Shown here: positions 1-64,000 of the stretch, one piece after another
Position numbering within the stretch: the first letter of the stretch is position 1
How the letters are laid out: each line of letters starts with the position of its first letter
Assembly: GCF_008806325.1 (NCBI RefSeq)
Contig: NZ_WACR01000011.1
Span: 1-64,000, forward strand
Length of the DNA: 64,000 bases
Direction: 5' to 3'
Source: Salibacter halophilus
GTDB taxonomy: Bacteria > Bacteroidota > Bacteroidia > Flavobacteriales_G > Salibacteraceae
Position numbers and translations under genes: made by a program
The notes under the pieces: generated by a model
Databases searched by the model: none
Told to the model about the DNA's origin: nothing
The model's input: only the letters and a program-made list of their open reading frames with translations

Positions 1-16
1 CGCTTTAAGGGTTTTT

Positions 17-24
17 TATTTTTG
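17..24 (+). promoter_or_regulatory. Bacteroidota -7 box (TATTTTTG)
   Basis: Matches TAnnTTTG. It ends 7 bases before the porin ATG at 32, so the transcript would be nearly leaderless. The -33 region lies outside the window. Confidence 0.4.
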
Positions 25-31
25 TCCAATC

Positions 32-1852
32 ATGAAATGGATTGTCACTATATCTTTATTAGTTTTTTTTCAATCGGTTTTTGGACAAATCGATTTGGAA
101 GAAGAAACAAAAGATCCTCGTGTAGTTGTTTGGGAGGGTGTTAAGTTTAGGCTTGATACTTCTAATGTGGACTCTATTTCATCATTTAAGGAAAGGATTG
201 ATTTTCACAATCCTTATTCATTTAGTTTCAATTCTAACTTTTTCAATTCTTTGAGTTTCCTTGGTTCTCAGAGGATCCATCTTGATAGAGGGTACGATAT
301 GTTTTCTTCGTTATTCTCTGATTATCGTTTTGGATCTGACCAAAAATATTTCAATGTAACAGCTCCTGTAACTCATGCTAACTATTGGATAGGGCCAAAG
401 GAGGAACAAGGGATTGAGGTTTTTCACTCACAAAATATTTCTCCCGGCTTTAATTTGTCTGCTAGATACAGAAATGTTAGTTCAGATGGTGTTTTTCCAA
501 ATCAATCTACTAAAAATACAAGTTTTTCTTTGGGAGGTAATTTCTTTAGTAGATCAGGTAGCTACTTGTTGTTCTTTGATTTTGGTATTGATAATTCTGA
601 GGTTTCACAGAACGGTGGACTATTTGAATCTGATACTGTAGGGACTAGTGAGTTGGAAAGTAATCCTCTTAATAATAATGCTTTAATTGAGAGTGGATAT
701 TTGAATGATAGAGATTTACATTTTAATATTCAACAGTATGCTTTTTTAAAAAATGACTCAACTGGTCATTTTGGTTTTTTGCACTCTGCCAGTTTAGGGC
801 AAAGGAAGAACAGGTTTGTTGATAATAATACAGATTCTGCACATGTCTTAATCTATGACTTATCATCAGAAATTGGTTGGATGACCAGTGAACTGAAATC
901 CAGATCTTATGAAAATAAACTGGGCTTAAGCTATAAGCGTAGAGGACTTGTTTTGGAAGGTGGTTTTGGTTTGTGGGGATCTGAATATGACTATAAATCA
1001 ACTTTTCATGATTCTAGTCTTAATAGGCAATTCTTATTCTTTGATGGAAATTTAAATATATCAGATGATCTAATACTTTCTCTTGGATCTGAATATACTT
1101 TAACGGGTTTCAATAGTGGTGGTTATGAATCATCAGTAAAGGTTAATTATTTCTTTGGTAGTTCAGATAACTGGAATATTGGTGTTCATTCTTCGCTAAC
1201 AGAAAGAATGCCTTCTATCCAGTTTTTATGGTTTGAATCTAACACTTCGATTGGTTGGCGAAATATTGATCTTGAAAAGCCTCGATCATTAAATGTGGGA
1301 GCTTATATAGAGGAGAATAGATGGTTCAGACTTGGTGCAGAATACAATAGAACTGATAATTATTTGTTTTATGATTCTGATGTAAAGATTTCACAGGACG
1401 ACTTAGAGTATTACAAATTATCATTTGAACCGACTATCGATTTGGGTGTTGTAGGTTTTACTTCAAGTTTAAATTATTTCGTTGTTGAATCTAAAAACTC
1501 TATTCGTTTTCCTGAATGGAGAGCTTCTGGTGATTTGTATTATGAGAATGACTTTTTTAAAGATGCTTTAAGACTCAAGACAGGATTGAAAGTGTATTCA
1601 GAAGCAATCTACACTGGTTATGGTTATGCTCCTCTTTACCGATCAGTTTATTTACCTGATGAAACAGAAGATGTAGGAGGCTTTTTGTTCCCTATTGTTT
1701 ATGCAAACTTCACGGTTCAAAATGTGGAGATTTTTGTGAGTGTTTCTAATTTTTATTCAGACATAAATGAGAAAACACCGCATATTGTAGATGGTTATCC
1801 TTTACCTCCATCGGCATTGAGGTTTGGATTGAGCTGGACTTTTTTCAGATGA
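32..1852 (+). CDS. Putative porin (Porin_10-like outer-membrane beta-barrel)
   Basis: 606 residues. Residues 1-19 form a signal peptide ending in FGQ; the rest is rich in alternating aromatic/polar strands and ends in a strand finishing TFFR, as outer-membrane barrels do. The stretch from about residue 108 (NVTAPVTHANY, then a K-E-Q motif, then HSQNISPGFN and ARYRNVSSDG) matches my memory of the Bacteroidota 'putative porin' family (Porin_10). There is no TonB-box or plug domain, so it is not a classical TonB-dependent receptor. Substrate unknown. It stands alone, convergent with the gene that follows. A -7-like box ends only 7 bases before the ATG. Family call is by recall of motifs; transport role is inferred. 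Confidence 0.75.
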   Translation: MKWIVTISLLVFFQSVFGQIDLEEETKDPRVVVWEGVKFRLDTSNVDSISSFKERIDFHNPYSFSFNSNFFNSLSFLGSQRIHLDRGYDMFSSLFSDYRFGSDQKYFNVTAPVTHANYWIGPKEEQGIEVFHSQNISPGFNLSARYRNVSSDGVFPNQSTKNTSFSLGGNFFSRSGSYLLFFDFGIDNSEVSQNGGLFESDTVGTSELESNPLNNNALIESGYLNDRDLHFNIQQYAFLKNDSTGHFGFLHSASLGQRKNRFVDNNTDSAHVLIYDLSSEIGWMTSELKSRSYENKLGLSYKRRGLVLEGGFGLWGSEYDYKSTFHDSSLNRQFLFFDGNLNISDDLILSLGSEYTLTGFNSGGYESSVKVNYFFGSSDNWNIGVHSSLTERMPSIQFLWFESNTSIGWRNIDLEKPRSLNVGAYIEENRWFRLGAEYNRTDNYLFYDSDVKISQDDLEYYKLSFEPTIDLGVVGFTSSLNYFVVESKNSIRFPEWRASGDLYYENDFFKDALRLKTGLKVYSEAIYTGYGYAPLYRSVYLPDETEDVGGFLFPIVYANFTVQNVEIFVSVSNFYSDINEKTPHIVDGYPLPPSALRFGLSWTFFR

Positions 1853-1866
1853 TAACTAGAAACAAT

Positions 1867-3159
1867 TTAAGTCTTTCTCTTTTTCTTTTTAGCAGCTGGA
1901 AACAATACGTTGTTTAAGATCAAGCGGTATCCAGGAGAGTTTGGGTGAAGATCTAAGTCTGTAGGTGGATCTCCAACAAAGTGTTGATAATCCTCTGGAT
2001 CGTGACCTCCATAAAAAGTCCATTGGCCTTTACCGTATTTCCCATGAATATATTTAGCTGTCTTGAGAGCTTTCGTTTCTCCCATTATCAAAACATCAGA
2101 TTTGATTGTCGATTTGTGATAGGCTGTTGTTTGCCCCATGAATCCTTTGATGACATTAGTATGGTTCTGACAGAGCATTGTAGGAACCGGATCCCATTTA
2201 GCTGAGAAATCAAAAAGTGAAAAAATATCCTGCTGTTCTGGTGTTTTATTATGTACCCGCGTGGCGTCAATGGTTGAGTATTCGTACTCGAGTGGATTCA
2301 TCTTCAATTGGTAGTTGTGAAAGGCAAAAGAATTATCAAAGTTGAGTTTTTCCTGAGCATTTGGATCAGCTGGATCGCCATCATACATGTATTCACAGAT
2401 ATCTACATTACTTGCAGCAAGCGCTATGTCATACGAATCAGTACCTGAACACATTGAAAACAGAAAGCCTCCGCCAGCTGTGTATTCCTGAATGTTTTTG
2501 GCAACCTGAAGTTTTAGCTCCGAAACTTTACTGAACCCGAGTTCTTTTGCGTCTTTTTCAGCATCGGCAACTTGTTTTTTGTACCAGGATGCATTTCGGT
2601 AATTGGCATAAAATTTACCGTACTGACCGGTGAAGTCTTCATGGTGCATGTGTAACCAATCGTATTCAGGAAGTTTGTCATTGATCACTTCTTTGTCGTA
2701 GATTTTATCATAAGGAATTTCAGCGTAGGTCAGAACCAGCGTAACTGCATCATCCCAGGGTTGTTTTCCTTTAGGAGTATAGACCGCAATCTTAGGAGCC
2801 TTTTCTAGTCGCATCACATCCATGTTAGCTTCTGGATTGCTGATTTCCTCTTTAATTGATAGCGCTTGAGCATCGGCTATTGTTTGATACGAAACGCCTC
2901 TAATTGTGCATTCACTTTCAATTTCGCTGTAGTATTCGATTAAAAAACTTCCACCTCTGTAGTTTAATAACCAATCAACTTTTGCATTCTTGGTCAGAGC
3001 CCAATAAGCTATCCCGTAAGCTTTAAGGTGATTTTTTTGTGAATCTTCGTCCATAGGAACGAGGATCTTTCTGGCCTGGATCTGACCGAAAAAGAAAATG
3101 CAGAGAATAAATAAAAGCGCAGTTTTAGAAAGGAGCGCTTTCGTTTGAAGAGTAGTCAT
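1867..3159 (-). CDS. Exported protein of the Bacteroidota 'asparagine synthetase B' family
   Basis: About 430 residues from the ATG at 3159, chosen because it is the last ATG before a hydrophobic signal segment (ALLFILCIFFFGQ). Upstream in-frame codons lie deep inside dnaB. The mature start (KILVPMDEDSQKNHLKAYG, then WLLNYRGGSF) is characteristic of a conserved Bacteroidota family commonly labelled asparagine synthetase B. No N-terminal Cys nucleophile glutaminase or ATP-PPase motif is visible, so that label looks unreliable. Later motifs (GGGFLFSMCSGTDSYD; GQWTFYGGHDPEDY) loosely suggest a class-I amidotransferase-like fold, which is inference. The C-terminus is a basic AAKKKKRKT tail. It overlaps the 3' end of dnaB by 35 bases and is probably co-transcribed with it. 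True function unknown. Confidence 0.7.
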   Translation of the reverse strand: MTTLQTKALLSKTALLFILCIFFFGQIQARKILVPMDEDSQKNHLKAYGIAYWALTKNAKVDWLLNYRGGSFLIEYYSEIESECTIRGVSYQTIADAQALSIKEEISNPEANMDVMRLEKAPKIAVYTPKGKQPWDDAVTLVLTYAEIPYDKIYDKEVINDKLPEYDWLHMHHEDFTGQYGKFYANYRNASWYKKQVADAEKDAKELGFSKVSELKLQVAKNIQEYTAGGGFLFSMCSGTDSYDIALAASNVDICEYMYDGDPADPNAQEKLNFDNSFAFHNYQLKMNPLEYEYSTIDATRVHNKTPEQQDIFSLFDFSAKWDPVPTMLCQNHTNVIKGFMGQTTAYHKSTIKSDVLIMGETKALKTAKYIHGKYGKGQWTFYGGHDPEDYQHFVGDPPTDLDLHPNSPGYRLILNNVLFPAAKKKKRKT

Positions 3160-4657
3160 CGTTTTCAAGATCATCCATTCGGCTTTTTCTGATTTGTGTT
3201 GTATTGCCAAATTCGTCAGATGTTGGCATTTCGCCACTGTTGAAGTGGAATTCATCACTGGTTTCTAAGTTGGCGAATTTTGCCAGATTAGCAATGAACT
3301 TCAGGTGAATATTTTCGAGCGCACCATTACGGTGTTTTGCGATGATAATCTCACCCATTCCTTCAACACTTTCGCCCGCTTCATCAGTTGTGATGCCGTA
3401 ATATTCTGGTCTGTAAATGAACATTACCATATCAGCATCCTGCTCAATTGCACCTGATTCACGAAGGTCAGAAAGTTGTGGTTTTTTGTCACCACCTCTT
3501 GTTTCAACAGCACGACTCAACTGAGATAGTGCTATAATTGGAACATTCAGTTCTTTAGCAATACTTTTTACAGAACGTGAAATGGTTGATATTTCTTGCT
3601 CACGATTTCCTTTTTCTCCACCTGCTGTCATAAGCTGGAGGTAGTCAATGATGACCATTTGGATATCATGCTGAGCTTTGAGTCTTCTGCATTTTGCTCT
3701 CAATTCAAAAACAGATAGAGCAGGTGTGTCATCAATGAAAATAGGGGCATCAGCTAATTTACCAATTTTAGCGTGAAGCTGCTGCCACTCATGATCTTGA
3801 AGTTGTCCTTTTTTGAGTTTTTCAGCCGATAGTTCCGTTTCAGATGCAATTAACCTGTTAACTAACTGAAGTGAGGACATTTCAAGTGAGAATACTGCAA
3901 CAGGGTGGTTAAACTCAACAGCAGTGTTTCTTGCAAGCGATAGCACAAAGGCTGTTTTACCCATACCCGGTCGAGCTGCAAGTACGACCATATCTGATGG
4001 TTGAAAGCCGCTGGTTACTCGATCAAGGTCGTGGAATCCGGTTGGAATACCACTCACACCATCAGTCTTATGACTGAGATCTTCAACTTGCTTAATTGCT
4101 TGCTGGATCAACTCAGTCATAGAATCGTAATTCTTTCTGATATTACCTTCAGCAACCTTGAATAGGCTTGACTCAGCTTTATCCAAAAGATCGAAAACAT
4201 CAGTCGTTTCATCGTAAGCATCTTTGATCGTTTCAGATGAAATACGAATCAATTCACGCTGAATGTGCTTTTGGGAAATGATACGAGCATGGAACTCAAT
4301 GTTTGCAGCTGAAGCAACTCTGTTAGTTAGCTGTGAGATGTAATAAGGCCCTCCTACTAATTCCAGTTCACCATTTGTTCTCAACTGTTCAGTTACAGTT
4401 AAAATGTCAATTGGCTTTGACTCTGCAAAAAGTGTGAGAATTGCACCATAAATCTTTTGGTGAACCTCTTTGTAGAATGACTCTTTAGAAAGTACATCAA
4501 TAACATCATTGACAGCTTCCTTTTCAAGCATCAATGCACCCAGTACAGCCTCTTCAAGATCGACAGCCTGTGGTGGCATTTTTCCCGGCTCAAAGGCTTG
4601 CGGGAGAGATGAAGTATCGATCTTTTTTTTGCGGTTTTGTGCTGAGCTTTCTGCCAT
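3125..4657 (-). CDS. dnaB: Replicative DNA helicase DnaB
   Basis: 510 residues, normal length. The hexameric helicase unwinds DNA at the replication fork. The N-terminal primase-interacting domain starts near residue 30 (PPQAVDLEEAVLGA). The RecA-like domain carries Walker A at about 217-226 (AARPGMGKTA), Walker B VIIDYLQLM and the switch motif near SQLSRAVETR. There is no intein at the usual P-loop site. The C-terminus is an acidic tail (DDLENDDYSSNE). The gene sits 15 bases downstream of accA and overlaps the next gene by 35 bases, suggesting an accA-dnaB-exported-protein operon. Confidence 0.97.
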   Translation of the reverse strand: MAESSAQNRKKKIDTSSLPQAFEPGKMPPQAVDLEEAVLGALMLEKEAVNDVIDVLSKESFYKEVHQKIYGAILTLFAESKPIDILTVTEQLRTNGELELVGGPYYISQLTNRVASAANIEFHARIISQKHIQRELIRISSETIKDAYDETTDVFDLLDKAESSLFKVAEGNIRKNYDSMTELIQQAIKQVEDLSHKTDGVSGIPTGFHDLDRVTSGFQPSDMVVLAARPGMGKTAFVLSLARNTAVEFNHPVAVFSLEMSSLQLVNRLIASETELSAEKLKKGQLQDHEWQQLHAKIGKLADAPIFIDDTPALSVFELRAKCRRLKAQHDIQMVIIDYLQLMTAGGEKGNREQEISTISRSVKSIAKELNVPIIALSQLSRAVETRGGDKKPQLSDLRESGAIEQDADMVMFIYRPEYYGITTDEAGESVEGMGEIIIAKHRNGALENIHLKFIANLAKFANLETSDEFHFNSGEMPTSDEFGNTTQIRKSRMDDLENDDYSSNESAPF

Positions 4658-4672
4658 TTCCTGTACTCCTGA

Positions 4673-5662
4673 TTATTGTTTAGCTGTTGTTTTCGTTTTC
4701 TTAGCTGGTTCTTTGTATGCACCCATTGAGCAGAATTTTTCAATTCTGTGCTCTATTCTATCTTCAGATGAAGAGCTTTCAAGAGCCTTAATGTGCTTTT
4801 TGATTTCCTTTTTTACGTTTCCGAAAATGGTTTCTCTATCACTGTGAGCACCTCCGGGAGGCTCCTTGATGATTCCGTCAATGAGCTTATTTTTAAGCAT
4901 GTCCTTGGCGGTAAGTTTCAATGCATTCGCTGCAATTTCTTTTTGCTCCCAACTTCTCCATAAGATTGAGGAACAAGATTCCGGTGAGATCACCGAATAC
5001 CAAGTATTTTCAAGCATAAGAACTTTATCACCGATGCCAATTCCAAGCGCTCCACCTGAAGCACCTTCACCTATTACTATACAGACAACAGGAACTTTAA
5101 GTTGCGTCATCTCCATAAGATTTCTCGCAATAGCTTCACCCTGACCTCTTTCTTCAGCCTCCAAACCTGGATATGCACCAGGAGTATCGATGAAAGTGAT
5201 TACGGGCTTGTTGAATTTTTCTGCTAGCTTCATCAACCTGAGTGCTTTTCGGTATCCTTCAGGGTTTGCCATACCAAAATTGCGGTACTGACGCATCTTG
5301 GTATTGATCCCTTTTTGATGTCCGATGAACATGTAAGTCTTTCCGTTGATTGAACCAAATCCACCTACAATCGCTTTGTCATCTTTGACATTTCTGTCAC
5401 CGTGAAGTTCGATGAAATCTCCGTCAGTGATATGCTCAATGTAATCAAGTGTGTAAGGTCTATCAGGATGACGAGACACCTGAACACGTTGCCAGGGAGT
5501 TAATCCTGAGTAGATTTCCTTTTTGGTATCGAGGATTTTGTTTTCTAAATCCTTAATGGTTTTTGAAGTATCGACTTTACTCTTTTCTTCAATGTCCCTG
5601 GCTCTATCGAGTTGTTCGTAGAGCTCTCTTATAGGTTCTTCAAAATCAAGATAAGTTGGCAT
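4673..5662 (-). CDS. accA: Acetyl-CoA carboxylase carboxyltransferase subunit alpha
   Basis: About 329 residues from the ATG at 5662; a GTG three codons earlier is less likely. AccA forms the carboxyltransferase with AccD and moves CO2 from carboxybiotin to acetyl-CoA to make malonyl-CoA. The N-terminal [15 protein letters not shown] helix, [11 protein letters not shown], the oxyanion-type loop [23 protein letters not shown] and [12 protein letters not shown] are all classic AccA. A Lys/Thr-rich tail (KKTKTTAKQ) extends a little beyond the usual end. accD is not in the window. Leads the run accA-dnaB. Confidence 0.97.
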
Positions 5663-5726
5663 AGGCACCAATTTGTTTATTCTCGAAGTTATAAATATTA
5701 ATGCTTGATCGTAATTTCAAGTTCAA

Positions 5727-5766
5727 AAAAATAAGGTCGCGAACCTACTGACTCGCACCCTATTTT
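5727..5766 (-). terminator. Probable intrinsic terminator of tgt
   Basis: Imperfect hairpin: 5727-5741 pairs with 5753-5766 (about 13 pairs, one A/C mismatch, one bulge). Read on the reverse strand it is followed by seven T. It lies between the tgt stop and the accA start. Confidence 0.5.
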
Positions 5767-5778
5767 ACAAGTTAAATT

Positions 5779-6909
5779 TTACAATCGGTTTTCTAAGTTC
5801 TTAACAACTTTGTTTTTCCATTCGGAATATTCACCGCTCATGATTTTCTCTCGAGCGGTTTTGACCAAATTTAGGTAAAAACCAATGTTGTGCACTGATG
5901 CAATTTGAGCTCCAAGGTACTCTTTTGTTTTCATCAAATGGCGTAAATATGCTTTAGAATAGTCGTGATCTACATAAGTCGTACCTGCAGGGTCAACCGG
6001 AGTGTAATCATTTTTCCATTTTTCATTTTTAATGTTGATGATTCCATCCCACGTGAAGAGTAGTCCATGACGTGCATTCCTTGTTGGCATAACACAATCA
6101 AACATATCAACGCCTCTTTCAATCCCTTCCAAGATATTTGCTGGTGTTCCAACTCCCATCAGATAACGGGGCTTTTCTTTCGGTAAAATATCGCAAACAA
6201 GCTCAGTCATCTTGTACATTTCTTCAGCAGGTTCACCAACAGATAGTCCGCCAATGGCGTTACCTTCAGCTTCATGACTGGCGATTTCCTCAGCAGATTG
6301 CTTTCTCAAGTCTTCATACGTACTTCCCTGAACTATTGGGAACAAAGCTTGATTGTAGTCGTAAACCGGCTCTGACCGTTGAAATTCATCAAGACATCTT
6401 TTTAGCCATCTATGCGTCATGTGCATTGACTTTTTGGCGTAATCATAATCGCATGGATAAGGAGTGCATTCGTCAAATGCCATGATGATATCAGCTCCAA
6501 TTGTGCGCTGAATTAGAGTGACATTTTCAGGTGAAAAGAAGTGGCGTGTTCCATCAATATGAGATTTGAAAGTGACGCCTTCTTCAGTGATTTTTCTCTG
6601 ATTTGAAAGCGAATAAACCTGATATCCGCCACTGTCAGTAAGCATTGGTTTATTCCAACCAATGAATTTTTGCAATCCGCCAGCTTGTTTAATGATATCG
6701 AGGCCCGGTCTCAAAAAAAGATGGTACGTATTGCCTAATATAATTTGGCTTTCAATGTCTTCTTTTAATTCGCGTTGATGAATTGTTTTTACTGATCCCA
6801 CAGTGCCCACGGGCATAAAAATGGGTGTCTGAATTTTGCCGTGATCAGTGGTGATTTCACCTGCACGAGCATTTGATTTAGGATCAGTTTTGTTTAATGT
6901 AAAATCCAT
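5779..6909 (-). CDS. tgt: tRNA-guanine transglycosylase (queuine tRNA-ribosyltransferase)
   Basis: 376 residues. It exchanges G34 of GUN-anticodon tRNAs for the preQ1 base in queuosine synthesis. Seen: N-terminal PIFMPVGTVGSVKTI, TDSGGYQVYS with Asp92, GGLSVGEP, and the nucleophile region FDCVMPTRNARHG with Asp271. Odd: the structural zinc site of the bacterial enzyme (CxCxxC...H) has lost all three cysteines. The aligned positions are Gly309, Thr311 and Asp314, while the final His340 (ASVHNIGFY) and surrounding residues (DYSKAYLRHL) remain. I believe this loss occurs in other Flavobacteria. A -7 box lies upstream. It ends before a hairpin terminator, so is probably monocistronic. Confidence 0.95.
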   Translation of the reverse strand: MDFTLNKTDPKSNARAGEITTDHGKIQTPIFMPVGTVGSVKTIHQRELKEDIESQIILGNTYHLFLRPGLDIIKQAGGLQKFIGWNKPMLTDSGGYQVYSLSNQRKITEEGVTFKSHIDGTRHFFSPENVTLIQRTIGADIIMAFDECTPYPCDYDYAKKSMHMTHRWLKRCLDEFQRSEPVYDYNQALFPIVQGSTYEDLRKQSAEEIASHEAEGNAIGGLSVGEPAEEMYKMTELVCDILPKEKPRYLMGVGTPANILEGIERGVDMFDCVMPTRNARHGLLFTWDGIINIKNEKWKNDYTPVDPAGTTYVDHDYSKAYLRHLMKTKEYLGAQIASVHNIGFYLNLVKTAREKIMSGEYSEWKNKVVKNLENRL

Positions 6910-6928
6910 GCTTGAAAAAATTGGCGCT

Positions 6929-6936
6929 CAAAAGTA
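6929..6936 (-). promoter_or_regulatory. -7 box for tgt
   Basis: Reverse-strand TACTTTTG (TAnnTTTG), 19 bases before the tgt start. No good -33 TTTG at the usual spacing. Confidence 0.4.
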
Positions 6937-6966
6937 CAATTCTCTCCATCAATTCAGCGGTTATCC

Positions 6967-6974
6967 TACTTTTG
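6967..6974 (+). promoter_or_regulatory. -7 box abutting the glycosyltransferase start
   Basis: TACTTTTG ends only 6 bases before the ATG at 6981, pointing to a leaderless or near-leaderless mRNA. No convincing -33 element. Confidence 0.4.
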
Positions 6975-6980
6975 AAACCC

Positions 6981-8114
6981 ATGACAGAAAAACATCTTCA
7001 AATTATATTTTTCGTTTTTACAGCCTTAATAGTACTGCAACTGCTTTATACGGTGCTTGTTCAAATGCGTTTTATTTTTCGGGTTAAGAAAGAAAAAAAA
7101 CAAGATTTACCGTTACGGTCAGAGCCTGTCTCGGTTGTCATTGCTGCCCGAAACGAGGAGTCAAACCTCAGGGAGAATTTACCCGCTATTTTGTCTCAAA
7201 ACCACCCCAATTACGAGGTGGTTGTTGTGAACGACAGATCAAATGATGATACTGCTCTTGTGTTGAGAGAGTTTGAACGACAGGTAAACCACCTGAAGGT
7301 GTGTAAAATTGAAGACGATAGAAAAGGTGAATGGGGAAAGAAATACGCACTAACGATTGGATTGAAAGCAGCAAAGTATGATAGGGTTGTGCTTACTGAT
7401 GCTGACTGTAAACCGGCTTCTGATTCCTGGTTGCAGAGGATGAGTTTGGATCTGACCGAAAAGCAAATTGCTCTAGGTATTTCGCCACTACTTTCTAATG
7501 GTAGTTTTTGGGGCAGGTTTATGGAAGTGGATGCGCTCAAAATTGCTTTACAATACACTACTTTGGCAATGTGTGGATTGCCTTACATGGGTGTTGGGCG
7601 AAATATTGCTTATCGTAAGGGGTTGTTTTTCAGAAAAAAAGGATTTTCGAAACATATGCACCTGTCATCAGGAGATGATGACTTATTTGTGAATGAAGCT
7701 GCTAATGCTAAAAACACTGCCGTTGTGACACATCCCGATGGTTTCACCTTTTCCAAAACAGCACGAAACCTGAAACATTTTATTAATCAAAAGAGGCGAC
7801 ACGTCTCAACTTCGCCTCATTATCGCTTTAACACTAAATTAACGCTTTTAAGTCTGTCATTTAGTCAATATATAGTGTTTGGTCTATTTGTTGTGCTATT
7901 AATCACTGAAACTCACATAGAACTAGTATTACCTTTGTTTTTTGTGAGATATTTAACAGAACAAGTACAATGGATTACTTGTTGTAGTGTTATAAAAATG
8001 AAGAAATTAGCTCCATACAAAATTATATACGATATAATTTCTCCATTTGTTTATGGATACATTGGAGCTACAGAATTAAAGAATAGGAGTACAGCATGGA
8101 AAAGAAAGATGTAA
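6981..8114 (+). CDS. Membrane glycosyltransferase, family 2
   Basis: About 377 residues from the ATG at 6981. The longer frame to 6912 begins with TTG inside the tgt promoter and is unlikely. Domains: an N-terminal transmembrane helix (FFVFTALIVLQLLYTVL), a GT-A fold with VSVVIAARNEESNL, VVVVNDRSNDDT and the metal-binding LTDADCKP, a GDDDLFVNEA acceptor motif, then a basic QKRRHVS motif before C-terminal transmembrane segments. This resembles processive GT2 enzymes, but the exact sugar is unknown. It overlaps the next gene, an ECF sigma factor, by 19 bases, so the two should be co-transcribed. Confidence 0.85.
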   Translation: MTEKHLQIIFFVFTALIVLQLLYTVLVQMRFIFRVKKEKKQDLPLRSEPVSVVIAARNEESNLRENLPAILSQNHPNYEVVVVNDRSNDDTALVLREFERQVNHLKVCKIEDDRKGEWGKKYALTIGLKAAKYDRVVLTDADCKPASDSWLQRMSLDLTEKQIALGISPLLSNGSFWGRFMEVDALKIALQYTTLAMCGLPYMGVGRNIAYRKGLFFRKKGFSKHMHLSSGDDDLFVNEAANAKNTAVVTHPDGFTFSKTARNLKHFINQKRRHVSTSPHYRFNTKLTLLSLSFSQYIVFGLFVVLLITETHIELVLPLFFVRYLTEQVQWITCCSVIKMKKLAPYKIIYDIISPFVYGYIGATELKNRSTAWKRKM

Positions 8115-8704
8115 AGCATTTAAATACGAAGGCAAGAGCAGACTGGGAACTTATACAAAAAGCTAAAGACGGTGATGAAATGGCTTACGATCAATTGATG
8201 AGTAAGTATTATCACCATGTATATATGGAAGTTTTGTCCAGAGTTAAACGTGATGAAGTTGCACGAGATTTAGCTATAGAGGCTCTGACTAAAGCATTTA
8301 CTCAATTGCATACTTACGAACCCAGGTTTGCATTTAGCACGTGGTTAAAACGTGTTACTGTTAACCATACAATTGACTATTTGCGTAAAAAGCAACTCAA
8401 TACAACTTCGATTGACGAGGTGATTAAAAATGAAGATGGAGAAATGAGTATCCAAATTGAATCTTCTGCTTTAACCCCTCAACAACAGTTTGAAAAAAGC
8501 CAGCGTATTGATATTGTACGTAATTATGTATCTAAACTAAAAGATGCTTATCGCAGTTTGATCGAGTTGCGTTATTTCAATGAGTTATCATATGAGGAAA
8601 TAGCTCAACAACTCGGTATTCCGCTCGGTACAGTTAAAGCAAGATTGCACCGTGCTAAAGGAATGCTTAATCAAATGATGGTAGGTTCAAGACACACGAT
8701 ATAA
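8096..8704 (+). CDS. RNA polymerase sigma factor, ECF-type sigma-70
   Basis: 202 residues. Region 2 spans about 20-100 (DGDEMAYDQLMSKYYHHVY; FSTWLKRVTVNHTIDYLRKK). Region 4 spans about 140-195 (LKDAYRSLIELRYFNELSYEEIAQQLGIPLGTVKARLHRAKG). There is no neighbouring anti-sigma gene: upstream is a GT2 enzyme overlapping by 19 bases, downstream is rsmG after 17 bases. It could be one of the stand-alone ECF sigmas common in Bacteroidota. Target promoters unknown. Confidence 0.92.
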   Translation: MEKKDVKHLNTKARADWELIQKAKDGDEMAYDQLMSKYYHHVYMEVLSRVKRDEVARDLAIEALTKAFTQLHTYEPRFAFSTWLKRVTVNHTIDYLRKKQLNTTSIDEVIKNEDGEMSIQIESSALTPQQQFEKSQRIDIVRNYVSKLKDAYRSLIELRYFNELSYEEIAQQLGIPLGTVKARLHRAKGMLNQMMVGSRHTI

Positions 8705-8709
8705 TCAAT

Positions 8710-8717
8710 TACTTTTG
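8710..8717 (+). promoter_or_regulatory. -7 box abutting rsmG
   Basis: TACTTTTG in the 17-base gap between the sigma gene and rsmG, ending 4 bases before the ATG at 8722. If used, rsmG has a leaderless transcript. Confidence 0.4.
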
Positions 8718-8721
8718 CGGC

Positions 8722-9351
8722 ATGAACGTTGCAGAATTAATTGAAAAATATTTTGAGTTAAATGATGAAGAGCGACTTAGGTTTCAAATACTTGAGTCGC
8801 TCTACTTGTTTTGGAACGATCAGATCAATGTTATTTCCAGAAAAGATACTGATCAACTTTACGAGCGTCACGTATTGCATTCGCTTGGGATAGCGAATTT
8901 TATTCAGTTTCAACCCGGAACGAAAGTTTTAGATATTGGTACTGGAGGTGGTTTCCCGGGAATCCCATTGGCAATTATGTTTCCTGATGTTCAGTTTACA
9001 CTAGTCGATAGTATTGGTAAGAAAATAAAAGTGGTCAATGCCGTTAAAGATGAGTTAGGTCTTGAAAATGTAACGGCTCATCATCAACGTGCTGAGAAGG
9101 TAAAAGGTAAGTTCGACTTTGTGGTAAGTAGAGCGGTTACAAAACTCAAACCGCAGTGGAGCTGGATCAATAAAAAGATATCTGCTGAATCATTCAATAT
9201 CCTACCTAACGGATTTATCGGCCTCAAGGGAGGTGATCTTACAGATGAAGTAGAAGAGATGCACCTCGATGTTGAGGAAGTTCCACTTTCAGAGTTTTTT
9301 GAAGAATCCTTCTTTGAAACCAAGAAAATAGTTTACGTTGCTAAGCCTTAA
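8722..9351 (+). CDS. rsmG: 16S rRNA (guanine-527-N7)-methyltransferase RsmG
   Basis: 209 residues, normal length. SAM-dependent methylation of G527 in the 16S 530 loop. Seen: N-terminal WNDQINVISRKDTDQLYERHVLHSL, SAM motif VLDIGTGGGFPGIPLAI, and motif VVSRAVTKL. Its 3' end overlaps the stop of the convergent ABC exporter by 4 bases. Confidence 0.96.
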   Translation: MNVAELIEKYFELNDEERLRFQILESLYLFWNDQINVISRKDTDQLYERHVLHSLGIANFIQFQPGTKVLDIGTGGGFPGIPLAIMFPDVQFTLVDSIGKKIKVVNAVKDELGLENVTAHHQRAEKVKGKFDFVVSRAVTKLKPQWSWINKKISAESFNILPNGFIGLKGGDLTDEVEEMHLDVEEVPLSEFFEESFFETKKIVYVAKP

Positions 9352-11159
9352 GAATTAGTAAGCTGCAACTCATTCAAGTTTTGATAAACCCCATTTTCTT
9401 TTTTAATGAGTTGTGAGTGATTTCCTTTTTCAACGATTTCACCATCTTTCAGAACCACAATTTCATCGGCATTTTTGATTGTGCTCAGGCGATGAGCAAT
9501 CACAATACTCGTTCTGCCTTTCATCAATTTGTCGAGAGCATCCTGAACGAGTTTTTCAGATTCTGAATCGAGTGAAGATGTAGCTTCATCAAGGATGAGT
9601 ATTTTAGGGTTTTTCAGAACCGCACGGGCGATAGCTATTCTCTGTCTTTGTCCGCCAGATAGTTGAACACCGCGTTCGCCAACAATAGTTTCTAAACCTT
9701 CTTCAAATCGTTCAATAAATTCGAGAGCATTCGCCTTTTTAGCAGCTTCAACAATTTCTTCTTCTGAAGCTTCGGGATCTCCGTAAGCAATGTTCTCTCT
9801 GATTGTTCCACCAAATAGGATAACTTCCTGAGGCACAACCGCCATTTGATTACGCAGATTGTTGAGTTTGTAATCCTCAGCCGGCTTGTCGTCAAAGAGT
9901 AATTTTCCTTCAGAAGCGTCATAAAAGCGCAAAACCAACTGAATAAGTGTGGATTTACCAGCTCCTGATGGGCCTACTATCGCCAGGTTCTGACCGTGAT
10001 CGATCTTGAGATCAATATGTTTGAGAACCTCATGATTTTTTCTGCTAGGGTAGTGGAACGAAACATTTTTAAATTCTATTATTCCTTTAAAATCATCGAG
10101 CTTTTGGGCCTTTTGAGAAATATCGAGAGGTTCAGTTGTTTCGTCCATCAAATCGAAAAGATGTTCAGTGGCTCCAACAGCCTTTTGAATACGGGCAAAT
10201 AAATCGGCAGTTCCGCCAAATGATGCGCCAACAAAAACGCTGTATAAAATGAATGAAAACAGCTCACCAATCTTAATTTCACCGGCCTCTTTCAGCAAAA
10301 CACCCTGCCAAATAACCAAAACGATTGAACCGAAAAGCGCAAAAATGATGAAGCTGGCAAATCCGCCACGCCACGTAGCACCTTTCATCGCTATCTTCCT
10401 GATTTCATTTGTACTTTTCGTGTAACGGGCAATTTCAAAAAACTCATTAGCGAAAGACTTCACATTGGCGATGCCGGTAAACGTCTCTTCAACAATAACA
10501 TTTGATTCTGATACTTTATCCTGCGTTTTCTTTGAGAGCTTTTTAATGAACTTACCAAAGAAAATAGCGATGACAATCATCACCGGTAAAGTAGCCATCA
10601 TGATGAGCGTAAGTTTCCAAGAATAGAAAATAAGCAGTGCTAAGCCTACTACAATAATGATAATCTGGCGGATGAATTCTGCCAAAACTGTGGTAAACGC
10701 TTCCTGTAAAAGTGCAATGTCTGCAGAAATACGGCTATTCAATTCTCCAACTCGCTGACTATTGAAAAAGCTCATCGGTAATTTGAGAAGGTGCTTGTAA
10801 GTATCTTGCCTCAGTTTTGCGAGCATCCTTTCCGTGACATCATTGAATATATAGATTCTGAAAAATGAAAAGATTGCGTTTAAACCAAAAATGAGGAAAA
10901 GGGCAAGAGCAACATCATTTATGTTATCGAGGTTTAGTAAAGAATCCTGTTCAGATCCGGTTGATGTTCCCGCATCAACTAGTTTACCGGCCAACCCTGG
11001 GAAAACCATAGAGGCCAGGCTGGAAAGGAGAAGGAAAACTAAACCGATGCTGAATTTACCGCTGTAAGGTTTGAGATAGGCGAAAAGTCGCAATGCCTTT
11101 TTCCAGGCTTGTTTTGAAACTTTGACTTTTTCTTTCTTATTTCGTTTAGGTGCAAACAC
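9348..11159 (-). CDS. ABC exporter, fused membrane and ATPase domains (MsbA-like)
   Basis: 603 residues, GTG start. A six-helix type-1 exporter membrane domain spans about 25-325. The ATPase has Walker A GPSGAGKST at about 396-404, signature LSGGQRQR, Walker B ILILDEATSSLD and H-loop VIAHRLST. Half-transporter, working as a homodimer. Lipid or lipid A export is plausible by similarity to MsbA, but substrate cannot be read from sequence. A -7 box (reverse-strand TACTTTTG) lies at 11177-11184. Convergent with rsmG. Confidence 0.9.
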   Translation of the reverse strand: MFAPKRNKKEKVKVSKQAWKKALRLFAYLKPYSGKFSIGLVFLLLSSLASMVFPGLAGKLVDAGTSTGSEQDSLLNLDNINDVALALFLIFGLNAIFSFFRIYIFNDVTERMLAKLRQDTYKHLLKLPMSFFNSQRVGELNSRISADIALLQEAFTTVLAEFIRQIIIIVVGLALLIFYSWKLTLIMMATLPVMIVIAIFFGKFIKKLSKKTQDKVSESNVIVEETFTGIANVKSFANEFFEIARYTKSTNEIRKIAMKGATWRGGFASFIIFALFGSIVLVIWQGVLLKEAGEIKIGELFSFILYSVFVGASFGGTADLFARIQKAVGATEHLFDLMDETTEPLDISQKAQKLDDFKGIIEFKNVSFHYPSRKNHEVLKHIDLKIDHGQNLAIVGPSGAGKSTLIQLVLRFYDASEGKLLFDDKPAEDYKLNNLRNQMAVVPQEVILFGGTIRENIAYGDPEASEEEIVEAAKKANALEFIERFEEGLETIVGERGVQLSGGQRQRIAIARAVLKNPKILILDEATSSLDSESEKLVQDALDKLMKGRTSIVIAHRLSTIKNADEIVVLKDGEIVEKGNHSQLIKKENGVYQNLNELQLTNS

Positions 11160-11176
11160 TAGTATAGAATTTTGCG

Positions 11177-11184
11177 CAAAAGTA
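11177..11184 (-). promoter_or_regulatory. -7 box for the ABC exporter
   Basis: Reverse-strand TACTTTTG, 17 bases before the GTG start at 11159. Confidence 0.4.
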
Positions 11185-11247
11185 AATCTTTCAAATACTC
11201 CGTTGTCATGGAAGAGTAAAGGAGTTTAAAAATGATTGCATCTTAAT

Positions 11248-11279
11248 TTTGTTCAAAACCAAAAATTAAAATACATTTG
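11248..11279 (+). promoter_or_regulatory. Promoter of rpmH (-33 TTTG, -7 TACATTTG)
   Basis: TTTG at 11248-11251, a 20-base spacer, and TACATTTG at 11272-11279. This is a full match to the Bacteroidota housekeeping promoter, 33 bases before the rpmH ATG. Confidence 0.7.
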
Positions 11280-11312
11280 CAGTCCTTTAAGAAATAGCAA
11301 TAGCTCGAAGAT

Positions 11313-11471
11313 ATGAAACGTACATTTCAACCATCAAATAGAAAGCGCAAGAACAAGCACGGATTCAGAGAAAGAATGTCTTCAAAGAACGGACGTAAAG
11401 TTCTTTCTCGTAGAAGAGCTAAGGGTCGCAAGAAGGTATCTGTTTCCAGCGAACCACGTCACAAGCGTTAA
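11313..11471 (+). CDS. rpmH: 50S ribosomal protein L34
   Basis: 52-residue protein beginning [20 protein letters not shown] and continuing [21 protein letters not shown], the unmistakable L34 sequence; the short tail [10 protein letters not shown] is typical of Bacteroidota. It has its own strong promoter and an intrinsic terminator. In many bacteria rpmH is followed by rnpA; here it is monocistronic and rnpA is not adjacent. Confidence 0.98.
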
Positions 11472-11494
11472 TTGAACGATACGTAAAAGAATTC

Positions 11495-11530
11495 AGCCTT
11501 TCCTGTTTTCAGGAAGGGCTTTTTTTATTT
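11495..11530 (+). terminator. Intrinsic terminator of rpmH
   Basis: 11-base stem (11495-11505 with 11510-11520, one G-T pair), loop TTTT, then TTTTTTATTT. It overlaps the 3' end of the convergent hydrolase gene. Confidence 0.85.
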
Positions 11531-12343
11531 GTACAAAATCGGTAAGTCACTCATGACGTCTTCACCAAGGAGGGCATGACCTTTTTCTAACTCGATGAAA
11601 TTTTGGCTCTGACCAATGGACTTACTGAATTCTCTTCCAATATCAGGCGGAATAACCCTGTCGTATTTTCCATAATACTGATAAACCGGTATTCCTTTTT
11701 CAATAATTGTGTTTTTTACTTCATCCATATTCGGATTCAGCTTCCTGTAAGTGAGCCACACCGTTTTAGCTAATTCTCTTTGACGGTCAGATCCTAAATT
11801 GTGTTCAGCGAACTTTTTCAGCCTCGGGTGAACAAGCCTGAGTTTTGTGGAGAAATTCATAAGATTCTGAATAGCATGTGGGCTTTCCAGTAAGTACCGA
11901 TAAGTTTTTCTTCCTAAAATAGAATTTGTGGCAAGGTTGTACCAAAAGTTGACTTTCACTCCATCAGGGGCAAAAAGCCAAACTTCATCAATCACGTGAG
12001 ACATTATTTCAACAGAAGAAAGAGCGATTTTTCCACCAAGACTGTACCCACAAACTGATATTTTAGAGAGATTCAATTCATTTATAAAAGACTCAACAGC
12101 GGTTGCTAATTCCTTTTTTGTGATAGGAGCTGAGTCGTTACGTGATTGTTTAAAAGAGCTATTCCCGTGGTGAATAAGGTTGAAAGCGTAAACAGTATAA
12201 TCGGTTCCGACTTTTGAGGCAAATGGTTTAAAATCTGAAGCATGTCTGCCAAACCCGTGAAATGCAAGCATGGGCTTTTTTCCCGAACCGTAGATGTGAT
12301 ACTCGAGTTTAGCGTGTTTGGTTGTGAATAAATTCCGATTCAT
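11525..12343 (-). CDS. Alpha/beta hydrolase
   Basis: 272 residues, no signal peptide. Seen: oxyanion strand MLAFHGFGRHASDF, nucleophile elbow GYSLGGKIAL (Ser), acid YYGKYDRVIPP (Asp) and base EKGHALLG (His), in canonical order and spacing. Substrate not identifiable. Convergent with rpmH and divergent from carB. Start ATG at 12343. Confidence 0.85.
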   Translation of the reverse strand: MNRNLFTTKHAKLEYHIYGSGKKPMLAFHGFGRHASDFKPFASKVGTDYTVYAFNLIHHGNSSFKQSRNDSAPITKKELATAVESFINELNLSKISVCGYSLGGKIALSSVEIMSHVIDEVWLFAPDGVKVNFWYNLATNSILGRKTYRYLLESPHAIQNLMNFSTKLRLVHPRLKKFAEHNLGSDRQRELAKTVWLTYRKLNPNMDEVKNTIIEKGIPVYQYYGKYDRVIPPDIGREFSKSIGQSQNFIELEKGHALLGEDVMSDLPILYK

Positions 12344-12379
12344 ACCTGTTTTTTAACCAATGAGTTTAGCCTGAAATTT

Positions 12380-12387
12380 TACATTTG
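12380..12387 (+). promoter_or_regulatory. -7 box for carB
   Basis: TACATTTG, 35 bases before the carB ATG. No clear -33 match. Confidence 0.45.
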
Positions 12388-12422
12388 CAGGAATATTTTC
12401 ACCAGCGCAAAATTGCGACATC

Positions 12423-15239
12423 ATGCCGAAAGATAACTCAATCAAATCAGTACTTATTATTGGAAGTGGTCCAATTGTTATTGGTCAAGCCTGTGAATTT
12501 GATTATTCAGGGTCTCAAGCAGCTCGATCATTGAAAGAAGAAGGAATCGAAGTTACACTTATTAACTCGAATCCGGCAACGATCATGACTGATCCAGTAA
12601 CAGCCGATAATGTTTACTTACTTCCATTGACAGTTGATTCAATTCGTCACATTCTTTCAGAACGCCAAATCGATGCCGTGCTCCCAACAATGGGTGGGCA
12701 AACAGCTTTGAACCTCGCGATTGAGTGCCAGGATCACGGTTTATGGAAAGATTTTGGTGTCAAAATGGTTGGTGTTGATATCGATGCAATTGAGATTACT
12801 GAAAACCGCGAGGCTTTTAGGAAATTGATGAGCGATATAGGCGTTGGTGTAGCGCCCTCCGGTACGGTGAAATCATTTCTAGAAGGCAAAGAGATGGCAC
12901 AGGAACTAGGGTTTCCATTAGTAATCAGGCCATCATACACGCTTGGAGGGTCAGGAGCATCGTTTGTTCACACACAGGAACAATTTGACAAACTCCTCAA
13001 CCGCGGACTTCACGCTTCACCAATTCACGAAGTGATGATTGATAAAGCGGTACTCGGGTGGAAAGAGTATGAGTTGGAGTTGCTACGCGATAAAAATGAT
13101 AACGTAATCATTATTTGTTCTATCGAGAATATGGACCCAATGGGGATTCATACCGGTGATTCGATTACAGTTGCCCCGGCAATGACGCTATCTGATACCA
13201 CTTATCAGCGCATGCGTGACATGGCGATCAAAATGATGCGTGCTATTGGTGATTTCTCAGGAGGTTGTAATGTTCAGTTTGCGGTTTCTCCTGATGAAAA
13301 AGAAGATATTATCGCAATTGAAATTAACCCAAGGGTTTCTCGCTCATCTGCACTTGCATCAAAAGCGACAGGTTATCCAATCGCTAAAATTGCTGCAAAG
13401 CTAGCACTAGGTTATACGCTTGATGAATTGAAAAATCAAATTACTAAAACCACATCAGCGTATTTTGAGCCAACTCTTGATTATGTGATTGTCAAAATTC
13501 CGAGGTGGAACTTCAATAAATTCAAAGGATCTGACCGTGAACTTGGCTTGCAGATGAAGTCTGTTGGTGAAGTGATGGGTATAGGCCGCAACTTCCAGGA
13601 AGCGCTTCAAAAAGCTTGTCAATCACTTGAAATTAACAGAAATGGACTCGGAGCTGATGGTAAGGAATGGCGCGATCAGGACAGGATTTTAGAAAGCTTA
13701 AAACATCCTTCTTGGAATCGACTTTTTCACCTTTACGATGCCGTGAAGTTGGGAATTCCTTTTAGCACGATTCATGATATTACGAAGATCGATAAGTGGT
13801 TCTTACATCAAATTGATGAGTTGATTTCACTTGAAAACGAGATCGAAAAATACCACCTCGATTCGTTACCAAAAGAGTTGTTGCTCAAAGCAAAACAAAA
13901 AGGTTATGCGGATAGGCAAATAGCACATTTATTGCGTTGCCTAGAAAGTGAGCTTCACGAAAAGCGCACTCAAATGAATATCAACAGGGTATACAAACTC
14001 GTTGATACTTGTGCTGCAGAGTTCCCTGCAGAAACACCTTATTATTACTCAACTTTTGAAGAAGAAAATGAATCACCCAAAAGTGATCGTAAAAAAGTTG
14101 TGATTTTAGGTAGCGGCCCTAACCGAATTGGACAGGGGATAGAGTTCGATTATTGCTGTGTTCACGGTGTTTTAGCTGCTAAAGAAGAAGATTATGAAAC
14201 AATCATGATCAACTGTAATCCGGAGACTGTTTCAACAGACTTCGATACAGCTGATAAACTTTATTTCGAGCCGGTTTTTTGGGAGCATATTTACGACATC
14301 ATTAAGCATGAAGATCCTGAAGGCGTTATCGTGCAGCTCGGTGGACAAACAGCACTCAAGCTCGCTGAAAAACTCGAGCGATACGGTATTAAAATTTTAG
14401 GTACCAGCTACAGAACGCTTGATATGGCTGAAAACAGAGGAGAGTTTTCTGACTTACTTAAAAAGCTGGAAATTCCCTATCCAGAATATGGATCTGTTGA
14501 CACAGCCGAGGAGGCTATAGAGTTGTCTCGTGAAATCGGTTTTCCATTATTGGTCAGACCCAGCTATGTTTTAGGTGGTCAAAGCATGAAAATCGTGATC
14601 AACGAGCAAGATCTGGAACATCACGTAGTGAATATTTTACGTGACTTGCCGGATAATAAAATTCTGCTCGATCATTTCCTCGATGGAGCAATTGAAGCTG
14701 AAGCAGATGCGATTTGTGACGGGGAAGATACGCTCATCATGGGAATAATGGAGCACATAGAGCCAGCCGGAATTCACTCAGGTGACTCTTATGCTGTACT
14801 GCCTTCATTTGATATGAATGACGATGTTCTCGATCAAATAAAAGAATACACCAAAAAGATTGCTGTTGCCCTTGAAACAAAAGGTTTGATCAATATTCAG
14901 TTCGCTATTAAGGACAATAAAGTTTACGTGATTGAAGCCAACCCAAGAGCTTCACGAACAGTACCTTTTATTGCGAAATCTTACGGTCAACCTTATGTGA
15001 ACTGGGCAACCAAGGTAATGTTGGGAACACACAAAGTGAAAGACTTTGATTACGATCCAAAACTCGATGGTTATGCGATTAAGATTCCAGTCTTCTCATT
15101 TGATAAATTCCCTGATGTTGATAAGGAATTAGGTCCTGAAATGAAATCTACCGGTGAAGCAATACGTTTCATCAATCACTTGAGAGATCCATTTTTCAAA
15201 AAGGTGTATGCTGAGCGTAACCTATATTTGAGTAGATAA
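12423..15239 (+). CDS. carB: Carbamoyl-phosphate synthase large subunit, short form
   Basis: 938 residues. Two ATP-grasp halves make carbamoyl phosphate from bicarbonate, ammonia and two ATP. Half one starts IGSGPIVIGQACEFDYSGSQ; half two starts near residue 560 with LGSGPNRIGQGIEFDY. The protein stops just after GPEMKSTGEAIRFIN. It therefore lacks the C-terminal methylglyoxal-synthase-like allosteric domain of about 130 residues present in the 1,073-residue E. coli enzyme. No remnant of that domain is readable downstream, where the next gene starts after 3 bases. I recall short CarB forms in other Flavobacteria, so this looks lineage-typical. carA is not nearby. Confidence 0.95.
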   Translation: MPKDNSIKSVLIIGSGPIVIGQACEFDYSGSQAARSLKEEGIEVTLINSNPATIMTDPVTADNVYLLPLTVDSIRHILSERQIDAVLPTMGGQTALNLAIECQDHGLWKDFGVKMVGVDIDAIEITENREAFRKLMSDIGVGVAPSGTVKSFLEGKEMAQELGFPLVIRPSYTLGGSGASFVHTQEQFDKLLNRGLHASPIHEVMIDKAVLGWKEYELELLRDKNDNVIIICSIENMDPMGIHTGDSITVAPAMTLSDTTYQRMRDMAIKMMRAIGDFSGGCNVQFAVSPDEKEDIIAIEINPRVSRSSALASKATGYPIAKIAAKLALGYTLDELKNQITKTTSAYFEPTLDYVIVKIPRWNFNKFKGSDRELGLQMKSVGEVMGIGRNFQEALQKACQSLEINRNGLGADGKEWRDQDRILESLKHPSWNRLFHLYDAVKLGIPFSTIHDITKIDKWFLHQIDELISLENEIEKYHLDSLPKELLLKAKQKGYADRQIAHLLRCLESELHEKRTQMNINRVYKLVDTCAAEFPAETPYYYSTFEEENESPKSDRKKVVILGSGPNRIGQGIEFDYCCVHGVLAAKEEDYETIMINCNPETVSTDFDTADKLYFEPVFWEHIYDIIKHEDPEGVIVQLGGQTALKLAEKLERYGIKILGTSYRTLDMAENRGEFSDLLKKLEIPYPEYGSVDTAEEAIELSREIGFPLLVRPSYVLGGQSMKIVINEQDLEHHVVNILRDLPDNKILLDHFLDGAIEAEADAICDGEDTLIMGIMEHIEPAGIHSGDSYAVLPSFDMNDDVLDQIKEYTKKIAVALETKGLINIQFAIKDNKVYVIEANPRASRTVPFIAKSYGQPYVNWATKVMLGTHKVKDFDYDPKLDGYAIKIPVFSFDKFPDVDKELGPEMKSTGEAIRFINHLRDPFFKKVYAERNLYLSR

Positions 15240-15242
15240 TAA

Positions 15243-15554
15243 ATGACTTACCAGGCTGATTTTATCGGATTACTGAGAACCATAGCGATCATAGCACTCG
15301 TCTACTTTGGAATAAAGTTGATTGCGAGATACGTGTTGCCATTTTTACTGAGGTGGGGAGCCAAAAAAGCTCAGGAAAAGATGTATGATGATATGAATCA
15401 GCGTCAACAAAACCGTCATAATCAGCGATCTGATAAACAGCAGGTGAAGGATGACGGTAAAGTGAAAATAGAATACATCAAGAAAAAAAAGCGACAATCG
15501 TATTCAGATAATGATGGCGAATACGTAGATTTCGAGGAAATTAAAGACGATTAA
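15243..15554 (+). CDS. DUF4834 family small membrane protein
   Basis: 103 residues. One N-terminal hydrophobic helix (LLRTIAIIALVYFGIKLIARYVLPFLL) followed by a charged Q/R/K-rich cytoplasmic tail with YIKKKKRQSYSDNDGEYVDFEEIKDD. The helix and the terminal D-G-EYVDFEEI motif fit DUF4834 of Bacteroidota as I recall it. Unknown function. It is 3 bases after carB and 11 bases before the YfhO gene, so probably an operon. Confidence 0.7.
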   Translation: MTYQADFIGLLRTIAIIALVYFGIKLIARYVLPFLLRWGAKKAQEKMYDDMNQRQQNRHNQRSDKQQVKDDGKVKIEYIKKKKRQSYSDNDGEYVDFEEIKDD

Positions 15555-15565
15555 ACCAAACTGCT

Positions 15566-18154
15566 ATGCAAATTGACAAGAACAAAACCTTAATTCATGG
15601 AATCGCTATTGTCTTATTTTTAGTCATTAGCGGAATATTTTTTTCACCTGCTTTCAAAGGTTTTGTTTTGTCACAGGGCGATATTCAGTCCTGGGTAGGA
15701 ATGTCACGAGCTATCCTCGACTTTAGAGAAGCTTACGGTTCTGAACCACTTTGGACGGCCAACATGTTTGGCGGAATGCCGGCATTTCAAATATCCATGA
15801 TTACTGATGGTAATTTACTGGGCTACATCAATGAACTGAGGAATATTTACCCCAGGCCACCATTTTACTTTTTCATCATGATGTCTTCTTTCTACATCCT
15901 GATGCTTACTCTAAAGGTAAAACCGAGACTTGCAGTATTAGGAGCACTTGCATTTGCTTTTTCAAGCTTTTTCATGATTTCATTGGAAGCCGGACACAAC
16001 AGTAAAATAGATGCAGTGAGTTATCTGCCCGCAATAGTTGCCGGTATGATACTTGTGATAAGAAAAAAATATATCGCAGGAAGTATTTTAACAGCCGTTG
16101 CGCTAAGTCTTCAAATTTCTGCAAATCACTTTCAAATTACATATTACACAGCAATTACACTCTTAGTTATTGGGATAGCTGAAATGGTCAGAGCCCTAAA
16201 GCAGCAGGAACAAAAACACCTGTTGAAAGTGATTGGTTTCCTCGTAGTTGCTGCCCTTTTAGCAGTGAGTTCAAATATCACGCGTTTGTGGACCACCTAT
16301 ACTTATGTAGAAAGTACAATGCGCGGTGAGAATGAACTCACAATTGAAGCTGATGGAGCGAGAAACTTAACAGGACAGGAATCAGGACTTGATAAAGATT
16401 ACATCACGAACTGGAGTTTGGGAATTGGCGAAACATGGTCACTATTATTTCCAAATGCAAAAGGAGGCCCAACTGGGGCGATAGGCAATAACGAAGATGC
16501 TCTTGAGGAAGTATCGCCAAGAGCGAGACAGTATGTTGGGCAAATGAATCAATACTGGGGCAACCAACCTTTTACAGCCGGACCGGTTTATGTTGGAGCG
16601 ATAATTGTCTTGTTATTTTTATTGGGGGCATTCACAGTTAAACACTGGCTTAAATGGCCTTTAGTTGTACTCACAGCTCTGAGTATCATGCTGGCATGGG
16701 GTAAGAACTTCATGTGGTTCACTGAATTGTTTATCGATTACTTCCCGATGTATAACAAGTTCAGATCTGTGACAATGATGCTGATGGTTGCCGAATTCGC
16801 TATGCCACTTTTAGGAGTTCTATTCTTAAAAGAACTTATTGAAAAAGATGGCTTTTGGGCAGAGAACAAGAAAAAAATATTCATCGTATCGGGAGTGCTT
16901 GCTGGAATCATGCTGCTTTTCATGATGACACCATCTTCATTTTTTGACTTTTACGCCAATGGTGAATTAGCGAGGTTTGAAGCACAAAAAAGCTCAAATC
17001 CGCAAGCTGCCAGTCAGATTGATATGATGCTGGCAGAGTTAGAAATAGCCAGAGAGTCGATTTTTAAAGCTGATCTACTGCGCAGTTTCTTTTTAGTCCT
17101 TCTAGGATTTGTAGGAGTATTTTTGATCGGACTCAAAAAGATTCAGCCAAAAGTGATAGTGCCAATACTGGCAGCTGTCATTCTTATCGATTTGTGGTTT
17201 GTTGATAGAAGGTATATCCACAATGAAAAAAGTGGCAGGAATTACGAAAAGTGGGTTAAGAAAGAAGGTCAAAGACAGCCTTACAAAGCTCAACCGTATG
17301 ATCTTCAAATTTTACAAACAGAACTTCAAAACAGGCCAGAAGTATCTCAGGAAGTAGAAAGAAACATGGCTGAGCTTCAGCAGAAAGAGGGTAATCTCGA
17401 TGAATCTGATAGAAACAGAGTTATGTTTTCTACTCTAGATTCAATGAGTAACTACAGAGTTCTCGATCTTGTAAACAATACTTACAATAGCTCTCGATCA
17501 TCCTATTTCCACAAAACTATTGGCGGTTATAATGCAGCTAAGTTGATGCGTTATCAGCAGCTGATCGAATTCCACATGAGCAGTGGAGGACAGTTCAACC
17601 GTTCGGTTCTGAACATGCTCAACACAAAGTATATTATCCAAAAAACTCAGAACGGACCATCAGTCACTCAGAACCCAGAGGCTATTGGGCATGCGTGGTT
17701 GGCGAAGAATGTAAATTGGGTTCCGAATGCTGATGAAGAAATTAAAGCGCTAGATAATTTCAACCCTAGAACTGATGTAGTAATCGATGAGCGATTTAAA
17801 GATAAAGTATCGCAAAAGGAATACAGTCAGGAAGGGACGATTACGCTGGAACAATTCAAGCTCAATGACCTCAAGTATTCAGTGGATCTGACCGATAAAT
17901 CGTTCGTTGTGTTCTCTGAAATATTCTATCAGCCCGGTTGGCAGGCTTATATTGATGGAGAAGAAGTCGATCATATAAGGGTTAACTGGATATTGAGAGG
18001 AATGGAAGTACCTGCCGGAGAGCACGATATTGAATTTAAGTTCCGCCCGGCAAGTTACGAAGTTGGTGAAAAGGTTTCTTTTGCCAGTTCATTAATTTTG
18101 GTGCTTCTAGCAATTGGTGTTCTGATCAAAAGCCTGAGAGGAAAAAATGAATAA
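15566..18154 (+). CDS. YfhO-family polytopic membrane protein
   Basis: 862 residues with roughly a dozen transmembrane segments in the first 550 residues, then a large extracytoplasmic domain and a last helix (FASSLILVLLAIGVLI). Seen: GDIQSWVGMSRAILDF near residue 38, MFGGMPAFQ, LEAGHNSKIDAVSYLPAIVAGM, and the C-terminal YQPGWQAYIDGEEVDHIRVNWILRGMEVPAGEHDIEFKFRP typical of YfhO proteins. The family is thought to add sugars to cell-wall or lipid acceptors (GT-C-like). The neighbouring GT4 gene overlaps by 8 bases, fitting a glycan role. Confidence 0.85.
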   Translation: MQIDKNKTLIHGIAIVLFLVISGIFFSPAFKGFVLSQGDIQSWVGMSRAILDFREAYGSEPLWTANMFGGMPAFQISMITDGNLLGYINELRNIYPRPPFYFFIMMSSFYILMLTLKVKPRLAVLGALAFAFSSFFMISLEAGHNSKIDAVSYLPAIVAGMILVIRKKYIAGSILTAVALSLQISANHFQITYYTAITLLVIGIAEMVRALKQQEQKHLLKVIGFLVVAALLAVSSNITRLWTTYTYVESTMRGENELTIEADGARNLTGQESGLDKDYITNWSLGIGETWSLLFPNAKGGPTGAIGNNEDALEEVSPRARQYVGQMNQYWGNQPFTAGPVYVGAIIVLLFLLGAFTVKHWLKWPLVVLTALSIMLAWGKNFMWFTELFIDYFPMYNKFRSVTMMLMVAEFAMPLLGVLFLKELIEKDGFWAENKKKIFIVSGVLAGIMLLFMMTPSSFFDFYANGELARFEAQKSSNPQAASQIDMMLAELEIARESIFKADLLRSFFLVLLGFVGVFLIGLKKIQPKVIVPILAAVILIDLWFVDRRYIHNEKSGRNYEKWVKKEGQRQPYKAQPYDLQILQTELQNRPEVSQEVERNMAELQQKEGNLDESDRNRVMFSTLDSMSNYRVLDLVNNTYNSSRSSYFHKTIGGYNAAKLMRYQQLIEFHMSSGGQFNRSVLNMLNTKYIIQKTQNGPSVTQNPEAIGHAWLAKNVNWVPNADEEIKALDNFNPRTDVVIDERFKDKVSQKEYSQEGTITLEQFKLNDLKYSVDLTDKSFVVFSEIFYQPGWQAYIDGEEVDHIRVNWILRGMEVPAGEHDIEFKFRPASYEVGEKVSFASSLILVLLAIGVLIKSLRGKNE

Positions 18155-19466
18155 GCGAGTATTGATACTCACTTATTACTGGCCACCAGGCTCAGGTCCT
18201 GGAGTTCAGCGATGGCTCAAATTTTCTAAATATCTTATTGATTTTGGCTGGAAACCAGAAATCGTAACGGTAAGGGATGGGAGTTACCCATCTTATGATG
18301 AATCTTTGATAGATGAAATTCCTTCTGAAGTAAAAGTTCACAAAACTAAAACTATTGAGCCATTTAAGGTTTTCAATGCTTTGACAGGAAATAGAGGGAA
18401 GAAGTCATCGGTAGGAATGAGCGGAATTAAAGATTCGGGTTCTCCGGTGAAAAAGTTAGGCCTCTATGTTAGGGCAAACTTTTTTATTCCAGATGCAAGA
18501 ATGGGCTGGAATAAGTTTGCTCAAAAAAAATGTGAACAGCTGCTCAGCGATAAAGATTACGGAGCTGTTATTACAACAGGACCTCCTCACAGTACACATC
18601 TAATAGGTCTAAAGCTGAAAGAAAAGTTTGGTGTAAACTGGATAGCAGACTTCAGAGATCCCTGGACAGGGATTTATTACAATGAGTTTTTACCGCGAAC
18701 ACAAACAGCAAAGAAGAAAGATGCGGAACTAGAGAAATCTGTTCTAAAGTCTGCTGATTCAGTTATAACTGTTAGCGAGGGACTCAGTCAAGAGTTGGCT
18801 GATATTTCCAATAGAGAAAGTGGAATAGAAGTTTTGTTCAATGGCTTTGATACTGATGATTTGCCTACCCAATTTCAAAAACGTAAAGACTTCTTTGTAA
18901 TTAGTTATATTGGTAATTATAAGGACAATCAGGTTGTGCCTGAATTAGAGAGTGCTCTTGAAGAGTTACTCAATGACGATGAAAACTTTAAAAATGATTT
19001 CAGGCTCATTATTACCGGAAATATCTCACCGCAAACCTCGAACAGATTTCAAAAAAGCCTGGGAGATGCTTTTATTAGAGAAGACTTTGTTCAGCACAAA
19101 GTAGCAGTTGAAAAGATGGTGAGTTCTGGAATGTTACTTTTTGTGATTCCCCAAACGAAAGGAAATCATTTAATTTTAACAGGAAAACTATTTGAGTATT
19201 TAGCATCTGGAAGTGATTTATTGAGCATTGGTCCTGTTGATGGAAATGCCTCTAAAATAATTGAGTCTGCTGAACGCGGAGATATGATCGATTATTCAGA
19301 TAAAGCGTCAATCAAAGATGCTATTATGAATAGTTATGAAAACTGGAAGCAGTCTAAAAAAGAAACTGAAAAGTTTTCACTTTCAAAAAAAGTGCTTGAA
19401 TATTCGCGTAAAGGTCAGGCAAAAGAGTTGATTAAAATTATTGAAAATTGCAGGAATGAAGATTAA
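18147..19466 (+). CDS. Glycosyltransferase, GT4-like
   Basis: 439 residues. GT-B fold: N-terminal LILTYYWPPGSGPGVQRWLKFSKYL, a middle segment ITTGPPHSTHLIGLKL and ADFRDPWTG, VITVSEGLSQEL, then the C-terminal nucleotide-sugar half (ISYIGNYKDNQ; GKLFEYLASGSDLLSIGP). No membrane helix. The start overlaps the YfhO stop by 8 bases; its stop overlaps the next start by 11 bases. Sugar unknown. Confidence 0.85.
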   Translation: MNKRVLILTYYWPPGSGPGVQRWLKFSKYLIDFGWKPEIVTVRDGSYPSYDESLIDEIPSEVKVHKTKTIEPFKVFNALTGNRGKKSSVGMSGIKDSGSPVKKLGLYVRANFFIPDARMGWNKFAQKKCEQLLSDKDYGAVITTGPPHSTHLIGLKLKEKFGVNWIADFRDPWTGIYYNEFLPRTQTAKKKDAELEKSVLKSADSVITVSEGLSQELADISNRESGIEVLFNGFDTDDLPTQFQKRKDFFVISYIGNYKDNQVVPELESALEELLNDDENFKNDFRLIITGNISPQTSNRFQKSLGDAFIREDFVQHKVAVEKMVSSGMLLFVIPQTKGNHLILTGKLFEYLASGSDLLSIGPVDGNASKIIESAERGDMIDYSDKASIKDAIMNSYENWKQSKKETEKFSLSKKVLEYSRKGQAKELIKIIENCRNED

Positions 19467-20553
19467 CCTCACAGACTTTCAAAGAGATCATGCCTTTTAC
19501 GGAAACATTGATATTGTAGCAACGATAAAGAGTTTTAACCTCCAGGCAATTCGTGAACGTTATTTAAAGTCTCAAAAAAACGTTTCTGGCAGATCTGGTA
19601 GTGTAGAAAGGAGAAAGGTTGATAAAGGAGGCATTGTTTCCATGTCATTGGAGAATGGAGCCTTAAAATTAAATGAAGAGTTTAGAGGCATTCCTGAACC
19701 TCGCGGAATAGATTTAAAAAAGAAAACTTTTTCTTTTTCAGCTGAGAAAGAGGTTTATATTCTCTGGCCAAATGGTGAAAAGCAGACAATAAGCAATCCA
19801 TGGTTTAGCTATATTCACACCGTTGAGCTAAACAGGAATATTACAAAGCTTTTGGTTTCGTCATCTGGCTTTGATATGATTCTAGAGTATGATCTTGATT
19901 CAAAAAAACAATCTGCAGAATGGCTGGCCTGGGAAAACGGATTTGATAAGGCAGTTGATCCAAATTCTGGGAAACCATTTCGACTCACAAGAAATAGTGA
20001 ATTGAAAAATGAAGATGGTTACAAAGTAATTGACGATCCTGAGAATCAGGTTTTACCTACAGCAATGAGATCGGCATTTATCAATTCAGTTTCTTATTGC
20101 GAGGATGAAAAAAACGTGTTGGCTACATTTTTTCATGAAGGAGCTGTTTTTAAAATAAACTTGAGTAATGGTCAGAGCCAAAAGCTACTTAGCGGAATGA
20201 AAAAACCTCACGGAGGTCGTGAAATACCTAGCGGTTTTATGGCGACAAGTACTGCTACGGGAGAGGTGTTTTTGAGGATTGATGGATCTGACCGAAAAAT
20301 AGACTTTACTAAACTACCCGGAAAGCCTGATTTTTTATCTGATGCAGAGTGGTTGCAGAACACGATTTATTTAGATGAAAACTTTATTACAATCGATTCA
20401 AACAGAACGAGTTTTGTGATCTTCAACCTCAATGAGGAAAAATTCGATGTAATTCCTTTTGATGATAACTGGGCTGTTCAGGATCTTGTTAGCGGAACTC
20501 TCTCAGATGCTCAAAAAGAGTTCATTCAAACGATTAGTCAAGAATCCACCTAA
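19456..20553 (+). CDS. Unknown protein, possible beta-propeller
   Basis: About 365 residues from the ATG at 19456 inside the end of the GT4 gene. No signal peptide or helix bundle. The sequence is a run of short beta-strand-like segments with repeated turn motifs such as VYILWPNGEKQTISN, TFFHEGAVFKINLSNGQSQ, KKPHGGREIPSGFMATSTATGEVFLR, suggesting a propeller. I do not recognise the family. Translational overlap with a glycosyltransferase and convergence with a PIG-L deacetylase suggest glycan metabolism. It carries two copies of the dispersed GGNTCTGACC word (20170, 20284). Confidence 0.6.
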   Translation: MKINLTDFQRDHAFYGNIDIVATIKSFNLQAIRERYLKSQKNVSGRSGSVERRKVDKGGIVSMSLENGALKLNEEFRGIPEPRGIDLKKKTFSFSAEKEVYILWPNGEKQTISNPWFSYIHTVELNRNITKLLVSSSGFDMILEYDLDSKKQSAEWLAWENGFDKAVDPNSGKPFRLTRNSELKNEDGYKVIDDPENQVLPTAMRSAFINSVSYCEDEKNVLATFFHEGAVFKINLSNGQSQKLLSGMKKPHGGREIPSGFMATSTATGEVFLRIDGSDRKIDFTKLPGKPDFLSDAEWLQNTIYLDENFITIDSNRTSFVIFNLNEEKFDVIPFDDNWAVQDLVSGTLSDAQKEFIQTISQEST

Positions 20554-21172
20554 TAACTTCAAATGCCTCAGCATATTCTGATCCAACCTGTACACCTCTC
20601 ATCTTACCTAAACTGTAGAAAAACTCATCTTCTTTGTAGGCTCTAAAACTTTGGGATTCATATTGGTTGATAGCCTCGATTTTTCGAGAAATATTCGAGC
20701 GATCTAACTTGACATAAAATCGATTTTCAAAAGCTACATCGTTCCAGGGAAGTTCGTAGCCTAAAACTCTTGTCATTTTGAAAGCCCTTAGTGCTTCTTT
20801 GTGGATTGTGTTATGATCCTGGTGAATATCTTTGCTGTTGGGAGCTATGACAAGATCAGGTTTAAACTCCCGATTCATTTTGACGAGTTCCTCGAGAATA
20901 GCTTGTCTGTGATCACTTAAATATCTTACAGGAAAGTCAAATGTTGTGACGTTTTCTGGTTTAATGCCTAACTTTGATGTCGCTTTGTTGAGCTCCTTGT
21001 ATAGGATGTCTTTAGGCAATCCATGAGGAACAGAAGCTTCACAAGGTGAAAAAGCTACATAGCGAACGGTAGCACCATTTTGGATAAATTTATTTAAAGT
21101 TGCACCGCAACCAAATTCCCCATCATCGGGATGAGGTGCGAGTATTAGTACTTTTTTTATGTTTGGGTTCAT
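20534..21172 (-). CDS. PIG-L/LmbE family deacetylase
   Basis: 212 residues. Metal-binding motif LILAPHPDDGEFGCGATL at the N-terminus and the second motif IHQDHNTIHKEALRAF. Enzymes of this family remove N-acetyl groups from N-acetylglucosamine-type sugars using zinc. It is not obviously BshB1 (the motif there is HPDDVELG). Overlaps the stop of the unknown gene by 20 bases, convergent. A -7 box (reverse-strand TATTTTTG) lies at 21201-21208. Probably modifies a sugar used in the flanking surface-glycan genes. Confidence 0.88.
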   Translation of the reverse strand: MNPNIKKVLILAPHPDDGEFGCGATLNKFIQNGATVRYVAFSPCEASVPHGLPKDILYKELNKATSKLGIKPENVTTFDFPVRYLSDHRQAILEELVKMNREFKPDLVIAPNSKDIHQDHNTIHKEALRAFKMTRVLGYELPWNDVAFENRFYVKLDRSNISRKIEAINQYESQSFRAYKEDEFFYSLGKMRGVQVGSEYAEAFEVIRWILD

Positions 21173-21200
21173 GAGCTGACTTTGTATTTAGTTCATCTTG

Positions 21201-21208
21201 CAAAAATA
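21201..21208 (-). promoter_or_regulatory. -7 box for the PIG-L gene
   Basis: Reverse-strand TATTTTTG (TAnnTTTG), 28 bases before the ATG at 21172. Confidence 0.35.
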
Positions 21209-21216
21209 TTCATGTT

Positions 21217-22077
21217 TTGAGAAAAAAAATTAAAGTATTAGGCAATAATACTGGCTTAGGAAATCAAATCCAATTTATTCCAATAATTGAATTGCTTAAA
21301 ACTAAATACGATGTTTTTAGTGATTCCAATGTTTTTTACGAATTAGGAATCCTTGGCCCGGCAGCTCCTGCTAAGAAAGCTGATATAAATATAACAGTAT
21401 TTGGATATGATGTTAAAAAATTTTGGAATGAAAAAATAAGAAATTCTGGTAAGTTTTTTGGATTTAAATATAGGGTGAAAGGAGTTCATACTGGATTTGG
21501 ATATGATAAATCAATTCGTTTTGATGAAAATAAAAATGAAATTGATAATAACATAGAAGCATTCAGATATTTTTTTAATGATCATTCTTCAGAAATCACT
21601 TACAATATCAATAAAAATAGAGAGATTAACTCTAATAAATTAGTAGTTGGAATATCACCCAAGAAAGAAAAAACATTACCTATTAGTTTATGGAAAAGGC
21701 TAATTGAGAATTTTGAAGAGATGGGATTCACTGTATACACAGTGGATCATGATATTGGTTATGGTAACTACGTTTCAACTCCTAGTCTATCAGGTCTAAA
21801 AGACTTTCTCAAAGACGCTGCTTATTATGTTGGGACAGATAGCGGTGTTATGCATCTGGCTGATATATTAAATATCCCATTATTGATCATGTTTGGTAGT
21901 ACTAGCATTGTTAAAAATGGACCCTACAATGCAAAAAGTAAAGTCATAAGTAGAGAACTCTCCTGTTCTCCTTGTTACGATTGGGGCAGAGTTAATTGTC
22001 CTTATGAATTCAGGTGCATGAATTTTAATGAAGAATATATCTTAAACAATTTTAAAGAACTATGTCAAAGCCAATAA
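21217..22077 (+). CDS. Glycosyltransferase family 9-like
   Basis: 286 residues, apparently from a TTG start (RKKIKVLGNNTGLGNQIQF); no upstream in-frame ATG is available. The C-terminal half has the heptosyltransferase-type motif YVGTDSGVMHLADILNIPLLIMFGS and a Cys-rich loop (LSCSPCYDWGRVNCPYEFRCM). Heptosyl- or similar transfer to a lipid-linked glycan is plausible; donor unknown. This gene is noticeably more AT-rich than its neighbours and begins the AT-rich segment that lacks the dispersed word. Overlaps the next gene by 16 bases. Confidence 0.8.
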   Translation: MRKKIKVLGNNTGLGNQIQFIPIIELLKTKYDVFSDSNVFYELGILGPAAPAKKADINITVFGYDVKKFWNEKIRNSGKFFGFKYRVKGVHTGFGYDKSIRFDENKNEIDNNIEAFRYFFNDHSSEITYNINKNREINSNKLVVGISPKKEKTLPISLWKRLIENFEEMGFTVYTVDHDIGYGNYVSTPSLSGLKDFLKDAAYYVGTDSGVMHLADILNIPLLIMFGSTSIVKNGPYNAKSKVISRELSCSPCYDWGRVNCPYEFRCMNFNEEYILNNFKELCQSQ

Positions 22078-22706
22078 TCTTAATATGTGGTGTTCCACAT
22101 TCTTTTACTTCTATGACTGCAAACTTCTTAATGAATAATGGAGGTTATTGCGATGATACATGGGATAACCCTGAGTTTGATCTAAATTACTCACGCTTTG
22201 AAAGTAAGGAATTGCAATTATTCCTTAGAGATAGAAAAAACTTTAAGGATAGAGACTTGAGTGAATTTTTTGATAATTTACCTAAAGACAAGGTCGTTAC
22301 TTTAAAAGCCCCGATGTTAATCATGTTTATCAATGAGTTTGAAAAATTTACAGATAGGCCTATAAAAGTTGTTTTCGTTTTTAGAAATCCTGAAGACATA
22401 ATTTTAAGTTCCATGAATAAAGGAAAAAAGAAATCCTTCATATATTTCTTTGAAAGAATTTCCTGGCTCTATGATTTCATGGTTTCATCAAATCTGCCTG
22501 TTTTTACTTTAGTTTCTGAGAGGTTATTAAATAAAAATGAAGATGATGCAAGAAGATTATTGGACTTTTGTGAGTTAAATCGGGATGCAATTGATTTTTC
22601 CACAATAGATTCTAAAAAAACGAAAAAGAGAAAAGTTACTTATGGTAAGTATCGGTTCGCTAATTTTTTCTGGAAACGGTTAGCTTCTTTTTTCAAAGCA
22701 GTGTAA
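22062..22706 (+). CDS. Sulfotransferase-like protein
   Basis: 214 residues. An N-terminal PAPS 5'-phosphosulfate-type loop, ILICGVPHSFTSMTANFL, and a central 3'-phosphate motif, KVVFVFRNPEDIILSSM, followed by a Lys/Arg-rich end. This arrangement fits the P-loop sulfotransferase fold, a little shorter than usual. It could sulfate a surface glycan made by the neighbours. Overlaps the GT9 gene by 16 bases and abuts the convergent flippase gene with no gap. AT-rich. Confidence 0.65.
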   Translation: MSKPIILICGVPHSFTSMTANFLMNNGGYCDDTWDNPEFDLNYSRFESKELQLFLRDRKNFKDRDLSEFFDNLPKDKVVTLKAPMLIMFINEFEKFTDRPIKVVFVFRNPEDIILSSMNKGKKKSFIYFFERISWLYDFMVSSNLPVFTLVSERLLNKNEDDARRLLDFCELNRDAIDFSTIDSKKTKKRKVTYGKYRFANFFWKRLASFFKAV

Positions 22707-24173
22707 TTAAGGAACCACTTTTTTGAATAATTTTTTCATTTCATTTGAAATATTCCAATATTGAATACTTACAATGATTAATAACAATGTAGTGGTTAAA
22801 TTTACTATTGTTTTGATTAATGTTGATTGTAGGGTGTTGTAATAGATTATTGATTGGATAAATACTAGGATAATAACTGTTTTAAAAGTTGTTCTATTAA
22901 AGGGCTGAATTTTAATTTTTATTTTAACAAAAATCAATTTCATTACACTCAAAAGCATTATTGAAATTGCTGTTCCCAAAGCAGCACCCACAATTTGATA
23001 TTTCGGGATTAGTATATAATTCAATCCAATTACAGTAATTAATGAAATAAGGTTCCAAATGAATGACCACTTGTAATATTTTGATTGAACAATTATGGCA
23101 CCGTTTACACCTGTTGCTACATTAAATAACTTTGATAGACCCAATAAAAAAGTGACTGCAAATAAGTCTCCAATTTTTTCAAATTTTAAAATGGAAATTA
23201 TTAAATCAAAGCCTCCAATTATTAGAGAAAATATTGCGCCACATATAATTAGCTGATTTATTGATGACTGTTTATACAGTTTTTCAACTTCTCTAATGTT
23301 ATTATTTTTGAAGTATTTAGCTAGTAATGGTGTCGATATTTGATGAATTGTCCTGGCTGGAACAGCTACTACGTTAGCCAGAAATAGAGCGATACTATAG
23401 ACTCCTGCATTCTCAAAGTTCGTCATAGCTCCTAGCATTACAACATCAACGTTATTTAATGCTGTATTTGGAAGTTTATTAAGCACCATGAACCCTGAAA
23501 ACCGATATAATTCTTTAAGAGTGACTTTTGTGTTCAGCGTAATTTGCTTGCTTAATACAATTAACTTTCTATAGTATAAATATCCAATTATTAATATGGC
23601 TTGAATACCATAGGCAATTGCAAACGTCAAGATAAAGCCGTCAAAGTCTAAATAGTTCAGGTAAAAGGCAGATATTACTCCGGTTTGTAGAAGTCTTAAA
23701 AAGAATTCTTTTATAAATACCGGAGGAACATTCTTCATTTGAGCTCTGGCATATCCAAAGAGTATTTCACTTACAACAGATGTAACTGAGATTAATATGA
23801 TACTGTAGTAATAATCAGTAAGTAAGCTGTTGCCTTTTCCAAATTGACTGATGATTAAGGGCTTGAAAAAAAATAATCCTATAATCAGTGTAGCTGATAA
23901 TATCAGTGCAATCTTGAGTATCCAATTGAAAAAGCCATGGTGGCCTTTTTCCTTGTCCTCAAGATGTGGGAAGTATTTGATAACTGTATTTGATAAACCG
24001 AGCTCACCAAATTGAGCCAGAATCATTGAAGTGGATATAATTACTCTGATTAAGCCAAACCTTTCAGCTCCCAGGATGTTTGGGAACAGAACTAACATAT
24101 TTAAATATCCCAGAGCGAGTCCAAGGTAATTCCAAACTGATGCGAGCGCACTTTGTCTAAATACTACCCCCAT
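22707..24173 (-). CDS. Polysaccharide flippase (Wzx / MOP superfamily)
   Basis: 488 residues, about 12-14 transmembrane helices. Motifs typical of oligosaccharide flippases: FRQSALASVWNYLGLALGYLNMLVLFPNILGAERFGLIRV at the start, and DVVMLGAMTNFENAGVYSIALFLANVVAVPARTI in the middle. Would move lipid-linked oligosaccharide across the inner membrane. It is the last gene of a tightly packed reverse-strand run (DUF4783, nadC, barrel protein, acyltransferase, flippase; gaps 10, 2, 0 and 1 bases). Confidence 0.85.
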   Translation of the reverse strand: MGVVFRQSALASVWNYLGLALGYLNMLVLFPNILGAERFGLIRVIISTSMILAQFGELGLSNTVIKYFPHLEDKEKGHHGFFNWILKIALILSATLIIGLFFFKPLIISQFGKGNSLLTDYYYSIILISVTSVVSEILFGYARAQMKNVPPVFIKEFFLRLLQTGVISAFYLNYLDFDGFILTFAIAYGIQAILIIGYLYYRKLIVLSKQITLNTKVTLKELYRFSGFMVLNKLPNTALNNVDVVMLGAMTNFENAGVYSIALFLANVVAVPARTIHQISTPLLAKYFKNNNIREVEKLYKQSSINQLIICGAIFSLIIGGFDLIISILKFEKIGDLFAVTFLLGLSKLFNVATGVNGAIIVQSKYYKWSFIWNLISLITVIGLNYILIPKYQIVGAALGTAISIMLLSVMKLIFVKIKIKIQPFNRTTFKTVIILVFIQSIIYYNTLQSTLIKTIVNLTTTLLLIIVSIQYWNISNEMKKLFKKVVP

Positions 24174-24174
24174 C

Positions 24175-25098
24175 TCAACTAATTTGATTTTTTATATCAA
24201 TCAATTTTCCTTTACCCCTTGTCCATACGATATTCCAATATGTTTCTGGGACCGGGCTGAAGCGCTCAAAGAATTTGGCTATAGATGGTTTATTGCTGCC
24301 ATAAAAACAGAACTCTTTTTGTTTATTTACTGCTCCCTTGATCCCAAAATCAATCAGTTGAACTTGATCTCCGGCAATTGAATGTTCCTTATTAATGCCT
24401 GAAGCTAAAAAGTAGACCTTTAGATGATCTTCAAGAAAGAGTGCTGTAGCAACAATATCTTTCTTTTCATTCTCAATTCCTTTGATCAAAACACTGTGTT
24501 CGTTTCCTACTTTGTTAAGAGCATTTTTTAACCTGTTCTTTTCGTAAGGTAGATTAGCTCCCTGATTTAAAAATGAAGCTTCATTTAAGGAGGTAAATGT
24601 CTCAAAATCGGTATCAACTATTTTATGGTGTTCAGTACTCTTTTTGATAAGTGATTTGTGTGACTTATGGTATTGCTGAGGTTCATGGGTATTCAAAGAG
24701 AACATGTTGATAGGTTTAACATTAAACTCATTCCATTTGAAGGGCAGCCAATATTCTTCATCGACACAAAAATTCACATAATGAAACTCTTTAAGCTGAT
24801 AGCTTATGTTCTCAATGATCTTTCTCTTTTTAGAGTAAAGCTTAGAGTTTGTGAGGTTTTGTGGCAAGTCGTAAACAAGTCCGTTTAGTGTGGTCATTTG
24901 AGGAGAAATAGCCATCTTAATACCGTATTTAGACTTAACTTCTAAAGGCAAATAGGCAATATACTTGCCGGCTTCTTCATAACCAAAAACATCCCAATTT
25001 CCATTTGTCATTGCATCAATCCAGGAGGGCTTGCAATAAAATGGAACTTCGTTATTCTCACAAAACTCGAGATACGCTTGTTTTGCCTGTTTTGACAC
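24175..25098 (-). CDS. FemAB-like / GNAT-fold acyltransferase
   Basis: 307 residues, GTG start directly after the stop of the barrel gene. Two GNAT-like halves: PFYCKPSWIDAMTNGNWDVFGY, then a central HKSLIKKSTEHH segment and a C-terminal half KDIVATALFLEDHLKVYFLASGINKEHSIAGDQVQLIDFGIK. This pattern matches the Bacteroidota FemAB-like acyltransferases found in surface-glycan loci. Acceptor unknown. Followed after 1 base by the flippase gene. Confidence 0.7.
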   Translation of the reverse strand: MSKQAKQAYLEFCENNEVPFYCKPSWIDAMTNGNWDVFGYEEAGKYIAYLPLEVKSKYGIKMAISPQMTTLNGLVYDLPQNLTNSKLYSKKRKIIENISYQLKEFHYVNFCVDEEYWLPFKWNEFNVKPINMFSLNTHEPQQYHKSHKSLIKKSTEHHKIVDTDFETFTSLNEASFLNQGANLPYEKNRLKNALNKVGNEHSVLIKGIENEKKDIVATALFLEDHLKVYFLASGINKEHSIAGDQVQLIDFGIKGAVNKQKEFCFYGSNKPSIAKFFERFSPVPETYWNIVWTRGKGKLIDIKNQIS

Positions 25099-26919
25099 TT
25101 AAAATGGTTGACTTATTCCGATGATATAACGCATTTCTACATATTCCTCTTCAGATGGTGGCCTGTTGAGGAATAACGGCAAATCTACTCGAATATTTAG
25201 TGGCAACAAATCATTGTACTTTCCCCACTTTACTTTAATAGCTACTCCAATTCCGGCATCAGCTCTAAAGTCGCCCCATTTAAGATCATTTTCAGGTGAA
25301 TTGACATTCAGGATTCCGGCATCTCCAAAAAGATAACTCTCAAAATTCAGGAAGTCATTCAAATCAAAAGGATTGAGACTCGATAATTTTGTGAATAGTA
25401 TCTCTGCATTGAAGGCAGCTCCGCTTGTTCCTCGATAATTACTGACAACTTCCCCGTTTTCAAATTGATAAGGAGCCAGGTAACCACTATAACCACGTAA
25501 ATTCAAACCTCCACTATGGTGAAACGTATTCGTTGAATTTCCTAACTCGGCTAGTTCAGCTGGCACAATACCTGCGGCTCGGGTAAAAGGGTTGTCAACC
25601 ATTTCGAGCGGATTTGCACCTGAGAGGTAAAGACTCGATTCCGGAGCCCAGTCCTCGCCAAAACCCATTTGACCAAATATTCTGGTTCTGACCGGTAGCT
25701 TACCTAAACGATGCTCATGCTTGCTTTCAAATTGCATGTAGGAATACGAATAATCAGAGAGTAATGCACTTGTAGCCACTTCCAGCCTGATGTTTCCATA
25801 TCCTTTGTTGTATTGATAGTTGTGGTCGAGTCCAAAATGAATGTTGCTGTTTACGCGATCAACGCCCCAGCCGTAAGGCATAAGCATATACTGTAGTGCG
25901 ATCTCATCTGGAATGTAATTGAGCTTGTAGAACCCGAAAAATGAAGTTTTTCCATTTGAACTGTTGAATCGCATTCCACCCTTTGCTAATTTGAGTCCTG
26001 ACATTGAGCGCAATTCAGCAAAAACTTCTGATCCTCTCCACAATCCCGGAGTAGCAGTGTTATATAAAAACTGAACATCCAGTTTGTCAAAATCGTTGTT
26101 GTTTTCATCTGAGACATCGTACTGGCCCAAACCTGTGTTGTATAAAAAACGCAATTCAAAATTGTGGACGTTATTCATATATCCACCATTGAAAACAGCA
26201 CCAACTTTAGCACCATCAAAATGATTATACCAGAGATCAGGACGCCAGTAAAATTTGTATTCATCTTCGTTGTAAAGGTCTCGCTGAAACTTGTTCAACT
26301 CGAAAGAAACCGGTTCAAATCGGTGGTTGTTTAAGAAATTGACATCAGGCGTGACCATAGCAGAGTCAACTGCGTATTGACGGTCAGATCCAGCAGGCAT
26401 TCCCACTTCGTAGCTCGCGTGGTTGACATCGGTTAGCTCTCCCTGGCTCTGATCGTGATGAGAAATTGAAAAGCCGCCAGTGTTTTTAACAGTATAAAAA
26501 ACCGAGTCGTTTTCATAGTGTTCGTTCGTGAGCTTGTAGTCGAGCGGTTCTGACTGATAGAGGAAAAAAGCCAGCGATTTATAATCGGGGCAGCTTGCAA
26601 TAATATGATTGGTGAAAGAATCAATCGTTTTTCGGTTCACGCTATTGTAAGTTTCCCAGCATCTCTTTGGAATCTGGCTCTTGGCGTAAAGTAGTTTCTT
26701 GAGCAGGTAATAGCTTTTAAAAGCTTCACGATGATTATCGTAATAACTCTCGGTGAAATGTTGGTTCAACGAATCGAGATTGAGATTAGGATCATTCGCT
26801 TCATCCCAAAAATGTGAAAAGTCAATCCTTTCAAAATCAGTATACTGTTGATTTTGAGGAAAGCCTGAAAGAGTGATTATAATGGTCAGAACCGAAAGAA
26901 AGATCGTTCTCATTTTCAT
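25099..26919 (-). CDS. Outer-membrane barrel resembling the C-terminus of M1-family peptidases
   Basis: 606 residues with a signal peptide (MRTIFLSVLTIIITLSGFPQ). The segment YKFYWRPDLWYNHFDGAKVGAVFNGGYMNNVHNFELRFLYNTGLGQYD closely recalls the C-terminal barrel of long Bacteroidota M1 metallopeptidases. No HExxH zinc motif or other catalytic domain is present in this protein or next to it. It therefore looks like a stand-alone barrel with a short helical N-terminal part (residues 40-130). The C-terminal strand ends MRYIIGISQPF, typical of barrels. 2 bases after nadC. Role unknown. Confidence 0.65.
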   Translation of the reverse strand: MKMRTIFLSVLTIIITLSGFPQNQQYTDFERIDFSHFWDEANDPNLNLDSLNQHFTESYYDNHREAFKSYYLLKKLLYAKSQIPKRCWETYNSVNRKTIDSFTNHIIASCPDYKSLAFFLYQSEPLDYKLTNEHYENDSVFYTVKNTGGFSISHHDQSQGELTDVNHASYEVGMPAGSDRQYAVDSAMVTPDVNFLNNHRFEPVSFELNKFQRDLYNEDEYKFYWRPDLWYNHFDGAKVGAVFNGGYMNNVHNFELRFLYNTGLGQYDVSDENNNDFDKLDVQFLYNTATPGLWRGSEVFAELRSMSGLKLAKGGMRFNSSNGKTSFFGFYKLNYIPDEIALQYMLMPYGWGVDRVNSNIHFGLDHNYQYNKGYGNIRLEVATSALLSDYSYSYMQFESKHEHRLGKLPVRTRIFGQMGFGEDWAPESSLYLSGANPLEMVDNPFTRAAGIVPAELAELGNSTNTFHHSGGLNLRGYSGYLAPYQFENGEVVSNYRGTSGAAFNAEILFTKLSSLNPFDLNDFLNFESYLFGDAGILNVNSPENDLKWGDFRADAGIGVAIKVKWGKYNDLLPLNIRVDLPLFLNRPPSEEEYVEMRYIIGISQPF

Positions 26920-26921
26920 AA

Positions 26922-27755
26922 TTACATCGCTTTTAAGCTGAGGTCAAGGCCGGTAGCTGAATGGGTTAATGCTCCAACTGAAATAAAATCGACACCGCAT
27001 TTTGCGTATTCACCAACAGTGTCAAGATTAATTCCCCCGCTCGACTCAGTTTCATATCTCGAACCGATTAACGCCACCGCTTTTTTTGTGTCTTCATAGT
27101 TGAAGTTGTCGAGCATAATACGATTTCCAATTCCCACACTTAGGATTTCTTCAACTTCTTTTAAATCGCGTGCTTCAATCTCAATGCGTAAATCCTTGTT
27201 ATTCTTTGAGAGGTATTCCTGCGTTTTTTCGAGAGCTTGTTTTATTCCGCCAGCAAAATCAATGTGATTGTCTTTGATCATAATCATATCGAATAAGCCA
27301 AAGCGGTGATTGTGCCCGCCACCAATTTTGACTGCCATTTTCTCAAACTCACGCAAATTTGGTGTCGTCTTGCGAGTATCTAGTATTTTCGCTTTTGTTC
27401 CCTCACATTTTTGCACATACTGATTAGTAAGCGTTGCAATTCCGCTCATTCGTTGCATCAGGTTTAATGTGAGTCTTTCGGCCTGTAAAATATTTCTACT
27501 ACTGCCTTCAGCAGTAAAAGCGATATCTCCATTTTCAATTTGATCTCCATCATTAAGCTTGAATTCGAGATTGACTGAAGGGTCAAATTTTTCAAATACT
27601 TTTTTGGCAATTTCAATGCCGGCTAAAATTCCGTTTTCTTTTACAAGTAATTTGGCCTTTCCTTTTGCAGAGGAAGGAATGCAAGCTAATGAAGTATGGT
27701 CGCCATCACCAATATCTTCTTTGATGGCTTCATCGATGAATGTAGAAATATTCAT
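26922..27755 (-). CDS. nadC: Nicotinate-nucleotide pyrophosphorylase (carboxylating)
   Basis: 277 residues. Quinolinate phosphoribosyltransferase of de novo NAD synthesis. Seen: FIDEAIKEDIGDGDHTSLA, AERLTLNLMQRMSGIATLT, the PRPP/quinolinate residues around LDTRKTTPNLREFEKMAVKIGGGHNHR, EIEARDL, IMLDNF and SVGALTHS. nadA and nadB are not adjacent. 10 bases after the DUF4783 gene. Confidence 0.97.
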   Translation of the reverse strand: MNISTFIDEAIKEDIGDGDHTSLACIPSSAKGKAKLLVKENGILAGIEIAKKVFEKFDPSVNLEFKLNDGDQIENGDIAFTAEGSSRNILQAERLTLNLMQRMSGIATLTNQYVQKCEGTKAKILDTRKTTPNLREFEKMAVKIGGGHNHRFGLFDMIMIKDNHIDFAGGIKQALEKTQEYLSKNNKDLRIEIEARDLKEVEEILSVGIGNRIMLDNFNYEDTKKAVALIGSRYETESSGGINLDTVGEYAKCGVDFISVGALTHSATGLDLSLKAM

Positions 27756-27765
27756 TTTTTGGGAG

Positions 27766-28146
27766 TTAATCCTTATCGATCATCAATTGTTGAATGCGGA
27801 GTTTTCCGCTATCTTTTTTCATGTATAGTGAAACTCTGAACTCTCCGTTTTTTGTGGAAAGAGTTCCAATCGAGTATTCTAATCCGGTTTTCGATTTACC
27901 TGAGTGTAGGATTTTGAAATCGGAGGGCGGGTTCTGATCAAAAAATGCCTGTAATTTTTTTTGAGCTTGAGCTTTAGGTACAATTGCATCTTCATCGAGT
28001 AGTGTGAGATCTACTTGTTTGGTGAAATATGGAGCTAGTTTGCTCGCTTTGCCCGTTTTAAATGCTTGTGAAATTTCATCGGCAATTGGTGTAAAGGCAA
28101 AGATGAAGGGCAGAAATAGGATAAACAGTATTTTTGACGTTTTCAT
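27766..28146 (-). CDS. DUF4783 family exported protein
   Basis: 126 residues. Signal peptide MKTSKILFILFLPFIFAFTPIA, then an NTF2-like pattern: ISQAFKTGKASKLAPYFTKQVDLTLLDEDA, KAQAQKKLQAFFDQNPPSDFKILHSGKSKTGLEYSIGTLSTKNGEFRVSLYMKK, LRIQQLMIDKD. This fits DUF4783 as I recall it. The family sits next to nadC in other Bacteroidota, from memory. Function unknown. First gene of the reverse-strand run leading to nadC. Confidence 0.75.
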   Translation of the reverse strand: MKTSKILFILFLPFIFAFTPIADEISQAFKTGKASKLAPYFTKQVDLTLLDEDAIVPKAQAQKKLQAFFDQNPPSDFKILHSGKSKTGLEYSIGTLSTKNGEFRVSLYMKKDSGKLRIQQLMIDKD

Positions 28147-28206
28147 ACACGACTATTTTGTTTCACTAAATTAAGCAAAACTCTATTAATTGATTGGTTA
28201 ACACTC

Positions 28207-28680
28207 ATGAGAATCAAAATTCTTGCCATAGGGAAAACCCGCTCAAATTATTTGAACGAAGGTATCGATTTGTTTTTAAAACGGTTGCAGCATTATGTCA
28301 ATGTTGAGCTTAAAAATATCCCTGATGTTAAGGGAGTAAAAAACTTATCAACTGATCAACAAAAGGAGAAAGAAGGTGAGTTTATTTTAAAAGAGCTTTC
28401 GACAAGTGACCGGGTTTATTTGTTAGATGAAAAAGGGAAGGAATACACATCAAAAAAGTTTGCTCGATTTATTGAAAAACAGCAGGTAGCGGGATACAAA
28501 CAAATTGTTTTTTTAGTCGGAGGTCCTTATGGTTTTAGCCAGAGTGTTTACCAGAGGGCTGATGGTAAAATTCAGTTATCATCAATGACTTTTTCGCATG
28601 AAATGGTGCGGTTGTTTTTTGTTGAACAGCTGTACAGAGCTTACACGATTTTAAATAACGAGCCCTATCATCACGAATAA
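28207..28680 (+). CDS. rlmH: 23S rRNA (pseudouridine-1915-N3)-methyltransferase RlmH
   Basis: 157 residues, normal for this SPOUT enzyme. N-terminal MRIKILAIGKTRSNYLNEGID; knot motif VFLVGGPYGFSQSVYQ; C-terminal LSSMTFSHEMVRLFFVEQLYRAYTILNNEPYHHE, which is diagnostic. Convergent with gyrB across a shared hairpin. Confidence 0.97.
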   Translation: MRIKILAIGKTRSNYLNEGIDLFLKRLQHYVNVELKNIPDVKGVKNLSTDQQKEKEGEFILKELSTSDRVYLLDEKGKEYTSKKFARFIEKQQVAGYKQIVFLVGGPYGFSQSVYQRADGKIQLSSMTFSHEMVRLFFVEQLYRAYTILNNEPYHHE

Positions 28681-28681
28681 A

Positions 28682-28712
28682 AATCCCCTTTCGATCTTGT
28701 CAAAAGGGGATT
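28682..28712 (-). terminator. Hairpin terminator between rlmH and gyrB
   Basis: 10-base perfect stem (28682-28691 with 28703-28712), 11-base loop. The T-rich tail is on the reverse strand, so it mainly serves gyrB; it may also end rlmH transcripts. Confidence 0.7.
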
Positions 28713-28734
28713 GTAGATTGTGAGAATCTAAATG

Positions 28735-30690
<1,956 letters not shown>

Positions 30691-30720
30691 CTATAATTCT
30701 ATTTATAGCATGAATTCATA

Positions 30721-30728
30721 CAAAGATA
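30721..30728 (-). promoter_or_regulatory. -7 box for gyrB
   Basis: Reverse-strand TATCTTTG, 33 bases before the gyrB ATG. No TTTG at the -33 position; instead the exact dispersed word lies at 30751-30760. Confidence 0.45.
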
Positions 30729-30750
30729 ACATTCTGCACGCCATACGAGT

Positions 30751-30760
30751 GGTTCTGACC
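30751..30760 (+). repeat. Intergenic copy of the dispersed GGNTCTGACC word
   Basis: GGTTCTGACC followed by G. It is the only one of the 38 exact copies found outside a gene. It sits where the -33 element of the gyrB promoter would be. Confidence 0.85.
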
Positions 30761-30802
30761 GAACCTTTAGACCTGACTTTTCAACATGAATTTAACAGTC
30801 TC

Positions 30803-32557
30803 TTAATTGCCCCAAAAACTGTAGGTAAATCCTGCCAGCACTGATATCCGCTGAACGGGATAATTCATCCAGCGATTGTATTGGATTGATGCGAGATTGT
30901 ATCCTTTGAGAAACGCACTAATTTTCTTGTTGTACCGGTATTCAACACCGAGGTTTATATCTACGTAAGTTGGCAGTTTTTGTGCGTAAATACCGTTGGC
31001 TACTTCTTCATCAGAATTGGATTCATAGAGTGTTTGTGCATAGCGATCAGTTACAGCGAAAATATCTGCCGTGGCGATAATTTTATCGCGCATGTTGTAA
31101 CGACCACTTAATGTAGCTTTAAACCTGGGCATGTGCCATGCTTTGGGGAAGTTGTTAGGATCGTAACTGTAGTAATCAACTCTTGCTGTTGCATTGATCT
31201 TTTCAGCGTGGAAGTATGAAACCTCAGCAGTTAATTGCGTTACATTCATTGTGTCATAAACTACGCTGAATGTTCCATTGTCGCGAAAAATTTGATCGAC
31301 TGATGGAGGTATAAACATATTTTGCACCCCAAAAAATGGATTGTTCGCAATTTGTTTGCGAGCTGCTTTTAAGTTGAAGGAGAGCTCAGATGTAAAGGCA
31401 CCGCGAACACCACCGTAAAAGTTGTAGCGAGTATTTTTGTTTTCAACAGTTGATATAGGGGCTACAAACCTGTTTGTTTGACGCAATGAATTTAGGTTTA
31501 CGCGTTCCAAACCTCCGTCAATACCGGCATAAGGAATAATGTAATCTTCGTAAATGTTGTAATTCACAAAAACATCAGGGTAGAAACGGAAATCTGTTTC
31601 GTTTTCATTTTCGATGAATGCACTTATTCCAAACTTAGCACGCCATTTTTTTCCTTTTACTTCAATTTTTGGGTTGATTTCAACGAAGAGATTAGGATCA
31701 TTGTAAGCAGAGTCGTAAATTGTTTGATCATTGTAATCTGCATTGATATCAATTACTCCAAGTTCAGATCCAAAATAGCGACTAAAAGTTGAATTCAGTT
31801 TAAGGTGATGTTCCTGAACAGCATCGTCTAAGCTCGTGAAAAGGTAGTCGTACTCAGCGTCAAAGCGGTAATTTACCATTTGCGAATCGGCATGAAAGCT
31901 GGCAAATTCTGCTGTTGCATTCAAGTTGTTGTAAATCCTTTTGATTTCATCCTTTTCGATGTCATCATAATTATAGGTAACACTGTCAGAGAAAAACTCA
32001 GGATAACCGTAATTATGATGTACATCGCGACTGTAATTGACATCTCCTTTTAACTGGTGCGATTTAAAAAAGCGAGTTCCGTAAACTGATGCGCTATTAT
32101 TGCTGTATCCGCTAAACGGGACATCATCAATTTCACCCTGGCTCGATAAATGGTCCAGAGCAACACCCCACCGGCCATTTCGCGAACGAGTGTTGTTTAA
32201 TCTTACTTTTCCGTATGTAGTGAGGTAATTCCCCATTCCTAATTCTGCATAGCCACGGTAAAGCCTGTTTAATGGCTCTCCTTTTATGCGTGCTGCTTTT
32301 ATCGTATCGGGCAGATAAGATGTTTGAAAGTTTGTTGGGATAAACTTGTAGTCAAACTCCATTTTTTCTGGCTTAACATCGAGTCGTTTTGGTGAATCTG
32401 TGATTTTAATGGCGTTTGAAATTGTGGGTTCAAACTCCTTCACGATAATGACGTTCTCCGTTGATAACGTGTCGCCATTTCCGCGTTGGATCTGACCAAA
32501 ACCATTGATACCAAACGTCAATAAAAGCGCGAATATGATTGTTGCTCTTGTTCTCAT
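30803..32557 (-). CDS. Outer-membrane beta-barrel protein (TonB-receptor-like, no plug)
   Basis: About 584 residues from the ATG at 32557, 2 bases after the TPR gene's stop; an earlier ATG would overlap it. Signal peptide ATIIFALLLTFGINGFGQ. A short conserved periplasmic segment follows (VIIVKEFEPTISNAIKITDSPKRLD), then a long series of barrel strands ending GFTYSFWGN. I recall this start in Bacteroidota 'TonB-dependent receptor' annotations, but neither a carboxypeptidase-like domain nor a plug is visible. Probably works with the co-transcribed TPR protein. Confidence 0.75.
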   Translation of the reverse strand: MRTRATIIFALLLTFGINGFGQIQRGNGDTLSTENVIIVKEFEPTISNAIKITDSPKRLDVKPEKMEFDYKFIPTNFQTSYLPDTIKAARIKGEPLNRLYRGYAELGMGNYLTTYGKVRLNNTRSRNGRWGVALDHLSSQGEIDDVPFSGYSNNSASVYGTRFFKSHQLKGDVNYSRDVHHNYGYPEFFSDSVTYNYDDIEKDEIKRIYNNLNATAEFASFHADSQMVNYRFDAEYDYLFTSLDDAVQEHHLKLNSTFSRYFGSELGVIDINADYNDQTIYDSAYNDPNLFVEINPKIEVKGKKWRAKFGISAFIENENETDFRFYPDVFVNYNIYEDYIIPYAGIDGGLERVNLNSLRQTNRFVAPISTVENKNTRYNFYGGVRGAFTSELSFNLKAARKQIANNPFFGVQNMFIPPSVDQIFRDNGTFSVVYDTMNVTQLTAEVSYFHAEKINATARVDYYSYDPNNFPKAWHMPRFKATLSGRYNMRDKIIATADIFAVTDRYAQTLYESNSDEEVANGIYAQKLPTYVDINLGVEYRYNKKISAFLKGYNLASIQYNRWMNYPVQRISVLAGFTYSFWGN

Positions 32558-32559
32558 GA

Positions 32560-35500
32560 TTATTCGTTTTCCCATTCTTCGGTTTCCATTTCTTCCTCAG
32601 GCATGAGTTTTTCGTAGTTCACCGAGTCGATGGATAAATCGATTTCTGTTTCTTCCTGTTTCTCAGGTTGAGGGTTTTCAGCTTTGATGATTTTGTCGAG
32701 TTTTTCCTGAGCTTCGGTCAGAACCGACTCGTCACCATCGTAGTTTTCTAAAATACTCTCAAGCGTGGCTTTGGCCTGGAATGAATCGTCCTGTGCAAGG
32801 TAGATATCCGCCAGGAGAATTAGTCCATTAGCCAGCCAGTAGTCGTAAGTTGGTGTGTGGTTGATCAGTTTGAAGACAGCCTTTTTAGCTGTGTCGAGCT
32901 GAGCCGAATCTGCCTTATTTTGTTCGTAGAGCAAGCTCGCAATTCTGTATTTCGATTCTGCCGCTTTTTGATTTTGAGTGGTATCGGTAACAGAAGTGTA
33001 GTACTCTATCGCTTTATCTTTTTGCCCTGATGTTTCAAGACTCTTAGCAATAGTAAAGAGCGACTCAACATAAAGAGGCTCTTTGATTTTTTGCATGTCT
33101 TTTACCTGGCGGGCATACTGGATAGCATCGCTGTATTTTTCGAGTTCAAAAGATGTTCTCATCAACCCGATGATCGCTTGCTGTTTGTTTTCCTCGTATT
33201 GTGCAATGCGCTGCAATTTTTCGTAATAGCGGTGAGCTTTTATGAAGTTGTCGTTTTTGTAGTTGAGATAGGCAGCCTTGCTGATAGCCGGTTCTGAAAA
33301 TTTGTTGATTGGCTCGTCAGCTACACGCTGGTAGTATTCCATTGATTCTGGCAGGTTGTTCTTTTTGTAAAGGCATTCTGCGATGTAGAAATTTGCGTTT
33401 TTCTCAAAAATCGGTTGGTCGAATTTTTCGAGGTAAGCTTTGAAGTCTTTCACTGCCTGACCACAATTTGATGCCATGTACTGAAGCTCGGCACTTTCAT
33501 AATTGAGCGAGTCTAGAGCGCCATCGCTTACATTCATGAAATCGAGTCCTGTGATGTAATCCTCGTATTCCTGAACGCGGCCGGTTTCTTTGTAAATGTT
33601 TTTGATGGCCCGCATCGCTTCTTTAGAATCAGAATAGCTCGGATTTTCATCAACCACTTTCTTGAAAATGGAAAGTGCTTTTTCGTTTTGGCTCTGATTA
33701 TAATAAATAAGCCCGATGCTGACCTGTGCGCGTTTTTTATACGGACTGTAAGGGTAATTCTCTACGATGTCTTCAAATGTTTGAAGTGCTTTATCTGTGT
33801 TCTGATTATTGAGATAACTGCGTCCCAGTTCATAGGATGCAGCTGCAAAATAGTCTGAGTTTGGATATTCGTCAACAAGCTTTGTGAGGAGTCTTATTTT
33901 TTCTTCAGGCTTTTTGAGAACACCATTTGCCTGAGCGTATTGATAGAGAACATAATCAGTGTCACGTAATTTGAGGTTCAGCGCTTTTTGATAATACTCT
34001 AGTGATAGCAAGTATTGTTTTGTCACGAAATAAGCGTCACCGGTTCTGATGTATGCATCGTTGAGTTTGAGACTGTCAATTCCTTTTTTGTTGATGTACT
34101 TTCTGAACCAGTTTGCTGCCTCAGTGTATTTTTCTTGTTGAAAATAGGCGTACCCGATGTTGTAATGAGCAGGCTTAAACTCATCGAGCAGAATTGCACG
34201 TGGTTCAAATAAAAACGCTTTATACGATTCTATACTACTGTTGTAGCGGTTTAGCCTGTAAAGAGCTTCGGCTTTCCAATAGTGCGATTTTGTTGAAATT
34301 TCTTTATCGCCAGATGTCTCTGTGATTTTTTCAAATGTTTCTGCTGCTTCGTTGTACTGTCCGTTTTGGAATTCTTCTGTCGCCAGGTTGTAGAGTAGTT
34401 TTTGGTAAACTTTCTCCAATCTGGGGTCGAGATCTTTTGTGTTTTCGAGTGAGGCAATTGCAGAGCGATAATTTTTTGAGTTGAGGTAAATGTTTACCAA
34501 ATAGTTGTATGCTTCTTCTTTCCTTATTGCATCAGGGTATTTTTCAAGGTATTGGATGAAAGCATCAATAGCTTTGCTGTACGGGTCGTAATCCAATTCA
34601 TACGATAACTGTGCGAATGAGAACAGTGCATCTTCGGCAACTTCCTCGTTGTACTTCATTTGTGAAGCATCGTAAAAACTACTGCGAGCTGCTTTTTTGT
34701 TGCCCTGTTTTAACTGGCACTCTGCAAGTAAATAATTCGCTTGTTGGGCGAGTGAGTCTTTTTCATAAGTAACACGTTGCAAGTACTTGATGGAATTCTC
34801 GCAATCTGTTGTTTTGTGGTAAGCAAAGCCTAGTTGAAAGTAATCCTGTCTTTCGGCTGCGCGGCTTATTTTGATGTATTCCTCCAGATAAGGAATCGCG
34901 TTGTTGTAATCTTCCTGGGCAAAATAAGCTTCACCGATGAGTCGGGAAATTTCATCCTGTCTCTTTGTTCTTGGATTTTCTAAAAATGGCTTTCCGTAAC
35001 TGATGAGTGAATCATACTCTTCCTGCAGGTAGTAAAGTTGTGTGATATAGTAAGGGACAATTCGCTCAAACTTCTCGTCCTTCTCAATTTTTTTGAAACG
35101 CGTTATAGCTGTTTGGTATTTGCCCTGCTCATAAGCGATCTGACCGTAATAATAGTTAGCCGGAGAGTAGTACAGGTTAGGCACATCGATTATTTCGTAA
35201 AAGTTTTGTTTCGATTTTGTGAGTGAGTCGAGTTGGTAAAGTGCGTAACCATTTCTAAAGTAAAACTCGTGACTTTCTTTATTGGTCAGATCCAGGAAGT
35301 CCAGCTTATCGTACCAGTAGAGAACATCTTCCCAGTCTTTTTTTCGGTAGTAGTATTTTCCCAGTTGGAAGTAAGCATTTTTAACCCTCGGGCTCTCAGG
35401 GTAATCCTGAACAAACTTTTTGAGAAGATAAGCGGCATTCCTATTAAACAGATTGAGGGAGCTCAATGCTTTGTAATAAGCCGAGTTTGAATAAACTTCT

Positions 35501-35688
35501 GATGTGGGATCGTCAACCTCTTCCTGCGCCTTCTCAAAAGACTTGATGGCCGCACTGTATTTTTCTTTTTCATACAAATCCAGCCCTTCATTGTAATATT
35601 TGATATCACTAACGCGAACCTCAGTTTGTTGTGCAAAACCGATCACACAAACTGCATTTATAAGGAGTAGTAAAACTGCTTTTCTCAT
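32560..35688 (-). CDS. Large periplasmic tetratricopeptide-repeat protein
   Basis: 1042 residues. Signal peptide MRKAVLLLLINAVCVIGFAQ, then about 20-25 TPR-like units across the protein; examples are YNEGLDLYEKEKYSAAIKSFEKAQEE, YYYRKKDWEDVLYWYDKL and AASYELGRSYLNNQNTDKALQTFEDIVENYP. The C-terminus is acidic (EKQEETEIDLSIDS; EEEMETEEWENE). TPR rods usually act as protein-binding scaffolds; here probably in the periplasm at the outer membrane, given the barrel gene 2 bases downstream. Specific function unknown. Confidence 0.88.
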   Translation of the reverse strand: MRKAVLLLLINAVCVIGFAQQTEVRVSDIKYYNEGLDLYEKEKYSAAIKSFEKAQEEVDDPTSEVYSNSAYYKALSSLNLFNRNAAYLLKKFVQDYPESPRVKNAYFQLGKYYYRKKDWEDVLYWYDKLDFLDLTNKESHEFYFRNGYALYQLDSLTKSKQNFYEIIDVPNLYYSPANYYYGQIAYEQGKYQTAITRFKKIEKDEKFERIVPYYITQLYYLQEEYDSLISYGKPFLENPRTKRQDEISRLIGEAYFAQEDYNNAIPYLEEYIKISRAAERQDYFQLGFAYHKTTDCENSIKYLQRVTYEKDSLAQQANYLLAECQLKQGNKKAARSSFYDASQMKYNEEVAEDALFSFAQLSYELDYDPYSKAIDAFIQYLEKYPDAIRKEEAYNYLVNIYLNSKNYRSAIASLENTKDLDPRLEKVYQKLLYNLATEEFQNGQYNEAAETFEKITETSGDKEISTKSHYWKAEALYRLNRYNSSIESYKAFLFEPRAILLDEFKPAHYNIGYAYFQQEKYTEAANWFRKYINKKGIDSLKLNDAYIRTGDAYFVTKQYLLSLEYYQKALNLKLRDTDYVLYQYAQANGVLKKPEEKIRLLTKLVDEYPNSDYFAAASYELGRSYLNNQNTDKALQTFEDIVENYPYSPYKKRAQVSIGLIYYNQSQNEKALSIFKKVVDENPSYSDSKEAMRAIKNIYKETGRVQEYEDYITGLDFMNVSDGALDSLNYESAELQYMASNCGQAVKDFKAYLEKFDQPIFEKNANFYIAECLYKKNNLPESMEYYQRVADEPINKFSEPAISKAAYLNYKNDNFIKAHRYYEKLQRIAQYEENKQQAIIGLMRTSFELEKYSDAIQYARQVKDMQKIKEPLYVESLFTIAKSLETSGQKDKAIEYYTSVTDTTQNQKAAESKYRIASLLYEQNKADSAQLDTAKKAVFKLINHTPTYDYWLANGLILLADIYLAQDDSFQAKATLESILENYDGDESVLTEAQEKLDKIIKAENPQPEKQEETEIDLSIDSVNYEKLMPEEEMETEEWENE

Positions 35689-35836
35689 AACTTTATAGAC
35701 AGTATTATTGCCAATCTATTGAGGTGTAAAATTACAGTTGTAAGTCCAGAGAAAAGTTGTGGCTTATTTTAGTTTTCAACCTAAAACTGTTGAACGCAAA
35801 ACGCACAGGTTATCATATTCATGTGTCCATTAATGC

Positions 35837-35844
35837 TAAATTTG
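35837..35844 (+). promoter_or_regulatory. -7 box for ftsE
   Basis: TAAATTTG (TAnnTTTG), 15 bases before the ATG at 35860. It lies in the 171-base divergent region between the TPR gene and ftsE, where nothing else stands out. Confidence 0.4.
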
Positions 35845-35859
35845 TGCAAAACCTGAAAG

Positions 35860-36531
35860 ATGAGCGAAAACACGGTAATTGAAATTAGTAACGGCAAAAT
35901 AAATCAGGGAAAGACTACTGTCCTTGAGGAAGTAAATGTGCAGGTAGACAAAGGTCAGTTCATTTACCTGGTTGGTAAAACCGGGTCAGGTAAAAGTAGT
36001 TTGCTCAAAACGCTTTACGGTGAATTACCTTTAAAAGAAGGTGAAGGACAGGTTGCCGGTTATCAACTCAATAAGTTGAAAAAGAAAGAAATTCCGTTTT
36101 TGCGTAGAAAGCTGGGTATCGTTTTTCAGGATTTTCAATTATTGATGGATCGCTCAGTTAATCAAAACCTTGTTTTTGTGATGAAGGCTACCGGCTGGAC
36201 AGACAAGAAAAAGATGAAAGAACGGATCGATAAAGTGCTTACTCAGGTTGGTTTACAAGATAAAGGTCCCAGTATGCCGCATCAACTTTCAGGAGGTGAA
36301 CAACAACGCATCGCCATTGCGAGAGCACTTATCAATGAACCCGAACTAATTCTCGCTGATGAGCCAACAGGAAATCTCGATCCTGAAACATCTGATAAAA
36401 TCATCCATCTCCTCAGTGATATCAGCATGAATGGTACGGCAGTTCTCATGGCAACTCATGATTATGCACTCATGGAAAAGTACAAATCCAAAACCATCAC
36501 GTGTAAAGATGGTAGGGTTGAAATGAGTTGA
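35860..36531 (+). CDS. ftsE: Cell-division ABC ATPase FtsE
   Basis: 223 residues. Walker [10 protein letters not shown] at 39-47, Q-loop VFQDFQLL, signature LSGGEQQR at 143-150, Walker [14 protein letters not shown] at 163 onward, H-loop ATHDYALM. The VFQDFQLL...[10 protein letters not shown] pattern and length fit FtsE, which with FtsX controls peptidoglycan hydrolysis at the septum. LolD/MacB-type ATPases are the alternative. ftsX is not adjacent; instead a glycosyltransferase begins at the stop codon. Confidence 0.85.
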
Positions 36532-37421
36532 TGATGAGGTTGTCGGTTCTAATCCCGGTAAAAAATTACACGCTCGTCCCTTTCGCAAGTGAATTGGTTG
36601 ATCAGCTCGGTCAGAGCCTTGATAAAGCTGACTTTGAGTTACTCATTGCTGAAGATGGTAGCGACAGCGAACATGTTGAGCTCAACAGTGAAGTGAATCA
36701 ACTTGAAGGTTCAAAGCAGCTTGTGATAGCAGAAGATATTGGGAGAGCTTCTGTCAGAAACTATCTCGCTAACGAAGCCAATGGAGACTGGCTTATTTTT
36801 CTCGATGCAGATTCTGATATCGATTCTGACTTTATCGCAAATTATTTGAGAGAAATTGAAAAGAACGAAGCTGAGGTTATCGTAGGCGGAACTAAATACA
36901 GAGACGAAATGCCGGCTGAAGGAAAGCTTCGCTGGTATTATGGAAAAGCTCGCGAGGAACGCTCTGGATCTGACCGAAACAAATATCCTTACAGTGGTTT
37001 TGCGGCCAATAATTTCGCGATTCTAAAAAGTGCTTTTGACAAGGTCAGGTTTGACGAATCATTAACTGAATACGGTCACGAAGACACATTATTTGGAAAA
37101 GAATTACAGCGTAAAAAAGTTAAGATTCAGCATATAGAAAATGCTGTTTATCACATCGGGTTGGAGACGAACAGTGATTTTTTGGACAAGTCAAAAGTAG
37201 CCGTTGAGTCACTTTTTAATCTTTGGCAAAACGGAAAATTGAAGACTCGGGATAGTCTGTTATTGCAGACATACATAAAGATGAAGCCTTTCATTCCGGT
37301 TCTGAGGTTTTTTAAAAAAGGTTTTGAACGGAATTTGATATCAGCCACTAAACCAAAGATTGGCTATTTTGATTTGCTGAAATTGATTTGGCTTTACCGG
37401 GCAGATAAAGCTCGCTCATAA
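36531..37421 (+). CDS. Glycosyltransferase family 2
   Basis: About 296 residues; the ATG shares one base with the ftsE stop (TGATG). N-terminal GT-A motifs: RLSVLIPVKNYTLVPFASELVDQL, ELLIAEDGSD, WLIFLDADSDID. Then FAANNFAILKSAFDKVRFDESLTEYGHEDTLFGKELQRK, the acceptor-site ED motif. No membrane helices. Translationally coupled to ftsE and convergent, by 28 bases of overlap, with a GT4 gene. Confidence 0.88.
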   Translation: MMRLSVLIPVKNYTLVPFASELVDQLGQSLDKADFELLIAEDGSDSEHVELNSEVNQLEGSKQLVIAEDIGRASVRNYLANEANGDWLIFLDADSDIDSDFIANYLREIEKNEAEVIVGGTKYRDEMPAEGKLRWYYGKAREERSGSDRNKYPYSGFAANNFAILKSAFDKVRFDESLTEYGHEDTLFGKELQRKKVKIQHIENAVYHIGLETNSDFLDKSKVAVESLFNLWQNGKLKTRDSLLLQTYIKMKPFIPVLRFFKKGFERNLISATKPKIGYFDLLKLIWLYRADKARS

Positions 37422-38494
37422 ACCTCAAGCAATGTTTTTTCGTCCTTTTGCCAATTGTGAACTTCACGTGCTTTTTTAGCGTTTTCGATTAGTTGCTGTC
37501 GGTACTGCTCATTTTCTAGGACTTCCTTGATTGCGCTTGCAAGTGTTTCGGCATCCAGTGAGTCGATCAATTTTGCTACTTCAAACTCATTATTGAAGTT
37601 TTCATACTCAGGATATTTCATCGCAATTTGCGGAATTCCGCTGTGGTAATAATCGAAAAAACGATTTGCGAGGGAATGTTGATTACTGAGACCTGCATTG
37701 CTGAATAGCGTGAATCCGAGTTTGGCTCCCACTGTGAATCGCTTTAATTCATCGGGATCGACATAGCCCTTAAATGTGATTTTAGAATCAAGTTTTTCAT
37801 TTTTCACAAGTTCTCGCATTTCATCGTAAGCATTTCCCAGTCCGCAAATGATGAGTTCGTGATCGTTGATTTGATGCATTGCAAGAATAAGCTCTTTCAG
37901 ACCTCTGCCAACATTTACAGCTCCCTGATACAGAATGTAAGGTCGATCGTTTTGAATAGGATCAGGATCTGGTTTTCGTTCACTAACATTGCGCACAATT
38001 TGATAATCAACTCCGTATTTCTCCTTAAAAAGCCTGGCGTAACCTCTTGAAACTGTATAGCCAAATTTGATTTTAGGAACAGTCCATTTTTCAATTCGGG
38101 TCCATACTTTTTTGACGAAGGGGCGCTCAACAACTTCTTCCATTTCAGTGAAGTACTCGTGAGCATCGTAAATGATGGTCTTGTTTTTAATTCTGGATGC
38201 TGAATAAGAGGCTGCAATTGAGTCGAGGTCAATCGTATTGATAACATCTAACTTTTGACCTAATAAAAAGAAAAACAACCTGATGTTGTATTCGGCATAG
38301 AACAAAAATCCTTTTTCAAACCAGCCATTTAAACGGTGTTGTTCAAAAGGTTGATCAGTTAGCGGTTCACTAAAAGGACGCTTTCTACCCACTAGAAGTA
38401 CATCGTAGCCGGCTGTGGATAGCGATGTGCATATACGCTTCATCCGCTGATCGTAATTGAGATCAGTAGTTACGGTACAAACGATTTTGGTCAT
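37394..38494 (-). CDS. Glycosyltransferase, GT4-like
   Basis: 366 residues, GT-B fold. N-terminal VCTVTTDLNYDQRMKRICTSLSTAGYDVLLVGRK; middle NTIDLDSIAASYSASRIKNKTIIYDAHEYFTEMEEV; C-terminal YILYQGAVNVGRGLKELILAM, ITFKGYVDPDEL, NRFFDYYHSGIPQIAM. Its ATG overlaps the stop of the formyltransferase gene (ATGA), so the two are coupled. Sugar unknown. Confidence 0.88.
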   Translation of the reverse strand: MTKIVCTVTTDLNYDQRMKRICTSLSTAGYDVLLVGRKRPFSEPLTDQPFEQHRLNGWFEKGFLFYAEYNIRLFFFLLGQKLDVINTIDLDSIAASYSASRIKNKTIIYDAHEYFTEMEEVVERPFVKKVWTRIEKWTVPKIKFGYTVSRGYARLFKEKYGVDYQIVRNVSERKPDPDPIQNDRPYILYQGAVNVGRGLKELILAMHQINDHELIICGLGNAYDEMRELVKNEKLDSKITFKGYVDPDELKRFTVGAKLGFTLFSNAGLSNQHSLANRFFDYYHSGIPQIAMKYPEYENFNNEFEVAKLIDSLDAETLASAIKEVLENEQYRQQLIENAKKAREVHNWQKDEKTLLEVYERALSAR

Positions 38495-39258
38495 TTTATT
38501 TTATCGAGTTTGTCGAGGGTAAGTTCAACTTTTTGGCCGTTTTTGATAGCGTAGGGAGGTGGGAAAGGAGGCAGGTGCGTTGCCCTAATGTGTTTTTCGA
38601 TTTTTTCTTTAGGCCAGTTTAAATCTATCTTTTTTACTTCATCAATCTCGTGGCGGTAATGGTATGATGAACCTCTTTCTTCTTCGAGATCTGATTGTGA
38701 AACAGGGGAGTAGTTTCCTTTAATCAAATCCTCAATTTTTTCGCTGAAGAGCTTTTTAGAAGTTTCTACAGTATTTTCATACAGCTCTTTAACTGTACAT
38801 TTCTCAGGAATTGGGAATCGCTTTTCAAACAATATGCTGCCGCTGTCAATTCCGGGTTCTAATCGATGAAGTGTGGTTCCAAAAGTTTTGGCTTCGTCCA
38901 GAATTGCAAATGTGAATTGATTACATCCGCGGTATTCGGGAAGTGGAGCCATGTGTAAGTTCACAGCAATTTGGCTTGCCAGCTCGATGTGCTCTGACCG
39001 TAAAATCTCATGATGCTGAACCGATAAAATGATATCGAGATCATCGATTTCTTTTAAGTCGTTAAGGCTTGTCAGAACCGGAATTTCGTTCTCTTTGGCT
39101 AATGACGAAACGGTTTCACCGGAATCGAGTTTATTGGCTTTTGTCAGTACAGCTATAACTTCAGCCTTGAGTTCATCCTGCCTGTTGATCAATTCTGAAA
39201 GACAAAATGCCCCAATAGCCTTACTGCCCAAAAACGCTATTTTGCGAATCTTACTCAC
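38491..39258 (-). CDS. Formyltransferase-family protein (methionyl-tRNA formyltransferase-like)
   Basis: 255 residues, shorter than Fmt (about 310) because the C-terminal OB domain is reduced. Seen: KIAFLGSKAIGAFCLSELI, DLDIILSVQHHEILRSEHIELASQIAVNLHMAPLPEYRGCNQFTFAILDE, and TTLHRLEPGIDSGSILFEKRFPI, the N10-formyl-THF-dependent transferase core (Asn, His and Asp). Coupling to a glycosyltransferase suggests sugar-amine formylation rather than tRNA, which is inference. A -7 box ends 6 bases from the ATG. Confidence 0.8.
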   Translation of the reverse strand: MSKIRKIAFLGSKAIGAFCLSELINRQDELKAEVIAVLTKANKLDSGETVSSLAKENEIPVLTSLNDLKEIDDLDIILSVQHHEILRSEHIELASQIAVNLHMAPLPEYRGCNQFTFAILDEAKTFGTTLHRLEPGIDSGSILFEKRFPIPEKCTVKELYENTVETSKKLFSEKIEDLIKGNYSPVSQSDLEEERGSSYHYRHEIDEVKKIDLNWPKEKIEKHIRATHLPPFPPPYAIKNGQKVELTLDKLDKIK

Positions 39259-39264
39259 TGCTCA

Positions 39265-39272
39265 CAAACCTA
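39265..39272 (-). promoter_or_regulatory. -7 box abutting the formyltransferase start
   Basis: Reverse-strand TAGGTTTG, leaving 6 bases to the ATG at 39258; another candidate leaderless transcript. Confidence 0.35.
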
Positions 39273-39344
39273 CTAAATAGCGCGTTCACAGGGCGTGGTT
39301 TATAAAAGTTTTTGTGATTGAAAGTGTCGAGCTCAGGTTTGATT

Positions 39345-39352
39345 TAGCTTTG
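39345..39352 (+). promoter_or_regulatory. -7 box for murB
   Basis: TAGCTTTG, 18 bases before the chosen murB ATG, which supports that start. TTG at 39318-39320 is 24 bases upstream, slightly wide for a -33 element. Confidence 0.4.
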
Positions 39353-39370
39353 AAATGTAATAGAACCATT

Positions 39371-40384
39371 ATGAAAATTGAGAAGAATATTGATTTGAGT
39401 CCGTACAACACGTTTGGGATAAAAGCTCTCGCGAGTAAGCTGGTTAAAGTTGAGCGTGTTGAAGACTTACAGGAGTTGGCCAAAAAGGGAGAACTCAAAA
39501 TTGAGGATGTGTTGCTGATGGGAGGAGGGAGCAATATGCTTTTGCGCAATGATGTGGATGGGCTTGTGGTTCTGAATGAAATTCCGGGTATTGAAAAAGT
39601 TGACGAAACAAGCGATGAGGTTTTTGTAAAAGTTGGCGGAGGTGTTGTGTGGCACGATTTCGTGATGTGGGCTGTTGGTCAGAACCTGGGAGGAGTCGAG
39701 AATCTGTCACTTATTCCGGGAAGTGTTGGAGCCGCACCGATGCAAAATATCGGGGCTTATGGAGTTGAGTTGAAAGAAACCTTTTGGAAACTCGAAGCTG
39801 TTCATCGAGAATCTGGTGAAATCCACACCTTTAACAAGGAACAATGCGAATTTGGTTACCGATCAAGTGTTTTTAAAACTAGTCTTCGAAATCAGTATGT
39901 CATAGCAAGAGTTTACTTCAGATTGCAGAAATCACCTCACCTCAATACGAGTTACGGAGCAATTGAAGCCGAACTTAAAGAGATGGGGGAGGAACCATCG
40001 GTCAGAACCGTTTCTCAAGCTGTTATCAACATCAGGCAGAGCAAACTTCCCAATCCGAAAGAAATAGGAAACAGCGGTTCATTTTTCAAGAATCCTATTG
40101 TTTCAAAAGAGTTTTATGAGGAATTGAAAAAACAACATCCTGATGTTGTTGCTTATCCGGTAAAAGAAGGGGTTAAACTAGCTGCTGGTTGGTTAATCGA
40201 TCAGGCAGGATGGAAAGGAAAAACTTTTGGTCATTATGGTGTACATAAGAAACAGGCACTCGTGCTTGTAAATTATGGCGGAGCAACCGGTGAAGAGATT
40301 TACCAGCTCAGTGAAAAGATCATTGAAGATATAGACTCCAAATACGGAGTAAAACTCGAAAGAGAAGTGAATATCATCAAATAA
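39371..40384 (+). CDS. murB: UDP-N-acetylmuramate dehydrogenase
   Basis: About 337 residues from the ATG at 39371; the 19 codons before it are not conserved-looking and would cover the promoter. FAD enzyme reducing UDP-GlcNAc-enolpyruvate in peptidoglycan synthesis. Seen: DLSPYNTFGIKALA, VLLMGGGSNMLLRND, GVENLSLIPGSVGAAPMQNIGAYGVEL, SGEIHTFNKEQCEFGYRSSVFK, and the proton-donor Ser in IGNSGSFFKNP. It is the long, type-I MurB. Carries two forward-strand GGTCAGAACC copies (39677, 40000). Confidence 0.96.
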   Translation: MKIEKNIDLSPYNTFGIKALASKLVKVERVEDLQELAKKGELKIEDVLLMGGGSNMLLRNDVDGLVVLNEIPGIEKVDETSDEVFVKVGGGVVWHDFVMWAVGQNLGGVENLSLIPGSVGAAPMQNIGAYGVELKETFWKLEAVHRESGEIHTFNKEQCEFGYRSSVFKTSLRNQYVIARVYFRLQKSPHLNTSYGAIEAELKEMGEEPSVRTVSQAVINIRQSKLPNPKEIGNSGSFFKNPIVSKEFYEELKKQHPDVVAYPVKEGVKLAAGWLIDQAGWKGKTFGHYGVHKKQALVLVNYGGATGEEIYQLSEKIIEDIDSKYGVKLEREVNIIK

Positions 40385-40385
40385 A

Positions 40386-40409
40386 AAAGGCGAGCATTTG
40401 CTCGCCTTT
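40386..40409. terminator. Bidirectional terminator between murB and mdh
   Basis: Perfect 10-base stem (40386-40395 with 40400-40409), 4-base loop. The reverse strand has a T-rich tail, so it is strongest for mdh; it also follows the murB stop by 2 bases. Confidence 0.85.
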
Positions 40410-40438
40410 AGTGGTATATGAAAGATTTTTCTTCTCTC

Positions 40439-41371
40439 TTAGATATCCATTCCGTCAAGAACTTCAAGTACAGATTTAACTGATTTTGCAGAATCTTCGA
40501 GAAGTCCTTTTTCGTCATCGTTGAGGTCGAGCTCAATAATTCGCTCAATACCGTTTTTACCCAATACAACAGGAACGCCAAGGTAAAGATCTTTCATTCC
40601 GTATTCGCCCTGTAGCCAAGAGCAAACTGGGAATACACGCTTTTGATCTTTTACGATCGCTTCAACCATTTGAGCTGCTGCTGCACCCGGAGCATACCAT
40701 GCAGAAGTACCGAGAAGTTTTACAATCTCACCACCTCCAAACTTAGTACGCTCAACGATAGAGTCTAGTTTTTCTTTGCTGATCAGTTCAGTTACCGGAA
40801 TACCACCAACAGTTGTATAACGCGGAAGTGGAACCATTGTGTCTCCGTGTCCGCCCATCAATACAGCCTGAATATCCTTAGGCGATACATTCAATTCCAT
40901 TGCGAGGAAAGAGCGGTAACGAGCTGTATCGAGGATGCCAGCCATACCAAATACTTCGCGGCTATCTTTCTTAGAGCTGAGGAAAGCCTGATAAGTCATC
41001 ACGTCAAGTGGATTAGCCACAACAACGATTTTAGCATCAGGAGAATGCTTAACAACATTTTCAGTAACAGATTTAACGATACCGGCATTTGTCGCGATAA
41101 GATCGTCACGGCTCATACCCGGCTTACGTGGAATACCTGAAGTGATTACCACAACCTCAGATCCGGCTGTTTTTTCATAATCGTTTGTTGAGCCAGTGAT
41201 GCGAGAGTCGTAAAGGTTAATCGGGCTGGTTTCCCACATATCAAGAGCCTTACCTTCAGCAACACCTTCTTTAATATCAACTAAAACAACTTCATTGGCT
41301 ACTTCATTGTGAGCCAAAACATTTGCGCAAGTAGCACCTACGTTACCGGCACCTACAACTGTTACTTTCAT
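40439..41371 (-). CDS. mdh: Malate dehydrogenase
   Basis: 310 residues. NAD-binding VTVVGAGNVGATCANVLA, ELVDI-type acidic residue in VVLVDIKEG, VVITSGIPRKPGMSRDDLI (substrate loop with Arg pair), VVANPLDVMTYQAF, and the catalytic His in MGGHGDTMVPLPRY. It belongs to the lactate-dehydrogenase-like MDH group. A reverse-strand -7 box (TAATTTTG) lies at 41412-41419. Monocistronic. Confidence 0.96.
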   Translation of the reverse strand: MKVTVVGAGNVGATCANVLAHNEVANEVVLVDIKEGVAEGKALDMWETSPINLYDSRITGSTNDYEKTAGSEVVVITSGIPRKPGMSRDDLIATNAGIVKSVTENVVKHSPDAKIVVVANPLDVMTYQAFLSSKKDSREVFGMAGILDTARYRSFLAMELNVSPKDIQAVLMGGHGDTMVPLPRYTTVGGIPVTELISKEKLDSIVERTKFGGGEIVKLLGTSAWYAPGAAAAQMVEAIVKDQKRVFPVCSWLQGEYGMKDLYLGVPVVLGKNGIERIIELDLNDDEKGLLEDSAKSVKSVLEVLDGMDI

Positions 41372-41411
41372 AATAAATTTATCGTTTATTTTGTTTTTAT
41401 TCTAACGAGGT

Positions 41412-41419
41412 CAAAATTA
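41412..41419 (-). promoter_or_regulatory. -7 box for mdh
   Basis: Reverse-strand TAATTTTG, 40 bases before the ATG. It lies in the 174-base divergent gap between mdh and the small secreted gene; nothing else notable there. Confidence 0.35.
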
Positions 41420-41545
41420 AAAAAATAGCCTATTCCACGGCAGTCATTTACGACTATCTTGCGAGGTTTTTAATACTTTAGCCTTCTCTACCAGCCAACT
41501 CCTAGCCTCATTACACGTTTTATTAGTGAATAATAGTTTGAAATT

Positions 41546-41947
41546 ATGAAGAGTGTATTGGGATTTTTAGTAGTGTTTTTTCTGACACTAATTGTTAATG
41601 GTCAGAACCATGATCCGCGTGTTGATGAGGTTTACGGGACTTCTTTTATAGAAAAGCACGAGGGAACAAATGTCTTGAGCTGGCTTGAATTCAAAGCTAA
41701 AAATGGCTACTCTTTTGAAACGGTTCCGACCGAAAAACTGCAAGAATTAGAATTAGCAAGTTCCTATTTTCCAAATGATACAGATTGGAGTACTACTGAG
41801 AAATTCAATGTATTAAAGTTTAACGGGAAGCACGATCCTGATGAACGTGTTTATTTACGAGTTCCCGGTGAGGATAAAGTACTCATAATTTACTCACATG
41901 ATGAATTGCTCGAGCAATATAAAGCGAGCAAAATGGAGGAGAAGTAA
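41546..41947 (+). CDS. Small secreted protein of unknown function
   Basis: 133 residues. Signal peptide MKSVLGFLVVFFLTLIVNGQ, with the Gly-Gln-Asn junction encoded by a GGTCAGAACC copy. The mature part is soluble and acidic (NHDPRVDEVYGTSFIEKHEGTNVLSWLEFKAKNGYSFETVPTEKLQ; DERVYLRVPGEDKVLIIYSHDELLEQY). I do not recognise a family. It ends 1 base before the ATG of the T9SS protein, so the two are almost certainly co-transcribed and may function together. Confidence 0.75.
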   Translation: MKSVLGFLVVFFLTLIVNGQNHDPRVDEVYGTSFIEKHEGTNVLSWLEFKAKNGYSFETVPTEKLQELELASSYFPNDTDWSTTEKFNVLKFNGKHDPDERVYLRVPGEDKVLIIYSHDELLEQYKASKMEEK

Positions 41948-41948
41948 G

Positions 41949-44900
41949 ATGAAAAGGAGCATTTGCATAATAATTTTTTTACTGGTACTTTTTTCAATTG
42001 ATTTGAGTGCCCAGCAAAATATAACCATGCATACTGGCAACGTTACAATGACCGGTTGTAATGGTAACTTTTTTGATGACGGAGGTAACTCGGGGAATTA
42101 CTCTAATAATGCTAACGATACATTAACGATTTGTCCGGGGCCTAACACCGGCCTTCCTCAAATATCTTTTTCAAGCTTTAATCTTGGAGCTGGAGATATT
42201 ATGGAAGTTTATCAAGGGACTAATTATACACCTCAAACTTTAATTGGGACATTTGATCAAACAACTAATAATCCTGGGGTTATTCAGGGCAATACTAATG
42301 TTAGTCAAAATGGATGTTTGACTTTTGTATTCATCTCAAACAATTCAACCACTGATCAGGGATGGAGTGCCGAGATTGGATGTTATTATCCTTGCCAGGT
42401 AGTCGATCCATTTATATCGACTATTAATCCAGATTCAACTGACGGGTTTCTTGATTTATGCCAAAATGATACCGTTTCTTTCTATGCAGGAATTAACTTC
42501 CCTGAAAACGATACTTTCTATCATCAAAGTGCAAATACAACTACATTTTACTGGTATATTGATACTGTTGCAAATGTTGTTGATTCGGGACAGTTTGTTC
42601 AAATACCTTTTGATAGTGCTAGAGGTCAAATTTTAGGGCTTTACGCAGTTGATTCTAATGGATGTAGCTCAATTTATGATAATGAATTACCAGTTCGTGT
42701 TTCAACAACTCCGCATTTTGACAGCGCTGGAGCTTCAACTGATACTGTTTGTTTTGGGGAAACATTTGATCTTGAAGGTAATGTAGAGCCGGTTGAATGG
42801 TCAAATGCCACTCCAACAAATATTGCTGGAGTTACTTATTTGCCTGATGGTAGTGGTGTATCATATAGTTCAACACTGACATTTAATGATTTTGCTCCAG
42901 GTGCAACAGTAAATAATGTGAATGATATTATAGATGCTTGGTTAGATATTGAGCATTCATATTTGGGAGACCTTGAGATAGAGATTATTTGTCCTAATAA
43001 TCAGAGTACTGTGTTAAAACAGAATCCGGGAGGAGGAGGAACATGGTTAGGTGAACCCTGTGATAATAATTCAACCTTGACTCCAGGGAATGGCTATGTC
43101 TACAGTTTTCCAACTACTACGCCAACTTTTGGAGTAATGAATACAGCAGCTACTGTACCTGCAAATGATGCATGTAATAACAGCCCAGGGAATACCTTAC
43201 CTGCAGGATCATACACATCTGACCAACCTCTTTCTAATTTAGTTGGATGCCCTCTCAATGGGACATGGGAGCTAAAGATAACGGATAATATACTTATAGA
43301 TAACGGCTTTATTTTTGCTTGGGGAATTAATTTTCAGAGCTATCTTTATCCATCAAATATTTTGACTTATAAGCCTGGTATTGATAGTCTTGGCTGGATT
43401 GTAGATTCCAATTATAATGATGTGCTTTCTTCAACCACAATGGGGGATACAATGACTGTTGAACCAACTGTTTTTGATACTACTCTTGAGTACACTTTAT
43501 TTTACAGAGATAGTTTTGATTGTACTTATGATACTACGATTTCCGTATTTGTTCGTCCTCCCTGGGAACCTGTGTGCTGTGAAGCTGTACCACCAAATAT
43601 GACGAGTTATCCTGTTGGATGTCCGGGGGATAGTACGGGTTATGCAGTAGCAAGTCCTGTAGATTCATTGGGGCCAGCTCCATGGTGGTATACCTGGACT
43701 GATCAAAATGGCGATACAATAGCACAAGTAGATTCTGTGTTTACAGCTGATACGCTTTTCAACTTACCTTTAGGCCAGTACACAGTTGAGGTTCGAGACA
43801 GTATTGGGTGCTTTGCTTACAATAATGTTCAGGTGAATGAAGTTCCGCCAATGCAATTATCGATTAGTGATATTGAAGCTATTTCGTGTGCAGGTAACTT
43901 TTGTGATGGATCAGCTACGGTGAATATTAATTCTGGCGGTACTAGTCCTTACTCATTTCTTTGGTCGAATGGTGACACTAATCAGATCCCAAATTCATTG
44001 TGTTCTGACACAAACACTGTGTTCGTAACTGATGCAAGAGGTTGTATGGATACAATTGGCACGAATATTCCATCCCCTGATTCCATTGATGTAGTGGCTT
44101 CCGGTTCTGACACAATTTGTATTTCGAACTCTACTCCAATATCGGCTCAGGCAACCGGAGGGAATGGAGACTATGTTTACAATTGGACAAACACAGGAAA
44201 TGGTTCACCATTAAATGTTTCACCAATAGTTACAACTACTTATGAGGTTGTGGCGACAGACTCGAATAATTGCCCATCAGCAGTTGATTCTGTAACGATT
44301 TATGTTCGCGACTCTATTAGGGTTAATCTTGATTCACCAGATACAATTTGCCCCGGAGATACGGCTCTGATTCTTGCAAATACAACAGGCGGAGATGGTA
44401 ATTTTACTTATAACTGGAAAAACGGTTGGGGATCTGACAGTTTAGGCGCAGCTCCATTGCAACAGCCTGGTTATGTAGATGTAGCGATAAATGATGGTTG
44501 CGGATCGCCAACACGTGTAGATTCTGCATTTATTCAGGTTGGAGGTTACGACCAGTTGAAAATTGCAACAAATGGAGATGATACTATTTGCCTTGGTGAA
44601 AGTGCTGTACTCAGTGCTCAGGGACGCGGTGGAGATGAAGAATTCACCTACGTTTGGGATAATGGTTTGGACACAGGCAAAGTACATGCTATTGTTCCGC
44701 AAACAACAACGACTTACAATGTTACAGTAAGTGATAATTGCTTGACTCCAACTAATACGGCTTCGATTACAATAACAGTTGGAAATCAAAAAGACTTTGA
44801 TTTACTGGTTGATCAGCCTAAGGATTGTAAACCGGGTGAGTTCAAATTTGCTTTTGATACGATCAGGCCTGATTTTAATTATGAAATCAACTTTGGTGAT

Positions 44901-45566
44901 GGTTACAGACCGGTTTTTGAAGATTCAATAGGTCACACATTCCCAGGTATTGGTTGTTATGATATCAAAGCCAAAATTTACACTGATCTGGGTTGTCTTA
45001 CACAAAAGACATTCCCGTGCTTAGTTGAGGTTCTTGAAACACCAATCGCAGATTTTTCATTTAATCCGTTAAATCCAACCATTTTAGATGGGCAGGTTGA
45101 GTTTATCAATGAATCGGCTTATGCAGATTACTACAAATGGTTTATCGATGATTCACTTTCTAGTCAGAACCTTGAGTTTGCGCACTTGTTTGCAGACTCG
45201 GGAAAATACGCTGTTAAGTTGATCGCAGAAAATGAAAACGGTTGTGTTGACTCAACTCTTAAAGATGTGTTCATCGATTATAAATCTGCTATTTGGATAC
45301 CAAATGCTTTTACACCAAATGGTGATGGTGTTAATGATACATTCCTTCCTAAAGGTGACGGATTAACTAAGAAGAATTACTCACTTTTCATTTATAACCG
45401 TTGGGGAAATGTAATGTGGAGCACCAATAATCCTAAACAGGGCTGGAACGGAATTGGTCCTGAAGGTCTTCCAGCTGAAAACGGAAGTTATGTTTATGAT
45501 ATTTCATACATGCTTGAAGGAGGTAGAGAAATACACGAAAGAGGAGAGTTTAAATTGATCAGATAA
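41949..45566 (+). CDS. Large T9SS type B-sorted surface protein (CUB-like, P-domain-like, PKD)
   Basis: About 1205 residues from the ATG at 41949, chosen because MKRSICIIIFLLVLFSIDLSAQ is a clean signal peptide. Order: CUB-like domain (about 25-150, ISFSSFNLGAGDIMEVYQG); proprotein-convertase P-domain-like region (about 270-440, LDIEHSYLGDLEIEIICPNN and LNGTWELKITDN); repeated Ig-like/SprB-type units (SCAGNFCDGSATVNINSGGTSPYSFLWSNGD); a PKD-like domain (FINESAYADYYKWFIDDS); and the C-terminal type B sorting domain (WIPNAFTPNGDGVNDTF...NRWGN...W.G). Such proteins are exported by T9SS to the cell surface. No protease motif. Probably an adhesin. Lacks exact dispersed words, with several one-mismatch copies. 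Confidence 0.88.
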   Translation: MKRSICIIIFLLVLFSIDLSAQQNITMHTGNVTMTGCNGNFFDDGGNSGNYSNNANDTLTICPGPNTGLPQISFSSFNLGAGDIMEVYQGTNYTPQTLIGTFDQTTNNPGVIQGNTNVSQNGCLTFVFISNNSTTDQGWSAEIGCYYPCQVVDPFISTINPDSTDGFLDLCQNDTVSFYAGINFPENDTFYHQSANTTTFYWYIDTVANVVDSGQFVQIPFDSARGQILGLYAVDSNGCSSIYDNELPVRVSTTPHFDSAGASTDTVCFGETFDLEGNVEPVEWSNATPTNIAGVTYLPDGSGVSYSSTLTFNDFAPGATVNNVNDIIDAWLDIEHSYLGDLEIEIICPNNQSTVLKQNPGGGGTWLGEPCDNNSTLTPGNGYVYSFPTTTPTFGVMNTAATVPANDACNNSPGNTLPAGSYTSDQPLSNLVGCPLNGTWELKITDNILIDNGFIFAWGINFQSYLYPSNILTYKPGIDSLGWIVDSNYNDVLSSTTMGDTMTVEPTVFDTTLEYTLFYRDSFDCTYDTTISVFVRPPWEPVCCEAVPPNMTSYPVGCPGDSTGYAVASPVDSLGPAPWWYTWTDQNGDTIAQVDSVFTADTLFNLPLGQYTVEVRDSIGCFAYNNVQVNEVPPMQLSISDIEAISCAGNFCDGSATVNINSGGTSPYSFLWSNGDTNQIPNSLCSDTNTVFVTDARGCMDTIGTNIPSPDSIDVVASGSDTICISNSTPISAQATGGNGDYVYNWTNTGNGSPLNVSPIVTTTYEVVATDSNNCPSAVDSVTIYVRDSIRVNLDSPDTICPGDTALILANTTGGDGNFTYNWKNGWGSDSLGAAPLQQPGYVDVAINDGCGSPTRVDSAFIQVGGYDQLKIATNGDDTICLGESAVLSAQGRGGDEEFTYVWDNGLDTGKVHAIVPQTTTTYNVTVSDNCLTPTNTASITITVGNQKDFDLLVDQPKDCKPGEFKFAFDTIRPDFNYEINFGDGYRPVFEDSIGHTFPGIGCYDIKAKIYTDLGCLTQKTFPCLVEVLETPIADFSFNPLNPTILDGQVEFINESAYADYYKWFIDDSLSSQNLEFAHLFADSGKYAVKLIAENENGCVDSTLKDVFIDYKSAIWIPNAFTPNGDGVNDTFLPKGDGLTKKNYSLFIYNRWGNVMWSTNNPKQGWNGIGPEGLPAENGSYVYDISYMLEGGREIHERGEFKLIR

Positions 45567-45590
45567 GTTTATTCATCATATATTCATTAG

Positions 45591-45620
45591 AAAAACCATT
45601 GCATATTTGCGATGGTTTTT
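45591..45620 (+). terminator. Intrinsic terminator of the T9SS gene
   Basis: 12-base stem (45591-45602 with 45609-45620, one G-T pair), 6-base loop, followed by CGTTTTT. Confidence 0.75.
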
Positions 45621-45648
45621 CGTTTTTAAAAGCTAAAATTACTACGAT

Positions 45649-46449
45649 TTGAATTGGTTTAAACAGTTTGCAAAGGGCTTTAGCGCAAATTTTAAAGCCA
45701 TGAGTTTTATTAAAGATCACAATATGTGGGGATTTTTCATTTTCCCAATTGTGATCAATATTGGTCTGTTTTACCTGGGCTTTTCAGTAACAAGCGGATT
45801 GAGCGATTCCATTTTTGATTGGCTCAAAGATTTTTTAGGAATTAGCTCTTGGGAATTTGATGGAGCTGATACACTTTCTTCTGTCATTTGGTTCTTGATA
45901 TGGATTGTATTGAAAATCCTCTTCTTCTTTTTATATGCCTATCTGGGTGGATATATTGTTCTTATTTTAATGTCACCTATTCTTGCATGGGTGAGTGAGC
46001 GAACAGAAAAGCTTGCTACCGGCCGAGATTATCCCTTTAGCTTGAAACGGTTTATTACAGATGTAATTCGAGGTATCTTTATTGGTGTGAGGAGTTTCGT
46101 ACTCGAAGTGATTATTACGCTGGCTATCGTGATAATTGGCTTTATTCCAATCCTTGGCTTTTTGAGTCCCATCTTACTTTTTGCCGTGTCGGCTTACTTT
46201 TACGGTTTTTCATTCATCGACTATTCCAGCGAGCGAAAAGGGCTTAAGATGAAAGAATCGATGAGTTATGTGTCGAGGCGAAAGGGATTAGCGGTTGGAA
46301 CTGCTATGCCTTTTTCAGCACTTTTACTGATTCCGTATATAGGTCAAATGTTAGCCGGGTTTACTGCTGTCATCGGGACTGTGGGAGCTACTTTGGCCGT
46401 TTTAGAGGTTGATGGTCAAAGCCAAACTGAAATCACTTCACACGCTTGA
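45649..46449 (+). CDS. EI24/CysZ-like membrane protein
   Basis: 266 residues from an apparent TTG start (NWFKQFAKGFSANFKAMSFI). Translation from the next ATG (45700) would lose this conserved-looking amphipathic start. About 4-5 transmembrane segments. Motif YLGGYIVLILMSPILAWVSERTEKLATGRDYPFSLKRFITDVIRG is typical of the EI24 family, which includes the sulfate permease CysZ. No sulfur genes nearby, so substrate is uncertain. Overlaps the convergent lipoprotein gene by 17 bases. Confidence 0.8.
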   Translation: MNWFKQFAKGFSANFKAMSFIKDHNMWGFFIFPIVINIGLFYLGFSVTSGLSDSIFDWLKDFLGISSWEFDGADTLSSVIWFLIWIVLKILFFFLYAYLGGYIVLILMSPILAWVSERTEKLATGRDYPFSLKRFITDVIRGIFIGVRSFVLEVIITLAIVIIGFIPILGFLSPILLFAVSAYFYGFSFIDYSSERKGLKMKESMSYVSRRKGLAVGTAMPFSALLLIPYIGQMLAGFTAVIGTVGATLAVLEVDGQSQTEITSHA

Positions 46450-46951
46450 GCTCGATGTTTTCAGATACGGTTGTGAGGTAATTGTTCAGTACTTTCAATC
46501 CCTCAGGCATTTCAATCATGCCAACGATTTTTTTCTTCTCACCACGGTAGTTGATCACGGTTGTTACAGTTGGAAGATCAGTGACTTTAGGCTCTACGTA
46601 GGCAGAGTCCATTTCCATAATCTTATTGCTATCGATGAGGTTGCCGATTTCCTCTAATGTGGACTTGCGAACTTTCCCTTCAAATACACCTTCGTACTCA
46701 ACATATTTTCTCCCGATGTATTTGACACTTCCATCGTAGTTGATGCTCATCTTAAAGATCGGGCAAGTACCAAAGCAGCCAGATTTCTCGATGGACACAA
46801 AAAGCTGCTCACCATCCATCTCACTGATTACATCCTTTGCAGTCGGTTTGGTTTGGCTCTGACCGTTGTTGTTCTCTGTTGATTTTTCACTGTTCTTGCA
46901 GCCGATAATGCTCAGTGAAATGGCTAAAAGTGTGATAAGAGTAAAGCGCAT
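46433..46951 (-). CDS. DUF6438 family lipoprotein
   Basis: 172 residues. Lipoprotein signal with lipobox SIIGC (Cys at about 18). The mature domain has IEKSGCFGTCPIFKMSINYDGSVKYIGRKYVEYEGVFEGKVRKSTLEEI, typical of the DUF6438 family; the CFGTCP pair of Cys may be structural or redox-active (inference). Function unknown. It starts 1 base after yidC's stop on the same strand, so is probably in the pyrG-yidC transcription unit. Confidence 0.75.
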   Translation of the reverse strand: MRFTLITLLAISLSIIGCKNSEKSTENNNGQSQTKPTAKDVISEMDGEQLFVSIEKSGCFGTCPIFKMSINYDGSVKYIGRKYVEYEGVFEGKVRKSTLEEIGNLIDSNKIMEMDSAYVEPKVTDLPTVTTVINYRGEKKKIVGMIEMPEGLKVLNNYLTTVSENIELKRVK

Positions 46952-46952
46952 A

Positions 46953-48824
46953 TTATTTATTTCTTCTCATTTTGCGATTTGAGGCTTGCTGTTGTTGATC
47001 CTGCATATCCTGTAATCGCTGTTGAAATTTACTCTTTTTCTTTGGCTTTTTCTTGTTCTCTTCAATTTTCGCCCTGATTTTGTCTTCATTGATGAAGAAC
47101 TTGCGAATTACAAACTGTTGACCTAGTGTGGTCATGTTAGCCGTGAAGTAGTACAAACTGAGACCAGCACTGTAATTATTGAACCAGAAGAGAAGCATTA
47201 CAGGCATGAAGTAAATCATGATGGCCTGAATTTGCTTGGCTTGAGCATTTCCGCCTCCCATTGATGCTGATTGCATGTTGTATTTTGAAGTGAGGAACAT
47301 TGAAATGGCCATGAGAATTGTCAGTCCACTCACGTGATCTCCGTAGAGTGGAATGTCAAATGGCAAATCAAATAGCACATCGTAAGAAGAAAGGTCATCA
47401 GCCCAGAGGAAACTTTTTTGGCGAAGTTCAATTGAGGCAGGGAAGAAGCGGAACATCGCGATCAAAATTGGAAGCTGAATAAGCATCGGGATGCAACCGG
47501 CAAAAGGATTGACGCCTGTTTTTTGGTACAGGGCCATCGTCTCCTGTTGCTTCTTCATTTGATCTTTTTCACCGTACTTCTTATTGATCTCTTCAATTTC
47601 GGGTTTTATAGCACGCTGCTTGGCACTTGATAAGTAGGTTTTGTAAGTAATGGGGAAGAGGAGTGTTTTGATAAACAAGGTGAGAATCAAAATCACTAAC
47701 CCGATGTGTATATTAAAAGATGAAAGGAAGTTGAAAGTTGGGATGATCAATATTTGGTTCATCCAGCGGAAAAGTGCCCACCCTAACTCAACCTGATCTT
47801 CCAGGTCTAAATCGTATTTCTTGAGGATACTGTACTTGGTTGGACCCAAATACATTTTGAAATTTCCGTTATTGCCGGCCGGTATTGTAAATGTGGCTGA
47901 CATATCCTTCGTAAACTCATCGCTTTTAGCTGTATTGTACGCTAAATTTGAGTTTGTGGCTTTGAATTTATCTTCAGCTATGAGGGTTGTGGAGAAAAAC
48001 TGCTGCTTGAAGGAGATCCATTTGAGGTCTTCTTCAGGCGATTCGCTGTCTTCGTCACCCATGGTGGTCAAATTATCTACATCATCACCGTAAAGCTTGT
48101 AGTAGATAGTCGTGTATTGACGTTCATTATCAACGGCTTTTTCAGATTTTGGAGCGAGTTGATTCCAGTTGACAAGTAGATCATTCGTAGCGATGTTTTG
48201 GCGATTCATGCTGAATTCAAGCATGTTATCGTTAGCTCCTAAAGTGTAGTTGATGGTCAGAGCCGCTCCTGTGGCATCCTTCATACTAAATACCAACTGA
48301 GAGTCGCTCGGTTGCTCAACATCAAAAAAGAGCTCAGTAGAATTGATCTTTCTGTTTTGATGGTCAAATTGGAGGTTGAGTGTATTGTGATTCTCAGTAA
48401 AGAGCATTAGGGGAAGCGAATCATAAGTCGTGTAGTTTTTCAACTGCGCTTCAACCGGTACAGCTCCTTTGTTGGAGAATTTGACAATTACTCGTTCGTT
48501 TTCAAGCGTAAAGTATTCTTTTTCACCAGATCCAAAAGGAGCGAGGCTTCCGTATTTTTGCTCGTTGAGAACACTTACAACTGAGTCATTATTCGCTTTT
48601 TGGATGGTGTCCTGTACCTGAGCTGATTGTCCAGCCTTCGGTTCTGACTGTGAAGCTTCCTGCTTTGCTTTTTGATCAACCCTTTCCTTTGCTTCAACGG
48701 CTTCAATAGAATCCTGCTTCTTGCGCATAGCTTCCATTTCAGCATCAGATGGTTGCATCCAAAATTGCCATCCCAGTAGAATAGCACCTATAACGAGTAA
48801 TCCAATAACAGCATTTCTGTCCAT
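46953..48824 (-). CDS. yidC: Membrane protein insertase YidC
   Basis: About 623 residues from the ATG at 48824; a TTG two codons earlier is less likely. N-terminal anchor AVIGLLVIGAILLGWQFWMQP, a large periplasmic beta-supersandwich (about 80-345), then the conserved core LILTLFIKTLLFPITYKTYLSSAKQRAIKPEIEEINKKY, PFAGCIPMLIQLPILIAMFRFF, and the final helices FMPVMLLFWFNNYSAGLSLYYF. Basic C-terminal tail. It inserts inner-membrane proteins alone or with Sec. Follows pyrG; a -7 box overlaps pyrG's last codons. Confidence 0.97.
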   Translation of the reverse strand: MDRNAVIGLLVIGAILLGWQFWMQPSDAEMEAMRKKQDSIEAVEAKERVDQKAKQEASQSEPKAGQSAQVQDTIQKANNDSVVSVLNEQKYGSLAPFGSGEKEYFTLENERVIVKFSNKGAVPVEAQLKNYTTYDSLPLMLFTENHNTLNLQFDHQNRKINSTELFFDVEQPSDSQLVFSMKDATGAALTINYTLGANDNMLEFSMNRQNIATNDLLVNWNQLAPKSEKAVDNERQYTTIYYKLYGDDVDNLTTMGDEDSESPEEDLKWISFKQQFFSTTLIAEDKFKATNSNLAYNTAKSDEFTKDMSATFTIPAGNNGNFKMYLGPTKYSILKKYDLDLEDQVELGWALFRWMNQILIIPTFNFLSSFNIHIGLVILILTLFIKTLLFPITYKTYLSSAKQRAIKPEIEEINKKYGEKDQMKKQQETMALYQKTGVNPFAGCIPMLIQLPILIAMFRFFPASIELRQKSFLWADDLSSYDVLFDLPFDIPLYGDHVSGLTILMAISMFLTSKYNMQSASMGGGNAQAKQIQAIMIYFMPVMLLFWFNNYSAGLSLYYFTANMTTLGQQFVIRKFFINEDKIRAKIEENKKKPKKKSKFQQRLQDMQDQQQQASNRKMRRNK

Positions 48825-48843
48825 AGTCAAGATAAATTGGCTG

Positions 48844-48851
48844 CAAATGTA
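48844..48851 (-). promoter_or_regulatory. -7 box for yidC
   Basis: Reverse-strand TACATTTG in the 27-base gap between pyrG and yidC, 19 bases before the ATG. Confidence 0.45.
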
Positions 48852-50513
<1,662 letters not shown>

Positions 50514-50524
50514 TTAACGGGAGA

Positions 50525-50532
50525 CAAAGGTA
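50525..50532 (-). promoter_or_regulatory. -7 box for pyrG
   Basis: Reverse-strand TACCTTTG, 32 bases before the pyrG ATG. Confidence 0.4.
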
Positions 50533-50585
50533 ATATTAATTGTTCCTCTGGCGGACTTTCTATCCTTTAAATAAAAGCTATTTTT

Positions 50586-52889
50586 TTAGAATGAGAGCGT
50601 CAACCCGGCACTTGGCATAATTGGGAGCTGATCAACTCGTTCGTATTCAATTCTATCAAAGTAGAAAATGTTGTCTCGGTTATAGGCATTGGTAACACCA
50701 ACATTGGCTTCCAATACAGTGTTAACCGATAGCGCGAATGTTCGTTTAACATTCAGGTCGAGGCGGTGATAGGATGGTAATCGTCCTTCGTTGATTGTTG
50801 CGTATTCAATTCCGCGGTCACCATTTGCTTCTGTATAATCAGTTCCAATGCCATCGCTAAAGTCAAACTTCTCGTAAAAACCCTGAGTTTGTGTGAAAGG
50901 GAATCCTGAACCGAAGTTCCAGCGAGCACTAACTTCCCATTGCAAATCTTCTCCAAATGTGTAATTGGTAACGAAGTTTACGTTGTGTCTGCGGTCAAAA
51001 ACTGGATTGTAAGTTCTCACTCCATCCCAGCGATCAACATAAGTTAAACTGTAAACAGCCCACAGGTAAAATTGCTTGTAGTCCCATTTTAAGTTGAAAT
51101 CGACACCATAAGCCTGGCCGTCTTCAATAATAAAGTCTTTCGTGAGGCGATCAGGTTGATCGGGTTGATCTTCGTTAAAAATTCGGTAACGGTTGAGTGT
51201 AGTTAGCTGTGGGAAATACTTGTAATAACCCTCAAGGTTAACGGTAAGGCTGTTGGTCAGATCCACTTCAGCTCCCACGATTGCGTGATAAGCACGTTGT
51301 AATTTTGAATCTACTGTACGAGTTCCGCCATCGCGAGTAGTGAAATTGTCTTGTAGGTTTTCAGGAGCAGAAAGGAATCCGTTAAAGAGGTTCACGACAT
51401 CGCGGTTACTCTGTGCCGATATCAGGTTCTGACTGTAAAGACCACCGGCAGCTTTTAATCGGAAGTTATCTGTGGCGTTGTATTTCAAACCGAGTCTCGG
51501 TTCAGGAGAAAGCTCGTTGAGTGCTGCGTAATACTGAAGTCTAATACTAGGATCCACAACGAATTTCCCACGCTTGAACTTATACTTGAAATAACCCGCG
51601 AGTTGAGTTGTGTTTTGGTTCTGAGAGATAAGTCTGTCAAGCGTGTTGCGGTAGCTGAATTCTGTTGAGAATCCCTGAATTTGAACACCGTACTCGATAG
51701 CATCTTCACCCATGAAATAATTGAAATCGAGCGACATGTTAAATCCGTTGATTCCTGAAGTTCTAATTCTGCCAGCTTCCTGCTGCTCGATAAGGTAATT
51801 AGAGAAGTTGAAAGCACCTTCAATCAAAACAGGGGAACTACCGGGAACGAGCACGAAATTAGCTCCGGCACCATACGAGTTCCAGTCTAGCTTTGAAGTT
51901 GAGTAGTCAACTTTATCAGTGAAATTAAATCCAAAAGCACTGAATTTACTACCTGTTTTACCATTGAATGAGATCTTCCCAAAAAGATCAGTAAACGAAT
52001 ACGGCAAGCCCTCTTCGTTTTCGATGTATGGATAAAAGAGGTCGTCTGTTCTATCGAGGTAAGATGATTTGGCAGACAGGATAAAAGAAGCAGAGTTGTC
52101 ACCAGGTTCATCTGGTTTGTTGAGCGGACCTTCTAAAATTGCTTTACCACCAAATGTGTTGATTCCTACTTTTCCTGCAAGGTGCTGATTGTTTCCGTCT
52201 CGGGTTGTAATGTCCATTATAGAGGAAATTCGGGTTCCGTATTCAGCACCAAATCCGCCTGTGTAGATGTCAGCGTTTTTCATGATGTCGGTTTCAAAAA
52301 CGGAGAACAATCCAATGGAGTGGAACGGATTGTAAATAACCATTCCATCGAGAAGCACTTTGTTTTGAATGGGAGAACCACCTCTAATGTAAAGTTGTCC
52401 ACCCTGATCTCCAGTGAAAACTACACCGGGGAGTACCTGTAAATATTGAGCTAAATCTGCATCACCACCAATTGAGGGGATTGACTTGATCTCTTTAGGA
52501 GTCACTTTTTGGACAGACATCTTAACTTCTGTCTTTCGTTCCTGCTTCTCAGCCGAAACTTCAAAGCTTTTCAAAGTCACACCCTTCTTCGATAGAAAGA
52601 GTTTTTGGTTGGTGATATCGCCTTTTTCAATTGTTACCTGAGCGCGGGCAGTATCAAAACCCATTGATGTAGCGAGGACAGTATAAGTCCCGGGTTTTAT
52701 CTTGGTAATCGAGTAGTAACCATTGATATCCGTTGTAGTTCCTATTTGCGTGCCTTTGAGAAAGACATTCGTGAAGATTGCCGGTTCGCCAGATTCCTTT
52801 TCGTAAACAAATCCTCTAAGCGTTCCCTGTGCCAGGCTGAGGGTACTCACACAGAATAACAATACAATGGTTAACAAGATATTTCGCAT
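50586..52889 (-). CDS. TonB-dependent receptor with carboxypeptidase-like regulatory domain
   Basis: About 767 residues from the ATG at 52889. The frame extends 18 codons further but those cross the promoter. Signal peptide NILLTIVLLFCVSTLSLAQ; CarboxypepD_reg-like domain at about 20-105 (GTLRGFVYEKESGEPAIFTNVFLKGTQIGTTTDINGYYSITKIKPGTYTV); plug at about 125-240 (IPSIGGDADLAQYLQVLPGV, YIRGGSPIQNKVLLDGMVIYNPFH); then a 22-strand-type barrel ending MPSAGLTLSF. No SusD partner adjacent. Ligand unknown. Its own promoter is a good match. Confidence 0.92.
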   Translation of the reverse strand: MRNILLTIVLLFCVSTLSLAQGTLRGFVYEKESGEPAIFTNVFLKGTQIGTTTDINGYYSITKIKPGTYTVLATSMGFDTARAQVTIEKGDITNQKLFLSKKGVTLKSFEVSAEKQERKTEVKMSVQKVTPKEIKSIPSIGGDADLAQYLQVLPGVVFTGDQGGQLYIRGGSPIQNKVLLDGMVIYNPFHSIGLFSVFETDIMKNADIYTGGFGAEYGTRISSIMDITTRDGNNQHLAGKVGINTFGGKAILEGPLNKPDEPGDNSASFILSAKSSYLDRTDDLFYPYIENEEGLPYSFTDLFGKISFNGKTGSKFSAFGFNFTDKVDYSTSKLDWNSYGAGANFVLVPGSSPVLIEGAFNFSNYLIEQQEAGRIRTSGINGFNMSLDFNYFMGEDAIEYGVQIQGFSTEFSYRNTLDRLISQNQNTTQLAGYFKYKFKRGKFVVDPSIRLQYYAALNELSPEPRLGLKYNATDNFRLKAAGGLYSQNLISAQSNRDVVNLFNGFLSAPENLQDNFTTRDGGTRTVDSKLQRAYHAIVGAEVDLTNSLTVNLEGYYKYFPQLTTLNRYRIFNEDQPDQPDRLTKDFIIEDGQAYGVDFNLKWDYKQFYLWAVYSLTYVDRWDGVRTYNPVFDRRHNVNFVTNYTFGEDLQWEVSARWNFGSGFPFTQTQGFYEKFDFSDGIGTDYTEANGDRGIEYATINEGRLPSYHRLDLNVKRTFALSVNTVLEANVGVTNAYNRDNIFYFDRIEYERVDQLPIMPSAGLTLSF

Positions 52890-52912
52890 GCTCAAAATTT
52901 TAAGAAAGGTGA

Positions 52913-52943
52913 CAAATGTAATTGAACTTGCCCCAGCATTCAA
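52913..52943 (-). promoter_or_regulatory. Promoter of the TonB-dependent receptor
   Basis: Reverse strand: TTG at 52941-52943, 20-base spacer, TACATTTG at 52913-52920. The -7 box lies 23 bases before the ATG at 52889, which fixes that start. Confidence 0.65.
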
Positions 52944-52977
52944 GAATTTTTTGGAATCTACCTGAAATACTAAATAA

Positions 52978-53976
52978 TCAATGCATAAGACGGTGAACGA
53001 ATTCTTTTATGAGCTCGCCCTCAGGAATGTTTCCTGCATTTACTCCTTTATACCTCGCATCGTATTCGCGAATGAGTGAAATGTTTTCCTGTACTTTTTT
53101 TCCGCTGTAGTTTTTAGCAGCAATTAAATAATCATCCACAAAAAATGGATTCACTTTTAACTTTGAAGCTAAATGTCGCTTGTCTTTGTTCTTTTCAAAA
53201 AAGATGCACATCACTTTTGAGAAGTAACTGCTCAGTATTGAAAGCGTCATCACGAATGGATGATCTTTCGTGTTTTGAGAGAAATAGCGAGCAATTTGTG
53301 TCGCTTTGAAAACATCCTTTGCTCCAATGGCCTTCTGTAGCTCAAAGTTGTTGAAGTCCTTACTGATCCCAACATTTTTTTCAATGTCGTTTTCGTCAAT
53401 TGTAGCACCAGGGTCAATATTCAACTTTAATTTATCCAGCTCATTGGCGATTTTCCCCAGGTTATTCCCCAAAAACTCCCCCATCAAGATTGAAGCCTTG
53501 GGTGTTATTTGATAGTCAGAACTCTTTAGATAGTTCTGAATCCAGTCTGGGATCTGATTATCGTAAACGATTTTCGACTCAAAGACAACTCCACTTTTCG
53601 CAATGTTTTTGGCAAACTTCTTACGGCCGTCTACCTTTTTGTATTTGTGAGCAATGACCAAAATAGTAGTTGAAGTAGGGTTGAGAGCATAATTCTCGAG
53701 TTTGTCGAGCTGTCTCAAATTTTGCGCTTCACGAACGATTACAACCTGTCGTTCAGCCATCATGGGGAAGCGTTTTGCCGCTTCGATGATTTGATCAACA
53801 TCAGTATCCCTGCCGTACAGAATGGTTTGGTTGAATTCTTTTTCATCTTCAGAAAGTGCATGCTCTTCCACGGCATGGGTGATTTCATCGATGAAGAATG
53901 GTTCTTCACCGTGAAGAAGATAAACAGGCTTGAACTTTTGTTGCCTTATGTCAACTATTAATTGCTTGTAATTCAT
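52978..53976 (-). CDS. holA: DNA polymerase III subunit delta
   Basis: About 332 residues from the ATG at 53976; a TTG two codons earlier lies against the amn stop. Clamp-loader delta: YKQLIVDIRQQKFKPVYLLHGEEPFFIDEITHAVEEHAL at the N-terminus, RFPMMAERQVVIVREAQNL, GNNLGKIANELDKLKL, C-terminal GELIKEFVHRLMH. A member of the loader that opens the beta clamp. It begins 2 bases after amn's stop and is probably co-transcribed with it. Confidence 0.93.
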   Translation of the reverse strand: MNYKQLIVDIRQQKFKPVYLLHGEEPFFIDEITHAVEEHALSEDEKEFNQTILYGRDTDVDQIIEAAKRFPMMAERQVVIVREAQNLRQLDKLENYALNPTSTTILVIAHKYKKVDGRKKFAKNIAKSGVVFESKIVYDNQIPDWIQNYLKSSDYQITPKASILMGEFLGNNLGKIANELDKLKLNIDPGATIDENDIEKNVGISKDFNNFELQKAIGAKDVFKATQIARYFSQNTKDHPFVMTLSILSSYFSKVMCIFFEKNKDKRHLASKLKVNPFFVDDYLIAAKNYSGKKVQENISLIREYDARYKGVNAGNIPEGELIKEFVHRLMH

Positions 53977-53978
53977 GA

Positions 53979-54752
53979 TCAATCAAATCGTAGGTGACGA
54001 ACAGATTTACGATTATCTTTAATTTCCATCAATGACTCAATCCCAATGCGGATGTGTTTTTCCACAAAGTTTCCGGTTACTTTTTTATCGCTGGCAATCG
54101 TCTTTACTCCTTCAGGAATCATCGGCTGGTCAGATACGAGGAGTAGAGCACCGGTTGGAATTTTATTGAAAAATCCAACACTGAAAATCGTTGCTGTTTC
54201 CATGTCTATAGCCATTGCACGCAATTCACGCAAATAATCTTTAAATTTTTCATCGTGCTCCCAAACTCTGCGGTTTGTTGTGTAAACAGTTCCCGTCCAG
54301 TAATCGAGTCCAAATTCGCGAACGGTATGGGAAACAGCTCGCTGTAGAGTAAAGGCCGGTAGTGAAGGAACTTCAGGCGGAAAGTAATCATTTGAAGTAC
54401 CTTCTCCGCGAATGGCAGCAATCGGCAAGATAATATCACCGATTTTATTCTTCTTTTTGAGTCCGCCACATTTCCCCAAAAACAAAACAGCTTTAGGTGA
54501 AATAATACTCAACAAATCCATGATTGTTGCCGCATTTGCACTGCCCATGCTAAAATTGATCATCGTAACACCATTGTGAGTAGCATTAGGCATTGCTTTA
54601 TTTTTACCTTTGATCTCAGCTCCGGTAATTTCAGCAAATATCTCAACGTAATTATTAAAATTTGTGAGCAATATATATTGTCCAAAATCATTTAACTCCG
54701 TACCAGTGTAGCGCGGAAGCCAATTTTTGGTAATTTCATCTTTTGTAAGCAT
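53979..54752 (-). CDS. amn: AMP nucleosidase
   Basis: 257 residues, the short Bacteroidota form. Nucleoside-phosphorylase fold: LGKCGGLKKKNKIGDIILPIAAIRGEGTSNDYFP, AIDMETATIFSVGFFNKIPTGALLLVSDQP. Splits AMP into adenine and ribose 5-phosphate. Lacks the N-terminal extension of E. coli Amn (about 480 residues). Divergent from the HsdR-N-like gene 14 bases away; upstream of holA. Confidence 0.88.
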   Translation of the reverse strand: MLTKDEITKNWLPRYTGTELNDFGQYILLTNFNNYVEIFAEITGAEIKGKNKAMPNATHNGVTMINFSMGSANAATIMDLLSIISPKAVLFLGKCGGLKKKNKIGDIILPIAAIRGEGTSNDYFPPEVPSLPAFTLQRAVSHTVREFGLDYWTGTVYTTNRRVWEHDEKFKDYLRELRAMAIDMETATIFSVGFFNKIPTGALLLVSDQPMIPEGVKTIASDKKVTGNFVEKHIRIGIESLMEIKDNRKSVRHLRFD

Positions 54753-54766
54753 AGTGAATCAGTTTT

Positions 54767-55216
54767 ATGCAAAAATTAAACTTTCCCAAATATGAATTTT
54801 CTATTCGGAGTGTAGCAAAGAAAACGCAAATTTTCGATCAAACACGAAAGCGGTACTATGTTTTAACACCCGAGGAGTGGGTAAGGCAACATCTGGTTGA
54901 ATTTTTAGTTCACGAACGCAACTTTCCAAGAAGTTTGCTCGAAATTGAAAAGTCACTCACCCTTAATAAAATGCACAAAAGAGCAGATTTACTTGTACGC
55001 GATAAAAGCGGAAATCCTATTTTGCTGGCTGAATGCAAGGCGTCTGATGTCAAGGTGACTCAAAAAACATTCGATCAGGCTGGTCGTTATAATATGGTGT
55101 TTCGGGTTCCATACTTGCTAATCACAAACGGAGTACAACACTTTTGCGCGCAAATTGATTTTAACCGAAATTCGTATAAATTTTTGAGAGAGATACCATC
55201 GTATGAAGAGCTTTAA
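54767..55216 (+). CDS. HsdR N-terminal-like (PD-(D/E)XK) protein
   Basis: 149 residues. Start ATG 14 bases from the divergent amn ATG. Motifs: KRYYVLTPEEWVRQHLVEFLVHERNFPRSLLEIEKSL, then the nuclease-fold core RADLLVRDKSGNPILLAECKA (Asp...Glu-x-Lys) and QAGRYNMVFRVPYLLITNG. This is the type I restriction R-subunit N-terminal domain family (HSDR_N_2) as a stand-alone protein. No hsdM or hsdS is present, so it is not a restriction system by itself. I recall the same neighbourhood (holA/amn) in other Bacteroidota, implying a DNA-maintenance role. Overlaps the next gene by 14 bases. Confidence 0.82.
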   Translation: MQKLNFPKYEFSIRSVAKKTQIFDQTRKRYYVLTPEEWVRQHLVEFLVHERNFPRSLLEIEKSLTLNKMHKRADLLVRDKSGNPILLAECKASDVKVTQKTFDQAGRYNMVFRVPYLLITNGVQHFCAQIDFNRNSYKFLREIPSYEEL

Positions 55217-57977
55217 ACTCATTTTATTTTTCCTCGCTTTTGCCGGTTTAGCTTACGGTCAGAACCAGCAGGCTGGTAAGGCGATTGTCAAAATAAAGCC
55301 GCAACATCTGGCTTCTTGTGGATCTGACCATATAGAGATAGAAGCCTTGCAACAATACTTTCAAAATCAGGGGATTTCAATTATCCAAAAATTCCCCAAT
55401 GCAAAGGCGCCTGTAGCTCGATCGTTTGATGGAGCAGGAGTGGAGATAAGAACCATTTATGAACTCACTTTTAATCAGAGCCAGAATATTCAAAAGATAG
55501 TCAATCGGCTAAAAAGATTTGAGCAGATTGAATACGCTGAGCCTAAATTCATCGATAATGTTGTTTTTCAGCCTAACGACACGCGATACGCTGATCAACA
55601 GCCAGATTTAGAATTGCTTAATGCTCCGCAAGCCTGGGATATTATCCAGGGAAATCCGAATGCTGTTGTAGCGATCGTAGATAACGGAACAGATCTCGAT
55701 CATCCAGATTTGGTGAGTCAGCTTTACCAGAATTCTGCAGAGCAACTTGACGGATCTGACAGTGATAACAATGGTTATGAAGATGACATAAACGGTTGGG
55801 ATTTTGTCAATGAAAATGGAAACACTGAGGTAGCCGATGGCGATAACCACGGAATTCACGTTGCCGGTATAGCAGCAGCTTCAACTAACAATAACAGAGG
55901 TGTTGCTTCAACCGGATTTGATGTGACGTACATGCCTGTAAAAGTTGGCGAAGGAAGAACAATTAACTTCGGTTACGATGGAATAGTTTACGCGGCTGAT
56001 AATGGAGCTCAGGTGATCAATTGCTCGTGGGGAGGTTCAAATTATTCTGATTATGCCAATGATATTGTCAATTACGCCACGATAAATCAAAATGCTTTAG
56101 TTGTTGCCGCTGCCGGGAATAATGGTGTTGACGAGCCGTTTTATCCGGCCGCTTATAAAAATGCAATGGCTGTGTCTTCAGTAAATTCTGCCGGAGAGCC
56201 ATCGTTCTTTTCTAATTTCGGTTACTGGGTTGATATTGCAGCACCGGGTGAAAATATTTTGAGCACCGTTGAAGATGGAACTTACAACAACAATACTGGT
56301 ACTTCAATGGCAGCTCCGGCTGTATCTGGAGCAGTGGCATTGTTGCTGGCTCAATATCCCAGTTTGACACCCAATCAAATTAGAGCTCATTTAAAAGCCA
56401 CAGCATCATCTTTTTCACAACTCGACTCCTCAAACTCTCGGTTTGGTAAGTTTGGAGCCGGAATATTGGATATGGAGCAAATGCTTACGAGCAGCTTAAC
56501 AACCCCATATTTTTCGATGGATAATGTTGTGGTGACAGACAGTGCTGATAACATTCTCGAAGTTGGCGACACAGTTTATGTTTACGCTTCATTGACGAAT
56601 TATCTTGCACAGTCAAGCGATGTTTGGTTACACCTCAATACCGATTCAAATTTTATCGTTGTGGATGACTCGGCAGGTTTTGGTAGCTTTTCCGTTTCTG
56701 AAAATAAAAACAATCTCGATCAACCATTTAGGATTGTTGTAAATAGCCCTAATGAACTCGATATAAATTCGGTTTTACAGTTTGATTTGTATGAGGTTAA
56801 CAGTACCAGTATTTTACAGACTTTCTACAAAGAAGTAATTCTCAATCCGGGTTTTATCAATGTTGATGACAATCGTATTTCTACAACAGCTACATCAATT
56901 GGCAGAGTTGGCTATTATGACAACAACAATACGCTCGGGTTGGGGCTTGAGTTAGAAGGAGGGCAGTCTATGCTTTTCGAAGCCGGTTTGATGGTAGGAT
57001 CTGATCAAAGTGGCTCTCCAGTAGTAGTTGATGATATCCGTAACGATCAGAGCCGTGACCGCGACTTTTCGCCTCTAAACTCAATAACGCGCATCCCAAA
57101 TCCGGGCTTTGCATTTCTGGGGCAGGGAAGCTTTACTGATACGATTCCAAATTTATTACGAAACGATAGCCTGGGCATTCTTGTCAACCAGCGTGTGATG
57201 GCTTACGATGAATTTGGCCAGGATCAATATGTATTGTTTGAATACAGAATAAGAAATGTGACGAATCAACTTCAAACGGGAGTTAGAATAGGATTCTTTA
57301 CAGATTTTGATGTAGAAAACTTCAACCAAAACAAGGTTAATACTGATGAGGGAAGAAGAATTGTCCTTACAAAAGGAACCGGAGAAACCGATCCATTGGC
57401 AGCGATTCAGTTGATTGAAGGAAATGGTTTTAATGCTTACGCTGTGGATAATGTAAATGGAGGAGGTGGTGGAATTGATATTTCAGATAGTTTGCCTTCT
57501 TCAACTAAGTGGCAACTACTATCTGAGACGAGAAAAACAGCAGGCAACACCCGCGATGTTGGAAATGATGTAATTCAGGTGTTGAGCTCAGGGCCATATG
57601 ATATAGCTCCAAATGATGAGGTTAAAGTTTGTTTTGCACTTTTTGCCGCTGAAACTGAGCGCGATTTGTATCGAATTGCTGACTCAGCTTATTTTCGATA
57701 TAACGGTGTCTTTTTGAATGGAAGAGAAAAGATTTCTCAAAAAGATGAAATTCAGTTCTATCCAAATCCGGTTAAAAGCACAGTAAAGTTAGTTTGTGAA
57801 AGTTGCAAATCTGGCGGAACACTGAATGTGAAATCGATCACTGGTGAAACGGTTCTGACCAAAAAAGTAGTTGGAAATACACAGGAAATTGATTTGAGTG
57901 AATTGCCAACTGGAATCTACCTACTTGAAATTCAAAGTGGACAAAACCGATATGTAAAAAAATTACTCAAGCTTTAA
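55203..57977 (+). CDS. Subtilisin-like S8 protease with T9SS type A sorting domain
   Basis: 924 residues. Signal peptide MKSFKLILFFLAFAGLAYGQ; propeptide to about 120. The peptidase domain has Asp160 (VAIVDNGTDLDHPD), His216 (DNHGIHVAG), oxyanion Asn in AAAGNNG, and Ser368 (NTGTSMAAPAVSGAVALLL). The central beta-rich part spans about 430-850. The C-terminus FYPNPVKSTVKL...LPTGIYLLEIQSG...KKLLKL is a type A sorting domain. Secreted or surface-anchored by T9SS. Start overlaps the HsdR-N-like gene by 14 bases. Holds two exact copies of the dispersed word within 75 bases. Confidence 0.94.
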   Translation: MKSFKLILFFLAFAGLAYGQNQQAGKAIVKIKPQHLASCGSDHIEIEALQQYFQNQGISIIQKFPNAKAPVARSFDGAGVEIRTIYELTFNQSQNIQKIVNRLKRFEQIEYAEPKFIDNVVFQPNDTRYADQQPDLELLNAPQAWDIIQGNPNAVVAIVDNGTDLDHPDLVSQLYQNSAEQLDGSDSDNNGYEDDINGWDFVNENGNTEVADGDNHGIHVAGIAAASTNNNRGVASTGFDVTYMPVKVGEGRTINFGYDGIVYAADNGAQVINCSWGGSNYSDYANDIVNYATINQNALVVAAAGNNGVDEPFYPAAYKNAMAVSSVNSAGEPSFFSNFGYWVDIAAPGENILSTVEDGTYNNNTGTSMAAPAVSGAVALLLAQYPSLTPNQIRAHLKATASSFSQLDSSNSRFGKFGAGILDMEQMLTSSLTTPYFSMDNVVVTDSADNILEVGDTVYVYASLTNYLAQSSDVWLHLNTDSNFIVVDDSAGFGSFSVSENKNNLDQPFRIVVNSPNELDINSVLQFDLYEVNSTSILQTFYKEVILNPGFINVDDNRISTTATSIGRVGYYDNNNTLGLGLELEGGQSMLFEAGLMVGSDQSGSPVVVDDIRNDQSRDRDFSPLNSITRIPNPGFAFLGQGSFTDTIPNLLRNDSLGILVNQRVMAYDEFGQDQYVLFEYRIRNVTNQLQTGVRIGFFTDFDVENFNQNKVNTDEGRRIVLTKGTGETDPLAAIQLIEGNGFNAYAVDNVNGGGGGIDISDSLPSSTKWQLLSETRKTAGNTRDVGNDVIQVLSSGPYDIAPNDEVKVCFALFAAETERDLYRIADSAYFRYNGVFLNGREKISQKDEIQFYPNPVKSTVKLVCESCKSGGTLNVKSITGETVLTKKVVGNTQEIDLSELPTGIYLLEIQSGQNRYVKKLLKL

Positions 57978-58027
57978 TTAGTGAATGAGTTGAACTTATA
58001 TATTTGGCGACTTCGAAAAACAGAAAT

Positions 58028-58465
58028 ATGGAGTTAAAAGGAATTATCTCAATCTCGGGAAAATCGGGCCTTTTTAAAATGGTAGGCCAAACGAAAAGTG
58101 GAATTATTGTAGAATCACTTGAAGATGGCAAGCGTTTTCCTGCTTATGCTGCTCACAAAGTAAGCGCTTTGGAGGATATTAGCATTTACGGCTACAATGA
58201 AGATCGTCCACTTGCTGATATTTATGAAGCTATTTACAAACTTGAAGATGGCGGTAAATCAGTATCGGCAAATGCTTCAGCGCAGGACCAGCGCGATAAA
58301 TTGCTCGAGGTATTTCCAGAGTACGATGAGGATCGTGTTTATTCATCTGACCTCAAAAAGTTATTCAAATGGTACAACGTGCTTGTTGACAATGGCTTTT
58401 TGAAAGAAGCAATTGAAAATGCTGATGATGATTCTAAAAAAGGTAAAAGTGACGAAGAAGAATAG
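58028..58465 (+). CDS. DUF5606 family protein
   Basis: About 145 residues from the ATG at 58028; the upstream codons TSKNRN start from a weaker codon. The N-terminal domain ELKGIISISGKSGLFKMVGQTKSGIIVESLEDGKRFPAYAAHKVSALEDISIYG is SH3-like and typical of DUF5606. The middle segment VFPEYDEDRVYSSDLKKLFKWYNVLVDNGFL is helical, and the tail is acidic. Function unknown. Follows the protease gene after 50 bases. Confidence 0.75.
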   Translation: MELKGIISISGKSGLFKMVGQTKSGIIVESLEDGKRFPAYAAHKVSALEDISIYGYNEDRPLADIYEAIYKLEDGGKSVSANASAQDQRDKLLEVFPEYDEDRVYSSDLKKLFKWYNVLVDNGFLKEAIENADDDSKKGKSDEEE

Positions 58466-58477
58466 ATAACTTCTTCA

Positions 58478-58900
58478 TCAAATATCGATAAACCTGTCTC
58501 GTGTTTCTTTTGAAGGCATTGGGCAGGTTTCTTTTTTACCAAAAATCTGATATCGATACCTGGCTATTAAATCGTAGCCTGCGTTTGTAACAGATTTTGG
58601 AAGAATGCTAAAGATGTTTACAAATGACCACGGTGCTTTCAGGTGTTGAGCAATCCTGAATGCAGCTTTTGATTTGACATCAACATTTTCATTATCGTAA
58701 AAAACGATGCTGTCAACAGATGAAGGGATTTTATTTTGCTTGATCAAATTCTTTGCAAATTCACTTTGAAGAGAAGCGAACTGCAAAACCGAACTTTTTT
58801 CATGCTTTAAAATAAACTGAACAGCTCCGTTACACAGGTTGCAAACGCCATCGTAGAACACAATTGGCTTATCAAATGAATTGCTTGAATGATTGCCCAT
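58478..58900 (-). CDS. DCC-family (DUF393) thiol-disulfide oxidoreductase-like protein
   Basis: About 140 residues from the ATG at 58900. The motif IVFYDGVCNLCNGAVQFILKHEKSSVLQFASLQSEFA carries the DxxCxxC signature (Cys-Asn-Leu-Cys) that gives the DCC family its name; DSIVFYDNENVDVKSKAAFRIAQHL follows. Probably a small redox protein; the partner is not known. It is convergent with the DUF5606 gene. Confidence 0.88.
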   Translation of the reverse strand: MGNHSSNSFDKPIVFYDGVCNLCNGAVQFILKHEKSSVLQFASLQSEFAKNLIKQNKIPSSVDSIVFYDNENVDVKSKAAFRIAQHLKAPWSFVNIFSILPKSVTNAGYDLIARYRYQIFGKKETCPMPSKETRDRFIDI

Positions 58901-58955
58901 TATTCGCAAAATAACAACAAGATTTGAAAATGATGAGCAGTATGTTAAAACTGCG

Positions 58956-58986
58956 TTGGGAATAAATCATTGAAATTCTATATTTG
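58956..58986 (+). promoter_or_regulatory. Promoter of secDF
   Basis: TTG at 58956-58958, 20-base spacer, TATATTTG at 58979-58986, then 44 bases to the secDF ATG. Good Bacteroidota match. Confidence 0.65.
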
Positions 58987-59030
58987 CGCACTTAATTGTA
59001 ACGGAATACACCCTATAAGAATTTAATCAC

Positions 59031-62000
59031 ATGCAAAACAAAGGTGCACTTTGGACATTCACCATTTTACTGGTACTCGCCTGTATCTTTCAAATCTCAT
59101 TCACATTTGTAACAAGTAGTGTTGAGTCTGATGCAAACGAGAGAGCAAAAGCAAAGGTAGACTCACTATTGGAGGTGAATCCAGAACTGTCGCTTTATCA
59201 GCAGGATTCGGCTCTTCAAAGTTATGAGTCAAAGATTTTGCTCGAAATGGGTAGTGAAGAAGTTTATCCGGTATTTGGATATACTTACAACTATTGCAAA
59301 AAGCGCGAAATTAATTTAGGTCTTGACCTCCAGGGCGGGATGCACGTAACACTCCAGGTATCAGTTCCTGATATGTTGAACTCGTTAGCTGGTGTTAATC
59401 GTCAGAACCCAACTTACCAGGAAGTATTGAGTAAAGCTCGCGATCTTCAAAAATCAAGTGATGCTGATTTTGTGACGTTGTTTAGAACAGCTCAACAAGA
59501 TATTGCTCCTGATTTTAAACTCGCTTCTGTTTTTCACAACCTTGAAAACAAAGAGAAGATTCCGGCTGATGCTACAAACGAAGAAGTTTACACAATTATT
59601 CGTCAGGAATCTGAAGAAGCGATCAGGAGAACAGAGCAGGTTCTAAGAAAAAGGGTTGACAACCTCGGAGTTGTTCAACCAAACATTCAGCGTCTTTCAG
59701 GTACAGGGAGAATCATCGTTGAGCTTCCCGGTGTAAAGGATAAAGATCGCGTTCGTGATATTCTTCAGGGAACTGCGAAACTCGAGTTTTTCCATACTTA
59801 CCAGAACTATGAAATCTATCCTTCTCTAGAGAGAGCTAATGCTATCTTGAAGGAGACTGAAAAGACATCATCTGATTCTGATAGCGAAGAGGCAACTGAA
59901 GCAACTCAATCTGATGACAGCGGTGAACAAATTGCTGATCTACTCGATGATTCAGGATCTGACCAGGAAGAAACTGCAGATGACTCTGCTGCTGTAGCGA
60001 ATGATACAACTGCTGCTGATACCGGTTCTGAAGATATTGATGACTTACTCGCTGGTGAGGGAGATTCTGCTCTTGCAGATTCTACTCAAATGTCTGCTGA
60101 AGAATTTAGAAGAGAGAATCCATTCTTTGCTAAATTACAGCCGCTCCAGGAAGGTAGTCAGCCAACAGTTGGTTTAGCTGAAGCATCAGATACGGCTATC
60201 ATCAATGACTGGTTGAACAGAAAGGATATTCGCAATCAAATGCCTCCAAGAGCTAAGTTCTTTTGGAGTGCAAAGCCATTGCAGGATAACGAAAACATTT
60301 ACCGCCTCTATGCTGTAAAGGTTCCAAAAAGTGGTGAAGCTCCGCTTGAGGGAGATGATATTACAGATGCGAGAGTTGGAACTGACCCAATGGGTAACGC
60401 TACTGTTAACATGACAATGAACAGTACGGGTACTCAAACATGGAGAGAAATGACGCGTGAAGCATCATCAGATCCTAATGATCTCAAATCCATTGCTGTT
60501 GTACTCGATGGTCTTGTTTACAGTGCTCCACGTGTTCAGGGCGAAATTCCAAGTGGTCAAACAGAAATTACAGGTCGCTTCACTCAGCAAGAGGCAAGTG
60601 ATTTAGCGGGTGTATTAAAAGCCGGTAAACTCCCTGCTCCGTCTGACATTATCGAAGAAGCAGTAGTTGGGCCAGAACTCGGTGAAGAATCAATCGAAAG
60701 TGGTTTGTCATCATTCCTAATCGCACTTGGTGTAGTGTTGATCTACATGATCTTCTATTATGCTCAGGCAGGAGTTGTTGCAAACGGAGCGCTTATTGCG
60801 AACCTCTTCTTTGTATTAGGTGTGCTCGCTTCATTGAGAGCGACATTGACACTACCTGGTATTGCCGGTATTGTATTGACTATCGGTATGTCAGTTGATG
60901 CTAACGTACTTATTTACGAACGAATCAGAGAAGAAATTAGAGCCGGAAAAGGACTCAAGCTCGCTGTAGCCGATGGTTACAAAAATGCTTACAGTTCAAT
61001 CCTCGATGCCAACATTACAACTCTATTGACTGGTATTATCCTTGCTACATTCGGAACCGGACCAATTCAAGGTTTCGCAACAACATTGATTATTGGTATT
61101 TTGACTTCATTGTTCTCTGCAATCTTCATCACAAGATTGTTGTTTGAATGGAGACTTGGTCAAAAAGCGAAAATCTCATTTGGTACAAATGCTACCAATA
61201 ACATCCTTCAAAATCCAAAATTTGAATTTGTTAAAGGGCGTAAGAAGTTCTACATCATTAGCGGTATTATCTTGCTTGTAGGTTTAGGATCTTTATTTAC
61301 AAGAGGCCTTAACTCTGGTGTAGATTTCACCGGTGGTAGATCTTACATCGTTCGTTTTGACAAACCTGTTGAGGTTACTGAAATCTCTGAAGCGCTAGGT
61401 AAAAAGTTTGTTTCAGAAAATGGTACAGAACAACCACCTCAGGTTAAAACTTTTGGTTCTTCAAACCAGGTTAAGATTGTTACCAAGTACAAAATCGACA
61501 GTAAAGAAGATGGTGTTGATGGAAGAATAGAAGCAAAACTCTACGAAGGATTATTGCCTTTCTATCAAAATGAAATTTCTGAATCTGAGTTCATCACTGA
61601 GTTGACATCACAAAAAGTTGAGCCAACAATTGCTGATGATATCAAGCAGGCAGCTGTTTGGGCAATTTTGTTCTCGCTAGTTGTGATCTTCCTTTATATC
61701 CTCATCAGATTTAGAAAATGGCAGTACTCAGTTGGAGCATTGCTCGCCATGACACACGATGTGTTAATCGTACTTTCATTGTTCTCAATATTCTATGGGA
61801 TATTGCCGTTCTCACTTGAAATCGATCAATCCTTTATAGCAGCTGTACTAACAGTTGTAGGTTACTCGATCAACGATACCGTGGTTGTATTTGACCGTAT
61901 TCGTGAGTACATTGGTTTACACCCAAAACACGATCAGGAAAGAACAATCAATAGTGCATTGAATAGTACATTGAGTAGAACGATCAATACATCATTAACA

Positions 62001-62162
62001 ACATTTGTTGTGTTGCTCGTGATATTCATCTTTGGTGGTGAAATGATTCGCGGATTCGTATTTGCGCTCATGGTTGGTGTTGTAGTAGGTACTTACTCTT
62101 CACTTGGAATTGCAACTCCACTTATGATGGATTTGAGCAAGAAGGTAAAAGGAAAAGTTTAA
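59031..62162 (+). CDS. secDF: Protein translocase SecDF fusion
   Basis: 1043 residues. Fused SecD and SecF use proton motive force to pull preproteins through SecYEG. N-terminal helix GALWTFTILLVLACIFQISF; LGLDLQGGMHVTLQV (residues 97 onward); TEQVLRKRVDNLGVVQPNIQ; SecD membrane part with IVLTIGMSVDANVLIYERIREEIRAGK; then the SecF half (SGVDFTGGRSYIVRF; VVGYSINDTVVVFDRIRE). Odd: residues about 276-360 are an extremely acidic, Ser/Asp/Glu/Ala/Thr-rich insertion inside the first periplasmic domain, possibly lineage-specific. Own promoter and terminator. Confidence 0.97.
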   Translation: MQNKGALWTFTILLVLACIFQISFTFVTSSVESDANERAKAKVDSLLEVNPELSLYQQDSALQSYESKILLEMGSEEVYPVFGYTYNYCKKREINLGLDLQGGMHVTLQVSVPDMLNSLAGVNRQNPTYQEVLSKARDLQKSSDADFVTLFRTAQQDIAPDFKLASVFHNLENKEKIPADATNEEVYTIIRQESEEAIRRTEQVLRKRVDNLGVVQPNIQRLSGTGRIIVELPGVKDKDRVRDILQGTAKLEFFHTYQNYEIYPSLERANAILKETEKTSSDSDSEEATEATQSDDSGEQIADLLDDSGSDQEETADDSAAVANDTTAADTGSEDIDDLLAGEGDSALADSTQMSAEEFRRENPFFAKLQPLQEGSQPTVGLAEASDTAIINDWLNRKDIRNQMPPRAKFFWSAKPLQDNENIYRLYAVKVPKSGEAPLEGDDITDARVGTDPMGNATVNMTMNSTGTQTWREMTREASSDPNDLKSIAVVLDGLVYSAPRVQGEIPSGQTEITGRFTQQEASDLAGVLKAGKLPAPSDIIEEAVVGPELGEESIESGLSSFLIALGVVLIYMIFYYAQAGVVANGALIANLFFVLGVLASLRATLTLPGIAGIVLTIGMSVDANVLIYERIREEIRAGKGLKLAVADGYKNAYSSILDANITTLLTGIILATFGTGPIQGFATTLIIGILTSLFSAIFITRLLFEWRLGQKAKISFGTNATNNILQNPKFEFVKGRKKFYIISGIILLVGLGSLFTRGLNSGVDFTGGRSYIVRFDKPVEVTEISEALGKKFVSENGTEQPPQVKTFGSSNQVKIVTKYKIDSKEDGVDGRIEAKLYEGLLPFYQNEISESEFITELTSQKVEPTIADDIKQAAVWAILFSLVVIFLYILIRFRKWQYSVGALLAMTHDVLIVLSLFSIFYGILPFSLEIDQSFIAAVLTVVGYSINDTVVVFDRIREYIGLHPKHDQERTINSALNSTLSRTINTSLTTFVVLLVIFIFGGEMIRGFVFALMVGVVVGTYSSLGIATPLMMDLSKKVKGKV

Positions 62163-62186
62163 TAAACGACTTTACTTCATTATAGA

Positions 62187-62218
62187 AGCCTCCTCATTTT
62201 TGAGGGGGCTTTTTCTTT
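62187..62218 (+). terminator. Intrinsic terminator of secDF
   Basis: 10-base stem (62187-62196 with 62201-62210, one G-T pair), loop TTTT, then TTTTCTTT. Confidence 0.85.
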
Positions 62219-62225
62219 ATATTTG
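62218..62225 (+). promoter_or_regulatory. -7 box for tatA
   Basis: TATATTTG starts at the end of the secDF terminator tail, 29 bases before the tatA ATG. Confidence 0.4.
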
Positions 62226-62254
62226 CGTCCTGAATTAAGAGGAGATCGGTTGAT

Positions 62255-62599
62255 ATGACATTGTTGTTTTTCGATTTAGGTGGAGGAGAAGTTTTCATGA
62301 TCCTCTTTATCGTTTTACTCCTTTTTGGAGCTAAAAAAATTCCCGAGTTTGCTCGCGGTCTCGGGAAAGGAATCCGTTACATCAAAAACGCAACCGATGA
62401 TATCCAGCGAGACATTCAAAACAACATGGGAGATGTCAAGAACGATTTGGATGTAAACCGAAAGCTCTACGCTGAAAAAAGAGACCAGGATCCACAAAAT
62501 CAATCTCAAAGTCAGCCCCGTTCAAAGGAAAATGACGATTCTGCTGGATCTGACCGAAAGGAAGACGATCAAAAAACCGATCAAACGAAATCTGATTGA
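62255..62599 (+). CDS. tatA: Twin-arginine translocase TatA/TatE-type subunit
   Basis: 114 residues. Short N-terminal helix ([28 protein letters not shown]) with the FGxxKxPE hinge, an amphipathic helix, then a polar tail rich in Gln, Ser, Lys and Asp. It could be the single TatA/B-like protein of Bacteroidota. tatC is not adjacent. The stop shares one base with the next start. The tail contains a copy of the dispersed word (AGSDRKED). Confidence 0.92.
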
Positions 62600-63555
62600 T
62601 GGCTTACTTGTTCCTTATTTTGGGTATCGCCCTGTTGATTGCCGGAGGTGAAATCCTCGTAAAAGGTGCGGTCAATATAGCGATCAGAGCCAGAATTTCC
62701 ACCCTCGTTGTAGGTATGACAATCGTGTCTTTTGGGACATCTGCTCCAGAACTTGTTGTGAGCCTTAAAGCTGCTTTGCAGGGGCATCCAGATATTTCAA
62801 TTGGAAATGTTCTCGGTTCTAATGTGGCAAACCTCGCATTAGTGCTCGGGCTTACTGCACTTACTTCACCAATTAGAGTTGATCGAAACTCCATCAGGTT
62901 TGATTGGCCTATGATGCTTTTCGTAACTATTTTGCTCTATTTATTTATGCTCGATCTCGAGCTGGAACGCTGGGAGGGCATTGTAATGTTTGTAGCGCTT
63001 ATTTTGTTTAGCTTATTCCTGGTTTTTGAATCGAGACGATACAATAGGAGATCAAGAGTAGAAGATGAAGTTGAGGATACAGCTACAAAAGGATCAGTTT
63101 GGCGCGATGTCTTATATATTGCACTTGGAGCCTTTGGCTTATCACTCGGTTCTGAATGGTTAGTCGATGGTGCTACTGAAGTGGCGAAAAATTTAGGAGT
63201 AAGTGATTTATTGATAAGCTCAACAATTGTAGCCTTTGGAACATCTACTCCAGAGTTGATAACTTCCATTACTGCAGCAGTTAGAAAGGAAACTGATATA
63301 TCAATTGGGAATCTAATCGGTTCCAATATATTCAATATTGCTGCTATTCTTGGTATAACGGCTATTTCGATTCCAGTTTCAATTAATCAGGCTGTGCTTT
63401 CAATCGACTTTTGGTGGGTGGCAGCTATAACATTGCTGGTATTTCCATTTATGCTCAATAACCTTAAAATATCCAGGGTTGAAGGTGGAATTCTATTTAT
63501 TTTCTATTTGGCTTATATTATTTCAGGGGTGTTGTTCGAAAAAGGTGTTTTTTAA
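62599..63555 (+). CDS. Calcium/sodium antiporter (CaCA family)
   Basis: About 318 residues; the ATG at 62599 overlaps the tatA stop by one base. Ten helices in two inverted repeats, each with the alpha-repeat: GMTIVSFGTSAPELVVSLKAALQGHPDISIGNVLGSNVANLALVLG and STIVAFGTSTPELITSITAAVRKETDISIGNLIGSNIFNIAAILG. An acidic loop sits between the halves. Similar to YrbG. Translational coupling to tatA looks incidental. Confidence 0.93.
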   Translation: MAYLFLILGIALLIAGGEILVKGAVNIAIRARISTLVVGMTIVSFGTSAPELVVSLKAALQGHPDISIGNVLGSNVANLALVLGLTALTSPIRVDRNSIRFDWPMMLFVTILLYLFMLDLELERWEGIVMFVALILFSLFLVFESRRYNRRSRVEDEVEDTATKGSVWRDVLYIALGAFGLSLGSEWLVDGATEVAKNLGVSDLLISSTIVAFGTSTPELITSITAAVRKETDISIGNLIGSNIFNIAAILGITAISIPVSINQAVLSIDFWWVAAITLLVFPFMLNNLKISRVEGGILFIFYLAYIISGVLFEKGVF

Positions 63556-63630
63556 CAGTGCCGCCTAACAAAATAAAGGGGTGTTGATAAATATAATTGA
63601 TTTTTCTATGATACACCCTCTTGGAAAGTC

Positions 63631-63638
63631 TACATTTG
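63631..63638 (+). promoter_or_regulatory. -7 box for the glutamine synthetase gene
   Basis: TACATTTG, 16 bases before the ATG at 63655. No TTTG at the expected -33 distance. Confidence 0.45.
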
Positions 63639-63654
63639 TATAAAAATTCATCAA

Positions 63655-64000
63655 ATGTTACGACTTACAGCTCTAAAAGAAACTTTCAGAAGGCGTCCGG
63701 TAGAAGTTAACGCCCCTTCAACTAAAATTTCAGATTATTTTGGAGAGTTGGTTTTCAACAACGAAACCATGCGCCAGTACATGAGCAAAGAAGCTTTTGA
63801 AAGTGTAATGGATTCAGTAAACCGTGGTGTAAAGCTCAACCGAAAAATGGCAAACCAGGTAGCCTCAGCCATGAAAGCCTGGGCAATGTCAAAAGATGCT
63901 ACCCACTATACGCACTGGTTTCAGCCATTAACTGGTAGAACTGCTGAGAAGCACGATGCTTTTTACACGCCTACTGAAGATGGACGTTCTTTCGAAACTT
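63655..64000 (+). CDS. glnN: Glutamine synthetase type III, N-terminal part (runs off the window)
   Basis: The first 115 codons are present; the gene continues beyond the right edge. Reads MLRLTALKETFRRRPVEVNA, then KISDYFGELVFNNETMRQYMSKEAFESV and KDATHYTHWFQPLTGRTAEKHDAFYTPTEDG, which is diagnostic of the large (about 730-residue) GSIII. Assimilates ammonia to glutamine. Own -7 box upstream. Confidence 0.95.
   Translation, partial: MLRLTALKETFRRRPVEVNAPSTKISDYFGELVFNNETMRQYMSKEAFESVMDSVNRGVKLNRKMANQVASAMKAWAMSKDATHYTHWFQPLTGRTAEKHDAFYTPTEDGRSFET

Follow-up and report, generated by a model that had tools for sequence, protein, structure and literature searches.

A dispersed genus-restricted word in Salibacter halophilus and the word-free interval over its polysaccharide genes

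The ten-letter word GGNTCTGACC is scattered through the genome of Salibacter halophilus at far above its expected frequency, and abundant copies are restricted to this genus. We propose that it is a lineage-specific word that resembles an uptake sequence, and that the longest stretch without it in our window (the 64,000 nucleotides that were analysed) is an ordinary interval, which happens to lie over an old polysaccharide hot spot with some lineage-specific genes. We give this reading a probability of about 0.58.

Sequence and distribution of the word

The first-pass annotation of the window described a dispersed word but did not spell it, so we identified it from k-mer counts. The window has 38 exact copies of GGNTCTGACC (18 on the + strand and 20 on the - strand) versus 0.26 expected, which is an enrichment of about 146-fold. 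The average spacing of about 1.6 kb that had been reported is correct for the window (1.64 kb), but across this genome (G000) there are 1,482 copies in 3.12 Mb, or one per 2.1 kb (743 and 739 on the two strands). The reversed control word occurs just 4 times in the genome.

All three members of the genus have abundant copies (824 in G002 and 486 in G001). In contrast, 38 other relatives from outside the genus have 1-35 copies each, and 394 other genomes from a sample of the phylum have at most 163 each. Among 80 loci that are related to the nadC locus, two have one copy each, and the three nearest (from Flavobacteriales MAGs) have none.

The flanks of the word are informative: the wider consensus is GGHTCTGACCRWnA, and pyrimidines are weakly favoured just before it. 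In 130 of 199 copies with one mismatch, the difference is in the last two bases. Of 228 copies, 215 are within called genes and 13 are outside, and the genic copies use five of the six reading frames (the sixth would give a stop). The word is not its own complement, so it is not a palindrome, which distinguishes it from words of the HIP1 type. Finally, there is no replication skew in its strand across ten bins of a 460-kb contig (C1) whose GC skew has one sign.

The word-free interval and its genes

The interval without exact copies extends from 20294 to 25683 (5,390 bp) and is the longest in the window, just as the first-pass annotation had it. Copies with one mismatch are absent from it as well. 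The features in and around it are:

18147..19466, + strand: glycosyltransferase family 4-like gene, left frame, order kept (PF13439, weak and below cut-off; 47-51% identity in G005, G011, G013, G026 and G030)
19441..20553, + strand: unknown gene with two words, found between the GT4 and PIG-L genes in G026 and G030 (Pfam: no match)
20170..20179, - strand: word copy GGCTCTGACC, one of two opposite-strand copies lying close together at the gap's left edge
20284..20293, + strand: word copy GGATCTGACC, left boundary of the gap
20294..25683, no strand: the word-free interval
20534..21172, - strand: PIG-L deacetylase-like gene, order kept (PF02585; 51-59% identity in G005, G011, G026 and G030)
21217..22077, + strand: glycosyltransferase family 9-like (GT9) gene, 30.0% GC (PF01075)
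22062..22706, + strand: sulfotransferase-like gene, 30.5% GC (PF00685, just below cut-off)
22707..24173, - strand: polysaccharide flippase-like gene, 31.6% GC, within the conserved frame (PF01943; 28-34% identity in G005, G011 and G013)
24175..25098, - strand: acyltransferase-like gene, a name from the first-pass annotation (Pfam: no match; relatives are 22-27% identical, and in G013 one adjoins the flippase)
25099..26919, - strand: gene for 606 amino acids, right frame, three words (Pfam: no match; relatives are 36-43% identical)
25684..25693, + strand: word copy GGTTCTGACC, right boundary of the gap
26382..26391, - strand: word copy GGATCTGACC, the next on the other strand past the gap
26922..27755, - strand: nadC-type quinolinate phosphoribosyltransferase, right frame (PF01729, PF02749)
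41610..46854, no strand: the next-longest stretch without the word (5.2 kb, 39% GC), most of it a gene for a 1,222-aa protein predicted to bear a type IX secretion signal

We rejected the length of the gap as evidence, as 5,390 bp is expected by chance. The probability that the longest interior gap is at least this long is 0.82 for 38 uniform random points (by simulation), 0.54 in a renewal null built strand by strand and limited to 34-42 words (883 of 5,000 simulations), and 0.19 for the 65 copies with at most one mismatch. The gap is an ordinary interval of the word's distribution.

The segment had also been described as AT-richer than its flanks. This holds for the GT9, sulfotransferase-like, and flippase genes (percentiles 1.1, 1.6, and 2.0 of GC content among 443 genes), but the acyltransferase-like gene (35.3% GC, 11th percentile) and the PIG-L gene (38.5%, 27th percentile) are not extreme.

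The suggestion that this gap is acquired DNA is not supported for the segment as a whole, and the idea of a single recent block is ruled out by synteny in G005, G011, G013, G026, and G030. Three of the five gap genes (PIG-L, flippase, and acyltransferase-like) keep their place in a neighbourhood whose order is wholly or partly conserved in these five relatives, which belong to other genera. The other two lack close relatives: among 24 relatives, the GT9-like gene has only weak matches (best E = 1.8e-9, 25% identity, in G025) and the sulfotransferase-like gene has no match of its own. Both genes look lineage-specific, and they may have arrived late. The GT9-like gene has no match in G001 or G002 either, but absence from these genus-mates is weak evidence because RlmH, which to our knowledge is expected in all bacteria, is also unmatched in both (the assemblies are 83 and 94% complete). 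In our reading, these two genes and the AT-rich flippase lie in a long-standing hot spot for polysaccharide genes, framed by conserved genes.

Word density, base composition and constraint

The strongest competing explanation is that the gap arose by chance and that AT-rich genes lack this GC-rich word because of their base composition and codon use, not their age. We consider this somewhat doubtful. The length of the gap is as expected, and the flippases of G005, G011, and G013 are likewise somewhat AT-richer than their flanks. Also, word counts rise with GC content (rho = 0.34 across 92 bins, and a Poisson regression agrees). However, composition does not generate the words, given the 0.26 expected in the window. 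Furthermore, near-words with one mismatch are in excess in other genes (232 versus 59.6 expected) but not in genes below 34.6% GC (1 versus 2.1 expected), and these low-GC genes almost wholly lack orthologs in our sample of G002.

The low-GC comparison covers 604 kb of G000, with orthologs sought in the sampled half of one genus-mate, G002. Genes below 34.6% GC contain 1 word in 38.6 kb versus 19.3 expected (P = 8.6e-8), and the depletion remains if the cassette arrays (see below) and the window's gap are left out (P = 5e-6). Strong orthologs in G002 were found for 1 of the 55 low-GC genes and for 154 of the 486 other genes. So, the proposal that young DNA lacks the word is supported as a tendency. 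GC content and age are confounded, as just one of these low-GC genes has an ortholog.

Overall, lacking an ortholog in the G002 sample does not go with fewer words. Ortholog-bearing genes contain 0.40 words per kb versus 0.54 and 0.48 for the others, and with GC accounted for they still have fewer words (coefficient -0.32, s.e. 0.15). An earlier test with 834 kb of G002 found no deficit of orthologs among gap genes (49/172). We did not find enrichment in the core genome, as judged by orthologs from half of one genus-mate, and the ortholog comparison does not support word-bearing genes as a more conserved set. Genes that are at least 80% identical to G002 contain 6 words in 37.5 kb, versus 57 in 120.8 kb. 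Only 3 of 52 mapped words of G000 are kept in G002 (3 of 17 in the reverse direction), and word sites differ more between the two genomes than control sites do (4.7 versus 3.1 of 9 positions). The word sits at permissive sites.

Of the five interior gaps of at least 8 kb, four (all on C1) hold two attC-like cassette arrays, an island with type I restriction and Septu-like genes, and a block of other genes; none of their 37 genes has a strong ortholog in G002. The zero counts for the two arrays are post hoc, as the arrays were found as large gaps. (No integron integrase scored above the TIGR02249 cut-off in any of 25 genomes, so we leave the cassette-like arrays unassigned, and an Rfam scan of the window and of both array loci found nothing but a tRNA.) Cassette arrays, defence island, and low-GC genes are all wordless or nearly so, with composition and age confounded. 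In contrast, the longest word-free gap in our sample covers tuf, nusG, rpoBC, and genes for ribosomal proteins; it spans 19.0 kb and lies on the same contig as the window. On C1, the operons for ribosomal proteins account for three consecutive gaps of 6.2-6.5 kb. In interior gaps of at least 8 kb, 7 of 52 genes have orthologs versus 147 of 466 (P = 0.006), and all seven are in the rpoBC gap. (This interior-only count replaces an earlier 7/62, which also took in 10 genes at the end of a truncated stretch.) Gaps of 5.4-8 kb are not ortholog-rich in general, as 29 of their 46 ortholog-bearing genes are from one ribosomal stretch; without it, 17/80 genes have orthologs versus 102/369 (P = 0.27).

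The first-pass annotation had offered the word as an ancestry marker, an idea that conserved gene order in relatives and word-free gaps in core regions would count against. This is largely what we see, in the order-conserved gap genes and in the tuf-nusG-rpoBC gap and ribosomal operons. Because the most conserved operons are also word-poor, gap length alone is no marker of ancestry. As a marker of young DNA, the word is usable only in combination with low GC, so the shortcut of taking word-free stretches as foreign needs this second signal. In Neisseria, DUS-poor regions have already been used to find islands, with a check against the core genome, according to the portion of PMC7371117 that we cite; this is the same idea, but here gap length fails at rpoBC and the ribosomal clusters.

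In our preferred reading, the uptake-like word would be acquired at permissive sites of DNA that regularly undergoes exchange by homologous recombination. It would accumulate in long-resident recombining DNA, would be excluded from genes under strong constraint, and would be missing from AT-rich genes that arrived recently.

Strand-specific spacing and comparison with known words

In both G000 and G002, copies on the same strand avoid each other within about 2 kb, and copies on opposite strands do not. Among pairs under 2 kb, 60 of 208 are same-strand in G000, and G002 has 32 of 182; of the 744 and 803 control 6-mers, respectively, not one was as low. Placement along each strand is more even than random (the coefficient of variation of spacing is 0.77), and close opposite-strand pairs favour the divergent order (67 versus 31). 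On the window's own contig, alternation between strands is weak (28 opposite versus 24 same).

The same-strand exclusion fits a polar signal for uptake or recombination, in which the action of each copy would run in one direction for about 2 kb along the strand that carries it. One such signal would be Chi-like: read in one direction by a helicase-nuclease of the RecBCD/AddAB type, and distributed evenly along each of the two strands, which would let a break be repaired from both sides. Orientation-dependent action of this kind would yield per-strand spacing, and the exclusion, the free placement on the other strand, and the divergent pairs all suit it. However, Chi sites are shorter and far less enriched than GGNTCTGACC, and neither the 146-fold enrichment, the informative flanks, nor the sharp genus restriction resembles Chi. 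There is also no leading-strand bias on C1. We think that a Chi-like role is unlikely. A role in chromosome organisation or partition, as the binding site of a nucleoid protein, is very improbable: the word is genome-wide and more evenly spaced per strand than random, but its sites turn over rapidly between species, the exclusion is limited to one strand, and the strong skew to one strand per replichore of KOPS-type (FtsK-orienting) sites is missing.

Tentatively, this genus of Bacteroidota might have evolved its own one-directional word for uptake or recombination, independent of DUS and USS, with suppression over 2-3 kb on the same strand and no effect on the other. If so, the genome would carry, in its per-strand spacing, a direct record of how long imported tracts are and of their polarity. 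A genus-restricted word with strand-specific exclusion offers a way to ask, from sequence alone, whether words of this kind act in one direction and what length imported tracts have. DprA is present in all three genus members (one is partial) and ComEC in G000 and G002, but nearly all wordless relatives have these as well. G000 has a T2SS/type IV pilus-like locus (on contig C13), of a type that also occurs in wordless relatives; we did not find it in the word-bearing G001 and G002, with their incomplete assemblies. In two of the three carriers, again with incomplete assemblies, no pilus-type ATPase scored over the cut-off, so the receptor might be a novel type. A ComP_DUS Pfam match in G000 was rejected as the receptor because it also occurs in 8 wordless genomes and is absent from G001 and G002.

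Like DUS and USS, GGNTCTGACC has copies far above chance, equal strands, a lineage-specific dialect, and permissive sites. The letters of DUS (of Neisseriaceae) contain TCTGA, as does GGNTCTGACC. The USS core (of Pasteurellaceae) has an A-rich flank, and GGNTCTGACC has the same arrangement of a core followed by an A-rich flank; both are dispersed and mostly genic. In the cited portions of the literature, DUS is likewise a short, non-palindromic, dispersed word with no orientation bias around the chromosome (PMC1939737), with lineage dialects and permissive sites; DUS is also rare or absent in acquired genes and islands (PMC2397512, PMC7371117). Unlike DUS, GGNTCTGACC belongs to another phylum, has another sequence, shows same-strand exclusion, is no denser in genes with orthologs, and has only a hypothetical receptor. 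It is also sparser than the one DUS per 0.4-1.1 kb given in PMC7371117, and its 94% genic placement (215/228) contrasts with 35% for the DUES of N. gonorrhoeae (PMC1939737).

Uptake-type words in the literature available to us are from Pasteurellaceae and Neisseriaceae, and the accessible parts of open PubMed Central articles contained neither a similar word in Bacteroidetes, Bacteroidota, or Flavobacteria nor a strand spacing or orientation pattern of this kind. Riemerella columbina (Flavobacteriaceae) prefers its own DNA, and the k-mer table in the cited portion of PMC7965970 has only A/T-rich words. Against our reading, uptake words are not known to have strand polarity: the orientation of the H. 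influenzae uptake sequence had no effect on uptake (in the section of PMC1939737 cited). The orientation bias described for USS in PMC2346458, as excerpted, is of another kind: one orientation is favoured in reading frames, and there is a bias at gene ends. Opposite-strand pairs do occur in USS, and the part of PMC7811141 that covers them gives 109 terminator-type pairs within 14 bp in one genome, versus one pair of GGNTCTGACC under 25 bp in 504 kb here.

The word and the word-free gap

Counting k-mers in the window spelled out one outlying family, the ten-letter word GGNTCTGACC and its complement. There are 38 exact copies (18 on the forward strand and 20 on the reverse strand), versus a mean of 0.26 in shuffles, and 65 copies with at most one mismatch (6.84 expected). 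The gap that the first-pass annotation placed at 20294-25683 is bounded exactly by word copies at 20284-20293 and 25684-25693, with no copy within one mismatch inside it. The mean spacing of about 1.6 kb that it gave holds in the window (1.64 kb) but not genome-wide, as 1,482 copies in 3.12 Mb give a spacing of 2.1 kb.

The gap is real but not special in length. In 20,000 simulations, 38 points scattered uniformly over 64 kb left an interior gap of 5,390 bp or more 82% of the time, and 65 points did so 19% of the time; a null model that kept the measured per-strand spacings (34-42 words) gave such a gap in 54% of cases. Across C1:1-400000 (another contig of the source genome), 18 of 176 intervals, counting those at the ends, were at least this long. 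On C1 and C11 (the window's contig) together, 21 of 255 interior gaps were at least 5.4 kb, this one among them. A second gap in the window, 5.2 kb long at 39% GC, consists chiefly of the gene for a 1,222-amino-acid protein for which a type IX secretion signal is predicted.

The word is restricted to the genus: the three members examined have 1,482, 824, and 486 copies, as compared to 1-35 in 38 other relatives, 2-28 in 32 other family members, and no more than 163 in any of 394 further genomes from a phylum sample. A mild excess outside the genus is seen in G051 and G056, from family f25 of the same phylum (146 and 163 copies versus 29 and 15 for a reversed control).

Genes in the gap and their neighborhood

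The gap contains five genes:
PIG-L (PF02585), 38.5% GC
GT9-like gene (PF01075), 30.0% GC
sulfotransferase-like gene (PF00685 at 20.0 bits, cut-off 22), 30.5% GC
flippase (PF01943), 31.6% GC
acyltransferase-like gene (no Pfam match; named in the first-pass annotation), 35.3% GC

These genes had been described as AT-richer than their flanks; of the five, only the GT9, sulfotransferase-like, and flippase genes are in the lowest 2% of 443 genes by GC. At third codon positions, GT9 alone is extreme among them (0.7th percentile). The suggested codon check found none of the five at the unusual end of the codon-use score (PIG-L at the 49th percentile, GT9 96th, sulfotransferase-like 61st, flippase 51st, and acyltransferase-like 47th). 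The flippases of G005, G011, and G013 (relatives from other genera) are also somewhat AT-richer than their flanks, so the flippase's low GC is partly a family trait.

Five relatives from other genera retain all or part of the region from the carbamoyl-phosphate synthase (CPSase) large chain to RlmH (12423-28680), which encloses a variable polysaccharide slot. G011 has, with other genes interspersed, CPSase large chain, DUF4834, YfhO, GT4, PIG-L, flippase, the 606-amino-acid gene, nadC, the next gene, and RlmH. G005 keeps DUF4834 through RlmH, and G026 and G030 keep CPSase through PIG-L along with the acyltransferase-like gene. In G013, one contig has the flippase with the acyltransferase-like gene and another has CPSase through GT4. 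Thus, PIG-L, the flippase, and the acyltransferase-like gene are conserved in order, but the other two genes have no close relatives: across 24 relatives, GT9 has only weak matches (25% identity in the best, E = 1.8e-9), and none was specific to the sulfotransferase-like gene.

In the genus-mate G002, GT4 with YfhO, the 606-amino-acid gene, and nadC lie on three separate contigs, each with words, and other genes replace the gap-side neighbor of nadC. PIG-L is matched at 43% at best in G002, and the acyltransferase-like gene at 27% in both G001 (the other genus-mate) and G002; these matches may be paralogs, as their identities are below or near those from other genera. The flippase is unmatched in both genus-mates, which is weak evidence of absence, as RlmH is likewise unmatched in both. 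Because the frame is kept in other genera while GT9 and the sulfotransferase-like gene lack close relatives, the sequences indicate an old polysaccharide neighborhood with two young-looking genes, not a single acquired block. The gap is explained in part by genes that are AT-rich and lineage-specific, within an old hot spot.

Word-poor genes across the genome

We sampled 604 kb of the source genome (460 kb of C1, 104 kb of C11, and 40 kb of contig C13), with 271 words and 541 genes called by a simple script. A gene was scored as having an ortholog if 1.39 Mb of G002 held a match of at least 45% identity that covered half its length. The 55 genes below 34.6% GC (38.6 kb) have 1 word versus 19.3 expected (P = 8.6e-8), and 1 of 55 has an ortholog, versus 154 of 486 others. 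If we exclude the window gap and two cassette-like arrays, 44 low-GC genes remain, with 1 word versus 14.9 expected. One-mismatch copies number 1 in low-GC genes (2.1 expected from composition) and 232 in the others (59.6 expected).

Older genes were expected to be word-richer, but genes with orthologs carry no more words overall (0.40 per kb, versus 0.54 with a weaker homolog and 0.48 with none). Orthologs that share at least 80% identity with G002 have 6 words in 37.5 kb, versus 57 in 120.8 kb for the rest (P = 0.007). A previous comparison, which used 834 kb of G002, showed no ortholog deficit in gaps of at least 5.4 kb (49/172 versus 81/369).

The sample has five interior gaps of at least 8 kb, four on C1 and the fifth on C11. 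They hold:
L087:4945-10091 and L093:7206-13674 (C1), two wordless cassette-like arrays in which attC-like hairpins lie between single short genes
L097:13018-19961 (C1:273-280 kb), a wordless defence island with PLD nuclease-like, HsdM, PtuB-like, PtuA-like, and HsdS genes
C1, the remaining gap, a block of genes including one of 1,845 amino acids
C11:76,812-95,808 (L106, L107), beyond the window, the longest sampled gap (19.0 kb), with tuf, nusG, L11, L1, L7/L12, and rpoBC

None of the 37 genes in the four C1 gaps has an ortholog in the G002 sample. The two arrays have 13 attC-like sites, with one further partial site in another gap; no integron integrase scored over the cut-off. The defence island comprises a type I restriction system and a Septu-like PtuAB. 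In the 19.0-kb gap, 7 of 15 genes have orthologs, with rpoB and rpoC at 87-88%. Two causes empty such stretches: constraint and, probably, recency. The proposal that the word may serve as an ancestry marker holds only if low GC is added, and the rpoBC gap weakens it further.

Orthologs exist for 46 of 110 genes in gaps of 5.4-8 kb, versus 102 of 369 in shorter ones (P = 0.007). The ribosomal protein operons, which make up three gaps in a row (6.2-6.5 kb each), hold 29 of those 46; without this stretch (17/80, P = 0.27), such gaps are not ortholog-rich in general.

Strand-specific exclusion and a possible role of the word

The part worth following is the word and its strand-specific exclusion, rather than the gap. 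Among 228 copies in 504 kb of the source genome, only 5 have G as the third base and the others have A, C, or T; the flank after the word is R, W, n, A. The last two bases differ in 130 of 199 one-mismatch copies, and the first G and second T also vary above chance. Copies occupy five of six gene frames (the missing frame has an in-frame stop), 118 of them in sense and 97 in antisense orientation; the other 13 lie outside called genes. The 155 orthologous genes hold 63 words; 52 could be mapped to G002, where 3 are exact, and mapped sites have 4.7 differences of 9 versus 3.1 for control sites. Words therefore turn over fast, at change-tolerant sites.

An uptake sequence under molecular drive is the closest model. 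In it, a word-bearing fragment would be taken up and recombined more often, so that copies would build up at permissive sites in exchanged DNA. PMC2397512 describes DUS (the uptake words of Neisseriaceae) as depleted in diversifying regions, missing from genes acquired recently, and located at permissive core sites, with a spacing that matches conversion tracts; PMC7371117 describes using DUS-poor islands to find integrative elements. The traits so described are kindred to those of GGNTCTGACC. For H. influenzae, however, PMC1939737 reports that uptake does not depend on which way the uptake sequence faces. ComEC and DprA are present, but nearly all relatives have them, so they do not discriminate word carriers. 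A T2SS/type IV pilus-like locus (C13:5339-14347, L147) encodes a secretin, ATPase, inner-membrane protein, and prepilin. One of its pilins is barely above the cut-off for Pfam ComP_DUS, which also matches eight wordless genomes (4 over the cut-off) and neither genus-mate. Because these matches do not track the word, we suggest that it works like an uptake sequence and do not claim membership.

The main rival is a Chi-like polar recombination signal. Neighboring words lie on opposite versus same strands 173 to 94 times in the source genome's sample and 241 to 105 times in G002. On C1, successive words form 140 strand runs versus 103 by chance (z = 5.2); on C11, alternation is weak (28 opposite, 24 same). 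The alternation arises because same-strand copies are deficient within 2 kb (observed/expected by bin, 0.16-0.77 in the source genome and 0-0.31 in G002, where the 2-3 kb bin has 0.64), with no such shortage of opposite-strand copies (0.93-1.91 and 0.72-2.56). Same-strand pairs are 60 of 208 within 2 kb in the source genome and 32 of 182 in G002, and no control 6-mer of similar frequency (744 and 803) is as low (mean 0.54). The two genomes are nearly independent, as they share just 3 of the 52 mapped sites. An orientation-blind word would exclude both strands alike, so the pattern points to a signal that is read in one direction, one copy of which would serve the strand it lies on for about 2 kb. 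Opposite pairs within 500 bp favor divergent order (67 versus 31, both genomes). Beside one cassette array, two opposite words 13 bases apart form an inverted repeat (L087:11527-11549, C1:71,527).
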